A stretch of DNA of 64,000 bases, from contig CM034547.1 of the NCBI GenBank assembly GCA_020055645.1, positions 70,032,884-70,096,883 on the forward strand, given 5' to 3'. Source of the DNA: Tomocerus qinae. Taxonomy: Eukaryota; Arthropoda; Collembola; Entomobryomorpha; Tomoceridae. The position numbers were made by a program, and so were the translations under genes. Positions 1-64,000 of the stretch are shown here, in pieces. How positions within the stretch are numbered: position 1 is the stretch's first letter; every line of letters starts with the position of its first letter. A model generated the notes under the pieces. The model was not told the DNA's origin. It ran no database searches and saw only the letters and a list, made by a program, of their open reading frames with translations.

Positions 1-1831
1 CTACTATTACAACCTCTTTGGCTGGACTTTGTATCTCGCCCGTTTTCATAGTGTTAACCATCCGGCGTTTATTAAATTCCCGGCGTCTAGCGTAGAAAGT
101 TGGAGGATTGTTTGTTTGCTTTGATTTAGTATAAATACCTTATAGACACCACAGAAATCGAATTTTGAGAGGAAGAGCGTTAGCTACTGATTCAGCATCG
201 TTTGTGCTGTGATGGATCATTTTGACTGGATTTACAGTTTACAGCAGGTATTTACAAATGGACTGATGAACGAAGGAACTTTTTTCGGATCTGAACTTGT
301 ATCTATTCAGCTCTGGCTTGTGATCACCCAAAATCTAATTATTCCAGATTGGTTCTTATTTTGTGGTTCTGATTGTAGTAAGAGAAACTTTGGTATAGTA
401 GTAGGGTTAAGGTGTCGCTAGACTTGTTTTCAGCACAAGTTATTTAATGCTGAATGCGTTCATTTGGAGAGCAAGGACATGTATCTGTGAATAGAGAGAG
501 TTGATTTGGTTCATCCAAACTTACATCAGAGAGTCGCAGTTGGAAATGGGCAGCTTAATGCGAGATGACAATTGACAGTTTGGTGTCTAATGACTTTCTC
601 CGACTACGAAATAGATTCAACCAGCGAGAGATTGCCCAGCTGAGTTTCCAAATAGAATATCCTTCATTAATGAATGCCACCTGACGTCCTCCCTCCCTCG
701 CAGCGTGTGTGTGTGACTAGTGCGAAGCTTCAACAGAGTCCTGAAATGGAAAACAGAAAAAGCTGTCATTAAATTCCTTTCCTTCACAAAGTCAAGAGAA
801 AGCCTTTGGCCATGCCATTCACGACAACGACCATTCTAATATCAACAGACGGATTTACACAGCCATACCTATGTCTTGTAAAAATGTTCGCATATCGCAC
901 AAGGACAAGCTGAAAGACCTTTACCTTTATCAAATACGCAGAAAGAAATATAGAGACAATGAGCAGAGTATTTGCATTTACATTCGTTTCACATACTATG
1001 CCAGTAGGTAGCTACATCATCTAAATTCAGGCTTATTACCTTCAACAAACACAACTGATTGACCCGTATGTTTGCGTAACATTTTTGTCAGTAGGGAGTA
1101 AGAATGTATTCCTACACTAAGTAGTGTATATAGGCATATATACTGTATAATTCTGCAGATAACTGCCCGAACCCATAATAATGTTGAATTATGCGGCTGA
1201 GAATATAAATTATTTTAATTCACCTGTTTACATTTCAGAATGACGTAGTTTATTCCTTTCGTTAAGGCTTCTACAGAATCACCAAGCATTTTACAGTTCA
1301 TTGCAGCTTAACATTTTTAGAAATCTTGTGTATAGAAAAATATATAATCAACCTATATATAAAGTTGTTTGTATCTATGTTGCCTGTATGTATGTCTCAA
1401 TCTATCTATGCCATGCCAGATGCCCTGGATATTGCGGCTTTTTGTTGAAATGCGCATGCGTGTATGTCATATCGACTATAGGATAACATTAGCTTGCTTC
1501 GAAATTAAACCAAACGTGGGTGCTTAAATATTTGAAAATCAGCAACAGTACTGGTGACCTAGTATTAAATAAATAATTTGTTGAAAGCACCAAATAAATT
1601 TTACTTTCCATTCTATGTTCACATAACTTTTTATTTGGGTCTAGAACGGAGGTGGCTGTAGCTATCGATATTGTGCGCAGTGCTTGGTGGCAATGCAATA
1701 AGAGTTTTCCAGTGGTTTGTTTGGCGTAATTACTTTCTTTTGATTGAAATTGGGGAAGTGGACATAATAAAGGCACATTTCCAAAGAGGATAGTTAAGAC
1801 TAGTTAAGAGACAACTCAATTACGTACCTAC
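1..1831. other. Intergenic DNA
   Basis: No supported gene. Open frames are short, AT-rich and without domains. A TATA-like TATAAATAC at about 130 is not tied to a recognisable gene. Confidence 0.5.
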
Positions 1832-2246
1832 TGTAGTAGTTGTAGAGACTCTATTGTAGAGAGTCATAGAGTAAGTATGCTGTAGCGGGTTATGGGGATA
1901 TTTAAATGTGGGTGAGCCAATCCGCGAGAGTAGAGAGGGACGCACATCGCACATTCTAATGTGGGGATAGTTAGACGGGAGAACGGAGCGGAAAGAGTGG
2001 CATTCTGTTTCTGGGCTTGAGTCGTGCGGGTTGGTTGATGGGCTAATAAAGTGGGAGTGGATCTGGACTTCGGATTGGTTTCCTTTGTGGCATCCAGCAT
2101 ACGGGCATTCAAGCATATGGACATTCAAGCATACGGGCATTGCAGGACTATCGGGCATTTCAGGACTAATCGGCATCCCTGGTTCGGTCGACTCTGACAA
2201 CGTACAGGCTTACCGTCTGAGGCGCATCCACCGGAACCCTAGCACA
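1832..2246 (+). repeat. 5' LTR of the 3.5-kb element
   Basis: 415 bp, seemingly identical to 4940-5354. AATAAA at 2045-2050. Internal short repeats of a CATACGGGCATTCAAG type near 2098-2150. Open frames on both strands here are by-products. Confidence 0.93.
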
Positions 2247-4141
2247 GAAGATTCGGGGTAAACTCTCGTCAGAGGAAGGACAGGATTCAGGGACATTTTT
2301 TGAAGAAGGACAACTAATCAAGCGTAAGTCAGTTAAACATTTTATAAAAATGGGGCAATTTTTTTTGGGGCATAACGTATGCGGAATGTTGGGAAATTTT
2401 TGACTTATTTGGGGGGCGTAATCAGCAGTCAGTCATCACGGTTTAATATATTTGGGTTTTGTATTCAAAAGTATGAAGGGGGATTAATTTGACATTATTA
2501 TATTAATGCTGGGCTTTCCGAATATATTTAAATTTTGAATTTTGATGGGAATTAAGTACATAAAATTTGGGTAAAAGCGAAAGTGATGACTCAGGTTTGA
2601 CTTTTTGGGGAATTGGGCGGTGACACAGGGTCGCAATAATTTTATTTAGCACATATAATAATTGCAGAATGATATAAAATTATTTATTCTTATATGGTAA
2701 TACAATTTCTAGTAAATTTTTCTTTAATTGGGTGGTAGCTGCGGAGCGATGCTAAAATCTCTCATTGCTAAGCGATAATTTATGTAATTTATGTTGATAA
2801 GTGGCGACAGTCTAGCACGTCCAACTCCAACTTTATCTTTCCTTTAACTTTGTTGAAAGTCAGATAACAAGGAGGATGAATACTTAATTAAGTAAAAGGA
2901 CGCTATTTGAGGTGAATGTCTGGCCACATGTTAATTCTTTTGAAAATTATCAGTCGATTGAGTTGAATGTTTAATTTTTTGGTTGTAATCTTTACATTAA
3001 GCATAGAAACTAATTAGGATATTATAATTTAAGGGGGAGTTTTTCTAGAAATTAAGCAAATTCAAGTCTGTGTGAAATTAATTCAATTTTGTTTCTTTGA
3101 GATAATCTTTGTTCTGAGACTATGATTGGCGACGAGAAAAATGTGAATACTCATTATTCGGGCGACGACAGTCTGAAGGCCAATTGGACATTGTCCTACA
3201 GCCACTAGACACGAGAGGATTCCATGATCAGACACTGACCGAGACAGACGTACAGAGTTAAGCTGCGGTGACGAACAACGAAGTCCACCATGGAGAGTGA
3301 CGATGAAGAAGATTCGTATTTGTGCAGCCTGAGTCTTGGTTTATGGGTTCTTGGTTTCAATTTTATTTGATTATTTAAAATTTATTTAATTATTATTGAA
3401 TTTAGTTGGTATTGAAGGTATTGGCATGAGTGAAAATAATTGGGCATTTAGAACAAACTTTGAAAATTATTTTTGGATTTGATTTTTGATTCTTTTTGAT
3501 TTCTTGGAATTTTGATTCGAATTTAATTCTATTTGTAGAAAAGTTAAAACGATTTCTTGAATTTGGAACATGTTTTGTACATTAAAGGTGTGATGTGTGT
3601 AAAGTGAGAGTAGCGTAGTACACAAACAAGTACAATCATTAGTATCCGAGTATTATTTAAGTTTGGTTTTGATTTCATTTTGAGTAAAATTAGGAAGGTT
3701 TGGAATACTACTGTTTCTGAAATATGGGTACAATACTTTAAGAATGTTTAAATGAGATATAATATTGATTTTGTTTGAAAAAGTAAACGAGTAAAGATTT
3801 TTTGATTTTCAGATTAAGAATAGTATTGAATAATTGGACAATTTTGGTAAAAATTATAGAAAGGGAAACTAACGGCTGATTGGGTTAGATTATTTAGTGC
3901 AGTGAGGTTTGAATTCTTCGATTGTCTATAGTAGCCATAAATGGAGGAATATTGTCGAAGTTCTAATTGAATTCGTTTCCTTGGCATGGTGAAACATAGG
4001 AATCTTGAGAAAGAAAAAATAAACTTTTGCGACTAATAAATCCTTTTGGTCATTTTTGTATTGATTCAGTTTCCTAAAAATTCCTAGCGGTGCAGAAAGA
4101 AAGAACAGTTAAGTTTTAATGGCATTATTTTTAAAGGGCGG

Positions 4142-4354
4142 ATGGCTTGGCTTCATAGCAATCAGCGGGGACTAAAAAGGTGCTACGTATGTAACTCTAC
4201 ATCTCACGAGATGTTTCAATGCGAAAAGTACCATTTATTGCTGATTGAACGGGCTAAACAGGCAGAGGCACGTTGTGTGTCGTGTGGCAAGATTTTGGGT
4301 CGGCCAGGTCAACTTTGTCGTGATTGTGTGGGTAGATACGCCAAAATCTTTTGA
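4142..4354 (+). CDS. Small zinc-knuckle protein of the 3.5-kb element, 70 codons
   Basis: ATG at 4142. A retroviral-type knuckle CX2CX4HX4C (Cys14, Cys17, His22, Cys27) is followed by two further CX2C pairs (Cys45/48 and Cys59/62) that could form a second zinc site. The protein is basic and small, like a nucleocapsid. It is the only convincing coding sequence in the element and might bind the element's RNA. It could instead be a remnant of a decayed Gag, though both zinc sites are intact. Confidence 0.6.
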   Translation: MAWLHSNQRGLKRCYVCNSTSHEMFQCEKYHLLLIERAKQAEARCVSCGKILGRPGQLCRDCVGRYAKIF

Positions 4355-4452
4355 CATTCTTGTGCAACGGAAAGTTAAGTGGCTATTTTGTGTAAAAATT
4401 AATTGATTTTTGTTATCTCTATTATTTAGTTATTTTTGGTTGATGCTATAAT

Positions 4453-4590
4453 AATTTTGGAACTTTTGTTATACCAATATTTCTTGTATAATTAATTTTG
4501 GAACTTTTGTAATACCATTGTTTTTTGTATAATTAATTTTGGCACTTTTGTAATACCATTGTTTTTTGTATAATTAATTTGGGAACATTA
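4453..4590 (+). repeat. 41-bp tandem repeat, just over three copies
   Basis: The segment AATTTTGG..ACTTTTGT.ATACCA recurs at 4453, 4494, 4535 and partially at 4576, exactly 41 bp apart, inside the 3.5-kb element. Confidence 0.85.
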
Positions 4591-4939
4591 TATTTTCTGT
4601 ATTATTTTGTCGTAGACTCTACTTTGCTGTTAGGTAACAATATACTTTGTGATGTTGTTTCTTGTATAATTGATTTGGGACTATATGATTTATGTATTAT
4701 ACTGTATTAGCCTTTACTTTGCTGTTAGGTAATTCCCTTGATGTTCTAATACATATATAATATTGTTGTGGATTATTTAATATTTGTGTTATAATATCTT
4801 ATTGCATGGAATTATGTTGTTATAGCTAAGATTTGGATACTGTGTACTAGAATTAATTTTGATTCATTCGGGGAATCACCTTCTTTTTCTTGGTAGGGGG
4901 GAAAAGCTGGGGACAGCTTTCAAATAAAAAAGGGGCATA

Positions 4940-5354
4940 TGTAGTAGTTGTAGAGACTCTATTGTAGAGAGTCATAGAGTAAGTATGCTGTAGCGGGTTA
5001 TGGGGATATTTAAATGTGGGTGAGCCAATCCGCGAGAGTAGAGAGGGACGCACATCGCACATTCTAATGTGGGGATAGTTAGACGGGAGAACGGAGCGGA
5101 AAGAGTGGCATTCTGTTTCTGGGCTTGAGTCGTGCGGGTTGGTTGATGGGCTAATAAAGTGGGAGTGGATCTGGACTTCGGATTGGTTTCCTTTGTGGCA
5201 TCCAGCATACGGGCATTCAAGCATATGGACATTCAAGCATACGGGCATTGCAGGACTATCGGGCATTTCAGGACTAATCGGCATCCCTGGTTCGGTCGAC
5301 TCTGACAACGTACAGGCTTACCGTCTGAGGCGCATCCACCGGAACCCTAGCACA
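4940..5354 (+). repeat. 3' LTR of the 3.5-kb element
   Basis: Partner of 1832-2246. AATAAA at 5153-5158. Preceded by the purine tract AAAAAAGGGG (4926-4935). Confidence 0.93.
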
Positions 5355-5358
5355 CTAC

Positions 5359-8300
5359 CTAGGATTTAACTGTCCGACTAAGTTTGGTTTCATGTTACTA
5401 TTCACCAACGACCCAGTTATTCGGTGGAAATTAAACAGTGGACAAAGCGGAATCAAAAAACAAATTATCAAAGCTCATCTTGGGTCTTTAGGCACTAGGC
5501 CAGACACAATTGACTCTGTGTAACTGACTATTTACGATAATTATTAGCAATTTGCTTGTCGGCAGTAGGTTGTTTTACTTAATAAAAAACGAATCTGTGT
5601 AAGCTTCTTTGGTCTGACATACAATTGGCTGAATGAGGATGACGATAATTATAGACAGTGACTAACTGGGAGATTGTAGGGACTTTTTGTACCAGCCTTG
5701 AAGAAATCATTTACCTCATTGCTTACGCAAAGAAATTACTGACATTGAAGTTAAATGTAGCAATACTTTAAAGCCAGACTTCCCAGCTGACAAAACGGTT
5801 GACACTCCTTAGCTGACGCCCAAATATGAATCTGATTAGATTGACACATTCATTCTTCGACCACCAAGTCTTGGAAAACATCAAATCTTAAAAATTGATG
5901 TCAAATATTAATGCATGCCATGAAATGAGACTTAGTAGTCGCAGTGGATGGGATGGTCTAGTTTTTTACCACCTGTGAGAATAGTCTACGCACTTCTTCA
6001 CACTATCCACCCACACTTATAAATTACTACCCATCTTTCTAAGGCATTTCACCGCACTGTAGCAGAAATAAAATAGATATCTGAAGTGACTTCAAAATTG
6101 TTCCTAGCCAAAATGATGTCTTAGTAGGAAGCTGTCCTAAATCGACAATAACAGTAAGTACGTGACTAATCAACCACTCACTCGCAGACAGGAGGAAAAC
6201 ATAGAGTAGCAATCGCTATCGAAAAGAAAAGGTATCGAGGGACTGTGGCAAAGGGCAACAAAGGATTGGGAGAGAAAGTCTTATAGCAGAAGTGCATCTG
6301 CTAGCAGAGCTAGATTAAGTAAAAAAGTAAAAGTTCAATCAGTTGGAGTATTGATTCCTTTCCGAGTACTCGTTTTCTTTGCATCCATAGAACACTAAAT
6401 TGAGTTAATCATCATGAGTCCGTGTCTAATTTCTTTTGATCTATATAATAATGAATGTTATAGTTATAATCATATCCGAGCAGCCTCTACCGATTTCTCA
6501 TTCCCCTGGGCTAAGAGAAAAACAAGAAAAGAGCTGAAATATAATTTCCAACAATTTTAAACTATTTCGGTTTCGAAGAAATTCGAAATGCTTTTTCGGT
6601 TACTAATTAGACTCCCCTGACTAAGGACTAAGCTACGCCTGAGATTACATTTGGGTAGACATTTTAAAGCAAACCTAACGTCTGAAAATTCACTCAAAAT
6701 CCAAGTTTTAATTCTTTGTCCATTTAAAAATTGAGTACAGGCTAGAAGACATTCAACCAGTCGGTACCATTTTAACGGGGTGGTGACCATGAAACGATGT
6801 CTTTAAATGAATCCAAGACCTTTGTAAATAATTGCATCGGAAGTAATCTAACTCCCTTTCAACTCGTTTTGTCAGTTGTAGAAAAGAATTTCCAAGGAGA
6901 AATGGAAGAAATTTTTCTAAAAATAGTCTGTCTAGTAGTATATCTTATATTCGTTTTGTGTAGGGCATACAAAGTATACAAAATGTGTCGCACATCTATG
7001 TGTAGATATACGTCGTCCGCTTACCTTTTAGGAGGTAGTGAGATGAGTATGCAAAAGTACCTATAATATGGTCTAGTATAAATCTCGTAGTGAAATGCCT
7101 ATTGTGAATTGAATTGGGACTACCTTAACAAAGGAAGCCGGAATCCCATGAAAGAAAGAAGTATTTCCGATGCTCAATCAGGAAGAGATGAAGAAATGTT
7201 CTTTGCTCTATTACAGCACAGATAAAGTAGAAAATCCAATCTGATTTACTTTCAAAGAAACCCATTAATTCTCAATTCAGCATCGTCTAAGAAGTGTATA
7301 GCCCAATATGATGACACTACTAACATGTTAGTACTACGTACCTACAAAATAAAGTTTCTAGTACTCATTGTAGACCCGTGCATATGTAATCTATCATTTA
7401 AGTTATTCCTCGCCACTGCTAACTACTAATTGGCTATCTCTTCCTCGCGTCTAATAATGATAATATTACTATTTCGCAACATATCCATCCGGAGTGAAAT
7501 GAGACAACAATCTTGACAATTTTCTAAACATGCAGAAATCTTAACATCAGCAACAACGCCATAATGAATTTAAAAAAATTATGACACGGAAATCTTTTGT
7601 TTAACAACTGTACTGGTGGCCTAGTAATATAATATTATATAAGAGTGGTAAATGTGATAGCAGAAATGGAGCAGTAGCAAAATTTTGAAAAGTTGTTGTA
7701 AAAATGACAGAAATAGTTTTTATGCCTTTCTCTAATGAAAGATGACTGTTCTGGAAATGTAGCGACAAGGACGAGGAATAGTTGATCCAAATCTGTTGTC
7801 TGTTTCGTTTAATCGACAAGAAGCACTTCTCTCTCTAAACAATGGAGTGAGGGGCTGTGCTTCCAAACACAAATCCATGCAATGCATTAGATCGTGTATT
7901 GTATGTGGACTGACGAGCTCATAAATTAAATTTCCCAAAAAGGGTTTCGGCACTAGAGAAATCCAGTTTTTACTCGTCTTCCATTCTTTCCCCTTGTCAG
8001 TCACTGCCAAAGGTGAGTTTCCTTATTTGACTCTTCTTCACCATTACTTATGGTTAGCCTATGTATTAGCATGGAACGAAAATAGTCAGTCGGAATCATG
8101 AATCAGGTAGATATTCAATGAGGATATACTACTTACATAAATTGTTGAGGTGAAATCTTAGTATACTAACTAAAGGTAACATTATTATTGTTTATTCACT
8201 CTTGATCACAAGCTTTGATATTTAATAATACCGCACCACCGGGAATCCGATATTTGTTTTGCTTATGCGTGGTATTACGGTCGGAACAAGTGAAAAATTG

Positions 8301-11300
8301 TGGCTTTTGATAATTAGTTAAGTAGATTAGCCAAGGTTAATGACTTTTCACTTCCATCCTTCATATTACGTGCACAATTAATTGTAATTTAAACCCCAAA
8401 CACTTGGATTTGGTTACACGTCAGTTTTGAATCCTTCCTGGCACGAATATCTTTCGATTATTAATGTGCTTACCCACAACATGCAAATTATCATAGCAGA
8501 TGACTATAAATAATCAAACAAAGCCTACTCTCTCTCTCTCCATTGTTGTTTGGCTAGAGATAGGTACCACGCCTGAAGCTGATCAGGGAACTAAGCCAGA
8601 CAGTTCAGCACAATTGAATATTAGCCACGGATGCGGACGAGAAAATAAAATTATGCAATACCTCTCGGTGTAGATATTTAGACTCTTATTCCCGATCCAA
8701 GTACTCGAAATCATTATGCAAGATCACACTTGGCTGTTGGTGAGATGTTGGGCTAGTGCGAATGCAATAAATAAGTAGAAGACCCAATTTGCACAGAATT
8801 CAAAGAGCTTTCATGAATTTATCTTCCTTGTAGCTGGTAGGTATCTACTTACTTAACTAGCATTACACTTCCTTAAATGCATGACAGGTAATTCTATTTC
8901 TGCAAATTTAATATAGGAGCTAAAACTCTACTTAGTACAGGAGGGGCCAGATAACAATCCGTCCAACTCACGATTGAATAAAGATAATTCGTTCAAACAA
9001 TTTGCATATGCTTGACGCCGTAATGCCAGACACTCGACATATCGGAGAGCTGTCGAAAAATGAAACTTAATGGCATTAGAACCATTCTTGAACTTTTACC
9101 TACATCACTGGGGTTCCCTGAGACGTACGAACCAGCAGTTACATCCAATCTAATGATTTTGTTCTAAATACTGGCAGAAAATGTAATATACACGAAATAA
9201 ATAGCATTGCATCAGTGGACGAGTCAATAATATATTATGACATAGATATTCCAACCCAGACTACGAATCAGATCTTAGCATTGTTTTGAGCATCTGACGA
9301 GTCAGCATAGAAATATTATATTATTAAATAGTTTGAATAAGAGTCTGCCTCACTCAAGTGTGAATCTGTGAATTGTTTTACGAACTAAACTTAATGCAGT
9401 GCTACTATCTCTTACAATACTATGTGATGCCTGCCTATGTCTATATGTAGTATTACATTAGATGGTATTATCACACTTAGATGCAAGTAAATGCTAAGCG
9501 AGATGTTATTTAGCATAATCTTCAATAACAAGTAGATGTAGATATAGCAAGTCATCAGTATTACCTCGTTGCATAAGTACTTAAATGAAATGGACTTACC
9601 CCAATGAGACTTCCTCTTAGTTTAGCGTCGTTTGTTTCCCAAGAGAAGCAAGAGTTAAGGATATTCGTACACGTGAGGAATAATAAGATTTGTTGAGTAG
9701 CTAAGTCAATTGTCCAATCTCTTGCACTTGCTGTATAGTCTACTTGATACGAAGCGTGTAGTATTAAGTCGTATCTTACTTTATATCAAATGAGTAAACA
9801 AGGATTATGTCTGGAAATGTTTCAAGTTTCTCAGCAGAATTGTAGATTGTGGTGAGACGCACTGTTATTCTACTCCAGAACGCAGTTTATTCCAGCAGAT
9901 GCTTAAAGAATAAAAATCTGTCGTAAATATTGGGTTTGAAAAGTCAAAAGGTGCAAGTTTCAAAAGGTGCAAGTTTTGTGTCGCCGTCACTTTTGCTATG
10001 AACTTGAGTTGTAGAAAGATTAGGCAGGGAATGCAAGGATGTAGTTAGTGGAGTCTTCTACTTTGTCTGTTATATTTTATGTCGAAAAGTATGCGAGGAT
10101 GTGAATAGAGATATGCTTGCATCACATTCTCATTGCATCTGTCACTGCAAATCTTCCTCAGATAATTTATTGTGTGCAACAAAATGTTTATGAACATTAG
10201 TAACTCAAGTCTTGTAGTACTTGAACGTTTCTAGGGATGAACAGAAATTGCTAGTGTCTTTGCATGAACACACAAAAAATTAATGGGATAGATATAATGT
10301 TCTGGTCTGTAGACAGAGCTGGCGACGTGACGTAGGACGAGTAATCCTAAATATATTCTTCTGGCTGGCAGTGCCACTATTATGCACGCTCTATATACAA
10401 TTCTACAATTGCCCCCTCAATTTTTATCGGCACAATCTGAGAATTTCTTAATTTTAGATGTGTATCTGACTGGAAGCACTCAAAGCAATTAGCTACTGTT
10501 TTATTTATTACTTGCGGGTACAATGACTACCTCAAGCACCAATTTGTGGAATAATTATTGGTATACCTCGTCTCAACTCTTTAATGCATAAATAATTTGC
10601 AAAAGTTTTTATTCGACCAAGTTTGGCAAAGTTAACGCACAGAAATGTTTTCACCAAAGAAAGGATGTGATTGGGATTCCGTTTGAGTTTGGCAAGGATT
10701 TTGAGAGCCAAAAGGCAATCAAAGAGAGCAATTCGCACAAAGTAATTGGAGTGAGTTGTAGAATTTCGATGAAGCGAGGGAAGTTGAGACACTTTTCCGT
10801 CTTCTTTCGAATGACTTTTGCCTTTTGAGATAAGAATGGGGAATCGTGAAAATTTTCAGTTAAGTTGTCGGAAGTCTATGGCAGGTCCTACTTAGTACTA
10901 AATGTGGATGAGTTTATGACGACGGACAAATAAAGCGTGTCGTGTAAAAATGTAGTTGGGTATTGGAGTATAATTGGAGTGTGCGTGTACTTAGTGGAAT
11001 GCTAGGTCTGAATGCAAGTAGTGTGCAGAGTGTTGTAGATGTTGGCAGGAGGAAAGCGAGAGAGTCAATGAGCGCTGACTGAAGACGGACGGAGAAGGCG
11101 AACTCTCTTAGAGGACAAAACTCGAACCCGCACTTTCCGAGTCACTCCATCCCTTCGTTACTTGAATACATTCAATTAAACTGCCTCTTTGCGTTCAACT
11201 AAATAGTCCTGTGATCCTCCAACTAGACAAGTGTCTTCTTAGTACGAATTGGTCATTCACTTTCTTCTTTTTTAAAAAGCTCTTAGTCCTCCGTAAGGAA

Positions 11301-12670
11301 AATGTCTTTTCCCATTCCTGATTACATCAATTTCCTTCTCACAAAGTTTGAGGTCAGCTTTTTACTTTTATCATGCCCTAAAACTTTATCCATTTGTTGC
11401 AAATAAATCTAAAAGTTCGCTGATGGTTGTTCAACTCTTTTGCATGCTTTAAATATGTATTTATGATCCCGGTCGAACCAAACAGTCTCTTCGGACTCGG
11501 ATGCAGCCCGTCCTTAACACACGATTGCTGTTTATTTGCAAAGGGAGCTTTGACGCATAAATGCATTTTATTACCTCCTTTTTGCTTTTGCTGTAATAAT
11601 AAATGACATCACAAGACAATCGTCTAATGCACGTGAAACGCTGGTTCCGTCCGACACAGCTCGTTTATTACAGTTAACATCCTACGTAAACATTAATTCC
11701 AGATGTAAGATGGAAATTTAAATACAAATGCTTAGTGTTCGGTATTTTTCCGAATATTTTCCCTCAATTACCCGCCTACTTATCTGTGTGTGGTTGTATT
11801 GTATTCCAAGAATTACAAGATATTAAAAATGATCAAAGAGATTTCTAAAAATATTAGCATAAGTCTCCCACCAGTCTAATAACGCTCATACTCATTCAAA
11901 GGTGGACAATAATAACAACATAGACTAAAAGAAGTACCTATTCAAAGTTTTCATGCTAGCAATGATGACGCACGATTTTAAAATCCTAGAATCACGTTTT
12001 GTATTGGAATAGAGTCTTATGTGAAGTGAAGACTACAGTACGTACGGCACGAGCGTGTATCATTCATTGTTCTCGCTTGTGGATTATGATTAACCACCAA
12101 CTTATAAAGCAGAGTGCAAAAAGCACCAAAACAACCGTTCTCCGAATTCCCATCTTCGTACTTAAAAATGGTATTCGTTTAGAAAGCGAAAAGTTTAAGT
12201 AGGAGACGCAGACGCATGGCTAAGTAGATATTGCACAACAAGCATCCTTTAGTATGCATAAATAAAATGTGGTTTGGCGTTCTTGCTCCAAAGAGTGCAA
12301 ACGACTGAAATTGTTCATTTTCCTGCTTCGTTAACAAATGCCAATAAAGTTGGATTTAAAGATCCATTAGTTGTGAATGCATACTAAAAGCCTTTTAGGT
12401 GTACCACGTACCAGACTATTACCAGCATTCCTACAGGCCCTTTGACATTGCACAATTCTCTACTGTTTGAAACAACTTTTCTCGTTACAAAAGAATGCAT
12501 AACGAAAATAAATTATTTCCTGCACATGTCGAACTACTAATAACTTTTGTGTAGTAACAAATGAGTCTGGCGTCAAATATTAAACAAATGAGTCTAGTAC
12601 CTAGGACCGATTATTCCCGCTGTACACACACAGACAGTATCACAATTAATTATTATTGTGGCCTTTGCAC
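5359..12670. other. Gene-poor intergenic DNA
   Basis: AT-rich, with frequent stops. The longest open frames (7732-8010 and 10532-10792, both minus) show no domain or splice context. A short CT run lies at 8529-8542 and a 16-bp duplication at 9945-9976. Nothing else supported. Confidence 0.5.
9945..9976 (+). repeat. 16-bp tandem duplication
   Basis: CAAAAGGTGCAAGTTT occurs twice head to tail. Confidence 0.85.
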
Positions 12671-12674
12671 TTAA

Positions 12675-12953
12675 GGGTGACTTATAGCGGGCTAACTTGA
12701 GCATAAACTTTGTGTATATTACTAAGGATTAGATTACTAAGGACCCGTATTTATTTACCAAAAGTGACGGAAGGTGAACACCTCAGACTTGTGGCGGGAA
12801 GTCATGTTTTCCCGCTAACGCCACAAGTTCCAGATATTCACTTTCCGCCATTTTTTGGAAATTTTGAAGGCTTTTGGTAAATAAATACAGGCTATACTCT
12901 AATCCTAAGTAAAACACACAATATGTTCAAGTTACCCTGCTACAAGGTAACCC
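12675..12953. mobile_element. Foldback/MITE element flanked by TTAA
   Basis: Two arms of about 130 bp form an imperfect inverted repeat: the left starts GGGTGACTTATAGCGGGCTA, and the reverse complement of the right starts GGGTTACCTTGTAGCAGGGT. Both arms also share TGTATTTATTTACCAAAAG-like and GTGGCG-like blocks. TTAA at 12671-12674 and 12954-12957 would be the target duplication, as for piggyBac-type transposases. No coding capacity. Confidence 0.75.
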
Positions 12954-12957
12954 TTAA

Positions 12958-15900
12958 GTGAGAATACAATATCATAGACAAAACGGTGACCTATTAACAG
13001 ACTCTCCTAATAGCATTAGGATACTCACAGAAATTAAAATTTTGTTTAGTCTTAGCAGGGTATTGAGTTTAGTTTCTTTTGCATGTATGCTGTCCACCAA
13101 CCGATCACCGCCGGCTTTAGTTAGGATTGGTTTAGCATTAACAGTAGGCAGACAGAGCTCAGCGTGAAAAGCAAATGCTTTCCTGGTAAATGAAACGGAG
13201 TAGCTTGATTGTTTTGTTAGCTTCTTGTAACTCTTTCAAATCCGATTAGGTACATTTCATCGTTGGGGAATGCACCCGCAGTTCAGTTATTCTCCTATTG
13301 ACAAGCCTATAGTTAATCTTTTTAATAAAATTTGAGCAAGGAGACGATGCAATGTTTATTTCTCCTTAATTTTTGTTTTCGATTCACATTTAATTCCATG
13401 GCTAAGCTGATTACTCGTCGTCACTGACGCTCTTGTCTCATTAAGTCCTAGAAATTAATTTTCATCTCATTCCGCTAGTATTATTAGAATGGCAGGAAGG
13501 AAAACAGTGCAGCGGAGCGATTGTGCTTTCTCCATACTTTCCTCCTTCCTCATTGCAACTACACTTATACCTTGCATCATTTATTACCAAAGATGAGTGC
13601 GGTCGTTCCCGATCCGAGTTTTTTGTGCCCGACCCGATCTTTTGTAATTCTAATAGTAGTTATAAACCCGCCATTTGCAATTTTCTAATCAGTACAGTAT
13701 CGAGAACAATATAGGAAGAAAATCAACATACTTTCACTTTCATTCTTATGATAACCCTAAAAAACATCAACTTTCAAACCAATTATGGAAATTTTGGTGA
13801 AAGAAAAGGCGAAGACAGGCTTCGGACTTTCTGGGTTCATTTTTATTAAAACCCGAATAATTCTGAACAGAAAAAGTGGATACCCGACTCGAGTTCGTCT
13901 CTACTGCATCTTGGCATTGTGGAAGAGTAGAGAAAAACAAGAAATGGAGAGCGTCTTTCGTCTTAACGTAATTTGCGACCATTATTCATTATTGCAATTG
14001 CTTAACACTGCTGCGTTGTTCAGTGGATGGCAGTAACGTAGCAAGAAATCCGTTTCGGTGGGGCATTAAAAATTAAACACCGGCATTCGATCAAGTTTTT
14101 GGTTTATTATAATAAATAATTTATGTTGACCTTCGGAAGAGGATTATAATATTCAAAGACTCGTCAATCCACCCGGGCGGGGGAGGAGGAGATCTCTGCA
14201 CATCCTACGCTTCTTGTCATTCATTAATTTCTTCTTCGCCGCCTTCCGCAATCCTTTTAATAGTTCTCTCTGCTTGGTCTGGTCCCGAGCTACCTCTAAA
14301 TCTGTCTCAATCTCAATGCACGTAGCTACCTATTTTCCAGGCCACATCAACAAATAATTCTGTATCACTTTTCTAAGTTAAGCTTGATGTTTGGAGCAAG
14401 GCACATTAGAGATGCGTTGTTTATATGTGACTGCGGGTCATACAAGAAATAGGAGTAATCCTTTTATTTTCATATGAATGAATTCTTGAATCGTCTTTGA
14501 AATTTCTACATGAGCTGCTTTCACTTAAGAAAAAGGAACGATACTCGGAAGAATTTAGACAGCAAAAATGTTGCACACATTATGGTATCATAAATCTTGT
14601 CATCATACGACTCTTTCACGATTTCTTACCTCATTAACTATGCATAAGCGAGACGTAAAAAAGAGTTCCTAATTCAATGTGGAAATAAAAAGACTTTTTT
14701 TAGTACTCATTATTTTATTTATTACAATTTTATATTTAACATACATACATAAGAACAATATAATAACGAATTAATGAAAATGTATTTATTTATTATTATG
14801 TGGATATTATGCTCTGGTTACGTTATTACAATACTACTCTAAGTTCCTTCATTCCATATCAGTTTCATTAATTGAATAATTAGGCAAAAGTTCCTCTGGT
14901 TTCACTTCAGTTAGCTAAATACAGTATATGAGTAAGTAATGAATAAAATTTATCTATAATCACCTTTACATTGTTACACTAACCGTCAATTAATGCTATA
15001 AATTAATAATTTCACTAGTAAGGTTCTTAATCTACATAAAGTGTTAATACTTGCATTTGTAAAGACGAGTGCAGGAAACGCGATTGCGTTGTCTCTGAAC
15101 AATTAGGATGTCAAACTCATTAATCAAGTTTGCCATTTCACATATTTATATGCAATTAACAAATGTTTATTTACACAGCAGAAAATCGTTACTCGATGAG
15201 TGGCTCAAAATGAATGTCCGCAATCCAATGCCACTTTTATCTGTACAGAAAATCATCCTGCACACAAAAACACAACCCTTTACTGTTTACATTAATTACA
15301 TAGACCTAAGAAGAAGTCGTTGCAATAACTACTACGCATTTTTAGAATCCTCTACATAGCTCTCAATTTCGTAATTAATGTGGAAGGAAAAGAATTTTCA
15401 ACTGCTGGCAATTGCACAACGAGTTAGCATTACAACTTCCATCTGATACAGACACGATCTAAATAATACGGAGCCTCAAACTATTTTCATGCTATACTAA
15501 CAGAAAAGTTGAAACTATTCTAATTAGCTACAACTTAGGCAAAGTACAACAACATGTATTCGTATTTATGGTACAGATATCTTCTGATGCAGCATTATTT
15601 GTTGCCTGTAGACAGACTAACAGACAGACTAAGCAACTAATGAAAACTTACCAAAACTAGAATAACAATATACATATATCTACTACGGCTACATTACATT
15701 AAAATATGCATATTGACCAAATACACATCATAGCTATAGACTTACACACTCGTGTGGTTACAGGCACTTCACACTTTTATTTTAGGATTCACTTCAACAT
15801 GAATCCTACTTGTCATAACCACACACAGACATTCGACATATCCCAATAATTCGAATGCAAATTAATTTCTGCTTCTAACTAACTTCAAGCGAGAATATAC

Positions 15901-17620
15901 GCAATTATTATGAAAAATCTATATCGCAACATTGAGTGAATGCCGATGTAATTACTAACCAACCTCGAACAAAATCTCCTTTGATTACATTATTATACTC
16001 TATTATGAACTATTCCCTGTACACAACAATTTACTTTGATTCCTGTTTAGTTAAATGCATTAGGTAGATTCCTTATTCCCTAGAAAATCATTTAATTTAG
16101 AAATGGCACATGGTACAGTAAAGTCAAGTGAAATTGTTTGAATATGCGGGCAGCTTTGGGCATACGCTTTACTTAGTAAAACTAATTAATGATCATTCAT
16201 GTACACTTGTATTTCAATATACATACACAAGTTTTAAAAATCCTTCTGTAGGCTCTCCCTATCTACTTTCATAATACAATTTAGTCGAAGTAGTTCATTA
16301 GATACGTATCAATCACATTTACTAATAATAAAGTATTGTTTTACAGTTATATAATATTACGATGCACCACAAGACAAGACTCACACATTATTATATAAAT
16401 GTAAATACTGGTGAATGTTATAACTATTTCTTAGCATGTAAATTATGTATCCGAGAGAACAGTAGTGCAATGGAGCATTAACTGTAGTTTGACTGCACAA
16501 TACTGTGAACAGTATGTACTTGACGCGAGGGAAATGTTCCTCGTTAGAAAGTGTCAACTGACATCTGTAATATTTATTTCTTATACAATTACAACTATCA
16601 ACTATCAAAGCTACACTATTGTACAACAAAGTGCTGGTAAGTTTGGATTAAGTAGATCAAGATACTTTCGATAACATAAAAATACAATTTTTGTGTTTTG
16701 CTAACTAAGCGAATATCTATACTCCTACTACTACACTTAACTCATGATCTATTTATATACTACAGTATTCTTACATCATATCTAATAAATATTAACATGG
16801 AAATAGTATCTAATTACTTCCAATAGATTTCCTCTAGTATGCCTTCCATATGGCTTGGGCAAATTAATTTGGCAAATTCTCGACTGTCAAGGACAGAGTG
16901 CTCCTACGAGTAAGTAGATCTACGAATCAATAAATTCCTGTTTGATTTATTACGCTTTTTGCATTCCTTCTGATCTTTGAAATGATTCATGCCTGGCTGG
17001 ACACTCCGAAGCAAGAAATATCACACAGATCGAAGGAATCTCATGTCTAATCTACTCCTCACTACTACGACGAAAAATCCTTGCTTGAACTAACTACACA
17101 TAGATACTAATCAATTTTCATAGTTATGCTAAAGAAGAGCTTGTGTAAATAAAGGATTATCATCGAATTCTCGTAAAGGTACGCAGACTTAGTTCATGGA
17201 GCTAAACTAGTAATAGTTCTATAGTAGCTATATAGCAGAAGACCTTGTTCGCCTAAATCAGACAAGTCTTTTTTATTTTAGTAACGAATGAGTGAGAGGC
17301 TACACTTTTTCTGTCTTATGACAGTTACATGAGCTAATGTAAAAGTGTCCTGAATTTTGGAGTAGTACCTTGGCTGATACAAAGTACAGTTGTCTACAAA
17401 AAGGTCGACTCCTCTATCTACGATATTCAGAAAATATTTCTGCTACGCTCTGATCCATTGGAAATATGAGCAACCGTTTATTATTCCGCAGCACTGCTCA
17501 CCGCTTACCTACAGATACAGACTGAAAAGAAGAAGGAGCCTTCTAGAAGTGAAAGCAAATATTAATTCTCTCTCCTCCTTTCTCACTCCGCCCCTCTGTC
17601 TTTTTCCATTCCTCTTCACA
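12958..17620. other. Gene-poor DNA downstream of the spectraplakin gene
   Basis: Highly AT-rich; no open frame with recognisable content. May include distal 3' UTR of the spectraplakin gene towards its right end. Confidence 0.45.
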
Positions 17621-17626
17621 TTTATT
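17621..17626 (-). terminator. Candidate polyadenylation signal of the spectraplakin gene
   Basis: AATAAA on the minus strand about 440 bases after the stop codon at 18068. Other A/T-rich hexamers lie nearby in this AT-rich DNA, so the real 3' end may differ. Confidence 0.3.
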
Positions 17627-18067
17627 TGCTAAATTAAAAAACGGCACTGTTCGGCTCTACTTACTCTTATACTATTAATAATTCTGTTGAGGTATCAAGT
17701 GTTTTAATGGGGATACTTATTTACCTGATATATTGGATGATTGCACTCATCCCGTCCGCCTAATCTAATAATCCGTCTCTAGTAAAAAATATGTAGCTAT
17801 CAAAATGAACGCATTTATGCGATGTCGAGTCATTTTATCTTTTTCAGCGTGATTATTAACTCCCACGCACTACAAACAACTAAATATATACTTCCAAAAT
17901 GTATTCTGCTAATCCGTGGAGAACCAATTAGATTCTCTATTAATTTTCCGAGTAATTTAGTACTTAACTAACTATTCATTACAGAATATGCGTGTGAATA
18001 ACCTATACGGAAATATACTTGATTTCGGTTTAATGAGTCCATCCATCCGATCCGTTAGTCGAAATTA
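17627..18067 (-). other. Probable spectraplakin 3' UTR
   Basis: Between the stop codon and the first downstream AATAAA on the minus strand. No other feature seen. Confidence 0.35.
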
Positions 18068-18266
18068 TTAGTCTCTGTCAAAACTGCTTCTTGATTGAGT
18101 AGCAGAGGAAGATGAGCGGGTGGCATAGTCAGAGGTCGCCGTTCGAGTGAATCGATTTCCAGCCCCTCCGGATGTAGTCGTTGTCGTTGCTGAGGATGCT
18201 GAAGCGGCTGCCCCCGTTGCCCCCGTCAATGAAAAAGAGACATTCGAGCCAGAAGGAGTTCGTGTT
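18068..18266 (-). CDS. shot: Spectraplakin last exon with stop codon
   Basis: One base plus 65 codons and TAA. Acceptor TTTCTTTCTTTTTAG. The protein is a disordered Ser/Thr/Ala/Gly tail ([13 protein letters not shown] to SRSSFDRD). Phase matches exon 21205-21412 exactly through a split Arg codon. Confidence 0.85.
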
Positions 18267-21200
18267 CTAAAAAGAAAGAAATACATTAAGAATGGTCATA
18301 TAATCAACTCAGATATTCCTAAAGATAATGTTAAGGTTCACTGATGAATATGAATATGCAACTACCTTCAATTTACACCCACTATCTGCAATGACTGTAT
18401 TATATAAATTATACTAAATTACTCAAGACTTTAGAATGTTGAATTATTTATCAGAAAACAGCAAGCATTCCTTTTTGATGTTTCATCCAATGAAATTCAA
18501 AGTACATGTAAAAGAATATAATTAACATTATACAAGATAAACATCAAAAGAATAAAACCATAAGGCTAAAGTAATTTGTAGTTGTAGGTAAATCATCAAA
18601 CAATTCAACCTAGTCCTGATTACAAGTTGAAACTGAACTAATAATATAATAATATTTATAATGACTGTGAGGGGGCGGATCAGTCGGTAACCTCCATATT
18701 TACTTAATGCACTTTAACGACTGTATTTTAATAATCCGTCAAAAAGAGCTTTATTCCTCCCAATGGGAAAATTGAACTCGCTCAAAGGGCTGAAAAATGT
18801 CGGTAACCAGATAACCAGGTTACCCAAGATCCTTTTAATACTGTATTAGTGTTTATAGGTAAACCACGCCCCCAATGAGGGAAAAATTGAGGAAAAATGA
18901 GGGAAAAAAGGAGCGGCGGCCATTTTGAGGGGGGAATATGGTTAGGTTACTGAGGAAATTTTAACTTTTTGCAGCCCTGGGCTCAAAAATACTTTTTTAT
19001 ACACACACACTATTTAAAACGAATTTAATTTACTTCTGTTATGTTCTAAATAACTAAAGATTAAGAAATCCCGTCTATCACAACAATTGCAGTACATATC
19101 TATACAAATAAAAACAAAAAATAAGTACATTCAATACTTTTAGCTACAATGTCAGTTATTTTTGCATATGATTATACCCCGAGAATGACATGAATGACTA
19201 CTATACCAATTCCTCAAGAATTTCCTTCAACACTAAAGCAGTTATAAAATTAGTAAGCATAAATATGTCATGTTACCTTGCAGATTTTGGTGTAGAATGT
19301 GAAATAGCCACCGGAATGTTACTGTTAGAAGGTGTCCGCGACCTGGAATTTATTAACAAAGCAATATGCCGTACATGAGATTAGTAACACCCATAGGCTT
19401 CAAGTTAAATCAAAATTAAGCTCAACAAGCATACTGTGACCCATTTTGTAAATCATTTAGAGCAAATAAGAAGACGAGAGATGTTGTTATCAGTGCAGTA
19501 TAAGTGTAATAGCAGTCACTATTAGATTTTATTGTAATATAATAATTCAAACGAAGTTTATGAATACTTCTGCAAAAGACTTATTCATTCGTCGTGACAA
19601 GAAAGGTTGATTAATGATGTATAGCTTCAAAAGTCGTCCTATAGGTACTAACTCAGAATTAAGCCTACAGCTTTAATAAACGACTCCTCCACAATCCTCC
19701 CTCGTCCTCGTTCTTTAAATTATATACCTACATGCATCATAATGAAATACTTCTCATGCTGCGAGCCAGCTGAGAGAATGTGTATCTGATGTAGTGGCTG
19801 AAACTCTTTCAAATAAAAGACTGGAATTGTAAATAAAAGTTAAAGACTAGTCATTAAACACTCGTTAGACATTTCTGACAAATATGAATCTACATTATAT
19901 CTGTCTTAATTAATCGTTTTGCATGGTAATACTAGTGAATAATGTAAATAATTCTGAGAAGTCTCAACTGTAATATTTACAGATATTTAATTAGCACATA
20001 CATATATACAGTTGCATAATAATTAACCCTAGAGCAGTTATCTACTTAAAAATTGAGATATAAAGCTATGTCTTTAGCAAACACTGAGAACAACTAGAGA
20101 CCACTCAAGACTACGTGAATAAAATTATATTCTTTTCTCGGAAAGCAGTTTTGCCTTACTCGAGTTTAGTCTACGAAAAAGTACAAAAGTCCTAACTAAT
20201 TGACCGTATCTAATAATAGTGTAGAAAACCGAACTAAACAAGGATCTACAAAGCAAACTAAATATAGCATTATTATTGTTATGATTTTGACGATTACCTA
20301 TCGAGACTCAGATCCCCCGATCCTGACTCGCCACCGACGAAAACTGGAATTCGCGATGGTCTGGTTACAAAAGCAGAAAGCATTGTTAACAATTTAAAAA
20401 GTTACATATTGTTAGTATTCCTCTTTTCTAGAGGGAAAAAATATAGACTCGAGATAGATTAGTAGAAAGATAAATATAGACAGGTAGTTGTCGACACAGC
20501 AAGAGAATTTTATCACTGTGTCTATACATAGTTTATTTATACCGACACGAATAAATGTCATGTACAGCGAGAAGTCATAAAAGCAAATGACATAAAATTC
20601 AGATTTGAAAGAAAAGAAATGAAAGGAGGAAGTATTTGTTACATTTGATTGACAGACATTATGGAAGATTTAGTGGAGTGAGTGCAAGTTAATGTTCAAT
20701 TTACCTGACACCCGAGTTAGTTAACGAATGAATACTTGAGACTGAGCCCGTTCTCTGCATTTGGATTGGCTGAGTGCTTGATGGTCGAGTAAATGACAAA
20801 GCCCTATTTGCATCATAATGTTGAACAAAAAATTAATAAATTAAAATTGAAGCAGCGCATTCTCTGGGAAAGTAAACTGTCTTGACTGAAAATGAGGAAA
20901 ATAATGCCGAGGGTGGGTAAAGAATAAATTAAAACGACTATATACTCATAATTTAATACAAACATCCAAACTTAATTAAGCAAGTACTTAATTGTGCCGA
21001 CATTACTCTCTTTCAACAAATTTTGTTTCTCTTGCAAATATTATTTTGTGAATGTCTGATACAACTTTATATATATTTAGTTTAAAAATAACCCGAAGAC
21101 TAATTTAGGGTTTTCCTGGACTGTCTAAATGCAAAAGGGAAGCACTTGTGTTTTCTTCAGTCTGTGGTCTAACGAATAACGGAGCAAGTGGTAACTTTAT

Positions 21201-24200
21201 TTACCTTTCAGCAGTGGGACCACTGGGACTCCTTCCTCTGGATGCACCGCTTCCGTTCACGTTGGTGCTAAGTGAGAAAGGAGTTCTGGAGGAAATCGGA
21301 GTGGATGTGTTCAATGGACCCCGAGCAGCCGAGCCACTTCCAAATCCCACTCCAGAAGAGCCCCGTTTCAGGCTTGCAGATCTCCTCACTGGAATTCGAC
21401 TTCCATGATCGTCTAAACAAAACACACATCGAAATTAAGAAACACATTTGGTTTGTCTTTCCAATTTCCCCATAATGTACATAAAAGAACGGAGTTGGAT
21501 AAATACACAGCAAGGTCAAACATTCAATTTCCCATACTCCTCTTTTAAACACTTCTGTAGAGTGGCAAAAGCGTCTTAGAAATCTTTAGCTTTAGCTCAA
21601 GTTGAAGACGTATGTGATAAGTAAAATGGAACCTACCTGTGCTATCCAAGGACGCGTTGGATCCCGCACGACTGGGTGGTTTGCTGCCAGGACGGCTTCC
21701 AGGTTGACTCCCTCCTAAAAACCCATTATTTTCAATTACTTCTGAAAGACTCTCTGTTTTCCAACTGATTAACTCGTCCTTTCTCAATGTCAAGCAGAGA
21801 AACAAATCTCTGCAGTCAAAAGTTTACTTTAGCTCAACAGATGACTTTTTTTGGGCTACTCTATTCTCGGCGACGATGATTCTTTTCAATCTTTTTCGGG
21901 GATGCAGAGGACCATAACCAACTCTGTTTATTATCTCTGGGGCAGAAGTCTTGCACAAAAACATGTCAACATCATCCATCATAAATCTCCGTCCACTCTC
22001 TCCTGCTCTGACTAGACACAACAATAAGTACTATGTGGCCTTACCCACACTAAATGGGAAATTGATCGGTAGAAATCTGTTGAACATTTTGGGAAGACAT
22101 CCTCTGGGACACAAAAGTTATCTTTCGAGTGAGCAAGGCTGACTCCAACTACAGACTTACATGTACCTAGTGTTTTTGCCACTGCTAATCTCAACTCTTT
22201 TTGTCTCTTTCCAGCTATAACGGAGACGCACAGCTGACACATTTTTCACACACATTATGTTTTTATGCTCAACCTAAAAAACCTCACATCCGTCACCCGT
22301 GAATCTGTCCACAACTGACAGGTAAGGATTAGGATGACCAGGCATACTACGTGGGTTCAACGTCCCTGAACTAATGTGTGCAGGGAAAGAGAGAGTAGAG
22401 AAAACTTAAATCATTAATTGGTATCCATTTAGTTGACAATGGGAAAGATGTCCTATCCTTTCATAGCTGATTTGACAAATCAGCTCTCTTTCTACTAATG
22501 CCAATTGTCTTACGGCTTCCCGTTTAACTAATGAGAGGGATTTAAAAAATAAAATGCTTTTCCTATCTAAAAATAATAATAACAAGTTTTCGAGCAAAAG
22601 AAAGTGTGCTTCCATCCAGCTTTAATGTCAGGAGTTGTATTTACGTCTTCCGACTCGGGCTCAATCATTTATCAGTCAAAGACTAAATAAGCAGTCCAAC
22701 TTAAGTAATTGTAAAAGTGATGAGTGGAGACGGAGAGTGAGTAGAAATAGGAAGAATAGAATAATACGTACGTCCAGGTCCAGCTGAAGATTTTCGAGGT
22801 AGCCTTGACAAGGAGAATCCATCATCAGAGAATGTACTGTCGGGCGTCGTTCGATCAGTAGAGCGTGCTCGTCCCATCGGAACACTTCGGATACTTCGTT
22901 CTTTCACCTGCTCATCACAAATCACACATTATTATTTCTAAGTCATCTCAACATGCACAGCTTTATCACTCCACACTTTACAACTACAGAGAAAGTCACG
23001 CAAAGGCGAAAGATGGGCGTTAAGATGTTTACAGGTAGGAAAGCAAGTCTTAACGAATGTGCACATAGACTAGTAGTGCGAGGGTAAGTATTTAAAAGCA
23101 GACGACACAATTAATATTTTAAACAAGCTTACTACATTATTATTTTAATGAATACTGTGCGTAAAATAGCACAAAAGACGTTATAGGACGTGTAAAATAG
23201 TTTAAATGATGTAAGTACATTATGTGCGGATTACAACTCAAAATGATGGGTGAAAGTAAATAAATCCCTTTCAGTACTTAATTCAGCTCTAGTAATGTTA
23301 TTTCCACCATGCGCCACTGGTTTATCACTTCTCTAATGATATTAAGACTCATCAAATTCCGTATTCCGTGTCATAACTAAATAGAACTCCAGTTGTACTT
23401 AGTTTAACTTGGTGAGCAGGTTTAAACTTCGTAACATTTATGTAAGTACTGATTGCTTTCACCATTAGTAGAGAGAGGAGGATGAGATGGTGCAGTTATA
23501 CGTGAGGAAGACTACATCGACACAGTTTTCCTGAGTCTCCATGAAAAGTACAATGTGACTTCAGGGAATTAAGCTACCTAAGAGCAAAATTTTGTATACG
23601 TATGACAAAATAGCATTTCCCTCACAAAGTACTTTCGTCTGTTCTATACTTATCCTATGTTTTCATTTTCAGATTTCGACTACTACGCATTATTGCATAC
23701 TCACTACTTCGCAAACAAAATCGAAAATCTCGATAATGTACTTTTAGTAATTTTATCTTTCTCCTAGTGAAAAGTGATACATAATTTCGTTATGTACTGG
23801 CTGATATTCCATTTACGACTGAAAATGGAACTTAAAAATCATTTGACCTAGTTTTGCAATATGTTATGTACTTTTTGTTCAGTAAAGAATTTGGTGGAGC
23901 TTAAAGGATCTTCTTTTCGAAGCTAAAAAACTATTTCAAATATTTGAGGTCCGTTTTTTACTCAAGTCCATTTTACTCCAATATAGACAATTTAGAAAAA
24001 CTGAAGCTTACACTATCTCGTTATAAGAATAAAGGCTTGCAAACCAATTTACGCTATGAACTTATTGAAATATGCACATCCAGTCAAGACAGCCTTAAGT
24101 GAAAATGAACAGGTTTTGTTTGTATAACTTGCAAACTGGAAATAAAATAGTCAACACAGTCAACACTAAAATAACAGGCAGGTCAGGGAATTGAATGAAA

Positions 24201-27200
24201 CTTTCAAGAACAAAAACGAGTTCAAACTTGGAGATGCATTAGTGAAGCTATTATACACAAACAGAATGCTCGTCTTCGAGTTGGTGAGAACATCAAACAG
24301 TCATCGTAGTTTGACTTAAAGTAGGAGTAATTAATAAACAAATGAGAAAGCAAGGATTCTGAGGACGTCTAGTATCTGTCTATGAAAAGTGTTAGAATAA
24401 TTGTTAGTTATGATGATTACAGAGCTGGAGGTTAGTTGATGTGAGTCTGGAGCCACACAGATGCAACGACAAGTATCCCACTCATCGGGCTTTACCCAGC
24501 GGTAGATTGGTTTCCAGCGAGCATTCGATTTGATTGTTTTTGGGAAGGAATGTGAAGTGGAGGCGGAGGCTGAGGATCCCCCCGAATACTCGAACTGGTG
24601 GCCAAACGAGCTACAGTGAGCTGAAGACTCACTGTTACGAATGCTTTCGAAGATTGGCCGCAGTTGGGCCATTATGTACTCGGCTAACACACATTATTAA
24701 TCAACATCATTAGTCCTCTTTCATCCATGGCATCATCATTCACATTATTTGAACCAATCACAACCAGAAACAATGTTCTCTTTGTACAACTACAGACTAC
24801 TTATCTAATACATCTATCTATCCCTGAATCCTTCAAATATTAATTACATCATTTGCGTAGGTATTAATAACATCAGGTTCTTGACGTTTCAGTGTCGACG
24901 TACTCTTAATTCAGCTGGAGGAGACGATACTAGTACAAATTATTATTTTTGTCTACTGGAGATACCTATATTTACACTTAGTACAGACAACATGAAAGAA
25001 CTAGTTTAGGATAGATAGACATCACTTGAACAAAGACAACTCAGACTGACTGAGCGAGAGAAAGTGAACTGAAACCAGACCAGACCGACAGACCCAGACA
25101 AAAAGAAATTCTATATAGGAGTTGAAGGAGAGAGAAATTGCACATTCCTATTTGTGCACACAAGACAACAGAAACAAAATAAATGTCAAGCAAACCACAT
25201 GTATATGTATATAGGAAGTTACTTCCTACTAAATAAGACAGGCAGAAGAAAAGAGGGGCGGAAAAAGAAGGGGGAAGCGAGCGAAGCTGAGAGAGCAGAA
25301 TGACGAGAGAGATTTGTAAAAAGGAACCTTGGTGATGGGTCCAGCGGCTGGGAGTGACTGGGCAGAGCGATTCCCACTCTGACTGCTCACCGTACTTCCA
25401 CTCGCCTTCGACTTGAAAGCCGTCATCGTCTGCGATACTCCGTCAGCCAGAATGAATTGCTCCCGCAGTTCAATGTTTGTCCGTCCTTTAGCTACATTAC
25501 GCAAAAACAAACATGCCACACTAAAGTTAGTTCAGAAATTCAAACATTAAATTGCAACCAATTACTAATTGTAAATAAATAAAGTAATCAAAGTGAGTCA
25601 ACTAAAAATAATTCGCATTTCACATGCTACGCTCCAACAGAACAGACAAATCAATAATTGTGATTACCAACAAAAAATAATACCCGTCTTTACCTTACAG
25701 CAAAAACACTCATGCCAAAATTATTAATTAACTTAAATGTAGCCCAAATTTAAATGCTAAAGTAAACGTGTTGATCCAATTAAAATAGTGAACATTATAA
25801 AGCTTTAATTACATTACCATAGCTAAGTGATTAAAGTGCTACTGGACAACTTACTTTCATCCATTTCGTGTACGCACTAGTAAGTGAATGATAGGTGATG
25901 CTGGACAACTCATTTTTAAGTATTTATTTAGGTATATTGATTAAAAGGCAAGCATATAAAAGGAAGGTAGTAAATATATCATCACATATGTATCTATAGT
26001 TTAGTTTCAGGAATTGTAAATGTTAATGTATAGGTAGATGAGTTTGGGGTAGGAGGAAATAATCTCCAGCATCACCGACATTCTATAGACAATACTTTTA
26101 CGTATAATTGTGTCTCACTCGAAAAATCTCCTATGCTTAGCCACAGAGCAATTTCAAACAGTTAATTATTCGAGACGAAACGAAACCTTTTAAATCAAAG
26201 GCGAGTAACAGAAAAACGGAAAGAGCTACTATTCATTTTAAGATTAAAATGGTCGGCCAGGATGCAATTTTTGTTTCCAGGTTAAAAGAATGAAATTCGA
26301 GGATTTTTAGGAACATAAAATTGGGACGGGCACACTAAAGAAGCCGGCAGCCACTAAAAGTTTCCATTGACATGATAAAAGCTTTATGTGGAACTGGTGG
26401 AAGTGTAACCCGCATCTGGATACGCATTCGACTACTATTCGCCTTTCGGAAAACATTAACAAACGATACTCAAAGAGGAATAAACAAGTACAATTCACAA
26501 GAGAGCTTTCATTTTAAGGCTTCTCGGACTTAAGATGTAGCTCAGTCAATAGAATTCTATAGAGTTCGTTTTGCTTTAACATTGAGATCAAAATAATTCC
26601 AAAGGAATTATACAAGGAAAAATTTCTTGGAATTCTGCCTGCGTACTTCATATGCCAAATTAAATGAAACGAAGATGGAAGAGATTTTCGTAATTAATTG
26701 CTAGAAACAATATTTAGCCAGAAACGGAACAGAAAAAAAGACTAACAAAAACAATGACAAGACGTTAGGACGACGTCACGAAAAGCAAAAACACAACGAA
26801 CATTGATAATTATTTTTGGTAAAACTCTTACAAACGCAACTGCGACACGGAGATCCGTACGAAGGACAGTACCGTTCATGTTCCACCATTTCGGCCACGA
26901 GATGTAAAACCACTTGAGTGAACGGTAACAGTAGTAAAGTAGCACAAACAGAAATTAAGAAAACGTACATTGTACAAAGTTAGTTGGTAGTAGTATAAAG
27001 TACCACAGCATACGATACGTACAGGTACAGTATACATACAGAAAAAGCCATTACTGTTCTACACCATTATTTAAATCCACTAAATCTGCCTTTGTCTAAA
27101 CCAAATTATAAATATCTCTAATTTTTCATTTTATAAATATAAATCTCATATCCAAAGTGTCAAGCAATTAAAAAACGAAACACTTCATTTACATTTCACA

Positions 27201-30200
27201 ATGCCTCCATTAAAATCATTAATGGAATTTTGAAAAAGTTAACAAAGTCAATTTTCATGCAATTGAGAAACAAATTAGCCATTACAATTCGAAAATTGAG
27301 GGATGTAAAAAAAGTTTAGGAATCAGTGAATTCAGATTAAAGGAGATGCGGAATTTATTATCCTACAATATTGTATGATCAGTTCTGGGTTTAACAGGAA
27401 TAAGACAGGATGACAGGAATAATAAAGCTGGAGTAAGTGTAGCATGAACACAAACTCAGCTTGAAGGAGAAGATCAAGGTTAAGATCAAAGAAAGAAAAT
27501 GGAGAAAGTTATGTTATAAGTAAACAATCTTATTTGTATAAGTTTTTAGAGGTGGTGAAAAATCTACACCAAAATCATATGTGTACAGAGGATTTAGTTC
27601 TATTGGTCAAACACAGACACTAACAAATACAGCTTTCTTTGACACAGGCACAGCGCAGAAGACTTTAATAGCCAAACATGATGCTGAAACAAGTTGAATC
27701 TTTAAGGCTAAGGTTTTCTGCCTTGAGGTTAGGTTAGCAATTCGTAAAATAAGATGTGAGCAATTCATCGCTCGAGAGGACAAGGAAATAATATTTTGAT
27801 ACCACTTTTTGCATCATTTGTTCAGCAATATTCAATTTGGGACAATCGGGTTACATATTATAAGATTCGTTTCATTGCATTTATGGCAAAAATGGTAAAA
27901 TACAAACATTCATAATTGGCACGTGTACGTGCTACTTTTTTCTGCAGTTGACATTTGACCTAATTTGGGGCATTTACTTACAGATCAAACACTTACTAAT
28001 TTTAATTAATTTTAGATGCAGTATGCAGAAAATTATACACATCTCATTTATCAGTTAACTGCAGACTGGGGTCGGCCTATGAAATTACGATACTGTAGCA
28101 AATACAATGTTATGAGTTTATTACGCACTTATATAATACTAGTTGAATCCTAGCACACATAAAGTGTGCTAGAAAATGTTGAAATCAGTAAATTTCTAGC
28201 GACTGCGCATTGGCCCGAATTTCATAGACCGTTGATTGGACTCAGTATTGATAGTCTAGTCCTTGCTCATTAATTACAAAATATTACCCTTACTCATTAA
28301 TTACAAAATATTACGGACATAGATACAAACATTTATTCAGGAATAGTGAAAGAATCCCATGCGCATGCCCCACTTTATCTTTATGTAGAGTAAAGATAAT
28401 ATACCTCTGTTAATATGACAGTCTGTTTATTGTCTGGCCTGGCTACAATTAATGACCATCCAGGCGAGATTATCGCCGGCACAAAACTGTTGATCATATC
28501 TTCTGACATTCATTACAGAGATTCTGAGAAGGTTTTAATTAATATAATATAAACTGCAAAAATCCAACGTGCAAGGACTGATTGTAATAGCATTATAATA
28601 CACTCGTCAAGAGAATCATGTTATCAGTTACTAGTACTACTTATCCTCTAGTAGATTACTTAGAAGTATAATAAGTCCTTCAAAATGTTTCTTCAGGCCA
28701 ACTATAATTACATGTTTGACGCTGCGACTGAGTCCTTTGTACTTAGCATTATCACAAAAGAATGACTCAATTTGGCATTATTTACACCCACTCAGTCGAA
28801 TAGGCTTTTAGTCTGGGACTATCTACCGCTAGATTATAAACCAAACTTTTAAGTATTAGTAATAAGTACTCTCTGTATCTAGCTGACCGAAATAGGAAGG
28901 GAGTAAGTCGAGATTCTCACTCCGCCCCAGAAGAGAACTGAACTGAATATATACGCCAAGATATACAAAGAATGACTTTATATATTATTGAGTAAAAATC
29001 CAGTCCTTTTGTTACAAATCCTTTCCATTACATGATGTGAAAAGGCCTTAAAGAATTCCTTCTCACTTTCGACTCCTCCTACGCATATCTGCTCTGCTAC
29101 TGTTAAATCATGACTGTTAGAGAAAAGAGAGTAAACGGGAGATGAACTTACCTCTGCAAGGATCATTTTTAACGAGAAATTCGTCGAGAGCGACCCAACC
29201 ACCTCCAACACGAACCATCACAGTTGATCTGAGGATACGAACGAGTCGTAGCTTCTGGCTGTCACCAAACTGTTAAAAATCCATTATCAAATTAAATATC
29301 ACATTTCATAAGCAATTTTAATTAATTGGCTACTGTAATCTCTGATCCGTTTACATTTTACCTAAACTAACTTCACATGTGCCTGCCTAACTTAACATTT
29401 AATTCGAAAACATTTCTCTTTACATGAAAGCATGTGGCAGACTGACCAGATTTTCCTAGGTCAAAAGGAGACACCCACCTCTCCATAATGGAGGAGAATA
29501 TAATTGAAAAATAAATTTAAGAAAACTTGGCTGGGATTTATAAAAAAGGGGGGAGACATTTTTGGGACGAGGGGACTGTAGCCCAAAAAGGGGACAGATG
29601 GTGAGCCTGACAAGTGGAATAAGCCTATTATAATATGTACGTAGTCTTAAAGTATTATATGATTAAGACGTAGTCTGTAAATAGGTATCTAAAAATATAT
29701 TTATTGCTGACTCTCAACCGCACATATGCATGTAGTAAATAAAGTTTTGTTTTCCTTATAGCTATACAACAGAATCAGTGCACTATGTATAATGTATTTA
29801 CGCTATTGTTAAGTATAAAGTATAAACTGATTTTCCTGGACTAATTTAGGTTAAATTATTTTCCTTAAACAGCCCTAAATCAATGAACTCCTTTTTATGC
29901 TTTATTTAGACTTTTAAGTTTTAGATATTAGATGATAAATAGGTTAGTCACTAACCACTAGTTAAAACTTATTTTATGTAACACTTTTATCCATTTTACT
30001 GGAACACACATCCTGTAACTATAGTATATAAGCCTGTACTTTAATCGAAATAAATATTCTAAGTTTCACTCTTTAGTTTCACCCTTCTCTACGAAGTTTT
30101 ATTTTCATATACATACGTGTAAACTAGCACATTATTACTTGCTCATTTAATGGTCAGAATCTTCAGGGACATTTTCATTATTCGTATATTGCAAGATTCT

Positions 30201-33200
30201 GCATACCTATTTATTTGGCTCCCCGTGCTAACCTTTGAACTCCGATTTCGTGAACCTTAAGGCCCACCATTTCCTCAGGCCCTTACAGGACTCTCCGTGA
30301 CATATCCGTGCATGAACTTCTCTACGTTCTCCGGATACCGTGAGCGAGACAAGTGTTTTATACTTATTTTCAGCCGGCTTCCATATAAGTATTTCTCTCG
30401 TGTGTGTGAATGACTATTCTGCTAAAATAGTCATTTCGTCTCGCATTTTCCCAGCTGAGCCTAGTAGTGCTCACTCGATACACGACTTTTTTCAGACTGT
30501 GTTTCATAGTGGTGTGTGGCTCGCATAGCCAACTCTATTACATCGTGTCAGGCTTCTGTTCGGTTTTACAAACCTCACCGTTGCGGTCAGTGCAGTTGTT
30601 TATCTGCCACTCGCTCATTTTACTACTCGATTGTGTTTACTACTGCTATTATTGTGTCGCCTGACTCGATCCGTGCTCGATTTACATTCCGTCGATTTTC
30701 TTACGTTTTGTGCAGTCCATGTGTTCATTCATCGGACTTTTGTTTCCAACCAGCGACGGTCTCACCTCTACTCACCATCTCTCTCATCGTGGATTTATTC
30801 GCACTTGGCTTCCGAATTACTTTCCGATCCAGTGCCAACAAAAGGTCAGATTTTTTTTCTTCTATGCCCCCACTGTCCCTTTATTTTTTCGGTGGCCAGG
30901 GCTTGTCATTTTGACAATCATAGCACTTACATCCATATATGTTCTCGTGGCAGTCATAGCACTAGCTATGGTACCTAGCCAATGAGTGACCCTCAGGATG
31001 AACAATCCCCCACATCTAGTAGAGCATACACTAGACAGCAAGGGCAGGCCCAACTCCCTGCACACTTTGACCTTACAAAAAGCCCATATACAGAAGCAAG
31101 AAATAGAAATCAACAAATTGCAAGTAGTACAGCCAGTACTAAAACAAACCCCGACGAAGAACTTATCTCTGACGACGAATTTCTGGCAAAGCTCAGGCGC
31201 ATCCAACAATCCATCCCTGATCCAAAAAGGGAACTCAGCAACCAGCTCGCGAATATCTCAAGTCGACGAGGTACTACCTCCCACGCTAGATCCCAAAGCG
31301 TTCGTGGTACCACCCCCGAAGTATCAACTAGCCAGTCTCATTCGTTATCACCGCGCAGAGCGGTGCCCGCATTGCAAGGTCAAGATACACCGACCCTGCC
31401 AAAGGATACGCGCCAATCACTCTTCTCACGTGTTATCCGACCACTTTTTGGCAACAACCAAGAAGACCCAGAAGGTAGACAAACCGGTGACCGAACCCAA
31501 ACCGGTCTCCAAACCGAAACCCCGTAGGCAATCGTCAAGGACCTTACACTCCTCCACCAAGAATGGATGGCCAACCACCTCCAAACGGACAACAAAATCT
31601 ACCCCCAGGGGATCAGAACGGAGGAGGTGACGATGGAGACCAAAATGGAAATAACAGAAGACGTCACAATGATAGATCTAGGGAAAGTACCCCCCAGTCC
31701 CGAGACGACGATGAAGGCCAAAGAGCCCGTAGACGGATAATATTCGCTAACATGGAAGATCATCTAGATAATCACGCGGCCATAGCTGCCGCTTTAGACA
31801 AAATAGACCAGGCTATTGAAGATCATGAAGAAAACCGAAGACAATTGATCGAAATAGACATAGAAATTTATCTAGAGGAACTAAAACAATTGAAAACAGA
31901 TCTGGACAAACAACAGAAAAATTGTTTTAAAATATATGATAACGAACTTCACGAAGGAGAAGAAACGACTCCCCAAGAAAGAGCAGTGGCATATTACAAT
32001 CCATTAGAATCCAATTATCATAGAATATTACGAAAGTTAATGGCATTAGAAAAGGTTATCTGTCCTAGTAAAACCGTTGCCAACTCGAGTTCAGTGAACA
32101 AACTGAAAATTCCTAAATTTAGTCTGCCAAGGTTTTCAGGCAAACCAGAGCATTGGTCAGCATTCAAGGATAACTTTGAGACAGTAGTTATCAAAGAACC
32201 AGCATATTCCCCAGCCCAAAAACTTAGGCTACTTAACGATGCATTAAAGGACGGTAGTAGAAAACACATTAACAGCGATTTAAAAGTTAATGACCAAAAT
32301 TGGGAGACTGCATGGAAGAGGCTAACCTCACGCTATGACACACCAAGAGAAATGGCTCATGCAGCCCTGAAACCCATTCTAGATCTACCTACACTCATGA
32401 TTCAAACTGAAGATGGCATTAATAGACTCGTTGACATTGCACGAGCATCAGAGGCCCATCTTAAGGAGATTAATACTCAAGTTCCATTATATCATGTATT
32501 CTACATACATTTTATATTAGGAAGATTGGACAGTAAAACCGCAAAAGCATTCAATGATTCCATTAAAAATGACGATATTCCCACGTTTGAACAATGCTTA
32601 GAATTCTTGTCCAAAAAAGCGAAGGCCATAGGCCTCAACACCCAGATACGTAATACCTGTAAACAATCAGGGGATAAACCGAAGGAATTACGTTTTCATC
32701 ATAAGTCCAGAAAAGGACCACGGATTATGGTAGCGACTCAGGATACTGAAGGAGAAACTACCGATAACTACTCTGATAGCGAAACCTCAGGCACCAGCGC
32801 TACTAGCATATGTAGTGTTGCCAGCGGCACTAAGAAAAAGAGACAATCAAGACGGAAGAGTGAAAGAAAAAAATCCGTCAACTTCGCTGGAAAACCTCCG
32901 CCACGATTCCATAAGAAGGGTCAGAACAGAAGTCCCTCGCCAGGGCATAGTAAATTTGGACCTTCCAGATTTAAAAATGATAATCAAAGCCAGTTTCCTC
33001 CTAAGGACAGTCACGATAACAGCTGTTCCTTATGTCATAAGAAAGACCACAGGGTCACAGCCTGTCCCAAGTATCAAGCCATGTCTGTGAAGGAAAGAAT
33101 CAATTGGATCAAGACCAATCGCAAATGCTTTAACTGCGTTGGAAATCATCGGGTTAGCAATTGCACTAGCAAGTTTTCATGTATGACTTGTAGAAAACGA

Positions 33201-36200
33201 CATCATACGTCGACACATCTAGAACCCGAGTCACCCAGATCGAGTAGCCCACATAGAAAAGGGCAACAGATGCCAGTCCTTAATCACTCAAGAATCTTTC
33301 TCGATGAACAAGAAGAAGAAATTGGATTACTACCCACAGCAATTGTTAATCTCCAAAATAACGGCAAAACTCGCCGAGTTCGCTGTCTCCTCGATTGTGG
33401 AGCACAGAATTCCTTTATAACAGAAAAAATGGCAAAACAACTTCAACTAGAAGGATTTGGTGAAACCAAAAGATTTACAGTCGCCGGAGGGAAAACGATT
33501 CCCTCACTCGGAAAAACGATGTTCTGGATTCAATCTATAGTCAATCCAACCAATTCATACCGAGTTATCGCTTATATTTTGCCAGATATCACTTCACCCT
33601 TGCCCAATCAATCATTCGACAAGAAAGAATTACTACATTTAGAAGGCTTACCACTGGCTGACCCTACTTTCAACGAAACTCGACCAATAGAAGTCTTGCT
33701 TGGGTCAGCAATCTATGATAATGTCATGGAAACTAAGAAAATCACTGGATTAAGCGGCACACCTAGTGCTTACCGAACTACGCTTGGATACGTAGTTCTA
33801 GGAAAAACAAAGAAAACAGTGAAGGAATTTCTAAGATCAATTTCCAAATTAGCAAAACTGCCGGATTCAGACGAAGATGATTTCGATTGTCCAATACTAC
33901 CACATGAATTGGAAAACAAACCAACAGCCACAGGCTCAAGGATTACACATATAGCCCATGAAAAAGGATACTACGAAATGCCAAAACTATATCTAAATCA
34001 ATGCCTGAAATCATCAGCATGGCCATGGATTTATACCGCTGTGGTCATGGTCTTAGCAAACATTCAACAAACGTCGGCCACAGAAACTAACCCGAACAAG
34101 AAAACCAGATCATGGTGGACTACCACCATGGTATTCTATTGTGTAATTGTATTCGCCATCCTCGGATTTATTGGCAATACGATAACCTTAATAGCAATCA
34201 GCCGAACTCCACAACTGAAAAAGAACAAATTCAATTGGCTAATAATGAGTCTATGCTGCTCAGACTTGCTATTTAGCAGTGTGACACTTCCAATGACAGC
34301 AGTACGATACTACTACGATGCATGGATGTTAGGACCCTTCATGTGCCAAGTTTATGCATGGTTTCTATACGGAAACTTGTGTTGCTCACTGGCCAATATC
34401 CTCACAATATCATTCAATAGATATGTGTGTATAGTTCACCACTGGGACTATCCTAATTTATTCTCCAAATATCGTATGTGGTTCATGATCATCGTTACCT
34501 GGGTTTTAAGTTTTTTAATGGTCACGCCTCCAGCAATAGGAATTTGGGGGAAATTAGGCCCCAAGCCAAACAACCCAGCTTCATGCTCTATAATTCCAGA
34601 TAAATACGGTCAATCCCCTAAGAAGATGATTTGGATAGTAGGAATTTGCTTTCCTACTGCAATCATTATATATTGTTACGCACGAATTTTCTTCTACACA
34701 CGGAAAATAAGAAGACAAGTCGGCACTTTAACTCAAAGATCCATTACTGGATACGAAGAAAGAAACAAGGAGGAAAAACAACTATTTCGAATGATTTGTT
34801 TCGTATTCCTTGGATTTTTATTCAACTTTCAGCCTGTCATCATCCTAAATTTGTACGACCCGAAGAGAGAAAAAGTATCTAAATTAGTACATATCGGAAG
34901 TGCACTACTTGCATGGTCCTCCTCATGGACAAATGTACTGATCTATGCGATTTCAAACCCGCAGTACCGCAGTGCATATAAGAAATTACTATTACCAAGA
35001 CGCCGTCTCACTGCAACCCACTCCTCAACAACAATTATAACTACAACTATAATATTACTACTGATGGGATCAGGAATGGCAACGTTTCATCAAACTCAGC
35101 CAAACCTCTCGAAACTAGCCTCTCCATGTGAATATGAGTGGCCACCACATCATGAAATTCCAGAATGTACAAGCACTATCTCTTGGCTGCATACAAAAAT
35201 AAACGGAACTCTTTGCTTTCGAAATATCACATGCGATCCCGGAAAAATGATTGCACCTGAGGGCACTTCATGCTTGAATGTATCCAACGACACACAATGC
35301 AAAGGAATTTAAGGAGACTACATTAGATGACTTGGAATGCCAGTCACATTTTACACCTCCAGATCCGGCGATATTCTATCAAGACGATGTCAGATCACCA
35401 CTATGTGCCGTCGGTGACCATGTGCTAAAACATTGTCAACATTTTACCGAGCAGTATGAAAATGTTCCCGTGATCATTCAAGACGGGCAATTACATCCGC
35501 TTTTAAAATTAAATCTACAACAAGACGCCCGAAAGGAATCTTTTGAGTCATACACTTGCAAGGGTTCGTGTACGAAAGAAAAATGTACCTCAAACAATGC
35601 AAGGGTGACAGATTATTCTGCGAACAGTTCGGCTGCACTAACGAAATTCGAGCTAATTGCGAATGTCGTTACAATTCTTCAACGCTGCTTCACCGCATGA
35701 TATCCCCCTTGGGCGATTTTTACCCCCAATGTTGGGGTACAATGAGGCTGTTTACCCGAAAGGAAGATTTAAGTCATTCTCAAACAGTATATCCATGCGC
35801 AACGTGTAGCATTGAGTGTACTAAAACCGGTCTTAAAATTTCAACCCCCGGAATAGTAGCCAAATACATAAAAGCTCAGAAAAACCCTAATTTTGTGTCC
35901 GTAGTCCCAACCTCATTTGAGACAGCCTTACAGCTAACCAAAAGTATGTCAAGCTCTCCAGGTAAATTACAAATAGAAATTTGGGTACTTGATTACGATT
36001 CCCCGACAATTAGATCAATAACATGCCCTCGAATTCCCTTTTGTGAATTAATTGATTGTCATTTTTGCGCAGACCGATGGAGAAATTTCTCCTGCTACAC
36101 TTACATCCAATACGTGATTATAGCAATAGCCACACTAACTCTTTCCTCAATTATTTTTACGGTAATATATATCTCGAAAATTATTTGCACCCTGTTACGG

Positions 36201-39200
36201 TGTATTTCGTGGCCTTTACGAATTGTTATACAATTCATGAGGGCGAGGAAAACCCGCCCGAAACCAATTACTAGAGAATCAGATGAAGATATTGGGACCC
36301 CGCTTATAGAAGTAGCCCCACATATATCCACACCTATAGTCGAAGCACGAAACGAAACTCGTAGCGCACGTCGAAACTCAACTCGGGTACGCCGACGAGA
36401 CTATTTGCCCACAAGACTTTTGACTATATTTTCCCTATGGGTATCCATTTTCTTATGTTATGGGTGCTCAGATTTTGCATCCATTTCCGCCCAATCCAAA
36501 GAATGTCACTATGCCTCAGATACTACAACAACATGCACCGTACGCATTAATACTAGATTATCTCTTGCGGCACTTGATCAAAAAACATGCTTTCGTATTC
36601 AAGATGCCAAAAATCACGTTTTAGGATCGATCGTAATTGAAACTAAATCTGTTGCATTAACATGCATGAAGGAATTACTCTATTATATACCCAAGGCAGT
36701 ACCACATTGCACTAGTGCAATTAAATGTTACAATATATTTGGTTCTGCATTATGTCATGGAACCCATTGCGAAAATTTCGGCATTAATGACACAATCAAA
36801 GAATTTCGGTCTACTGAAACCAACTTGGGTTGGAATTATTGCCGTAATTTCCGTCACAATTGGTGTTTCCTCCCAATTCCATCAGATTGCAATTTTTATC
36901 GTGTGGCATTAGTAAATCCCACCAACCAAGCATATAAGGTTTGGAAATGCAATGAATGGAGGAATTCGGTAAAACTAAGCATTACACACCACTTAGGAAA
37001 TGAAACAACTACTAATTTAACCACTATTCATGCAGGAATTCCAGTAAAAATAGGAAAAATGGAATTCACCCTTATATCAATCACTGAACCATACACCCCA
37101 GTTCTAAATCAATGCCTATTGTCCAGAAATAATCAATACAGCTTGTCTGCTTGTTTAAATCGCGGACAAACTGAAATAGGCAGTATAGGCGAGATTGCAT
37201 GCCCACAAGAGCAAGACGCTAAAACTGTGAGCCACAACTGCTTTGCTAATCTTGGTCTGGTACGAACCATACCTACCCAGGACGGGGTCCGCTGTGTAGC
37301 AGACCTTGTAGACCCCGAAAAGGTTTTAGCTGAAAATCGACTACCATTAAAATTGGAGAATGGTATGTTAATAGCTGACTCAGGCAATATCAGTTTTCTC
37401 TCAGCCTCGACTTCAGCTCTAGAAATTCAAATGACTACCAACGATCTCCAAATAACTAAAGAAATCCAAGATATCTCTTGCTCTGTGGAGATAATATCCT
37501 TATCAGGTTGCTTTAATTGTTTGGAATCAGCTGAGCTAATTTTGGTTGGTAAGGTTGACATCGGATCTGAAACCGGTACGCTAGAATGTCCAGACGCTGG
37601 ATTTTTTAGCCCCGTACCATTGACGGATCAATTTACAAAACACCAAATTATAATGAAATTATCTCAACCAAATGTGCATATGAATTGTACGTTCAAATGC
37701 GCAAAACATGTTATTCCATTGACCATCACAGGTCATTTACATTATTCAGAAGATGTGGATGTCAGAGATGAAATGACAGACACATCGTTCACATTATTCC
37801 AAGATACCAATAAAACAGAGTCAACAACCTCTGGTTTTAGTTGGGATAATTTAGGATTAAACTGGGCCAATATTAAGTCAGTTCTCCAACTGCCATTTAC
37901 TATTGGTTCCTTTTTATCCTCGATATTTTCCTCATGGATTTTAAAAATAATAGTATTCATCCTTATTATTGCCTGTTTAGCTGGGATATTGTACCTATGC
38001 TCTCAACGGCTCATAAAAAAGATGATATAACGCAATTAAGTATTAATTTAGTTCTTTAAAAATTAACAATAGAGTAAGATTTCCATTTTACACAATTGTC
38101 TCAAATAAATGTAAAATCTACGTATCATAGAAATAAGCTATGTTATCTAAATAGTACATAAGAATCTCGACTTTTGTCTTAGAATTAAGTCCGTAATAAA
38201 TTAATAAGTAGTTCCATCCGGTCTTTGCAGTATGGATACCTCTCAACACTTTTTCAACGGAACTATGGAAGAACTCGAATTTATTTTAAACACTCCCAAA
38301 ACTCCTGTAACCATGGTACCTTCACCTGATATCGCTCCTTTACCATGGTCCCCATTTTCGTTACCCCCTTTAACAGTAAATAACGAAATTGAAAACACAA
38401 CTTCTACTCTTGAAGCAGAAAAACCATTGGATTTAAGCCACCATACCCTTACAGTTCCAGAATCAAGTAAAGTGCTAGTTGTGAACACATCCACAAGTGA
38501 AAACAGTAAACCCCCAACAACCACGATAGTTCCTACCGGTCCTACAAAAGAAATCATAAATCTTCTTACTACTCCTCCATTGATCGACATAAGCTCGATA
38601 ATTGACGAATTTATAACCTCGAGTCCACCCAACAACTAAATTCACAGTCCTTCAACGAAGCGATACTCCAAGATGCAGAACTCAACCAAATAGATGACTA
38701 CAACATCGTGATTAATTCTAACGTGCAAGAAAATTTGGAATTACGGCGCAAAATCATTAATCTGGAAAATACGATATCTTCTAATTCTCAATTCGCAAGC
38801 ATGCGAGCTACCCGTATACGATTTCTAGAACGCTATGTATTAGAAATACATAATGAGAAAACCAGAATCCAACAAATACTAAATACATTACTGCACCCTG
38901 GACCTTCCGCATCGCATCCATTGACAAACACTAGCTGCCCATTATCTGGCAGAGAACGTATGATTCACGAAGACATGAAATATTGGTTTACTGTAGCTCA
39001 AACACTGAAATTAGATGTGGAAAAGGCGATAGAAGAAAAGGAAAAAGCTGAATGGGACTGGAGTAGAGAAAACCAACATCACATAGAAGCATTGGCGACT
39101 ATACAGTCCTTGCAAAAACAGATAAAGAGCATGCGGTTACGTATTTTTCCAGCTCATAGGAAAATAAACTCTAAAACGAGTAAAACTGTTCCTACTAAGC

Positions 39201-42200
39201 GGACAGGGATCCCTACAAAGGGAACCACAAGAAAACAAACAACATCCTCAACCGCAAACTGATAGTTCCTATATATATAATTACTTCCAGTTAAACACAT
39301 CCACCGCTAAATGAACTGCTTATATTGCACTAAGGAAATATTCTGTTTAAACAAAAATGTCACAAGGCTGTATTCATACTAATAATTCTTAATTTACCTT
39401 TTATTTTGTAACCAGTGAAGAAATTCCTCAATAGTTCATTCACATCACGTTGGTTATCCAGACTTGTTCTTCTTACCGATTTGCTCTCTCTTCAATCTTA
39501 AAATGGATCTAATTCTTTCAAACTACGATAGTGACAGTGATAGCAATAGTTTCCTGTCTGTAGACGATGGAAACTGTATACCTACAAACGCTGACAGTTC
39601 CGACAAAAAGTACGCTGAATTGCTTCAAAAATATAACTATGTGAAACAGTGGAATAAACAGTGTCGAGCCAGTTATATTGAAGTAAGTGGAAAATACAAT
39701 GTTGCATTAAAAATACAAAGTGAAGTGGAACCAATAGTGACACAATTATGTGATTTGGTTGAATCTACCAACCAGCGGTTGGAAAGCACAAATGAAAAAT
39801 TAGTGTTAACAACCGCCGAACTCATGAAAGTTACTTGTGCCCATAAAAACAATAAGGCGACAATAAAACTGTGGCAAGGCCGATACGGTAACGAGCAACA
39901 AAGACTTCAGGAGAAAATAACTGATTATCTCATCCTAGAACAGAACCATGACGTATGGATTAGAGAACATAAGGATCTCCAGGAAAAACATCAAAAACTC
40001 GAGGGTGTAAACGAGATTCTCCAAGCAGATGTCGTATACAAGGATGAAGATATGCCACCTTACAACGTGCCATTACCGATCTTAACAACCGTTATGATGA
40101 AGTCAATGATAACCATCATGATCTGAAATTACAATTAGAAGAAGCAGAGGCTCAGAACGCAGTACTCCAAGCTGACATTGACAGGATAAATAAAGAAAAA
40201 CTCCAAAGTCAAATTGAAACTCAATCATCACGAAACAACCGAAAAAGGTTGTGTGCTGAGTTTAAAAAAGTTAAAAATGACTATTCAAACCTACAGAAAC
40301 TATCAAAAGGATATGAACAGGCCGGTGCTCTCTTCAGAGCTGAGAATAAACAACTCCAACAACAGCTACGGGACAATAAACCTGAGGGCCAATTTCTTCT
40401 TCGGGAACAATTAGACGCCAAAGATGAAGAAATTGCTCATCTCTCCCAATCTCTTAGGAAAAAGCAGACTGAGATTTGGGAACATCAAGATGACTTCGCT
40501 CGTCAAGTTTTAGAAAAAAAGAAGATCCTACAAGCGAAGGCTATTGTGCAAGCCAAATTAGATGATACAAAAATGGTCCTGGAACATACACAGGAAGGAT
40601 TGGAAATACAAAATCAAGCTATCTCTAATCTCCAAACCGAGGTAACACTCACGCGGCAAAGATGTGTGCGACAATACATCCGCCGTGCTAAAGTACTGAC
40701 CACCATCAGAAGTGACAATCTTCAAACCCGTGCACTTCACGCCGCAAGAATCACATTGCAGAACGCACAACGAGCCCGAAGATATATTGGCATTCATAAG
40801 GAATATCGTCACGGTATGTCAGTTTTCATACAAAATTTAAATCAACGTCGTCTTCTACGCTCTCGACGAGACTTTGTTAATTAACATTTATTATCATTGT
40901 GGTTTTCCTTTCTTCCATTTCTTCAGTATTTTATCACATATCTACTTATTCTTAGACTCAAACTAATATCGTTCTTTAAGTATCATTGCTTATCATATCT
41001 TGTATTTACCAATTTTTTGTCTTCCCTTACGGTAACCCAAAGGCCGGGAGAATATTATAATATGTACGTAGTCTTAAAGTATTATATGATTAAGACGTAG
41101 TCTGTAAATAGGTATCTAAAAATATATTTATTGCTGACTCTCAACCGCACATATGCATGTAGTAAATAAAGTTTTGTTTTCCTTATAGCTATACAACAGA
41201 ATCAGTGCACTATGTATAATGTATTTACGCTATTGTTAAGTATAAAGTATAAACTGATTTTCCTGGACTAATTTAGGTTAAATTATTTTCCTTAAACAGC
41301 CCTAAATCAATGAACTCCTTTTTATGCTTTATTTAGACTTTTAAGTTTTAGATATTAGATGATAAATAGGTTAGTCACTAACCACTAGTTAAAACTTATT
41401 TTATGTAACACTTTTATCCATTTTACTGGAACACACATCCTGTAACTATAGTATATAAGCCTGTACTTTAATCGAAATAAATATTCTAAGTTTCACTCTT
41501 AGTTTCACCCTTCTCTACGAAGTTTTATTTTCATATACATACGTGTAAACTAGCACATTATTACTTGCTCATTTAATGGTCAGAATCTTCGGGACATTTT
41601 CATTATTCGTATATTGCAAGATTCTGCATACCTATTTAAAGCCTAAGCATTGTTTGAAAACGCCTATCTGCTCCTGTCGGGTCTTATTAATCCTCAAAGT
41701 GAATTGACCGAGCGACAGGAAAGTCAAGTAATTTTCTAAATATTAAAGTAGGGAACAATATTTCAGTTCAAATAAAACTTGTAGTGACTGCAGAGAGTAT
41801 TGACAATTATTTAGGCATATCAACTATGCTTTGATTAAAATGATGTTAGAAGTCAGAGAGAGAAATAAACGAGTGGACACTTGACTTTGCTCAAAGGAGA
41901 CCCTTGTATAATATGCAGCTAGCTAGATTATCTGTTTGGGATTAAAGTGGCAGCTTTAGAGTTGCGTCATACGAACATCAAAGATGACAATAATGCTAAG
42001 AGGTATTATCCTTTTCGAAATTCCTCCTATCAGCATCAGTAAAAGTGTGTTTGTCTGTTGGTTTGGAAATCAATACAATTCCTGCAGCCATATACATAGT
42101 CTTGCATCGAATACTATATTATAACGAATCCAATTTCACTATCAAAGGATAATAAAATTGGAAAGGAGTCTTTTTTGACAAATACGTCGTGATCGCGAGC

Positions 42201-45200
42201 AGAAAGAGCGTGTAATTACTTTGCTTTCATATCCTTTGGTAATCTCTGAGCAATGTGAAAAGGGGAAGAAATGCTCACACTTAGCTGCACACGTCTCTGC
42301 TTAGTAACTACAATAACAGCATGTGTTTATACTATGTCGTTTACTGAACCTTGCGCCCTACCGGTTCATGCAGTGCACAACTAATGAGAGTCCAGTTGCC
42401 TAGTCCTCGTGACGCTACAAGATTGTCTTTACTTCTACTGCATGAATTTCCCCACTTGCTTTCCCCATAGTCAGCTAATAGCCGAGGAGTAAATGAAAAA
42501 GTTTTTCTGTACCTACTACTTCGCTACTACGACTATTATTTTACTACATAACTACCTATACACATTCCGCTTAGTTGACCACGACCACTGGATAAATACA
42601 TAGTCAAGCCTATCTCTACTACAGTACGAGAAAGGACACTCGATCGGTCAGTCGGACAGAATGCAGCCACTTAGCAAATAAAAGAGAGAAGAGATAAAGT
42701 AAACGAGAATCTCTTCTTTTCCTCAAGTCAATGCTGTAGGCCAGTGATAAGCCCCGTCGGCTCATCCATGGTAGCTTGACATGGCAACTGCTTCTTTGAA
42801 GGTATGGCTTTAGATGTTCCCACTCAAATATATTATACAGCTCTTACAAACGAGGATTTTACCAGGTGTAATTTGACTGATTGACTGTATATGCCTATAT
42901 AAGTCTATACCCATGGGGCTGACGATCCCCATTAGGAATTTTGAGAGATTTTGGACCCGGACCATACCTTGTAGGAAGAAGTGCCATATCAACGCACCTT
43001 GCTCTCATCCATCAAAAGAAAACTGTTCCACTTGACTTTCTAACTTCAGAGACGTGCAAACACAAAGCGTCTACCACTGAATGTACTTCCTAATTTTTAT
43101 GTGCATTGACATTTTTTCTACGACAGGAACAGTCGCCACTCTAACTGTATATAAAACAGAACTTGTGTGCATGACCGTCCGCTGTGACGATCAGTGACAT
43201 AAATTCACTGTGTCTCGCACGGGAGTTTAAAGGAGCAATGATAAGATTGAGTCAAAGTGTTGCTGGCAATAGATCAGAGACAGAATCGACTGAAAAGATT
43301 CATTGTATTGAGCACGTTGACTTACCCGATATTTACCCTCTCCAACTTGGAAGACCCGGAACTTCTGTCGACAAGTGCACTTCATCACTTGTCGCTGAAC
43401 CTCGTCATCAATGATATCCCCTTCAGACACGGGTTTCTTTTCCTCCCAGTCAGGCCGCAGTGCCGCAATGAATTCCATGTAATCAATCAGATGGTCTCCA
43501 TGATCGAACATGTCAGCCACAGCATTCATCTCCAAACGACTCGTCGGGAATTCTATTTCAAGACAAACACAAACAAATAAATAACACCATCCATCTGCCA
43601 TCTCACTTCCCACCATTAGCACTAAAACCCTTTTCACACTCAACATAAATACCTGTCCTATTATCATTCCTCCTCCCACGACTAGACCTACCTAATAACA
43701 GCATTACAATAATACGGGATGTAAATAAATGAGAGATCTTGAGTAAAGATGACAATCTCCTTCCACATAAATACGAATTGATGTCATTCTAGAGAATTAA
43801 TGTCCCATTATGAATGCACTTAACTAATCTGTAAAAATAATCCTTCTAGATAAGTAATTAGGGAAAGGAAACTCACTTGTTTTCATGATAGCATCAATAA
43901 ACTCCTCCCGAGGGATTAGGCCGTTGTTGTTTCTATCGATCTTTCTGAAGAGATCTGTCACTCGAGACTTCTTGTGATTCATGAATTTCAAGAACTGGAA
44001 AACAATGACAATGGGATGAGCCAAATGAGATATTCATTGTTAGTGTCACACAAAGTAAATACGACTTCCTCCCACTCCCTCTTCCCTTCCGCCACCCCAC
44101 CATCCTTTCTTTCTTCAGATTTCATGGTCGACGGAATTAATATTCGTTAGCACCAGGCAGGAGGTAAGCCTTGATTTGGCATGTCGTACCTTGTGATGAC
44201 GCCAAGACTTATGCAATCCGAAAGACTCGAAGTAACAGAAACCAGAATGTACAGTATGGGGGTACTTTTCTCCGAACATAGCACTTTTGTACTGTTTTTA
44301 CATTAACTTGAACAAACCTTTCACCCACTTTCACCAGAGCAAAAAGTGTTTTGGTTAGAATTCCGGTTAAAATAATGGCCAGTGTTTTAACAATAGAATT
44401 ATGTTTTAACGGAGTTTGAGAAAAGAGAAAGTGGTAAGTTGGGAGAAAACAATACTGTAGTCTGTTCGTAGTAAGTGTAAGTGGTGGGTGGTCGGCTAAG
44501 TAGAGAGAATGGCCGGAGAGAGTGTTGTCATCTTGTTAAGAACCATTGCGACTGACTGCTGACACTGTCAGCTATAATTAGAGTTGTTGATCCGAGTCAG
44601 AATAATCGACTGCAATAACAAAGAGGAACTTACCCTTTTTCTCCAGTCTTCCCAGCTGAAGTTTTTGACTTTCTCCAACTCTAACAGGTAGTTGTATTTG
44701 TCTTGGAGGCGTCGCTGTCTTTCCCAAGCCATCATCCAGACATGCTTCCATTTATCCCACAGAGCCTTCACTCTCGGATTTTTAATCTGAGGCTCCACGG
44801 CTTTGCTATAAATTCAATTAAAACAGCATTAGTCAATTCACTCGCTCAGTCACAGTTCATCCTTCGTCACCAACCAACTCCGACTCAGTGGTCCTCACCC
44901 TCGCTCATTTACAATTAGCATTTAGTACAGGTGCCTACATACACATTTATTATTCCATTGTGAGAAGGTTAATCTAATTTATGTATCAATAGATGCATTC
45001 ATTCCCCGTGCGACGCTTCATTATTATTTTAATGACATTAATTCACATGTGTGCTGTACGAATATAAGTTATATATAAAGATGACTTCATCAGCAATTCT
45101 ATTAGTATGGATTAGGAATTAGGACATTACAAGTCAGGACGCTACAGTAACTTACAGTTTATATCAAGTAATATTAAACATGTTACAATATATTCTCTTA

Positions 45201-48200
45201 ATAAATGCTATCTCAAATTAGAAAGAAAAAGGTTAGCCTACAATAATAGTCGCTATTCAATTGCTGCTAGTTGGTTGCAGTAATAAATAAATAAAGCTTT
45301 CAAAATTTCATTCCATGTTGGCCCAACGCATGCTGTTAGTGAAAAACTTTAAAATTATATTATCAATTAAAAAGCCACTTGAATTCTAAATAGTCCCATT
45401 AAATGTACAGATAACAAGCCACCGAGAAGAGAAGCCAGCGAGATGTTTACAACGGTCTCGCAGTCAAATCTTGTTAGTACTGTTTTATAGTTTTTTTTTC
45501 TTGGAGGACAGAGAATGATTGTACCTTCCTCTGCGATCGAATCTCGGTCCAATATGAGGAATCAGATCCGGCGACTTTTCTCGTCCAGGACTACGCAACG
45601 CAACACGACAGAATGCAGAAACAAAATAAAAAACAGAACATGCCAAACGTAAATGTCAAAAATAAACCCAGAGCGGAGCTTTGCGGATTTTGAAAAAGGC
45701 CAAAGAAAAATAAATGCTCAAAAATATATTGGCAATTAAACTACAAAAGTGAAAGCGATGATGCAACTTAATTGGTGTAGCAAACAGACCTGTCCATGCG
45801 TGACATTGGCGTCGATTCACGAGATGGGAGCGTTCTACCACTACAACAACAAAGTCAGCAAAATTATCACAAACCCCAAGGAAAATCATGTACTAGCCTT
45901 AGGATTTATTAATAGCTCCTTGGAATTCTACACTAAACTACTAAATACACATCTCATCGTTTAGCACTTGTTTGTCCATTAATGCAGATGCTAGGCATTG
46001 CCAAGGATGAGAGGACATGAGACACTCTTCAAACAGATATGTATTCGACATTTCACACATGGAACATTAACAGAAAATCACTTGAAAATGAAAAGTAAAT
46101 ACATGTAACCCAGTTTGCCTATCCTTCGTAAATACCATTTGTCTTCATGGCCACCGTAGCGAGTTCTAGGGAGAAAGAGTGCTTTGAAATGAATTGGCGA
46201 GAAGACTTCTGTTGACGAAGTACTCATCAACAGATTTCTCCTTTTACATTTCAATAAGGACTCTTCAGTTGGCCAGACATTATCCGCCACAGCCATACGG
46301 TTACTACGCTCAACTAAATATTGCTGTCATCAAAGCACGAACGAGTACGCACAAATTCATAAGGGGCTCAGCTTGCCCAAAGCGCTATGTCAGGTATAGC
46401 CCCTAAGAGTTCATGTCAAAATAGCTGTTCCTCTCATATTTACCGTATTAATCGAATTAATTAACCGGGTTGTTACTGTTTCATTGGCCTTTTTTAACTC
46501 CTGAAAACGGTGATAGTCGAAATAGTTAACCAGAGTGGCGAATTATTTCGATACGGAGAATTATTTTACAAACAGCCAATTTTTATTGAAGTCCGGGTAC
46601 ATAGAAAAGTAAATTATTTCTCGACTATCATATTTCCCATTATGGGGAACCAGGATTAAGTACATGTGCACTCAAATACACCTACTACCTGCCCTGACCT
46701 ACGGAAACTTAGATTGGGATGGCGAATTATTTCGATACGGAGAATTATTTCTCAAAGGCTATTATTTTACCCCTGAAAACGATAAAAATCGAAATAATAA
46801 CCTGGGGGAGCACTATTTCAATACGGAGAATTAATTCGATTAATACGGTATGTCAAAATGCCCAACGTTGTGGGGTCCAGATATGAAAATTTTTCTGTAG
46901 GAATTTTACGTTACTTCGTATTTCGATACACCCTAGGCAGAAAAATTAAGGGGGACCTTGGACAGGCATCAATGTGTCCAATCCGTTGTTTAGTCCAAAT
47001 ATTAAGAAGTGGATACTATTATTATCGTCAATCGTGACTGTGCAAGATGTACATTCATTTAACATCAAGGACACGGAATCATTTTTGTTTTTGCTTTGTC
47101 CACCTTAGATATTTCTGCGAACAAGTAAAGTAGGTAGAGACAAGCAATAATAATTTATGTATCATCTTGTCAACAGTAAGTAAATAAACATAAAAGGGAG
47201 AGGAAAACAAGTTGGCTGAGACGTATAGTATTAGCGGATCCATTACATGGTAGTGCAGTGTTGTGCTATACAATTGTTGACGCTTCTTGTGGAGACATCT
47301 CAAATAGTAAGTAAATAGTAGTAGTAGGACAAGACACCCCAAGGATTCAATAAAGAGGCAGGAAGGAAAGATCACAGAAATATTTACATAGAAAATCTTC
47401 TATTAAAAGTAGGAGAATGAAAGAGTTCGGGGAATACTAAAGGAAATGCATCTGTTTATACTAGATATAGACGTAAGTGCTCCATACCTTTAGCATAGGT
47501 TAAAAGGAGAACACGCGGAGATGGAGTTTGAGTACATCCCAAATAAGTAAGTGTCTGCCAACGCTATAATTTACTACCTTGTCAACAAATACACATTTTG
47601 TATTCCAATACTCCAATCTCATGTAAAGTGCTTTCGTAGTCTCTTAAGCGGACAAGTTTGTGTAAGGAGAGGAGAGGGACAAAGCTGATTCCGGATTGGA
47701 TTGCAAGTCGGTTGAGTAGAAGCGAAATTCGATTGTATTGAGTCGACACAGGATGCAAAAATACAAAGGATACAGCGAAGTTGAAGTGGAGTGCATAATA
47801 GAAGACAAACACAGAGTCTGTCACAGTACGAGAGGAGACATGCGATTCATTTCAAGTCATAATAAGTTTATGATGCTGGTGCACGTTCTTATAATAAAAA
47901 TAACTTTTATAGGGGAGTGGAGATAAGTAAAAGTATAGCTTAGAGTAAATAAAAAAATGTAAGCCAACCTCAGTCTACGCTGTGCGAAATCCAATTCCGG
48001 AGAAGTCTCACGACTATCGCCACTGGAAATCGAGAGAGAACAGAACAAAAAACATGACAATAAGAAAAAATATGACATTCCAGAAGAGCTATTGAGATGC
48101 AGGAGAGCCGCAGAAAGCGGCAATCCCACCTCAACTGCAAACATGCTCCATTCGACTCAAAATAATACTAAATAAAATCAGAAATCAGCTTAAATTCATT

Positions 48201-51200
48201 CTGACGTGAACAGAGAAGTTTGTAAGTGGAAAAGCTGATAGAGTCCCTCGAGTGTGAGGGAGCAGCAATTGAGACTTACCCGGGTGTGGTGCTTCGGAGA
48301 CGACTCCCCGGCTTCCCTTTCTGAGCAGGTTGACGACTGATCAACTTCGGTTTGCACACCGAGTCGATCTCTGGCTGTCTCTTTGCCATGCCTTCCATGA
48401 ACTCTTTGTGCTCCTGGGTCAACAAACCAATTGGATGAGTCAGATGGGTAATCAACAAGATACAAGGACTCGGTGATATGTAATCTAATTATAATTTATC
48501 ACGATTTGTGTAACTGAATTATACTTTGATGAGAATTTGAATTTGTCCCAAGTCGTCAGGCAGTGGCTCGGCTTCCAATTGAGTCAGCGTATCTTCGCAA
48601 CTCTGCAGCCAGGCCATCAGCTCCTCCAATAACTCCTCCATATTCCTTAGCGAAGCTAGATGAGCTTGTAATTTTTGAGCTCGCTGAAATCAAATTGTAA
48701 AAAGTTATTAGAGAACGGAAATTAAAAGTTGTCAAAACTGATTAGATTAGCTAAGCAAGATAGGTAAGTAGATTAGACCTGGTTAGCCCATGAGGAGATT
48801 TCATCCCACCGAGATTGGATTATTGAGATCCAGTGCTTAATCACACTGACGGCGTCTGGATGGGCTTTAGCTAGAATGCTTTTTGCCAAATCAATCGTCT
48901 CATCTTTCTCACGCTCTTTCGCCAGCAGCTCTCGCATGAATCTGTCAGAAAAATATTTTGTTTACAGAAGTAACCTCATTAAAAACTAGTAAACACCAAC
49001 TCACTTTTCCTGCTCTTCCAAAAGTTTTCGTGTCGAGTCTTCGTCCTCTGGCAATGAACCAGCGAAACGAAGTTTCATTTCGGCGTCAGAAAGCCATTCT
49101 AGAAGCATGTGGACAGCTTTGTGAAGTTTTTCCGCCTAAGACACAAAATACAAACATTTTGACAAGCTATTTCATACTATTTCACTCGACAGGATTCCTG
49201 ACCTAAAATTACCTCTTTAAGGGCTTGCTCCAATCTCCTGGACTTGTTGTCACATTTACCCTTAATTTTATCAAACGAGCTCTTAATCTCTTTCACTTGG
49301 CCGGATAATTTAGCCTTTTCTTCGGCTGACGCTGTTTCCATCATTTCCTCAGCTGTTTTGATCACATCGTGCATCTGAGAGCGGCGGTTATTCAATTCTT
49401 CTTCCAATTTCTATTAATATAAAATTGGGTTATTTTCCATCATTCATTACCTATTCACATGAACACAACCTATCTACACTTAATCATTGATCAATTTGAA
49501 TTATTCGTTCCCAGGCGAGTACAGTACCTTGTGTTGTTCAATAAGGGCCATGACGGTGTCCAAATCTCCATGAACAGGACCATCATCAACCAAGAGACTG
49601 TCAATTTGTCGCAACCAATCCAAGAGTTCCTGAAGGGCGTCTTTAAACTGGCCGGACCTGAGAAGAGCTTCTTCCAAGTTTCTTTGGCGCTCGACGCTCT
49701 TATTACAGACAGCGTTCCACTTGTTCTTCAAATCCGTAAGCATTTGGCGGAGAACGGGTTCGTCGGATTTGGGGGCTTTATCCTTGAGCGCCTTTCCGTT
49801 TTTCATGGTTGTGTCATAAATCGGTTGTTTGGCAGCCAGTGCTCTCTGGAACTCTTTGTGCTTGGCCAACATCTGCTTGATCTTTATAGGATTGTTTCCA
49901 GCGGTCGCTGTCATTTCGTCCAAGTTCTTTTCGGCTTCGTCCAGCCATTTACAGAGGGACAGCCAGGCGTCGTGGAATTCCTTTGCTTCTTTCATTCCGT
50001 GATCTAGGGCCCGAGTTCGTTCAGTGGACTTGGATACAACTCTTTCCCAACGATGCTGAACGGAGATGAGGAGGTTCTTGATAAGAATGACATCTTGCTT
50101 CTGGCTGAAATATTTCAGATGGTTGCCTTTCTTCTCCAGAATGAGCATCACCTCTCGATGGGCTCCTACTTCCTTCTGGAAGTCTTTGTGAGTCTCCACT
50201 TGCTCGATCACTTTCTCCAAAACCCTAGATACAGGTTCTAGTCCAGTGAGATACCGCTCTGCCTCTGTCAGCCAGTCAATAAAATCTTGTACAGCTTTGT
50301 GGAATTCCATAGCTTCTTTCAGTGCAATTTCCAACTTAATCTTTTTGTCATTAGCTCGATTCATGACACTCTCCCATCGCTGACGAAGTGTTCTTAAGTT
50401 ATGGGAAAGATTTGTCGCAGCACCTTCTGTGGACTTCTTCAAATATTCCTGACCTTGCTGGAGGACTGCTTCAACCTTAGGTCGATTCGTCTCCAGTTCA
50501 TTGTAGATTTCCTGCATGATAGAAAACAATTTTAAGTTATAAGTCCACATAAAAGTTGCAAAAGCATTTGTTACATTTTCATGTGTCTGTTTACCATAAA
50601 ACGGTTGAGTTGCTCTTGAGCAGTCTCAGGGAGACCGCCGACGGGTTTAGAAGTATTGAGAGCTCCGTCAACGTCATTGAGCCACATAAGCAGGTCTTGA
50701 ATCTCAGCGTTGAATGCCTGAGCTTCTCGAAGAGCATCTTCCAGTTCTTTCTGTCGATCGTTAGCTTTCGATTGCAAATCCCCCCATTTCCGATTCAAAT
50801 CTGTCAACTTCTTTTGGGTGTTTGAAGCATCTACTGAACCTTTGTCAGACTCTATGATTTGACGACCAGCATCATTGAGAGTGTCAACGCTGCTTTGATG
50901 GGCTTGAATGTCGTTCACCATCACCTATACGCAAATACTTTAGATGTCAGAGCAGCAAACTCATTATATTACATAATATATTCAGTTAAAGTCAGTGCAA
51001 GAATTTACTTTCAGTTTGGCTAACTCGACTTCGATCACTTGAGGATCTCCAAATACAGGCTTAAGGGAGTCCAAGGATTTATTTGTCTTTTCAATCCAGG
51101 CCATAAGCTCATTTAGAGCGTGTTGGAATTGACCGAGTCTCAGAAGAGCATTTTCCAATTCCCTCTGTCGCTCAACAATTCCTTTCAGAAGGTCATCCCA

Positions 51201-54200
51201 CCTGCGATTGACTTGGGCGAGAGGACCTTTGATTTTAGCTGCTTGGTCTGGAGATGTCCGTTCCGTTAACTCTTGGGCTTGTCTACAGTTTAAATTATAT
51301 GACAATTGTCAGTGACGATACAGACCAACAACATGAAGCGAATCGCAAAGCTTCGCTTTAAAAAATTATTAAACAACACAGAGCGTTGGTTAGAAACAAA
51401 AACATTTTTAAGTCCCTTAACTCTGTCCTCTACTATCATGACAGACGAACTTCAAAAACCAAAATACAAAAAAATTTAAAAAGTGGAGCGAACGAGAACG
51501 GTCTATCAAAAATCATTTAGACTATCCAACGAGGCAAGTGCATTCACAATTTTATTGAACAAAAATAGACGAAAAGCATAAAAAATTCAAAAATATACAC
51601 AAAATTGGGCAAAACGGTGTCACTAAACATTATTAAGTCTACTAAGAAGCAGTTAGTGAACAGCTGTAGGCTCTAAGTGACAATGTACAGAAAACAAACA
51701 ATTATTGGCATCACAGCAAAATAGCCTTTATTGCTGTTGGTAATCAGTTTCTTTACTCTACTTGCCTCCGTAGTGTCCTAGACATGAAATTGTATTGTCC
51801 ATCAAATTGTCGATCGTATCGTATGATTATACGTTTCCAATTCCAACCAATCCCAACAGTCACCGAAAGTTAGCAGAAATAAATTATTTTCCATATTAGC
51901 TTCATAAGTACGTATTAAAAATGTAATAATATTATTATATAAAATAATTTTGGGGTGACTAAACTTGTAAAATGATTTCTTATTTGGTCAATTATTATTA
52001 TCAGTATAGGTAGGTTTAAGGAGAATATACATGATCGAAAGGAAATATAGGTATAATAATAGCAAGAATTAGTTGTTTCATCTCTGCTCTATGGAGAGAA
52101 CAGACAGGAAACAGAACTGCCAAAGCCACGTTATTGATAATTTATGCGAAAAGAGCATAAGGAAAATGACAAAGAAGAAATCGAGTACGTACGACACGTA
52201 CGGAGAAAGACCTAGTACGGACCTGTTCAAAGCTTCGACTTTCACCATCATAGGATCAACATCCCCTTTGAAATCCTTCAACTCTTTGATTTGCTTCTTG
52301 ACGGCATCGATGTCTGCTCCAATTACACCGAAATTTGACAGACGATCTTCCGCTCTGTCTAAGAACTTTAACAAAGCCTGCAAGGGAAATAAATATACAA
52401 TGTTATTAAATGTAGTGAAGAAGAGACTGGGAGAATGCAATATGAAATGAGATCCGAGTACCTGAAGAGTGTCATGGAATTCCATTGCCTTCTCCATCGC
52501 ATCGATGAGATTTTCTTCTCGTTTGGCAAAAAGGGCTGTGATGTTATCCCAGGCTGAGTCTAGATCTTCGATATTCTTTTTAATTTCTGGCTTATCTTGA
52601 TCGCCAACAATTTTCATCAGATTCTGTCCCGCCTGTCTGCAGTGATTGACTTCTGGTTTGGCCTTTTCGATATCCTTCTTGATGTCTTGAAGAGCATCTT
52701 GTTGTTTCTGAATAGCTTTTGGTTCTACCGCAGGTGGCTCTTGACTCTTAAGAGTTTCTTGCAAAGCATCTAATTTCTCCATGATAGCCTGGAGCTGTTC
52801 CCAGAACTTCTCAGCCAGGATCAAAGCCTCGTCCAAATTCTTTCCTCGCTGTTTGGTGGCTTTTTGAATCTGATCCCACAGACTGTTGAGCCTATCCAAT
52901 TTTTGTTTGATGTCCCTGACGGCGGGGTCATTTTTGTTCGCCGCTTTGTCAATCACATCTGCTGCTGTTTTCTTGACAGCATTGAATGCATCTTCACGTT
53001 TCTTTACATCGTCAATTATCGCTTGATTGTCGTCTATTTGTTCTCGGATTTTTTCCGGATGGGCAGAAATTGGTTCTGCATTGTTCACTTGATCTGCCGT
53101 GTTCTCCAACGCATTCAGCATACCGTCCAGCTTATCTTTAAATTGACTCGTTTCCTACAATCAAATCCATTCAGTAAATACTCTCGATACTTTTCAAAGG
53201 AATTCTAAATAAATGCATAAATACAGATCACAGGGAAGTGGTTACCTGAAGAGCTTTCTCCAGTTCCAGTTGTTTGTCACGGAGAGCTAGACGGAGAGCA
53301 TTGTAGCGCTCGTTGTCCACGTGCATGATCTCCTGTACTTTTCCAGAGTCGTCTTCATTGCACAATCGCACCAAAGCAGCTCCCGTCTTATTTAGTTTGT
53401 CCACCAGTGGCTTGTGTTCATTGACGGATTGGACAAACGCTTGAGTTTTGTCTTGGAGTTTGATGATTTGGTCTGGACGAATAGCCGGTGTGTCTAAGAC
53501 TCCCATTTCGTCTTCCATCGCATCCATCCATTGATTCAAATCGATGTGAGTGTCGAAGAAATGTTCTGCCAAAGGTAAAGCTTGTTCCAAAGCATTCAGA
53601 CGGTCACTACTCAGTTTGGAAACGGATTCCATTGTTTCCTTGAGGTCCTCTGCCTTCTCTCGTAGAACCGCCGTGTCTTCTCCTTGTGTTGCCTCACGGA
53701 GAACCTTCTTGGCAGTTGCCAGCACATCCCGTACGCGACCCTTCTGACTGGAAATCTCGTCGTTGAGAGCTTTGTGTTCTTGAAGCTGAACTCGAACGAC
53801 GTCCGGCTCGCAACTTGGTTTTTCAGCATCCTTTATTTGACCCTCAATTTCTCTGAACCAATCCAAAAGTTCGTCGATGTCTGTAAGCACCTCCATTGAT
53901 CTCTGAAATAAGATTTTATAATTAAATCATTTGGACCAAATCAGTTAAGATGAAAATACTATCTTTAGGAGCTTACAGCTTTTGACATTTGAATTCGCTC
54001 AGCACGCCGCTGTACTTGTTCACAAATTGCATCGAAACGACGATTGTCACGGGTGACCAGACCTTCAATAGTGGAAGCTCCTTCTCCCGGAGAAATCTGA
54101 CACAACTGTGGACCTACAAGATTGATGACTTCCAAAACTTTGCGCTGATCACTGATTTCATTCTCAAGTCGCTGAATGACCTTTTCTTGAGAATTAAGGC

Positions 54201-57200
54201 TCGTGTTTTCAAGGGACTGCAGAACTCCTTCAGTCTCACTCATCCATTCCGACAAATTGTTGTGACATTCGTGAAATTGCGTTACCAAAGGCAAAGCTTC
54301 TTGCGCATTTTTCAATAAATCAGCAGCCTTGTTTGTGACATCGTTAAATCTTCTTTGAAGAGAGTCCAGTTTGTCCTTAAGCTGAATAGCCTCGTCGTTA
54401 GAAATATTTTTCATCAAATCCAAACCAGCCTCGACAGTGTCATCAACTTGTTTTTCTCGGTCTTTTATCTCCTCTGTCAAGCTCTGCGGAAGATAAACAA
54501 ATAGGTTAGAAGTATTTTTACATCCTTATTTTGCATCTTTTTAATGAACAACTTACAGCAATACGATCCATTTGCTCCAAAAGTTTATCTTTGTGTACAG
54601 ATAGAACTTTGTATTTGTTTAGTCTCTTTTCAATGTCGTCCATCCAGGCAACAAGTTCTTCGTAAGATAAGACCAAATGTCTAAGCCCAGCCTTGGATTG
54701 TTTTAACAGACGGCCTAGGGCTTCTGACTCCTCTACTAATTGACCATAGCGATCTGTCACATCTTGTAATTTGTCAGCTACTGTCACAGCTTCGTCGTCT
54801 CCGACGAGTTCCATTAGATTTTGAGCTACGTCTGCCAGGTCATTGAATTCCGGTTGTTTTTTCAAAATGTTATCATGCAGGGCCTACACCAATTCACAAT
54901 TTATATTAATCAAAGTTTTGTGTGAAGGAATATAAGGATCCATTATCTAAATAACTTACATCATGTTCCTTAATTCTTTTAGCAATTTTATCCTCGTCAG
55001 TTGGAATAAGTGACATATCTTTAAGTTTCTTGCTCATTTTCTCCAACCAATCGGAGAGGGGTCCAATTTTGTCTTGGAAGTTTTTGGCAACCTTCATGGC
55101 TTCCTCCAAAACTCCTTGTCTCTCCTTGGCCCCATCGCATAAATTGCCATAGCGTTCGCCCATGTCTTGCATTTGGCCTTCGATATTCGCTCTTTCCGAA
55201 GGGTCAGCATTGGCAGCAATTTCTTTACCCATTTTGAACAAGGAAGTGACAGATGGTTGTCGGTCCAACAACATTTTGTTCAAAAACTTTTGTTCCTGTA
55301 GCTGAGCTTTGACAACTTTGAAGTCGGCTGATGGAGGTTTCTGGTTGGCTACGAGTTCTTCCATTTCACTCAACCACTTGTCGAGCCCTTCAAAGGCTTC
55401 CTTGAATTTTCCTGATTGTAGCAGTGCGACATCCAACTTCCTCTCCATTTCATTTATCTAATAACAAAAATATTCATTAATAAATACAATAGACTACGGC
55501 ATAAACAAAATAATAAAAACGACCATTCCTAAAAACAATATAATACTCTCACCCTTTCTTTAAGTGCATTCCACTTGTCGTTGAGCTTCTCGAGGTCTTT
55601 TTCCAAACCAGTGGTATTAACCCCGTTAGCAGCGGACTGAATAAGTCCCTGTCCGGATTTGTTACATTCGTCGACTTGTTTGCCCACTGCTTCCACATAC
55701 CTCGCTCTGAATTCCTTGAATTGCTCTTGTTGAGCTCTGATCGTTTCCACATCTCCACCAACAGTTTTTCCAAAGCTCCTTTCCTGTTGTACCAAATCAT
55801 TGATTTCTTCATCGGTATTATGATATGCGTCGTAAAAGGATTCAAGGCGGGCCAAGGTTTTGTCCAAATCCTCTTCTCTTTGTTTCGTTTTGTCTTCCAA
55901 TCTTCCAATTTGTCTTCGGAGAGTTTCGATTTGATCTTTTTGTCCCTTTGCGTCAGCAGCAACTCCTTGACGAATCAAATCTTCTAAAGCAGCCGAAGCT
56001 CCCTCCACATCCTCTCGCTTCTCATGCAGTTTAACAGCAAAATTTTCCACTTCTCGGATTTGACTTTTTACTGTGGGGATATCTCGGCCGATTGGTTTAA
56101 ATCCATTGAACTCATTTTCCAATAGGGCGACTTGAGATCCGATGGCCTTCATAGCTTCTGTGAATTCAGCCATTGCCTTCTGGGCCGACTCCAAATCCGC
56201 AAATCGATCATCCAACTTGGACTTCAAATTGTCAAATCTGTCCATGAGGTCGTCGACTGCGTCTTGGATGTGCTGTCCATCGCATCGTTGTTCGCTGGCC
56301 GAATTGCAAAGATCATCTCCCTGGTTCCGCACGTTGTTCAGCGGTCTCTCCAACTTTTCTGCTTCTTCCTGAATTGCTTTTATTCTCTGCAAAAGTTTCG
56401 GGTCCCGAGCGGCGTCGCCCAGACCATCGTGAGACGCCAATCTATCTTCACAGCGATTCAGAGCGTTTTTCACATCGCGACAGTTGTCGTTGAATTCGTT
56501 GAGTTTGGCTGCAGCGTCTTCCAGCTCCTGTGCCTTGGCCAACACCGCCGCATTAAGAGCTTCCCAGCGCTCCTTCATTTCCTGCAGTTCGTGCTTCACA
56601 CCTTCTTTGTCTCTGTCACAAGCGCTGATGAAAGTGTCTCCGAGTCCACGGCTGGATTCGTACTCTCCTTGATGACGCCACAAATCGTTCTTAAACGCTT
56701 GTACTTCCTTAAGCAGTTTGTCAATGTCGGGTTTCTTAAAGGAGGTGAGGACGAATTTGTCGAACTTGTCTTCTGCCTGAGTGAGCCACCTGAGGAAGGA
56801 GTCCCGTCCTTTGTCATACTTCTTGCAGTGTTCGTTGCATGTCTGCAGACGAGTGTGTCGGTCAACAGTTTCCTTCCGCAGACGATCCCAACCCTTTTGA
56901 ATCTTCTCCATGTTTTGCTGGATGATCCTTTGCTCAGGCTTTCGCGATGTCTTTGCCAAAACTTCCTTTCCTTTGTTCAGAGTCATGATGATTTCGTGCT
57001 CTTTGCTCATCACTTCCTTGTAGATCGGCTCAAACTCCTCGATCTGTTCCTTCAAAATGTCTCGATCCGCAGAAACGAGAAGCTTCTCAGACACACGCGA
57101 AAGAAGATCTTGGAGCCACTCCTGAGCAGCCTCACAAGCTTCGTTGAATTCTACACCATCTTTTTTGGAATTCTCCAGTTCTGCTTTACAATTATCCAGT

Positions 57201-60200
57201 TTCTTCTGACATTGATTGTAGAGTCGTCCGACTTGCGCCAGTTTCTGTTTAATATCAGATTTTGCAGCAGGATCCTGGAGAATGTCACACAACTGTTCAC
57301 CTGCAGCCTCAACGTCAGCCAAAACAGGTCGTTGTCCGTTCAAATTCCTTTCGATGCTATCCAACTTTTTCAGCATTTCTTCTGGATCCCCTTTGTCTGC
57401 AATTAAGTCATCCAAATCATCACTGATCTTGTGTAGATTATCTTGCAATTTATTGAGGTTGGTATAAAAGTCTTGACTGGCCCCAGAAGCGGCATCCAAA
57501 TTCCCTTCTCTGTCATCCAATTTGTGTAATAGGTCATTCCATTTCTGATTGATATTTGCCAGTTTGTCTTCAATTTTTCGACTATCTGGGGAGTTGGGAG
57601 ATGCATGAGCAAGAATGTTGTCCCCAGAATTGTTGAAACTGTCGAGTGTTGGTTTTTGTGCTCGGAACTCATCTCTCATAACGTGCACCTGCTGCATTTG
57701 ATTTTGAACCATTCTTGGGTCGGAGGCAATGGGTCCAAGGACGCCCATCATCTTTTCTTTGGCGTTCAGCCATCCGTTCAAGTTGTCATGTGAGTCGTGA
57801 AACTCCTTCATGCTCTCCAGGAAGTTCACTCTTTGTTTGCATTTGTCTTGTAGATCCTTCCAGCGGTTATTGATTCCCTCAAAATTGTCCAGCAATTGTG
57901 GTGCCCCTGGAACGTTTGGTTTTCTCCGAAGTAAATCGTTGACTTGTGTTCGTGTGCTGTCCAACAGACCTTGTCGATCATACAAGTCTTCTAGGATCGC
58001 TTTTACAGTTCGAAGGACTTTGTCGGCTTCTTCTCGACTCTGCGGAATGACGTCCTTGGGCATCAGACGCTCTTCTTTGTCTAAAAATTGCACGAGAGTC
58101 TTCAGATTGTCGGCTATCTTTTTTATTTCCTCCCGGGTCGAGTCCAGCTCGTTCTGTCTGTCGGTGAGATTCATGCCGATAAGGTTGTAGCGCTGATTGA
58201 TTTCACTCAGCTGTTGCTGCACAGGACTAGCGTCTTCCAAGTTCAGGAATCCCTCTTGACTGGATCTCCTGCTGCCAAATCCACTGGAACCTCCAGGAGA
58301 CATTGGACTTTGACTAATAAAGCCACTAGAAAGCGTTTTTGTGGGTGAGGGACTGCGTGGCTCCGAAGATCGGAAACTAGGCCTCTTCGTAGGAGTCGTT
58401 GGGATTCCTCGCCGACGCGGACTGTCCGATCGTTCACCCCTCGTCACAGCTTCGTAGGCGTTTCCTAATTCGTTCACTTTGTCTATCGTCGTGCTGTAGT
58501 CTCGGTATTCCTTCATAATCGGCTTCAATTCGTCTGACTGTTGCTTGATCAGATCCAAATCGACAGCTACTGGAGTCAGAGTGCTCACTTTAGACTCTGC
58601 TGTATTCAACCAGTTGAGAACTTGGTCACGTAGCTTTTCGTACGCATTCAGGGCATCAGCGCGTGTCTTTCCCATCCTGCTCTTTTCATCTAACGCACCA
58701 TTCAGGTCTTTCCATTGGTTCTCAAGGGCCTAAGTAAAACGCATTGTTTCAATAGCTTTTATTCAAACACCAAAATTGAGTAAAAACAATTATTAATAAA
58801 ATAAATAAGTACCTTGATTTTATCCTTGACCGGCATGGTATCCGTCACATCCTTCTTTGAAACGAGAGTTTTCCCAGAGGAGATTAACTCTTCGAATTCT
58901 CGTCTACGTTCTTCTTTGCGTCGGACAACTTCGTCTAATTGTCTTTGGGCATCCTCGCCAACTAATTTCGTTTCTATGATTTCAAACATGTCCGTAAACC
59001 ACTGATCAAATTGTTTGGAAGTCAAATTGAAGCTGTCTAGATGTGTGGACACTTCATTTAGGAATACGTCACGATCTGTCAATTTGTCCACCAGCTTTTC
59101 GTAGCGAGACAAAACGTCTTTGAGTTTGGTCTCTGTCTTCTTGCTCACGGTGGCATTTCCAGATCTGAGGAGGTCGTTGGCAGACCTGGCCATACTTTCA
59201 ATACTGGGTCGGTGGGAGTCAATGTCTGCATGTAGCATCTTTACTTCTCGAATTTGCTCATCCAGTCTTTCCCTGTTCAGACTGGCCGGCTTGAAAATGT
59301 TCTTTAATTGGGACTCTGCTTGCGTCAACCAATTGGCAACACCATCAACGGCGTCTTGAACACCCTGAGAAGCCACGAGAGCAGAATCCAAATCTTTGAC
59401 GCGATCCCCAAAAGCGTCCAATAAGTTCTTGTAGCGAGTCTCTAGCTCTTTCGTTGTACCTTCGATCGAGTTCCTTTCAGCTGTGGAAAGCTCTTCGCTG
59501 CTATTCAGCAGATTGTTAGCAGACTGCAAAAACACATTTTTATTAGCAGGCTGGTTTTTTCAAATAGAAACAGATAAGTAAAAAAGGACTGACCTGTCTC
59601 ACAGCTTCAATTAGTCTGCCGTTAGTAATGATCTCATTTTGCAAGCTCTTTGCTCGACTGAGTTGATCTTCGATTTGTTTTGGTTCACCAGCAATAGGTT
59701 CAGATAAAACCTTTTGAACACGAGGAGTTACATCTTTAAGCCAAGCTAACGCCTTGTTAAGGGCGTCTTGGAAGTCTTTTTGTTTGTTGCCCAGACTAGA
59801 GAGACGATCGTAGAGCTTATTGGCTCTTGCCAACAGATCCTGTTTAAATTAGAGTTTATCCATTAGCCATATTCTTGTTGAAATTGTAATTTTATTCGAT
59901 TGTTTCTGGTTGAAATTCTAATTAATTCTTTATTAGCATACCTGGTAAACACTTGTCATTTGGGTAACTTCATGCTTTACAGATGACTCTCTAGCTTCTA
60001 AATATGGCAATCGTTGGGGTAAGTTTGTACGGAATTCATTAAGCGTTTGTAAATATTCCTGGAAAAACAATCAACGAGTATGTAGAATTATTTTTCTCAA
60101 TATTGTTTATATGTATTTATTAATACAATTATAATTACGTACACGTGACTCATCAATGAACTTCTGGGCAGACATCGTGATGAAGCGCAAATCTCCTTGA

Positions 60201-63200
60201 TGTGCGATTACATCGCTGACAAACTCTTTCGTGTTGTCTCGTCCACTCGAACTTAAATTGCTTACATTTCTCTCTTTGTCCTCCAAAATGCGAATCGATT
60301 TTTCCATCCAACTCTTGAATGTCGTCACTTCAGTTCTATTGAACAGAAAATATTTAATGAATGGGAAACAGTGAGCCACAAAATACATTGCAGTTTTGTA
60401 AGGAATGTGGAGCTTACTTGTATTTCTTCAATTCGTCTGAAGAAATGGTGAGCTTTCGGAAGAGTTTCTCGGATTGATCCACAACTCTGTCATAACGCGT
60501 TTTCAGTTGCTTTCCATTCTTTTCTAGAGTATTAATTTCTTCTGCAGACAAGACATCTCCACCTGTGGCAACCAACTGGCGGACTTGGTCCAAACAGCTG
60601 CCTACAGGTTGACTGTGATCATCCACATCGTCGCGGATTTGCTTTGAAAATAAAGTCAATGTTATTTGGAGACCACTTAATGAGATAGAAAATAACAAGA
60701 AACTTACACAGAGAGCAACAGTACAAAACAAAAAAAACCAGCGGAATTTACGCTACAAAACGGAACTAGATTTCCCTGAACAATGGAATACCTTGACAAT
60801 GGTCAACTGTTTCTTGATTTCTTCGACGGTTTCCCTAAGCGTATCTTGGTTAGCAAGTCGTCTTTCAACGTCCACCAACCAATCTAGTAAATTCGTGATG
60901 GCTGCATCGCAAGCTTTGTACTGAGCTTCAATAGCGAGCTAAAATCCATGGAATATAAAACAAGCCAATTAATACCTCAAAGACAAAGGAGCACTTAAAA
61001 ACTAATAAATCCCAACCAAGCCGTCAACTCAAATTCGAAACTACAACAGCTTATCAATTAAGTGAAGGTATACATAAATCCCAACAGATTCAACAATTCA
61101 CACTTTCATCAAGTCACTCTAACATTTCACTTTCATATCCATAATGTTTAAAATAAATAACACATCTGTTAACATTTCCCATTTACAATTCCACACGTAA
61201 TCAGCATAGCAGCTGTAAAATCAGACAACACATTTCTATTTCTATAGCCAAATGCTAAGTAGTTGGCTAGTAAGTCTCTTCTAATGAAACTATAAATCTA
61301 GCGGACGAGCCATGCTTTGCACATTAATACGAATCGTCACTATCATCAACTAGACGATTCATCTATAGAAACAGCCAATCCGCATTTCAGTCCACTAACA
61401 CTACAAAGTACAACATCAAATCGACATTTACTCGACATCTCAGTAATTATTATCAGTAATTAATATTAGCAGTAGCATCCGCAAATAAATAACCCCAAAA
61501 CATTCCCACTAAATAACGTCACATAACCAACACAGCGGCGATTTAAATGACTTTTCAGTCTTTAGCTCCCCTGTAAAAATCCCAAAATGTATTTTATATA
61601 AGTAGTAGCCCCACAGCAGCATTTCCCAAATTTCCCGCCGGGCGGCATTAATTCGTAAAATAAACCCAGAGCAAGGAATTAGGAAGAGTAACCCAAAACT
61701 TGTCACTGCCAAAGTAGAAATGTGAAACGACCAAGTATAGGTATGACGGATTTCATATTTAAAGTGTAAGTAAGGAGAATGAACAGGTGGAAGAAAACAG
61801 AGAGGGAAAAAATTAGGAGAAAGTTGCTCGTCTCCTCAAGGTATCAAGTGCTTCTAAAAAGTCGCCCTCTGAGCAACGCTATAGCGTAGAGTGAAAGTAA
61901 CGTTGTTTGTAAGTGTAAGTCAAATGTAAATAGAAAACGACGTGATTGGGTGAGTGGGTCAGTAGAAGTCAATTTCGGTCACAGGCAGATGAGCCAGGAG
62001 CCGAACAAATCATGCAGACACAAGCAGAAATGTATACTTTGTCTGGGAGAGAACGAACTTTTAAAAAACTGAAGTACAGTAGCCAGTACCCATGATTAAT
62101 GAAATAAGGGTATCCCAAACGAAACATCAAAATCATCAGTCAAACCACCAAAGAATGCATTATCCACTAGAAATTGTGTTATTGCAGGGTCGTGTCAGAG
62201 GTTATGTAGCTTAACGACAAAGGACTCATCTAGAATGCCTCTGACCTAATTAGAATAGCAGGGCCGGACGGGGGCGGGTGGGGACCGCAAGTAGCCAAGC
62301 TCCATATTATAATAATAAATATAAACGGTACAGAACGTCTTTAATGAATGAAGGAACGAGCGATTTGCATATTGATGGCCATGCACTGCTTAAGATTCCT
62401 TAAGACCCGTCCAAGTGGGATATTAAATAGTAGTGAGTCGGTGATAAGGGGACGGGAGTGGAGGGAGGAGTGGCAGAAGGCACATGAACGGACATCCAAA
62501 CGGAGAGAGACGAATGTACGGGCGGGAATGAGGTGAAGAATCCCTTGGAATAATAAGCCGAAACGCGGGTAGCCAGTCAGCGAGCCAGACAGCCAAAAAA
62601 GTGCTGCGGAGTGGTGATCGCTTACCCTCGCCTCTGCCGCCACCAAATATCCGTTCTTCCAGGCGTCCACAAGATTCTGGCGGGATTGGTTGACACTGTC
62701 AGTGAGGTAGCCTGCGTCCCCATCAATTATCTTCTCCTGGATGGCCGCTGGGAGAGGGACGATGCGTCCCGTACCTGGCTCCTTCACCACCGTCGTGTTC
62801 GGCTCGATCAGCCCCGCGGCGATCGCCTCGTTCAGGGACAGGGAAGGACTTTTCGCGGGAGACCTAAACTCTTTAGACTCCTCACTGGGATCCGCATAAG
62901 GATTAGTGAACTGGCCTGAGACGGCGTTGTAGAGAGAGTAGTCAAGAGCGGAAATGAGACTGAGAGGGGTTCGGGGTGTGAGGATTAGACCTGAGTCAAT
63001 GGCCGCGGCCAGAGGAACGATGTGGTTCGTAGCGGTATTGAACACCGTCGACTTGTCGGGATCTATCAGAGCCAGGTCGAAACCCGAGGATAATTTTACC
63101 AGTCGCTTTTTCAGCGTGTCTTTCACAATAGCAGAGTTCGGGTCGATCGCGTTGATGTCGATCGCCTCTTTGAGACTCATTGGGGAGTCGACGCCTACCG

Positions 63201-64000
63201 AGGGGTCGGAGAACATTCCTGTCTTAAGGTTTAAGTAGCCTTTGTCTCTTGCCGTGTCAAATGTGATCGGTTCTCGAAGGAATACCACGGTACCCTGCTC
63301 GAAGATGATACACAGTGGCTTCAATTTAAACGTTGCTGGGTCGATCATTGCTCTTTTGTTGATGTCTATGAGCCCAACTTTCATTGCTTCACGCAGAGTA
63401 CAGAAACTGGAGGTAGACGGATCACGCACAACAGCACTTCCCGGCTCAATGAGTTCGTGCCACACAGCTTCGTGCAACGGAGAAGTCAGCGAAGTTCTAG
63501 GATCGCAGAAAGTGCCCCGACGGAAATCAATGCAATTTTCTTTGACGGCCTCTCCGAAGGGAATGGCTTTGTCTACTGAAATGATAATACTCTTCTCGAC
63601 TCCTCTTTCGAAGTTGAGGGCCTTCCCGCTACGGGCATCTACGACGAGACCCTTCCCTACATCTACTTCTTCATCCTCAATTGCACTCACCAACGACTTG
63701 ATTCGCTGTGTCTGAAGGTTCTGAATTGCAGTCGTGTGGGGATTGACAATACCACTGTGAATTGCTTTCTCAATGTTGAGCCATTCGAGAAGGAGTGGAT
63801 CTGCAATCCTCCCCGTCTCACTGTCATATAAATGTTCATGGACAACTTCCGGGAGATTAAGCGGCCTATCTGTTGTTAGGACGAGACCTTTGTTCCTAGC
63901 CATATCTAAGGGAAGTACTGTATTGTCTGGACTTTTGGGCACTCTGTATAGACCTTGGATAGGATTCACTAGCCCTTGGCTAATTGCATCGGGGAGTTGA
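18068..64000 (-). CDS. shot: Spectraplakin (Short stop/MACF1/dystonin family), 3' part of gene, 31 exons
   Basis: Giant cytolinker that connects actin, microtubules and junctions. The first exons (calponin-homology and plakin domains in the family) lie beyond the window. Seen here, N to C: plakin repeats, about 3340 residues of spectrin repeats (roughly 30), two EF-hands, GAS2 microtubule-binding domain, and a basic Ser/Gly/Arg tail with an SxIP motif. Joined exons on the minus strand: 62626-64000, 60792-60938, 60418-60641, 60143-60335, 59942-60058, 59594-59839, 58813-59523, 55553-58729, 54960-55457, 54557-54883, 53977-54483, 53246-53902, 52462-53154, 52223-52377, 51009-51282, 50595-50924, 49528-50511, 49213-49410, 49005-49135, 48779-48941, 48525-48683, 48280-48413, 44634-44805, 43877-43994, 43326-43552, 29152-29269, 25328-25491, 22772-22907, 21637-21714, 21205-21412, 18068-18266. 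All phases agree, giving 4273 codons including the stop. Splice sites were read by eye; transcripts could add or skip exons. Confidence 0.93.
18670..18965. repeat. Possible degenerate foldback element in last spectraplakin intron
   Basis: The left end (CAGTCGGTAACCTCCATATT) weakly matches the reverse complement of the right end (CTCAGTAACCTAACCATATT). Between them are GGTAACC motifs and G-rich GAGGGAAAAA repeats. Imperfect, so only a candidate. Confidence 0.35.
21205..21412 (-). CDS. shot: Spectraplakin tail exon with SxIP EB1-binding motif
   Basis: 208 bp (2 + 68 codons + 2). It begins [22 protein letters not shown] in a basic, serine-rich setting is the EB1-binding SxIP motif that carries spectraplakins to growing microtubule plus ends. 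The remainder is low-complexity Ser/Gly/Thr/Arg. Donor AAAG|GTAAAT. Confidence 0.88.
21637..21714 (-). CDS. shot: Spectraplakin tail exon, basic Ser/Pro repeats
   Basis: 78 bp (2 + 25 codons + 1). Reads [18 protein letters not shown] then [10 protein letters not shown]-type repeats characteristic of the family's microtubule-lattice-binding tail. Confidence 0.87.
22772..22907 (-). CDS. shot: Spectraplakin tail exon
   Basis: 45 codons plus one base: [18 protein letters not shown] then [13 protein letters not shown], ending SSAGPG. The VRERS-R-S-P-M pattern and the TPDS-SD stretch match the C-terminal tail of insect Short stop. Donor GGAC|GTACGT. Confidence 0.88.
22908..25327. other. Spectraplakin tail intron
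   Basis: Phase-0 intron of 2.4 kb. A Ser-rich open stretch at about 24480-24690 on the minus strand ([15 protein letters not shown]) might be an unused or alternative exon, but no acceptor/donor pair keeps the frame convincingly. Confidence 0.45.
25328..25491 (-). CDS. shot: Spectraplakin exon: end of GAS2 domain and start of tail
   Basis: Two bases plus 54 codons. [20 protein letters not shown] closes the GAS2 region and is nearly the insect Short stop sequence. It is followed by a Ser-rich tail ending AGPITK. The donor is AAG|GTTCCT, weaker than others here. Reading through would add 33 codons to a stop at 25229, so an alternative C-terminus is possible. Confidence 0.92.
25492..29151. other. 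Spectraplakin intron within the GAS2 region
   Basis: 3.7 kb between exons ending DPCR and starting AKGRTN. AT-rich, one 28-bp duplication, no gene. Confidence 0.5.
28262..28316 (+). repeat. 28-bp tandem duplication in intron
   Basis: CTCATTAATTACAAAATATT plus TAC occurs twice about 28 bp apart. Confidence 0.8.
29152..29269 (-). CDS. shot: Spectraplakin exon: core of GAS2 microtubule-binding domain
   Basis: 39 codons plus one base: [20 protein letters not shown] then [19 protein letters not shown], near-invariant in Short stop, MACF1 and GAS2 proteins. Acceptor TTTTTAACAG, donor AGAG|GTAAGT. It is the only coding sequence between the 12-kb retroelement and the tail exons. Confidence 0.95.
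29626..30213 (+). repeat. 5' LTR of the 12-kb element
   Basis: 588 bp, matching 41053-41638 except for one extra T in a T run and one extra A. Starts TATTATAATATG and ends ATACCTATTTA, not TG...CA. Contains a TATA box (TATATAA, 30025-30031) and AATAAA (30049-30054). Confidence 0.95.
30216..30233 (+). promoter_or_regulatory. Candidate primer-binding site
   Basis: TGGCTCCCCGTGCTAACC starts two bases after the 5' LTR. TGG pairs with a tRNA CCA end; I could not assign the tRNA by eye. Confidence 0.5.
30234..30981 (+). other. Leader of the 12-kb element
   Basis: Pyrimidine-rich sequence between the primer-binding site and the first convincing start. Several overlapping open frames (up to 132 codons) lack recognisable domains and look non-coding. 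It may contain packaging or splice-donor signals; none can be named. Confidence 0.4.
30982..31527 (+). CDS. Leader protein or Gag N-terminus (frame A), 181 codons
   Basis: Begins ATG at 30982 ([16 protein letters not shown]). The product is hydrophilic, with an acidic helical stretch ([16 protein letters not shown]) and a Ser/Pro-rich end. It stops at 31527, inside a zone where the Gag frame is already open (from 31491), so one frame change would join them. A second reading frame overlaps it over most of its length. No homologue recognised. It may be the true N-terminus of Gag, which in BEL/Pao elements is variable. Confidence 0.5.
   Translation: MSDPQDEQSPTSSRAYTRQQGQAQLPAHFDLTKSPYTEARNRNQQIASSTASTKTNPDEELISDDEFLAKLRRIQQSIPDPKRELSNQLANISSRRGTTSHARSQSVRGTTPEVSTSQSHSLSPRRAVPALQGQDTPTLPKDTRQSLFSRVIRPLFGNNQEDPEGRQTGDRTQTGLQTETP
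30998..31630 (+). CDS. Overlapping leader frame (frame B) with Cys/His motif
   Basis: Open for about 210 codons in a different frame over the same DNA as the preceding entry; first ATG at 30998. The product is basic and Pro-rich and contains [12 protein letters not shown], a Cys/His cluster that could bind zinc, and ends in Lys/Arg/Ser-rich sequence overlapping the Gag start. It may be a shadow of frame A, the reverse, or real dual coding. Undecided. Confidence 0.3.
   Translation: MNNPPHLVEHTLDSKGRPNSLHTLTLQKAHIQKQEIEINKLQVVQPVLKQTPTKNLSLTTNFWQSSGASNNPSLIQKGNSATSSRISQVDEVLPPTLDPKAFVVPPPKYQLASLIRYHRAERCPHCKVKIHRPCQRIRANHSSHVLSDHFLATTKKTQKVDKPVTEPKPVSKPKPRRQSSRTLHSSTKNGWPTTSKRTTKSTPRGSERRR
31563..35312 (+). 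CDS. Gag-protease-GPCR fusion polyprotein, 1249 codons, running into envelope N-terminus
   Basis: One uninterrupted frame. Residues 1-165: disordered Pro/Gly/Asn start, then helices. About 180-340: BEL/Pao Gag core ([21 protein letters not shown]1759-like). About 488-560: three zinc knuckles, CX2CX4HX4C first. About 590-750: aspartic protease (DUF1758-like) with catalytic [10 protein letters not shown] at Asp 611 and [11 protein letters not shown]. The usual TTLGYVVLG end of the domain follows. Where reverse transcriptase should begin there is a hydrophobic segment, then a seven-transmembrane receptor (about 850-1145), then a second signal-like segment and cysteine-rich ectodomain start that belong to the envelope. 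The frame is open to 31491 upstream of the first ATG. It stops at 35310-35312. Confidence 0.88.
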   Translation: MDGQPPPNGQQNLPPGDQNGGGDDGDQNGNNRRRHNDRSRESTPQSRDDDEGQRARRRIIFANMEDHLDNHAAIAAALDKIDQAIEDHEENRRQLIEIDIEIYLEELKQLKTDLDKQQKNCFKIYDNELHEGEETTPQERAVAYYNPLESNYHRILRKLMALEKVICPSKTVANSSSVNKLKIPKFSLPRFSGKPEHWSAFKDNFETVVIKEPAYSPAQKLRLLNDALKDGSRKHINSDLKVNDQNWETAWKRLTSRYDTPREMAHAALKPILDLPTLMIQTEDGINRLVDIARASEAHLKEINTQVPLYHVFYIHFILGRLDSKTAKAFNDSIKNDDIPTFEQCLEFLSKKAKAIGLNTQIRNTCKQSGDKPKELRFHHKSRKGPRIMVATQDTEGETTDNYSDSETSGTSATSICSVASGTKKKRQSRRKSERKKSVNFAGKPPPRFHKKGQNRSPSPGHSKFGPSRFKNDNQSQFPPKDSHDNSCSLCHKKDHRVTACPKYQAMSVKERINWIKTNRKCFNCVGNHRVSNCTSKFSCMTCRKRHHTSTHLEPESPRSSSPHRKGQQMPVLNHSRIFLDEQEEEIGLLPTAIVNLQNNGKTRRVRCLLDCGAQNSFITEKMAKQLQLEGFGETKRFTVAGGKTIPSLGKTMFWIQSIVNPTNSYRVIAYILPDITSPLPNQSFDKKELLHLEGLPLADPTFNETRPIEVLLGSAIYDNVMETKKITGLSGTPSAYRTTLGYVVLGKTKKTVKEFLRSISKLAKLPDSDEDDFDCPILPHELENKPTATGSRITHIAHEKGYYEMPKLYLNQCLKSSAWPWIYTAVVMVLANIQQTSATETNPNKKTRSWWTTTMVFYCVIVFAILGFIGNTITLIAISRTPQLKKNKFNWLIMSLCCSDLLFSSVTLPMTAVRYYYDAWMLGPFMCQVYAWFLYGNLCCSLANILTISFNRYVCIVHHWDYPNLFSKYRMWFMIIVTWVLSFLMVTPPAIGIWGKLGPKPNNPASCSIIPDKYGQSPKKMIWIVGICFPTAIIIYCYARIFFYTRKIRRQVGTLTQRSITGYEERNKEEKQLFRMICFVFLGFLFNFQPVIILNLYDPKREKVSKLVHIGSALLAWSSSWTNVLIYAISNPQYRSAYKKLLLPRRRLTATHSSTTIITTTIILLLMGSGMATFHQTQPNLSKLASPCEYEWPPHHEIPECTSTISWLHTKINGTLCFRNITCDPGKMIAPEGTSCLNVSNDTQCKGI
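34128..34995 (+). CDS. Captured rhodopsin-class GPCR domain, Tre1/Moody-like, inside the polyprotein
   Basis: Seven hydrophobic segments in order. TM1 has [12 protein letters not shown] (conserved Asn 1.50), TM2 has CCSDLLF (Asp 2.50), TM3 starts at FMCQVYAW (disulfide Cys) and ends with FNRYVCI, i.e. NRY in place of DRY (Asn at polyprotein residue 952), as in the insect Tre1/Moody receptors. Extracellular loop 2 has the partner Cys (PASCSIIP). TM6 has FNFQP instead of CWxP, and TM7 has NVLIY instead of NPxxY, followed by the helix-8 stretch [12 protein letters not shown]. The ATG at 34128 sits in a strong initiation context (ACCACCATGG), so independent translation from a spliced mRNA is possible. 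No introns, which points to capture from mRNA. Ligand unknown. Confidence 0.88.
35278..35700 (+). CDS. Envelope glycoprotein segment in shifted frame (Gn ectodomain part)
   Basis: Cysteine-containing open frame that overlaps the end of the polyprotein frame by 35 bases and the start of the long envelope frame by about 145 bases. It carries the sequence expected between the signal-like segment near 35025-35080 and the Gn part encoded after 35583. It therefore looks like the middle of one envelope protein interrupted by two single frame changes (one near 35280-35312, one near 35556-35700). It has no start of its own that looks authentic. Confidence 0.6.
   Translation: MYPTTHNAKEFKETTLDDLECQSHFTPPDPAIFYQDDVRSPLCAVGDHVLKHCQHFTEQYENVPVIIQDGQLHPLLKLNLQQDARKESFESYTCKGSCTKEKCTSNNARVTDYSANSSAALTKFELIANVVTILQRCFTA
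35556..38030 (+). CDS. Gn/Gc-like envelope glycoprotein (phlebovirus class II fusion type), main part
   Basis: Open for over 800 codons; the first ATG is at 35583. Layout as in phlebovirus glycoprotein precursors: a cysteine-rich Gn ectodomain, a transmembrane segment at about 36100-36215, a cytosolic basic stretch, a second hydrophobic segment at about 36415-36475 that would act as the Gc signal, a large cysteine-rich Gc ectodomain, and a C-terminal anchor at about 37935-38010 with a short basic tail. Several N-glycosylation sites are present. Around 37477-37540 the spacing of Cys and the SGC..C element resembles the Gc domain III start. Similar envelopes are known in some nematode BEL/Pao elements. 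Its N-terminal part lies in other frames. Confidence 0.78.
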   Translation: MQGFVYERKMYLKQCKGDRLFCEQFGCTNEIRANCECRYNSSTLLHRMISPLGDFYPQCWGTMRLFTRKEDLSHSQTVYPCATCSIECTKTGLKISTPGIVAKYIKAQKNPNFVSVVPTSFETALQLTKSMSSSPGKLQIEIWVLDYDSPTIRSITCPRIPFCELIDCHFCADRWRNFSCYTYIQYVIIAIATLTLSSIIFTVIYISKIICTLLRCISWPLRIVIQFMRARKTRPKPITRESDEDIGTPLIEVAPHISTPIVEARNETRSARRNSTRVRRRDYLPTRLLTIFSLWVSIFLCYGCSDFASISAQSKECHYASDTTTTCTVRINTRLSLAALDQKTCFRIQDAKNHVLGSIVIETKSVALTCMKELLYYIPKAVPHCTSAIKCYNIFGSALCHGTHCENFGINDTIKEFRSTETNLGWNYCRNFRHNWCFLPIPSDCNFYRVALVNPTNQAYKVWKCNEWRNSVKLSITHHLGNETTTNLTTIHAGIPVKIGKMEFTLISITEPYTPVLNQCLLSRNNQYSLSACLNRGQTEIGSIGEIACPQEQDAKTVSHNCFANLGLVRTIPTQDGVRCVADLVDPEKVLAENRLPLKLENGMLIADSGNISFLSASTSALEIQMTTNDLQITKEIQDISCSVEIISLSGCFNCLESAELILVGKVDIGSETGTLECPDAGFFSPVPLTDQFTKHQIIMKLSQPNVHMNCTFKCAKHVIPLTITGHLHYSEDVDVRDEMTDTSFTLFQDTNKTESTTSGFSWDNLGLNWANIKSVLQLPFTIGSFLSSIFSSWILKIIVFILIIACLAGILYLCSQRLIKKMI
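38232..38639 (+). CDS. Accessory protein 1, N-terminal part (Pro/Thr-rich), 135 codons
   Basis: ATG at 38232 lies one base after a good splice acceptor (GGTCTTTGCAG), suggesting expression from a spliced subgenomic mRNA. The product is acidic with many Pro, Thr and Ser and begins [17 protein letters not shown]. No family recognised. It ends just where an open frame with coiled-coil sequence begins (38606), so both probably form one protein broken by a single frame change between 38606 and 38639. Confidence 0.6.
   Translation: MDTSQHFFNGTMEELEFILNTPKTPVTMVPSPDIAPLPWSPFSLPPLTVNNEIENTTSTLEAEKPLDLSHHTLTVPESSKVLVVNTSTSENSKPPTTTIVPTGPTKEIINLLTTPPLIDISSIIDEFITSSPPNN
38606..39262 (+). CDS. Accessory protein 1, C-terminal part (coiled coil, basic tail)
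   Basis: Open from 38606 without an ATG until inside; no start of its own is convincing. Two helical, heptad-rich stretches (around [15 protein letters not shown] and [19 protein letters not shown]) are followed by a Lys/Thr-rich tail. Unknown function. Likely the continuation of the frame at 38232-38639. Confidence 0.55.
   Translation, partial: RIYNLESTQQLNSQSFNEAILQDAELNQIDDYNIVINSNVQENLELRRKIINLENTISSNSQFASMRATRIRFLERYVLEIHNEKTRIQQILNTLLHPGPSASHPLTNTSCPLSGRERMIHEDMKYWFTVAQTLKLDVEKAIEEKEKAEWDWSRENQHHIEALATIQSLQKQIKSMRLRIFPAHRKINSKTSKTVPTKRTGIPTKGTTRKQTTSSTAN
39503..40126 (+). CDS. Accessory protein 2, N-terminal part (coiled coil)
   Basis: ATG at 39503 ([15 protein letters not shown]), about 90 bases after a splice-acceptor-like TTTTATTTTGTAACCAG at 39414. 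An acidic Asp/Ser start is followed by long coiled coil. After about 40050 the helical character is lost in this frame but continues in another, pointing to a frame change between 40048 and 40126. No family recognised. Confidence 0.55.
   Translation: MDLILSNYDSDSDSNSFLSVDDGNCIPTNADSSDKKYAELLQKYNYVKQWNKQCRASYIEVSGKYNVALKIQSEVEPIVTQLCDLVESTNQRLESTNEKLVLTTAELMKVTCAHKNNKATIKLWQGRYGNEQQRLQEKITDYLILEQNHDVWIREHKDLQEKHQKLEGVNEILQADVVYKDEDMPPYNVPLPILTTVMMKSMITIMI
40048..40884 (+). CDS. Accessory protein 2, C-terminal part (coiled coil, basic end)
   Basis: Open from 40048 to a TAA at 40882-40884. Continuous heptad-rich helix (for instance [18 protein letters not shown]), then an Arg-rich end ([13 protein letters not shown]). 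It appears to continue the frame at 39503-40126. Length and coiled-coil nature recall structural or cytoskeletal adaptors, but no relative is recognised. Confidence 0.55.
   Translation, partial: RYATLQRAITDLNNRYDEVNDNHHDLKLQLEEAEAQNAVLQADIDRINKEKLQSQIETQSSRNNRKRLCAEFKKVKNDYSNLQKLSKGYEQAGALFRAENKQLQQQLRDNKPEGQFLLREQLDAKDEEIAHLSQSLRKKQTEIWEHQDDFARQVLEKKKILQAKAIVQAKLDDTKMVLEHTQEGLEIQNQAISNLQTEVTLTRQRCVRQYIRRAKVLTTIRSDNLQTRALHAARITLQNAQRARRYIGIHKEYRHGMSVFIQNLNQRRLLRSRRDFVN
41053..41638 (+). repeat. 3' LTR of the 12-kb element
   Basis: 586 bp, the partner of 29626-30213. TATATAA at 41452-41458 and AATAAA at 41476-41481. A mostly purine stretch with two C residues (AAAGGCCGGGAGAA) directly precedes it and is the candidate polypurine tract. 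Confidence 0.95.
41644..43325. other. Remainder of the GAS2-splitting intron
   Basis: Original intron sequence to the right of the retroelement. A short plus-strand frame around 42950-43040 ([12 protein letters not shown]) faintly recalls the C-terminus of a retroelement integrase but is too short to call. Confidence 0.4.
43326..43552 (-). CDS. shot: Spectraplakin exon: EF-hand 2 and start of GAS2 domain
   Basis: Two bases plus 75 codons. EF-hand 2 reads [13 protein letters not shown]: the loop has 11 rather than 12 residues and lacks the central Gly, so calcium binding is doubtful. The GAS2 domain begins at [15 protein letters not shown] and continues [13 protein letters not shown], then breaks at CGG|GTAAGT. 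The rest of the domain lies 14 kb away. Confidence 0.94.
43877..43994 (-). CDS. shot: Spectraplakin exon: EF-hand 1
   Basis: 39 codons plus one base, [20 protein letters not shown] then [18 protein letters not shown]. The loop [12 protein letters not shown] has canonical calcium ligands at positions 1, 3, 5 and 12 and Gly at 6, so it should bind calcium. Confidence 0.93.
44634..44805 (-). CDS. shot: Spectraplakin exon: pre-EF-hand helix region
   Basis: One base plus 57 codons. The core, [19 protein letters not shown] followed by [11 protein letters not shown] and WEDWRKR, is the conserved helix ahead of the EF-hands in all spectraplakins. Donor AGG|GTAAGT. Confidence 0.92.
44806..46440. other. 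Spectraplakin intron, part between the pre-EF-hand exon and the MITE
   Basis: No exon seen besides scattered short open frames. The rest of this intron (46849-47968) is also featureless up to the probable 54-nt exon. Confidence 0.45.
46443..46848. mobile_element. TA-flanked MITE in spectraplakin intron
   Basis: Perfect 22-bp terminal inverted repeats at 46441-46462 and 46829-46850 (TACCGTATTAATCGAATTAA... and complement), of which the outer TA is probably the target duplication as in Tc1/mariner elements. A 30-bp block GGCGAATTATTTCGATACGG plus AGAATTATTT occurs twice inside (46538 and 46721), with a third variant near the right end. No coding capacity. Confidence 0.8.
47969..48022 (-). CDS. 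shot: Probable 54-nt cassette exon of spectraplakin (linker)
   Basis: Preceded by a long pyrimidine tract ending TTTCCAG and followed by GAG|GTTGGC. It would add 18 residues ([18 protein letters not shown], last codon shared) in the linker between the last spectrin repeat and the EF-hands. It is 54 nt and enters and leaves in the same split-codon phase as the flanking exons, so it can be skipped or included without a frame change. The donor is weaker than its neighbours, hence alternative use is likely. Inference from splice signals only. Confidence 0.6.
48280..48413 (-). CDS. shot: Spectraplakin exon: end of rod and linker to EF-hands
   Basis: 44 codons plus two bases ([17 protein letters not shown] to STTP). 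The donor CCCGG|GTAAGT leaves a split Gly codon. The C-terminal half is a basic, proline-containing linker. Confidence 0.86.
48525..48683 (-). CDS. shot: Spectraplakin exon: last spectrin repeat, helix A-B
   Basis: 53 codons, [19 protein letters not shown] to QIQILIK, phase 0 at both ends. Contains [12 protein letters not shown]. Confidence 0.88.
48779..48941 (-). CDS. shot: Spectraplakin exon: spectrin repeat
   Basis: One base plus 54 codons ([18 protein letters not shown] to SSWANQ). Carries the [17 protein letters not shown] segment, which matches the second-to-last repeat of MACF1/Short stop. Confidence 0.88.
49005..49135 (-). CDS. shot: Spectraplakin exon: spectrin repeat, helix A
   Basis: 43 codons plus two bases ([19 protein letters not shown] to LLEEQE). 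The next exon completes a Lys codon. Contains the [10 protein letters not shown] loop typical of late MACF1/Short stop repeats. Confidence 0.87.
49213..49410 (-). CDS. shot: Spectraplakin exon: spectrin repeat, helices B-C
   Basis: 66 codons, [16 protein letters not shown] to LEQALKE, phase 0 at both ends; donor GAG|GTAATT. Confidence 0.88.
49528..50511 (-). CDS. shot: Spectraplakin exon: three spectrin repeats
   Basis: 328 codons, three repeat lengths, phase 0 at both ends ([16 protein letters not shown] to ALIEQHK). Three helix-A motifs are visible: [24 protein letters not shown] and [12 protein letters not shown]. The last resembles the closing rod region of MACF1. Confidence 0.92.
50595..50924 (-). 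CDS. shot: Spectraplakin exon: one spectrin repeat
   Basis: 110 codons, one repeat length, phase 0 at both ends ([16 protein letters not shown] to EQLNRFM). Contains [12 protein letters not shown]. Confidence 0.9.
51009..51282 (-). CDS. shot: Spectraplakin exon: spectrin repeat
   Basis: One base completes the preceding codon, then 91 codons ([13 protein letters not shown] to VELAKLK). Contains [15 protein letters not shown]. Donor AAA|GTAAAT. Confidence 0.89.
51283..52222. other. Intron in spectrin rod
   Basis: 940 bp, AT-rich, much longer than its neighbours; no repeat or exon recognised. Confidence 0.5.
52223..52377 (-). CDS. shot: Spectraplakin exon: part of spectrin repeat
   Basis: 51 codons plus two bases, [17 protein letters not shown] to KVEALN. 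The donor AACAG|GTCCGT splits an Arg codon that the next exon completes with one base (RQAQELTE). Confidence 0.86.
52462..53154 (-). CDS. shot: Spectraplakin exon: two spectrin-like repeats
   Basis: 231 codons, [13 protein letters not shown] to FHDTLQ, phase 0 at both ends. Strongly helical. Tryptophans are fewer than usual in helix A, so these are divergent repeats. Confidence 0.88.
53246..53902 (-). CDS. shot: Spectraplakin exon: two spectrin repeats
   Basis: 219 codons, twice the repeat length, phase 0 at both ends. Helix-A motifs [10 protein letters not shown] and [10 protein letters not shown] lie about one repeat apart. Confidence 0.9.
53977..54483 (-). CDS. shot: Spectraplakin exon: spectrin repeats
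   Basis: 169 codons, [12 protein letters not shown] to IQMSKA, phase 0 at both ends, GCT|GTAAGC donor. Contains the helix-A motif [10 protein letters not shown]. Confidence 0.9.
54557..54883 (-). CDS. shot: Spectraplakin exon: one spectrin repeat
   Basis: 109 codons, the length of one spectrin repeat, phase 0 at both ends. Contains [12 protein letters not shown]. The exon border falls in the inter-repeat register, as is common in spectrin-type genes. Confidence 0.9.
54960..55457 (-). CDS. shot: Spectraplakin exon: spectrin repeats
   Basis: 166 codons, [20 protein letters not shown] to RIKEHD, phase 0 at both ends (GAT|GTAAGT donor). Two helix-A motifs are visible: [10 protein letters not shown] and LSDWLEKMS. 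Confidence 0.9.
55553..58729 (-). CDS. shot: Spectraplakin exon: 1059 codons, spectrin rod core with Ser/Pro-rich insert
   Basis: A single 3177-bp exon, phase 0 at both ends, starting [14 protein letters not shown] and ending LKERV-type helix at AGG|GTGAGA. It codes for about nine spectrin repeats (helix-A tryptophans in [26 protein letters not shown] and FLRWLTQAE). At 58226-58438 the helical pattern is broken by about 70 residues rich in Ser, Pro, Arg and Gly with several SP/TP pairs, which looks disordered and could be phosphorylated. On the opposite strand a 424-codon frame is open; it is a shadow of this exon. Confidence 0.93.
58813..59523 (-). CDS. shot: Spectraplakin exon: about two spectrin repeats
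   Basis: 237 codons, phase 0 at both ends. Two helix-A tryptophan motifs are visible ([10 protein letters not shown] and FDQWFTDM), about one repeat apart. Ends at AAG|GTACTT. Confidence 0.9.
59594..59839 (-). CDS. shot: Spectraplakin exon: spectrin repeat
   Basis: 82 codons, phase 0 at both ends, [17 protein letters not shown] to LIEAVRQ. It includes ALAWLKDV, the conserved tryptophan of helix A. Confidence 0.88.
59942..60058 (-). CDS. shot: Spectraplakin exon: spectrin-repeat helix
   Basis: 39 codons, [17 protein letters not shown] to TSVYQ, phase 0 at both ends, with clear CCAG acceptor and CAG|GTATGC donor. Too short to stand out as an open frame alone; supported by splice sites and phase. 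Confidence 0.85.
60143..60335 (-). CDS. shot: Spectraplakin exon: spectrin repeat
   Basis: One base completes the previous codon, then 64 codons ([17 protein letters not shown] to KFIDESR). The donor is CGT|GTACGT. It contains the expected tryptophan of helix A. Confidence 0.86.
60418..60641 (-). CDS. shot: Spectraplakin exon: spectrin repeat
   Basis: Coding sequence from [14 protein letters not shown] to ELKKYK; the last codon is split after two bases (AA|GTAAGC) and completed by the next exon. The helical heptad pattern and length fit a spectrin-repeat part. Confidence 0.87.
60792..60938 (-). CDS. shot: Spectraplakin exon: spectrin-repeat helix
   Basis: 49 codons starting [15 protein letters not shown] with an invariant-type tryptophan (LLDWL), phase 0 at both ends. 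The acceptor is TTTTAG and the donor AAG|GTATTC. It begins the spectrin rod after the plakin repeats. Confidence 0.88.
60939..62625. other. Intron between plakin-repeat exon and spectrin rod
   Basis: 1.7 kb. No coding exon or repeat recognised; the short minus-strand frame at 61509-61712 lacks domain features. Confidence 0.5.
62626..64000 (-). CDS. shot: Spectraplakin exon: plakin (plectin-type) repeats, continues past window edge
   Basis: The frame is open for 458 codons from the window edge to a donor after GCGAGG. The protein is a series of roughly 38-residue units of the kind 'AI..GLI.P....I.DP....', typical of plakin repeats in giant Short stop and MACF1 isoforms. These repeats bind intermediate filaments in vertebrates; in arthropods they mark junctional isoforms. 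The exon is large and its 5' end is not in the window. It joins in phase 0 to the first spectrin exon at 60938. In the family this exon is often isoform-specific. Confidence 0.9.

What the first reader, a model, noticed from the sequence alone, without database searches (positions are those of the whole stretch)
31563..35312. A BEL/Pao Gag-protease frame fused in frame to a captured seven-transmembrane receptor
Seen: after the zinc knuckles and the aspartic protease the same 1249-codon frame continues into a complete rhodopsin-class receptor, where the family has reverse transcriptase. Known: BEL/Pao elements encode Gag-protease-RT-RNase H-integrase as one chain, and acute retroviruses can swap pol for a host gene. 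Inferred: this is a host-gene capture by a retrovirus-like element, here of a signalling receptor. I know of no described BEL/Pao element of this form.
Basis: partly seen in the sequence, partly recalled or inferred. Interest (0 to 1): 0.95.

Follow-up and report, generated by a model that had tools for sequence, protein, structure and literature searches.

The report
Retrovirus-like element with its own receptor
A family of enveloped, retrovirus-like mobile elements in an animal genome carries a complete seven-transmembrane receptor gene between its integrase and its envelope, apparently kept by natural selection; the copy in this window has in addition lost its replication enzymes.

Summary
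In detail: one 1249-codon frame (31563-35312) runs Gag, protease, complete class A receptor. It belongs to a young 12.0-kb LTR element (29626-41638) with near-identical LTRs and a 5-bp target duplication. The interpretation needs changing: the receptor did not replace reverse transcriptase. Sister copies in the same genome, about 15.4 kb, read Gag-protease-RT-integrase-receptor-Env, in related copies as one frame of up to 3472 codons. The window copy is a later pol-deletion derivative (junction near 33811); three other copies share the junction, each with its own target duplication, so it probably moves in trans. A second family has the receptor (44% identical) at the same place, and receptor divergence tracks integrase and Env. 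Close copies differ mainly at synonymous sites (17 versus 2 in one pair). The receptor is intronless; its best solved relative is GPR84, and the host has an intron-bearing Tre1-like gene. Receptor-less relatives also occur. My literature searches found no receptor-bearing reverse-transcribing virus. Best reading: an old mRNA capture that became a standing viral GPCR of an enveloped BEL/Pao-type lineage. That it signals and aids spread is inferred.

The parts
29621..29625 (.). 5' target-site duplication AAGCC
29626..30213 (+). 5' LTR (588 bp; the complete LTRs compared in L009, L011, L013, L014 are 586)
30216..30226 (+). Likely primer-binding site TGGCTCCCCGT; fits the 3' end of tRNA-Asp from memory only
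   Evidence: sequence; tRNA assignment recalled
30982..31527 (+). 181-aa leader ORF, no Pfam match; a 180-aa counterpart lies in L024
31563..35312 (+). Main frame, 1249 codons: Gag, protease, receptor, start of Env
32133..32570 (+). Gag domain DUF1759
   Evidence: residues 191-336
33354..33515 (+). Aspartic protease (Asp_protease_2)
   Evidence: residues 598-651
33803..33825 (+). Junction left by the pol deletion; same sequence in L009, L013, L014
34020..34079 (+). Signal-peptide-like stretch before the receptor (by eye)
   Evidence: sequence
34173..34946 (+). Seven-transmembrane receptor, 7tm_1 match
   Evidence: residues 871-1128; anchors
35031..35087 (+). Hydrophobic, signal-like stretch between receptor and Env GN
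   Evidence: (hydropathy), residues 1157-1175
35088..38030 (+). Phlebovirus-like Env (G1, G2), split over three frames in this copy: main frame, 35278-35700, 35556-38030
38232..39262 (+). Accessory ORF 1, in two frames here (38232-38639, 38708-39262); 346 aa open in L025
39464..40884 (+). Accessory ORF 2, in two frames here (39464-40126, 40249-40884); 480-488 aa open in L025, L029, L031, L033
41040..41052 (+). Purine-rich stretch before the 3' LTR (likely polypurine tract, by eye)
41053..41638 (+). 3' LTR (586 bp)
41639..41643 (.). 3' target-site duplication AAGCC

Best explanation
The window holds a young, pol-deleted copy of an enveloped BEL/Pao-type lineage that carries its own class A GPCR. 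In complete copies one long frame encodes Gag, protease, RT, integrase, the receptor and a phlebovirus-like GN-GC Env. The receptor was taken long ago from a spliced mRNA of a Tre1/moody/GPR84-type gene and has been kept by selection while the lineage split into families. Inferred mechanism: signal-like stretches on both sides let host signal peptidase free the receptor at the ER membrane next to GN-GC; it then sits in the plasma membrane or the particle and signals, helping the virus spread between cells, possibly by changing migration or adhesion of infected cells, which is what Tre1 does in flies. The window copy, without RT and integrase, moves in trans with enzymes of a full copy. Shown: arrangement, copy number, deletion, constraint. 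Inferred: capture from mRNA, processing, signalling, benefit.
For: Integrase or DUF5641, then 7tm_1, then Phlebovirus_G1 in one open frame in L017, L011, L023 and L022; RVT_1 upstream in L024 (28.6 bits, just under the 29.6 cut-off) and L026 (31.7, above it). Frames of 3472 and 3424 aa hold both receptor and G2 hits. Second family with the receptor at the same place; identities between families 56% IN, 44% receptor, 37% GN. Receptor omega 0.03-0.05 in window-L011 and window-L019, neutral P 6e-10 and 1e-16. Class A anchors kept and P7.50 to V in 5 of 5 viral receptors aligned. Four pol-deleted copies share one junction and have four different 5-bp duplications. GPR84 is the best solved match; host gene L040 with introns is 40% and 33% identical over two exons.
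Against: L022-L023 receptor omega is 1.03, so that pair shows no constraint. Receptor-less relatives exist, so the receptor is not essential to every enveloped relative. Receptor trees do not show the viral receptors as one clade; held together they are not rejected either (p-AU 0.525). No RNA, protein or signalling data. The AlphaFold model was poor (pLDDT 47.6). P7.50 is lost, so coupling may be altered.
Confidence: 0.8

Rival explanations
1. Acute-retrovirus-like swap: the receptor replaced RT and integrase in one capture event.
For: In the window copy the receptor does follow protease directly.
Against: Sister copies have pol and receptor together, with the receptor behind integrase; the second family shows the same order.
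Confidence: 0.02
2. Assembly chimera of an element and a cellular receptor gene.
For: The window stretch is indel-rich: against L013, 6 mismatches but 23 gapped bases over the element.
Against: 9 of 16 matches to 33900-34200 are 100% over the full length at separate places; the pol-deletion junction occurs in four copies with different duplications.
Confidence: 0.01
3. The receptor is kept only as a membrane-topology device that leads Env into the ER, not as a signalling receptor.
For: It sits directly before GN with signal-like stretches on both sides; the NPxxY proline is lost; L044 and L049 have only one hydrophobic segment there.
Against: A topology device would not need N1.50, D2.50, C3.25, R3.50, W4.50, C45.50, P5.50, P6.50, N7.49 and Y7.53, nor omega near 0.05 over about 300 codons; L045 and L047 do with one short leader.
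Confidence: 0.15
4. The two families captured related receptors independently at the same site.
For: Receptor-less L044/L049 group with the second receptor family on integrase (82/92, not strong); one receptor tree puts the second viral receptor with the host genes (80/99).
Against: Same insertion place and flanking signal-like stretches, shared P7.50V, and divergence in step with integrase and GN; viral monophyly is not rejected.
Confidence: 0.12

Closest known systems
Atlas virus and other Gag-Pol-Env belpaoviruses of nematodes (PMC9094657; outline, abstract and passages seen)
   Same: BEL/Pao-type Gag and Pol, phlebovirus-like GN-GC Env, one continuous Gag-Pol-Env frame, near-identical LTRs
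   Different: No receptor is mentioned in what I saw; Atlas is 9204 nt with 271-nt LTRs and a 2828-residue polyprotein, here about 15.4 kb, 586-nt LTRs, up to 3472 codons, receptor and two further ORFs
Viral GPCRs of beta- and gamma-herpesviruses and poxviruses (PMC9584139; abstract and passages seen)
   Same: Captured class A receptor kept as a viral gene
   Different: [quoted passage not shown] here a reverse-transcribing LTR element, with a Tre1/GPR84-type receptor
Host mRNA capture by crocodilian ERVs, KIT-ligand and nectin3 (PMC4299795; outline and abstract seen)
   Same: Retrovirus-like element with a captured host mRNA; one case without loss of an ERV domain
   Different: Vertebrate ERVs, a ligand and an adhesion molecule; here a seven-transmembrane receptor in two families of a BEL/Pao-type lineage under purifying selection
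Tre1/moody/GPR84 receptors (PMC6122984 and PMC8540695; passages seen)
   Same: NRY at the end of TM3; GPR84 is the best solved match; host L040 matches RLTXMMLXI and RXHATTAFV but for one residue
   Different: The viral receptor is intronless, does not show those two motifs, and has NVxxY instead of NPxxY

Membership tests
Belpaoviridae (BEL/Pao) | BEL-type Gag and Pol domains in the order Gag-PR-RT-IN | tested here: met
   Full copies: DUF1759, Asp_protease_2, RVT_1 (L024 just under, L026 above the cut-off), Peptidase_A17, Integrase_H2C2, DUF5641. The window copy itself lacks RT and integrase in the pieces scanned
Belpaoviridae (BEL/Pao) | Place within BEL/Pao on an RT tree with reference members | not tested
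   Only an integrase tree with BEL-type database proteins was made
Belpaoviridae (BEL/Pao) | LTRs of 0.2-1.2 kb | tested here: met
   586-588 bp; range from PMC8742986, whole text seen
Belpaoviridae (BEL/Pao) | Genome of 4.2-10 kb with one to three genes (descriptive range of the ICTV profile) | tested here: not met
   Full copies about 15.4 kb by LTR spacing, window 12.0 kb, with receptor and accessory ORFs. A described range, so I call the lineage BEL/Pao-type rather than claim formal membership
Belpaoviridae (BEL/Pao) | 18-nt primer-binding site for tRNA-Arg or tRNA-Gly | tested here: inconclusive
   TGGCTCCCCGT at 30216; resembles tRNA-Asp from memory; no host tRNA was compared
Class A (rhodopsin) GPCR | Whole-length 7tm_1 match | tested here: met
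   Profile 1-260 of 260, E 2.1e-38
Class A (rhodopsin) GPCR | Conserved anchor residues | tested here: met
   10 of the 11 positions checked kept in 5 of 5 viral receptors; P7.50 is V in all five
Tre1/moody/GPR84 family | Closer to this family than to other class A receptors | tested here: inconclusive
   GPR84 leads 622 PDB matches, best 60 shown; host L040 33-40% over two exons, L051 31-35%, other receptor L052 25%. No reference Tre1 or moody sequences were at hand
Viral GPCR (works like) | Receptor expressed and signalling from a viral genome | not testable with these tools
   No RNA or protein data

The most novel reading that the evidence does not exclude
The lineage is a complex, enveloped reverse-transcribing virus that has used its own Tre1-type receptor through at least two families, as a tool that steers infected cells or particles across epithelia towards the germ line and so makes infection heritable; it would be the first GPCR found as a standing gene of a reverse-transcribing virus.
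Probability: 0.25. Interest if true: 0.95.

Novelty: new variant of a known kind. Interest (0 to 1): 0.84.

Why it matters
Viral GPCRs are described for large DNA viruses, and ERV captures of host mRNAs are known. Here a retrovirus-like lineage carries a complete receptor and has kept it under strong constraint while families diverged. That makes it testable whether endogenous retroviruses use receptor signalling to spread between tissues and reach the germ line. The pol-deleted copies also show how such an element can shed its enzymes, keep gag, receptor and env, and still multiply.

Tried and rejected
Receptor in place of RT: rejected on the sister copies. Chimera: rejected. Structure prediction of the window receptor with six distant database proteins gave pLDDT 47.6 and was not used. 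Protein database: the receptor alone gave 6 hits at 22-25% identity; the fusion frame, residues 180-1170, gave 14 hits carrying BEL-type domains, none covering more than 38% of the query; receptor plus start of Env of L017 gave none among 3571 candidates. Viral contigs: four scans, no relative. Rfam on the window: none. A first omega for integrase of L017-L011 (0.846) came from misaligned codons and is replaced by the aligned value 0.165. Omega values of receptors with broken frames (L010 0.47, L016 0.40, L021 0.20) are inflated by out-of-frame pieces and were left out; L018, in frame, gave 0.158, L017 0.373 on only 7 differences; L012 and L015 gave the same counts as L011, L020 the same as L019. 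Host: TTAGG arrays occur (531 matches, 0 in the control) but the places listed are interstitial, so I do not name the phylum; a spectrin/plectin-repeat gene shows that it is an animal.

Literature: searches; no listing that I saw describes a GPCR in a reverse-transcribing virus or LTR element. A survey of BEL/Pao elements (PMC3118150) does not contain the words receptor, transmembrane or 7tm (word search of the main text). The library lacks bioRxiv and most subscription journals.
Full report
What is there. The frame 31563-35312 is 1249 codons and carries a BEL Gag domain, an aspartic protease and a full-length 7tm_1 receptor. It lies in an LTR element at 29626-41638: LTRs of 588 and 586 bp that differ by two single-base indels and no substitution, a 5-bp duplication AAGCC on both sides, behind the receptor a phlebovirus-like Env (G1, G2) and then ORFs with no Pfam family above its cut-off. 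No RT or integrase was found in the frames and pieces scanned (8, 10).

It is a family. The stretch 33900-34200 has 16 matches in the window's own genome (334 Mb, 115 contigs), 9 of them, the window included, at 100% over the full length. I fetched 4.1-4.4 kb around the other 15. Three (L009, L013, L014) match the window from Gag through the receptor. Nine (L010, L011, L012, L015 to L020) match it from 33811 onwards; L015 also shows the 210 bases before, further upstream. Three (L021, L022, L023) match only from later points.

What lies upstream in the others. Pfam on L017, L011 and L023 gives Peptidase_A17, Integrase_H2C2, DUF5641, then 7tm_1, then Phlebovirus_G1, each in one open frame of 1367 or 1467 codons; L022, whose open frame starts later, gives DUF5641, 7tm_1 and G1. 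The pieces upstream of L017 and L023 give Gag, protease and RVT_1, the last just under its cut-off in one (L024) and above it in the other (L026). Whole-genome searches report frames of 3472 aa (C1:51.48M, the L023 copy) and 3424 aa (C7:1.28M) that hold both the receptor hit and the G2 hit. The remaining copies that break at 33811 were not scanned by Pfam; for L010 and L016 the LTR spacing agrees with a full pol. So the native order is Gag-PR-RT-IN-receptor-Env, and the receptor does not stand in the place of RT.

The window copy is a derivative. LTR pairs are 11,426 to 11,443 bp apart in four copies (window, L013, L014, L009) and 14,771 to 14,813 bp apart in four others (L010, L016, L017, L011); the pair around L015 is 10,684 bp apart and leaves only about 0.5 kb before the end of protease. 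The four short copies have the same junction sequence and four different perfect 5-bp duplications (AAGCC, ATAGT, GTGTA, AACAC); the LTRs within a copy differ at 0, 0 and 1 of 586 positions in L009, L013 and L014. One deletion was therefore followed by several insertions, which needs enzymes from another copy (inference). L011 has no duplication, as expected of a tandem; L017 shows 4 matching bases. In the second family L042 shows, by eye, an independent pol deletion that joins protease to the integrase end and keeps the receptor in frame.

Age and selection. The second family (L041, L043) has the receptor at the same place. Between families (L017 against L041) identity is 56% for integrase, 44% for the receptor and 37% for GN; between L017 and L023 it is 85, 77 and 68%. 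The receptor diverges in step with its neighbours. Receptor codons (NG86, 348 codons): window-L011 17 synonymous to 2 nonsynonymous changes, omega 0.03; window-L019 32.8 to 6.2, omega 0.05. L017-L011: receptor 0.054, integrase 0.165, GN 0.095. Binomial P under neutrality is 6e-10 and 1e-16 for the first two pairs. L022-L023 is an exception at omega 1.03. Against L023 dS is saturated; 290 of 960 bases differ without a stop, where a simple neutral simulation gives a mean of 11.5 stops, minimum 3 in 1000 runs.

Origin. The best solved relative is GPR84 (1e-24), which PMC6122984 calls the mammalian orthologue of fly Tre1 (passage). The host has a gene with introns (L040) whose exons contain RLTKMMLLI and RIHATTWFV, against the published Tre1 motifs RLTXMMLXI and RXHATTAFV, the second with one mismatch; an intron appears to split its NRY. 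It is 40% and 33% identical to the window receptor over two exons and 25% over a third stretch. L051, moody-like by eye, is 31-35%; L052, another receptor, 25%. The viral receptor has no introns, as expected of an mRNA capture. The donor is not identified. In 5 of 5 viral receptors aligned (L022 and L023 are near relatives) 10 of the 11 anchor positions checked are kept; P7.50 is V in all five and P in L040. Trees do not settle whether the viral receptors are one clade.

Relatives without receptor. The Env (G2) search gave 55 hits. At least nine loci with a full or nearly full G2 hit have no receptor hit just upstream; I fetched six of them. Four (L044, L045, L047, L049) show integrase running to Env without a receptor; L046 shows leader and GN behind an unrelated RT-bearing stretch; L048 has lost the region. 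L045 and L047 have one short leader; L044 and L049 have a leader, one hydrophobic segment and a second signal-like stretch, which could be a receptor remnant (inference). On integrase L044/L049 group with the second receptor family (82/92, not strong), L045/L047 separately; GN leaves the three groups unresolved. One gain and at least one loss is the simplest history, not proven.

How it may work. Shown: the frame, the flanking hydrophobic stretches, the constraint. Inferred: signal peptidase frees the receptor from the Gag-Pol side and from GN; it reaches the surface or the particle and signals. Tre1 acts in transepithelial migration of germ cells and in the exit of blood cells from vessels in flies (PMC6122984 passages); an enveloped element that must pass from soma to germ line could profit. 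This last step is a hypothesis.

Limits. Only one genome could be searched, its name is withheld, and no RNA was available. Counts from the genome search are lower bounds by its own statement.

Noticed in passing
window 49501-63969, - strand: Exons of a host gene with spectrin repeats and plectin repeats (spectraplakin-like by recall); the element lies several kilobases beyond its last recognised exon.
   Followed up: partly
window 1832-2246 and 4940-5354: A 415-bp direct repeat, 100% identical, about 3.1 kb apart, holding short tandem repeats.
   Followed up: no
L042 (C1:59929500-59932400), reverse strand: An independent pol deletion in the second receptor family: Gag-protease joined in frame to the integrase end and the receptor.
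   Followed up: partly
window 38232-39262 and 39464-40884; L025 2323-3360 and 3530-4969; L027 2352-3383 and 3467-4633: Two accessory ORFs behind env, coiled-coil-like by eye, without Pfam match above cut-off, present in several copies and in a diverged relative; function unknown.
   Followed up: partly
L011 and L012, contig C3 at 9.17-9.19 Mb: Two related copies in tandem, about 15.7 kb apart, with extra LTR pieces between them.
   Followed up: no
L022 and L023: A pair of diverged copies whose receptors differ as if neutral (9 synonymous, 33 nonsynonymous), unlike the other pairs.
   Followed up: no
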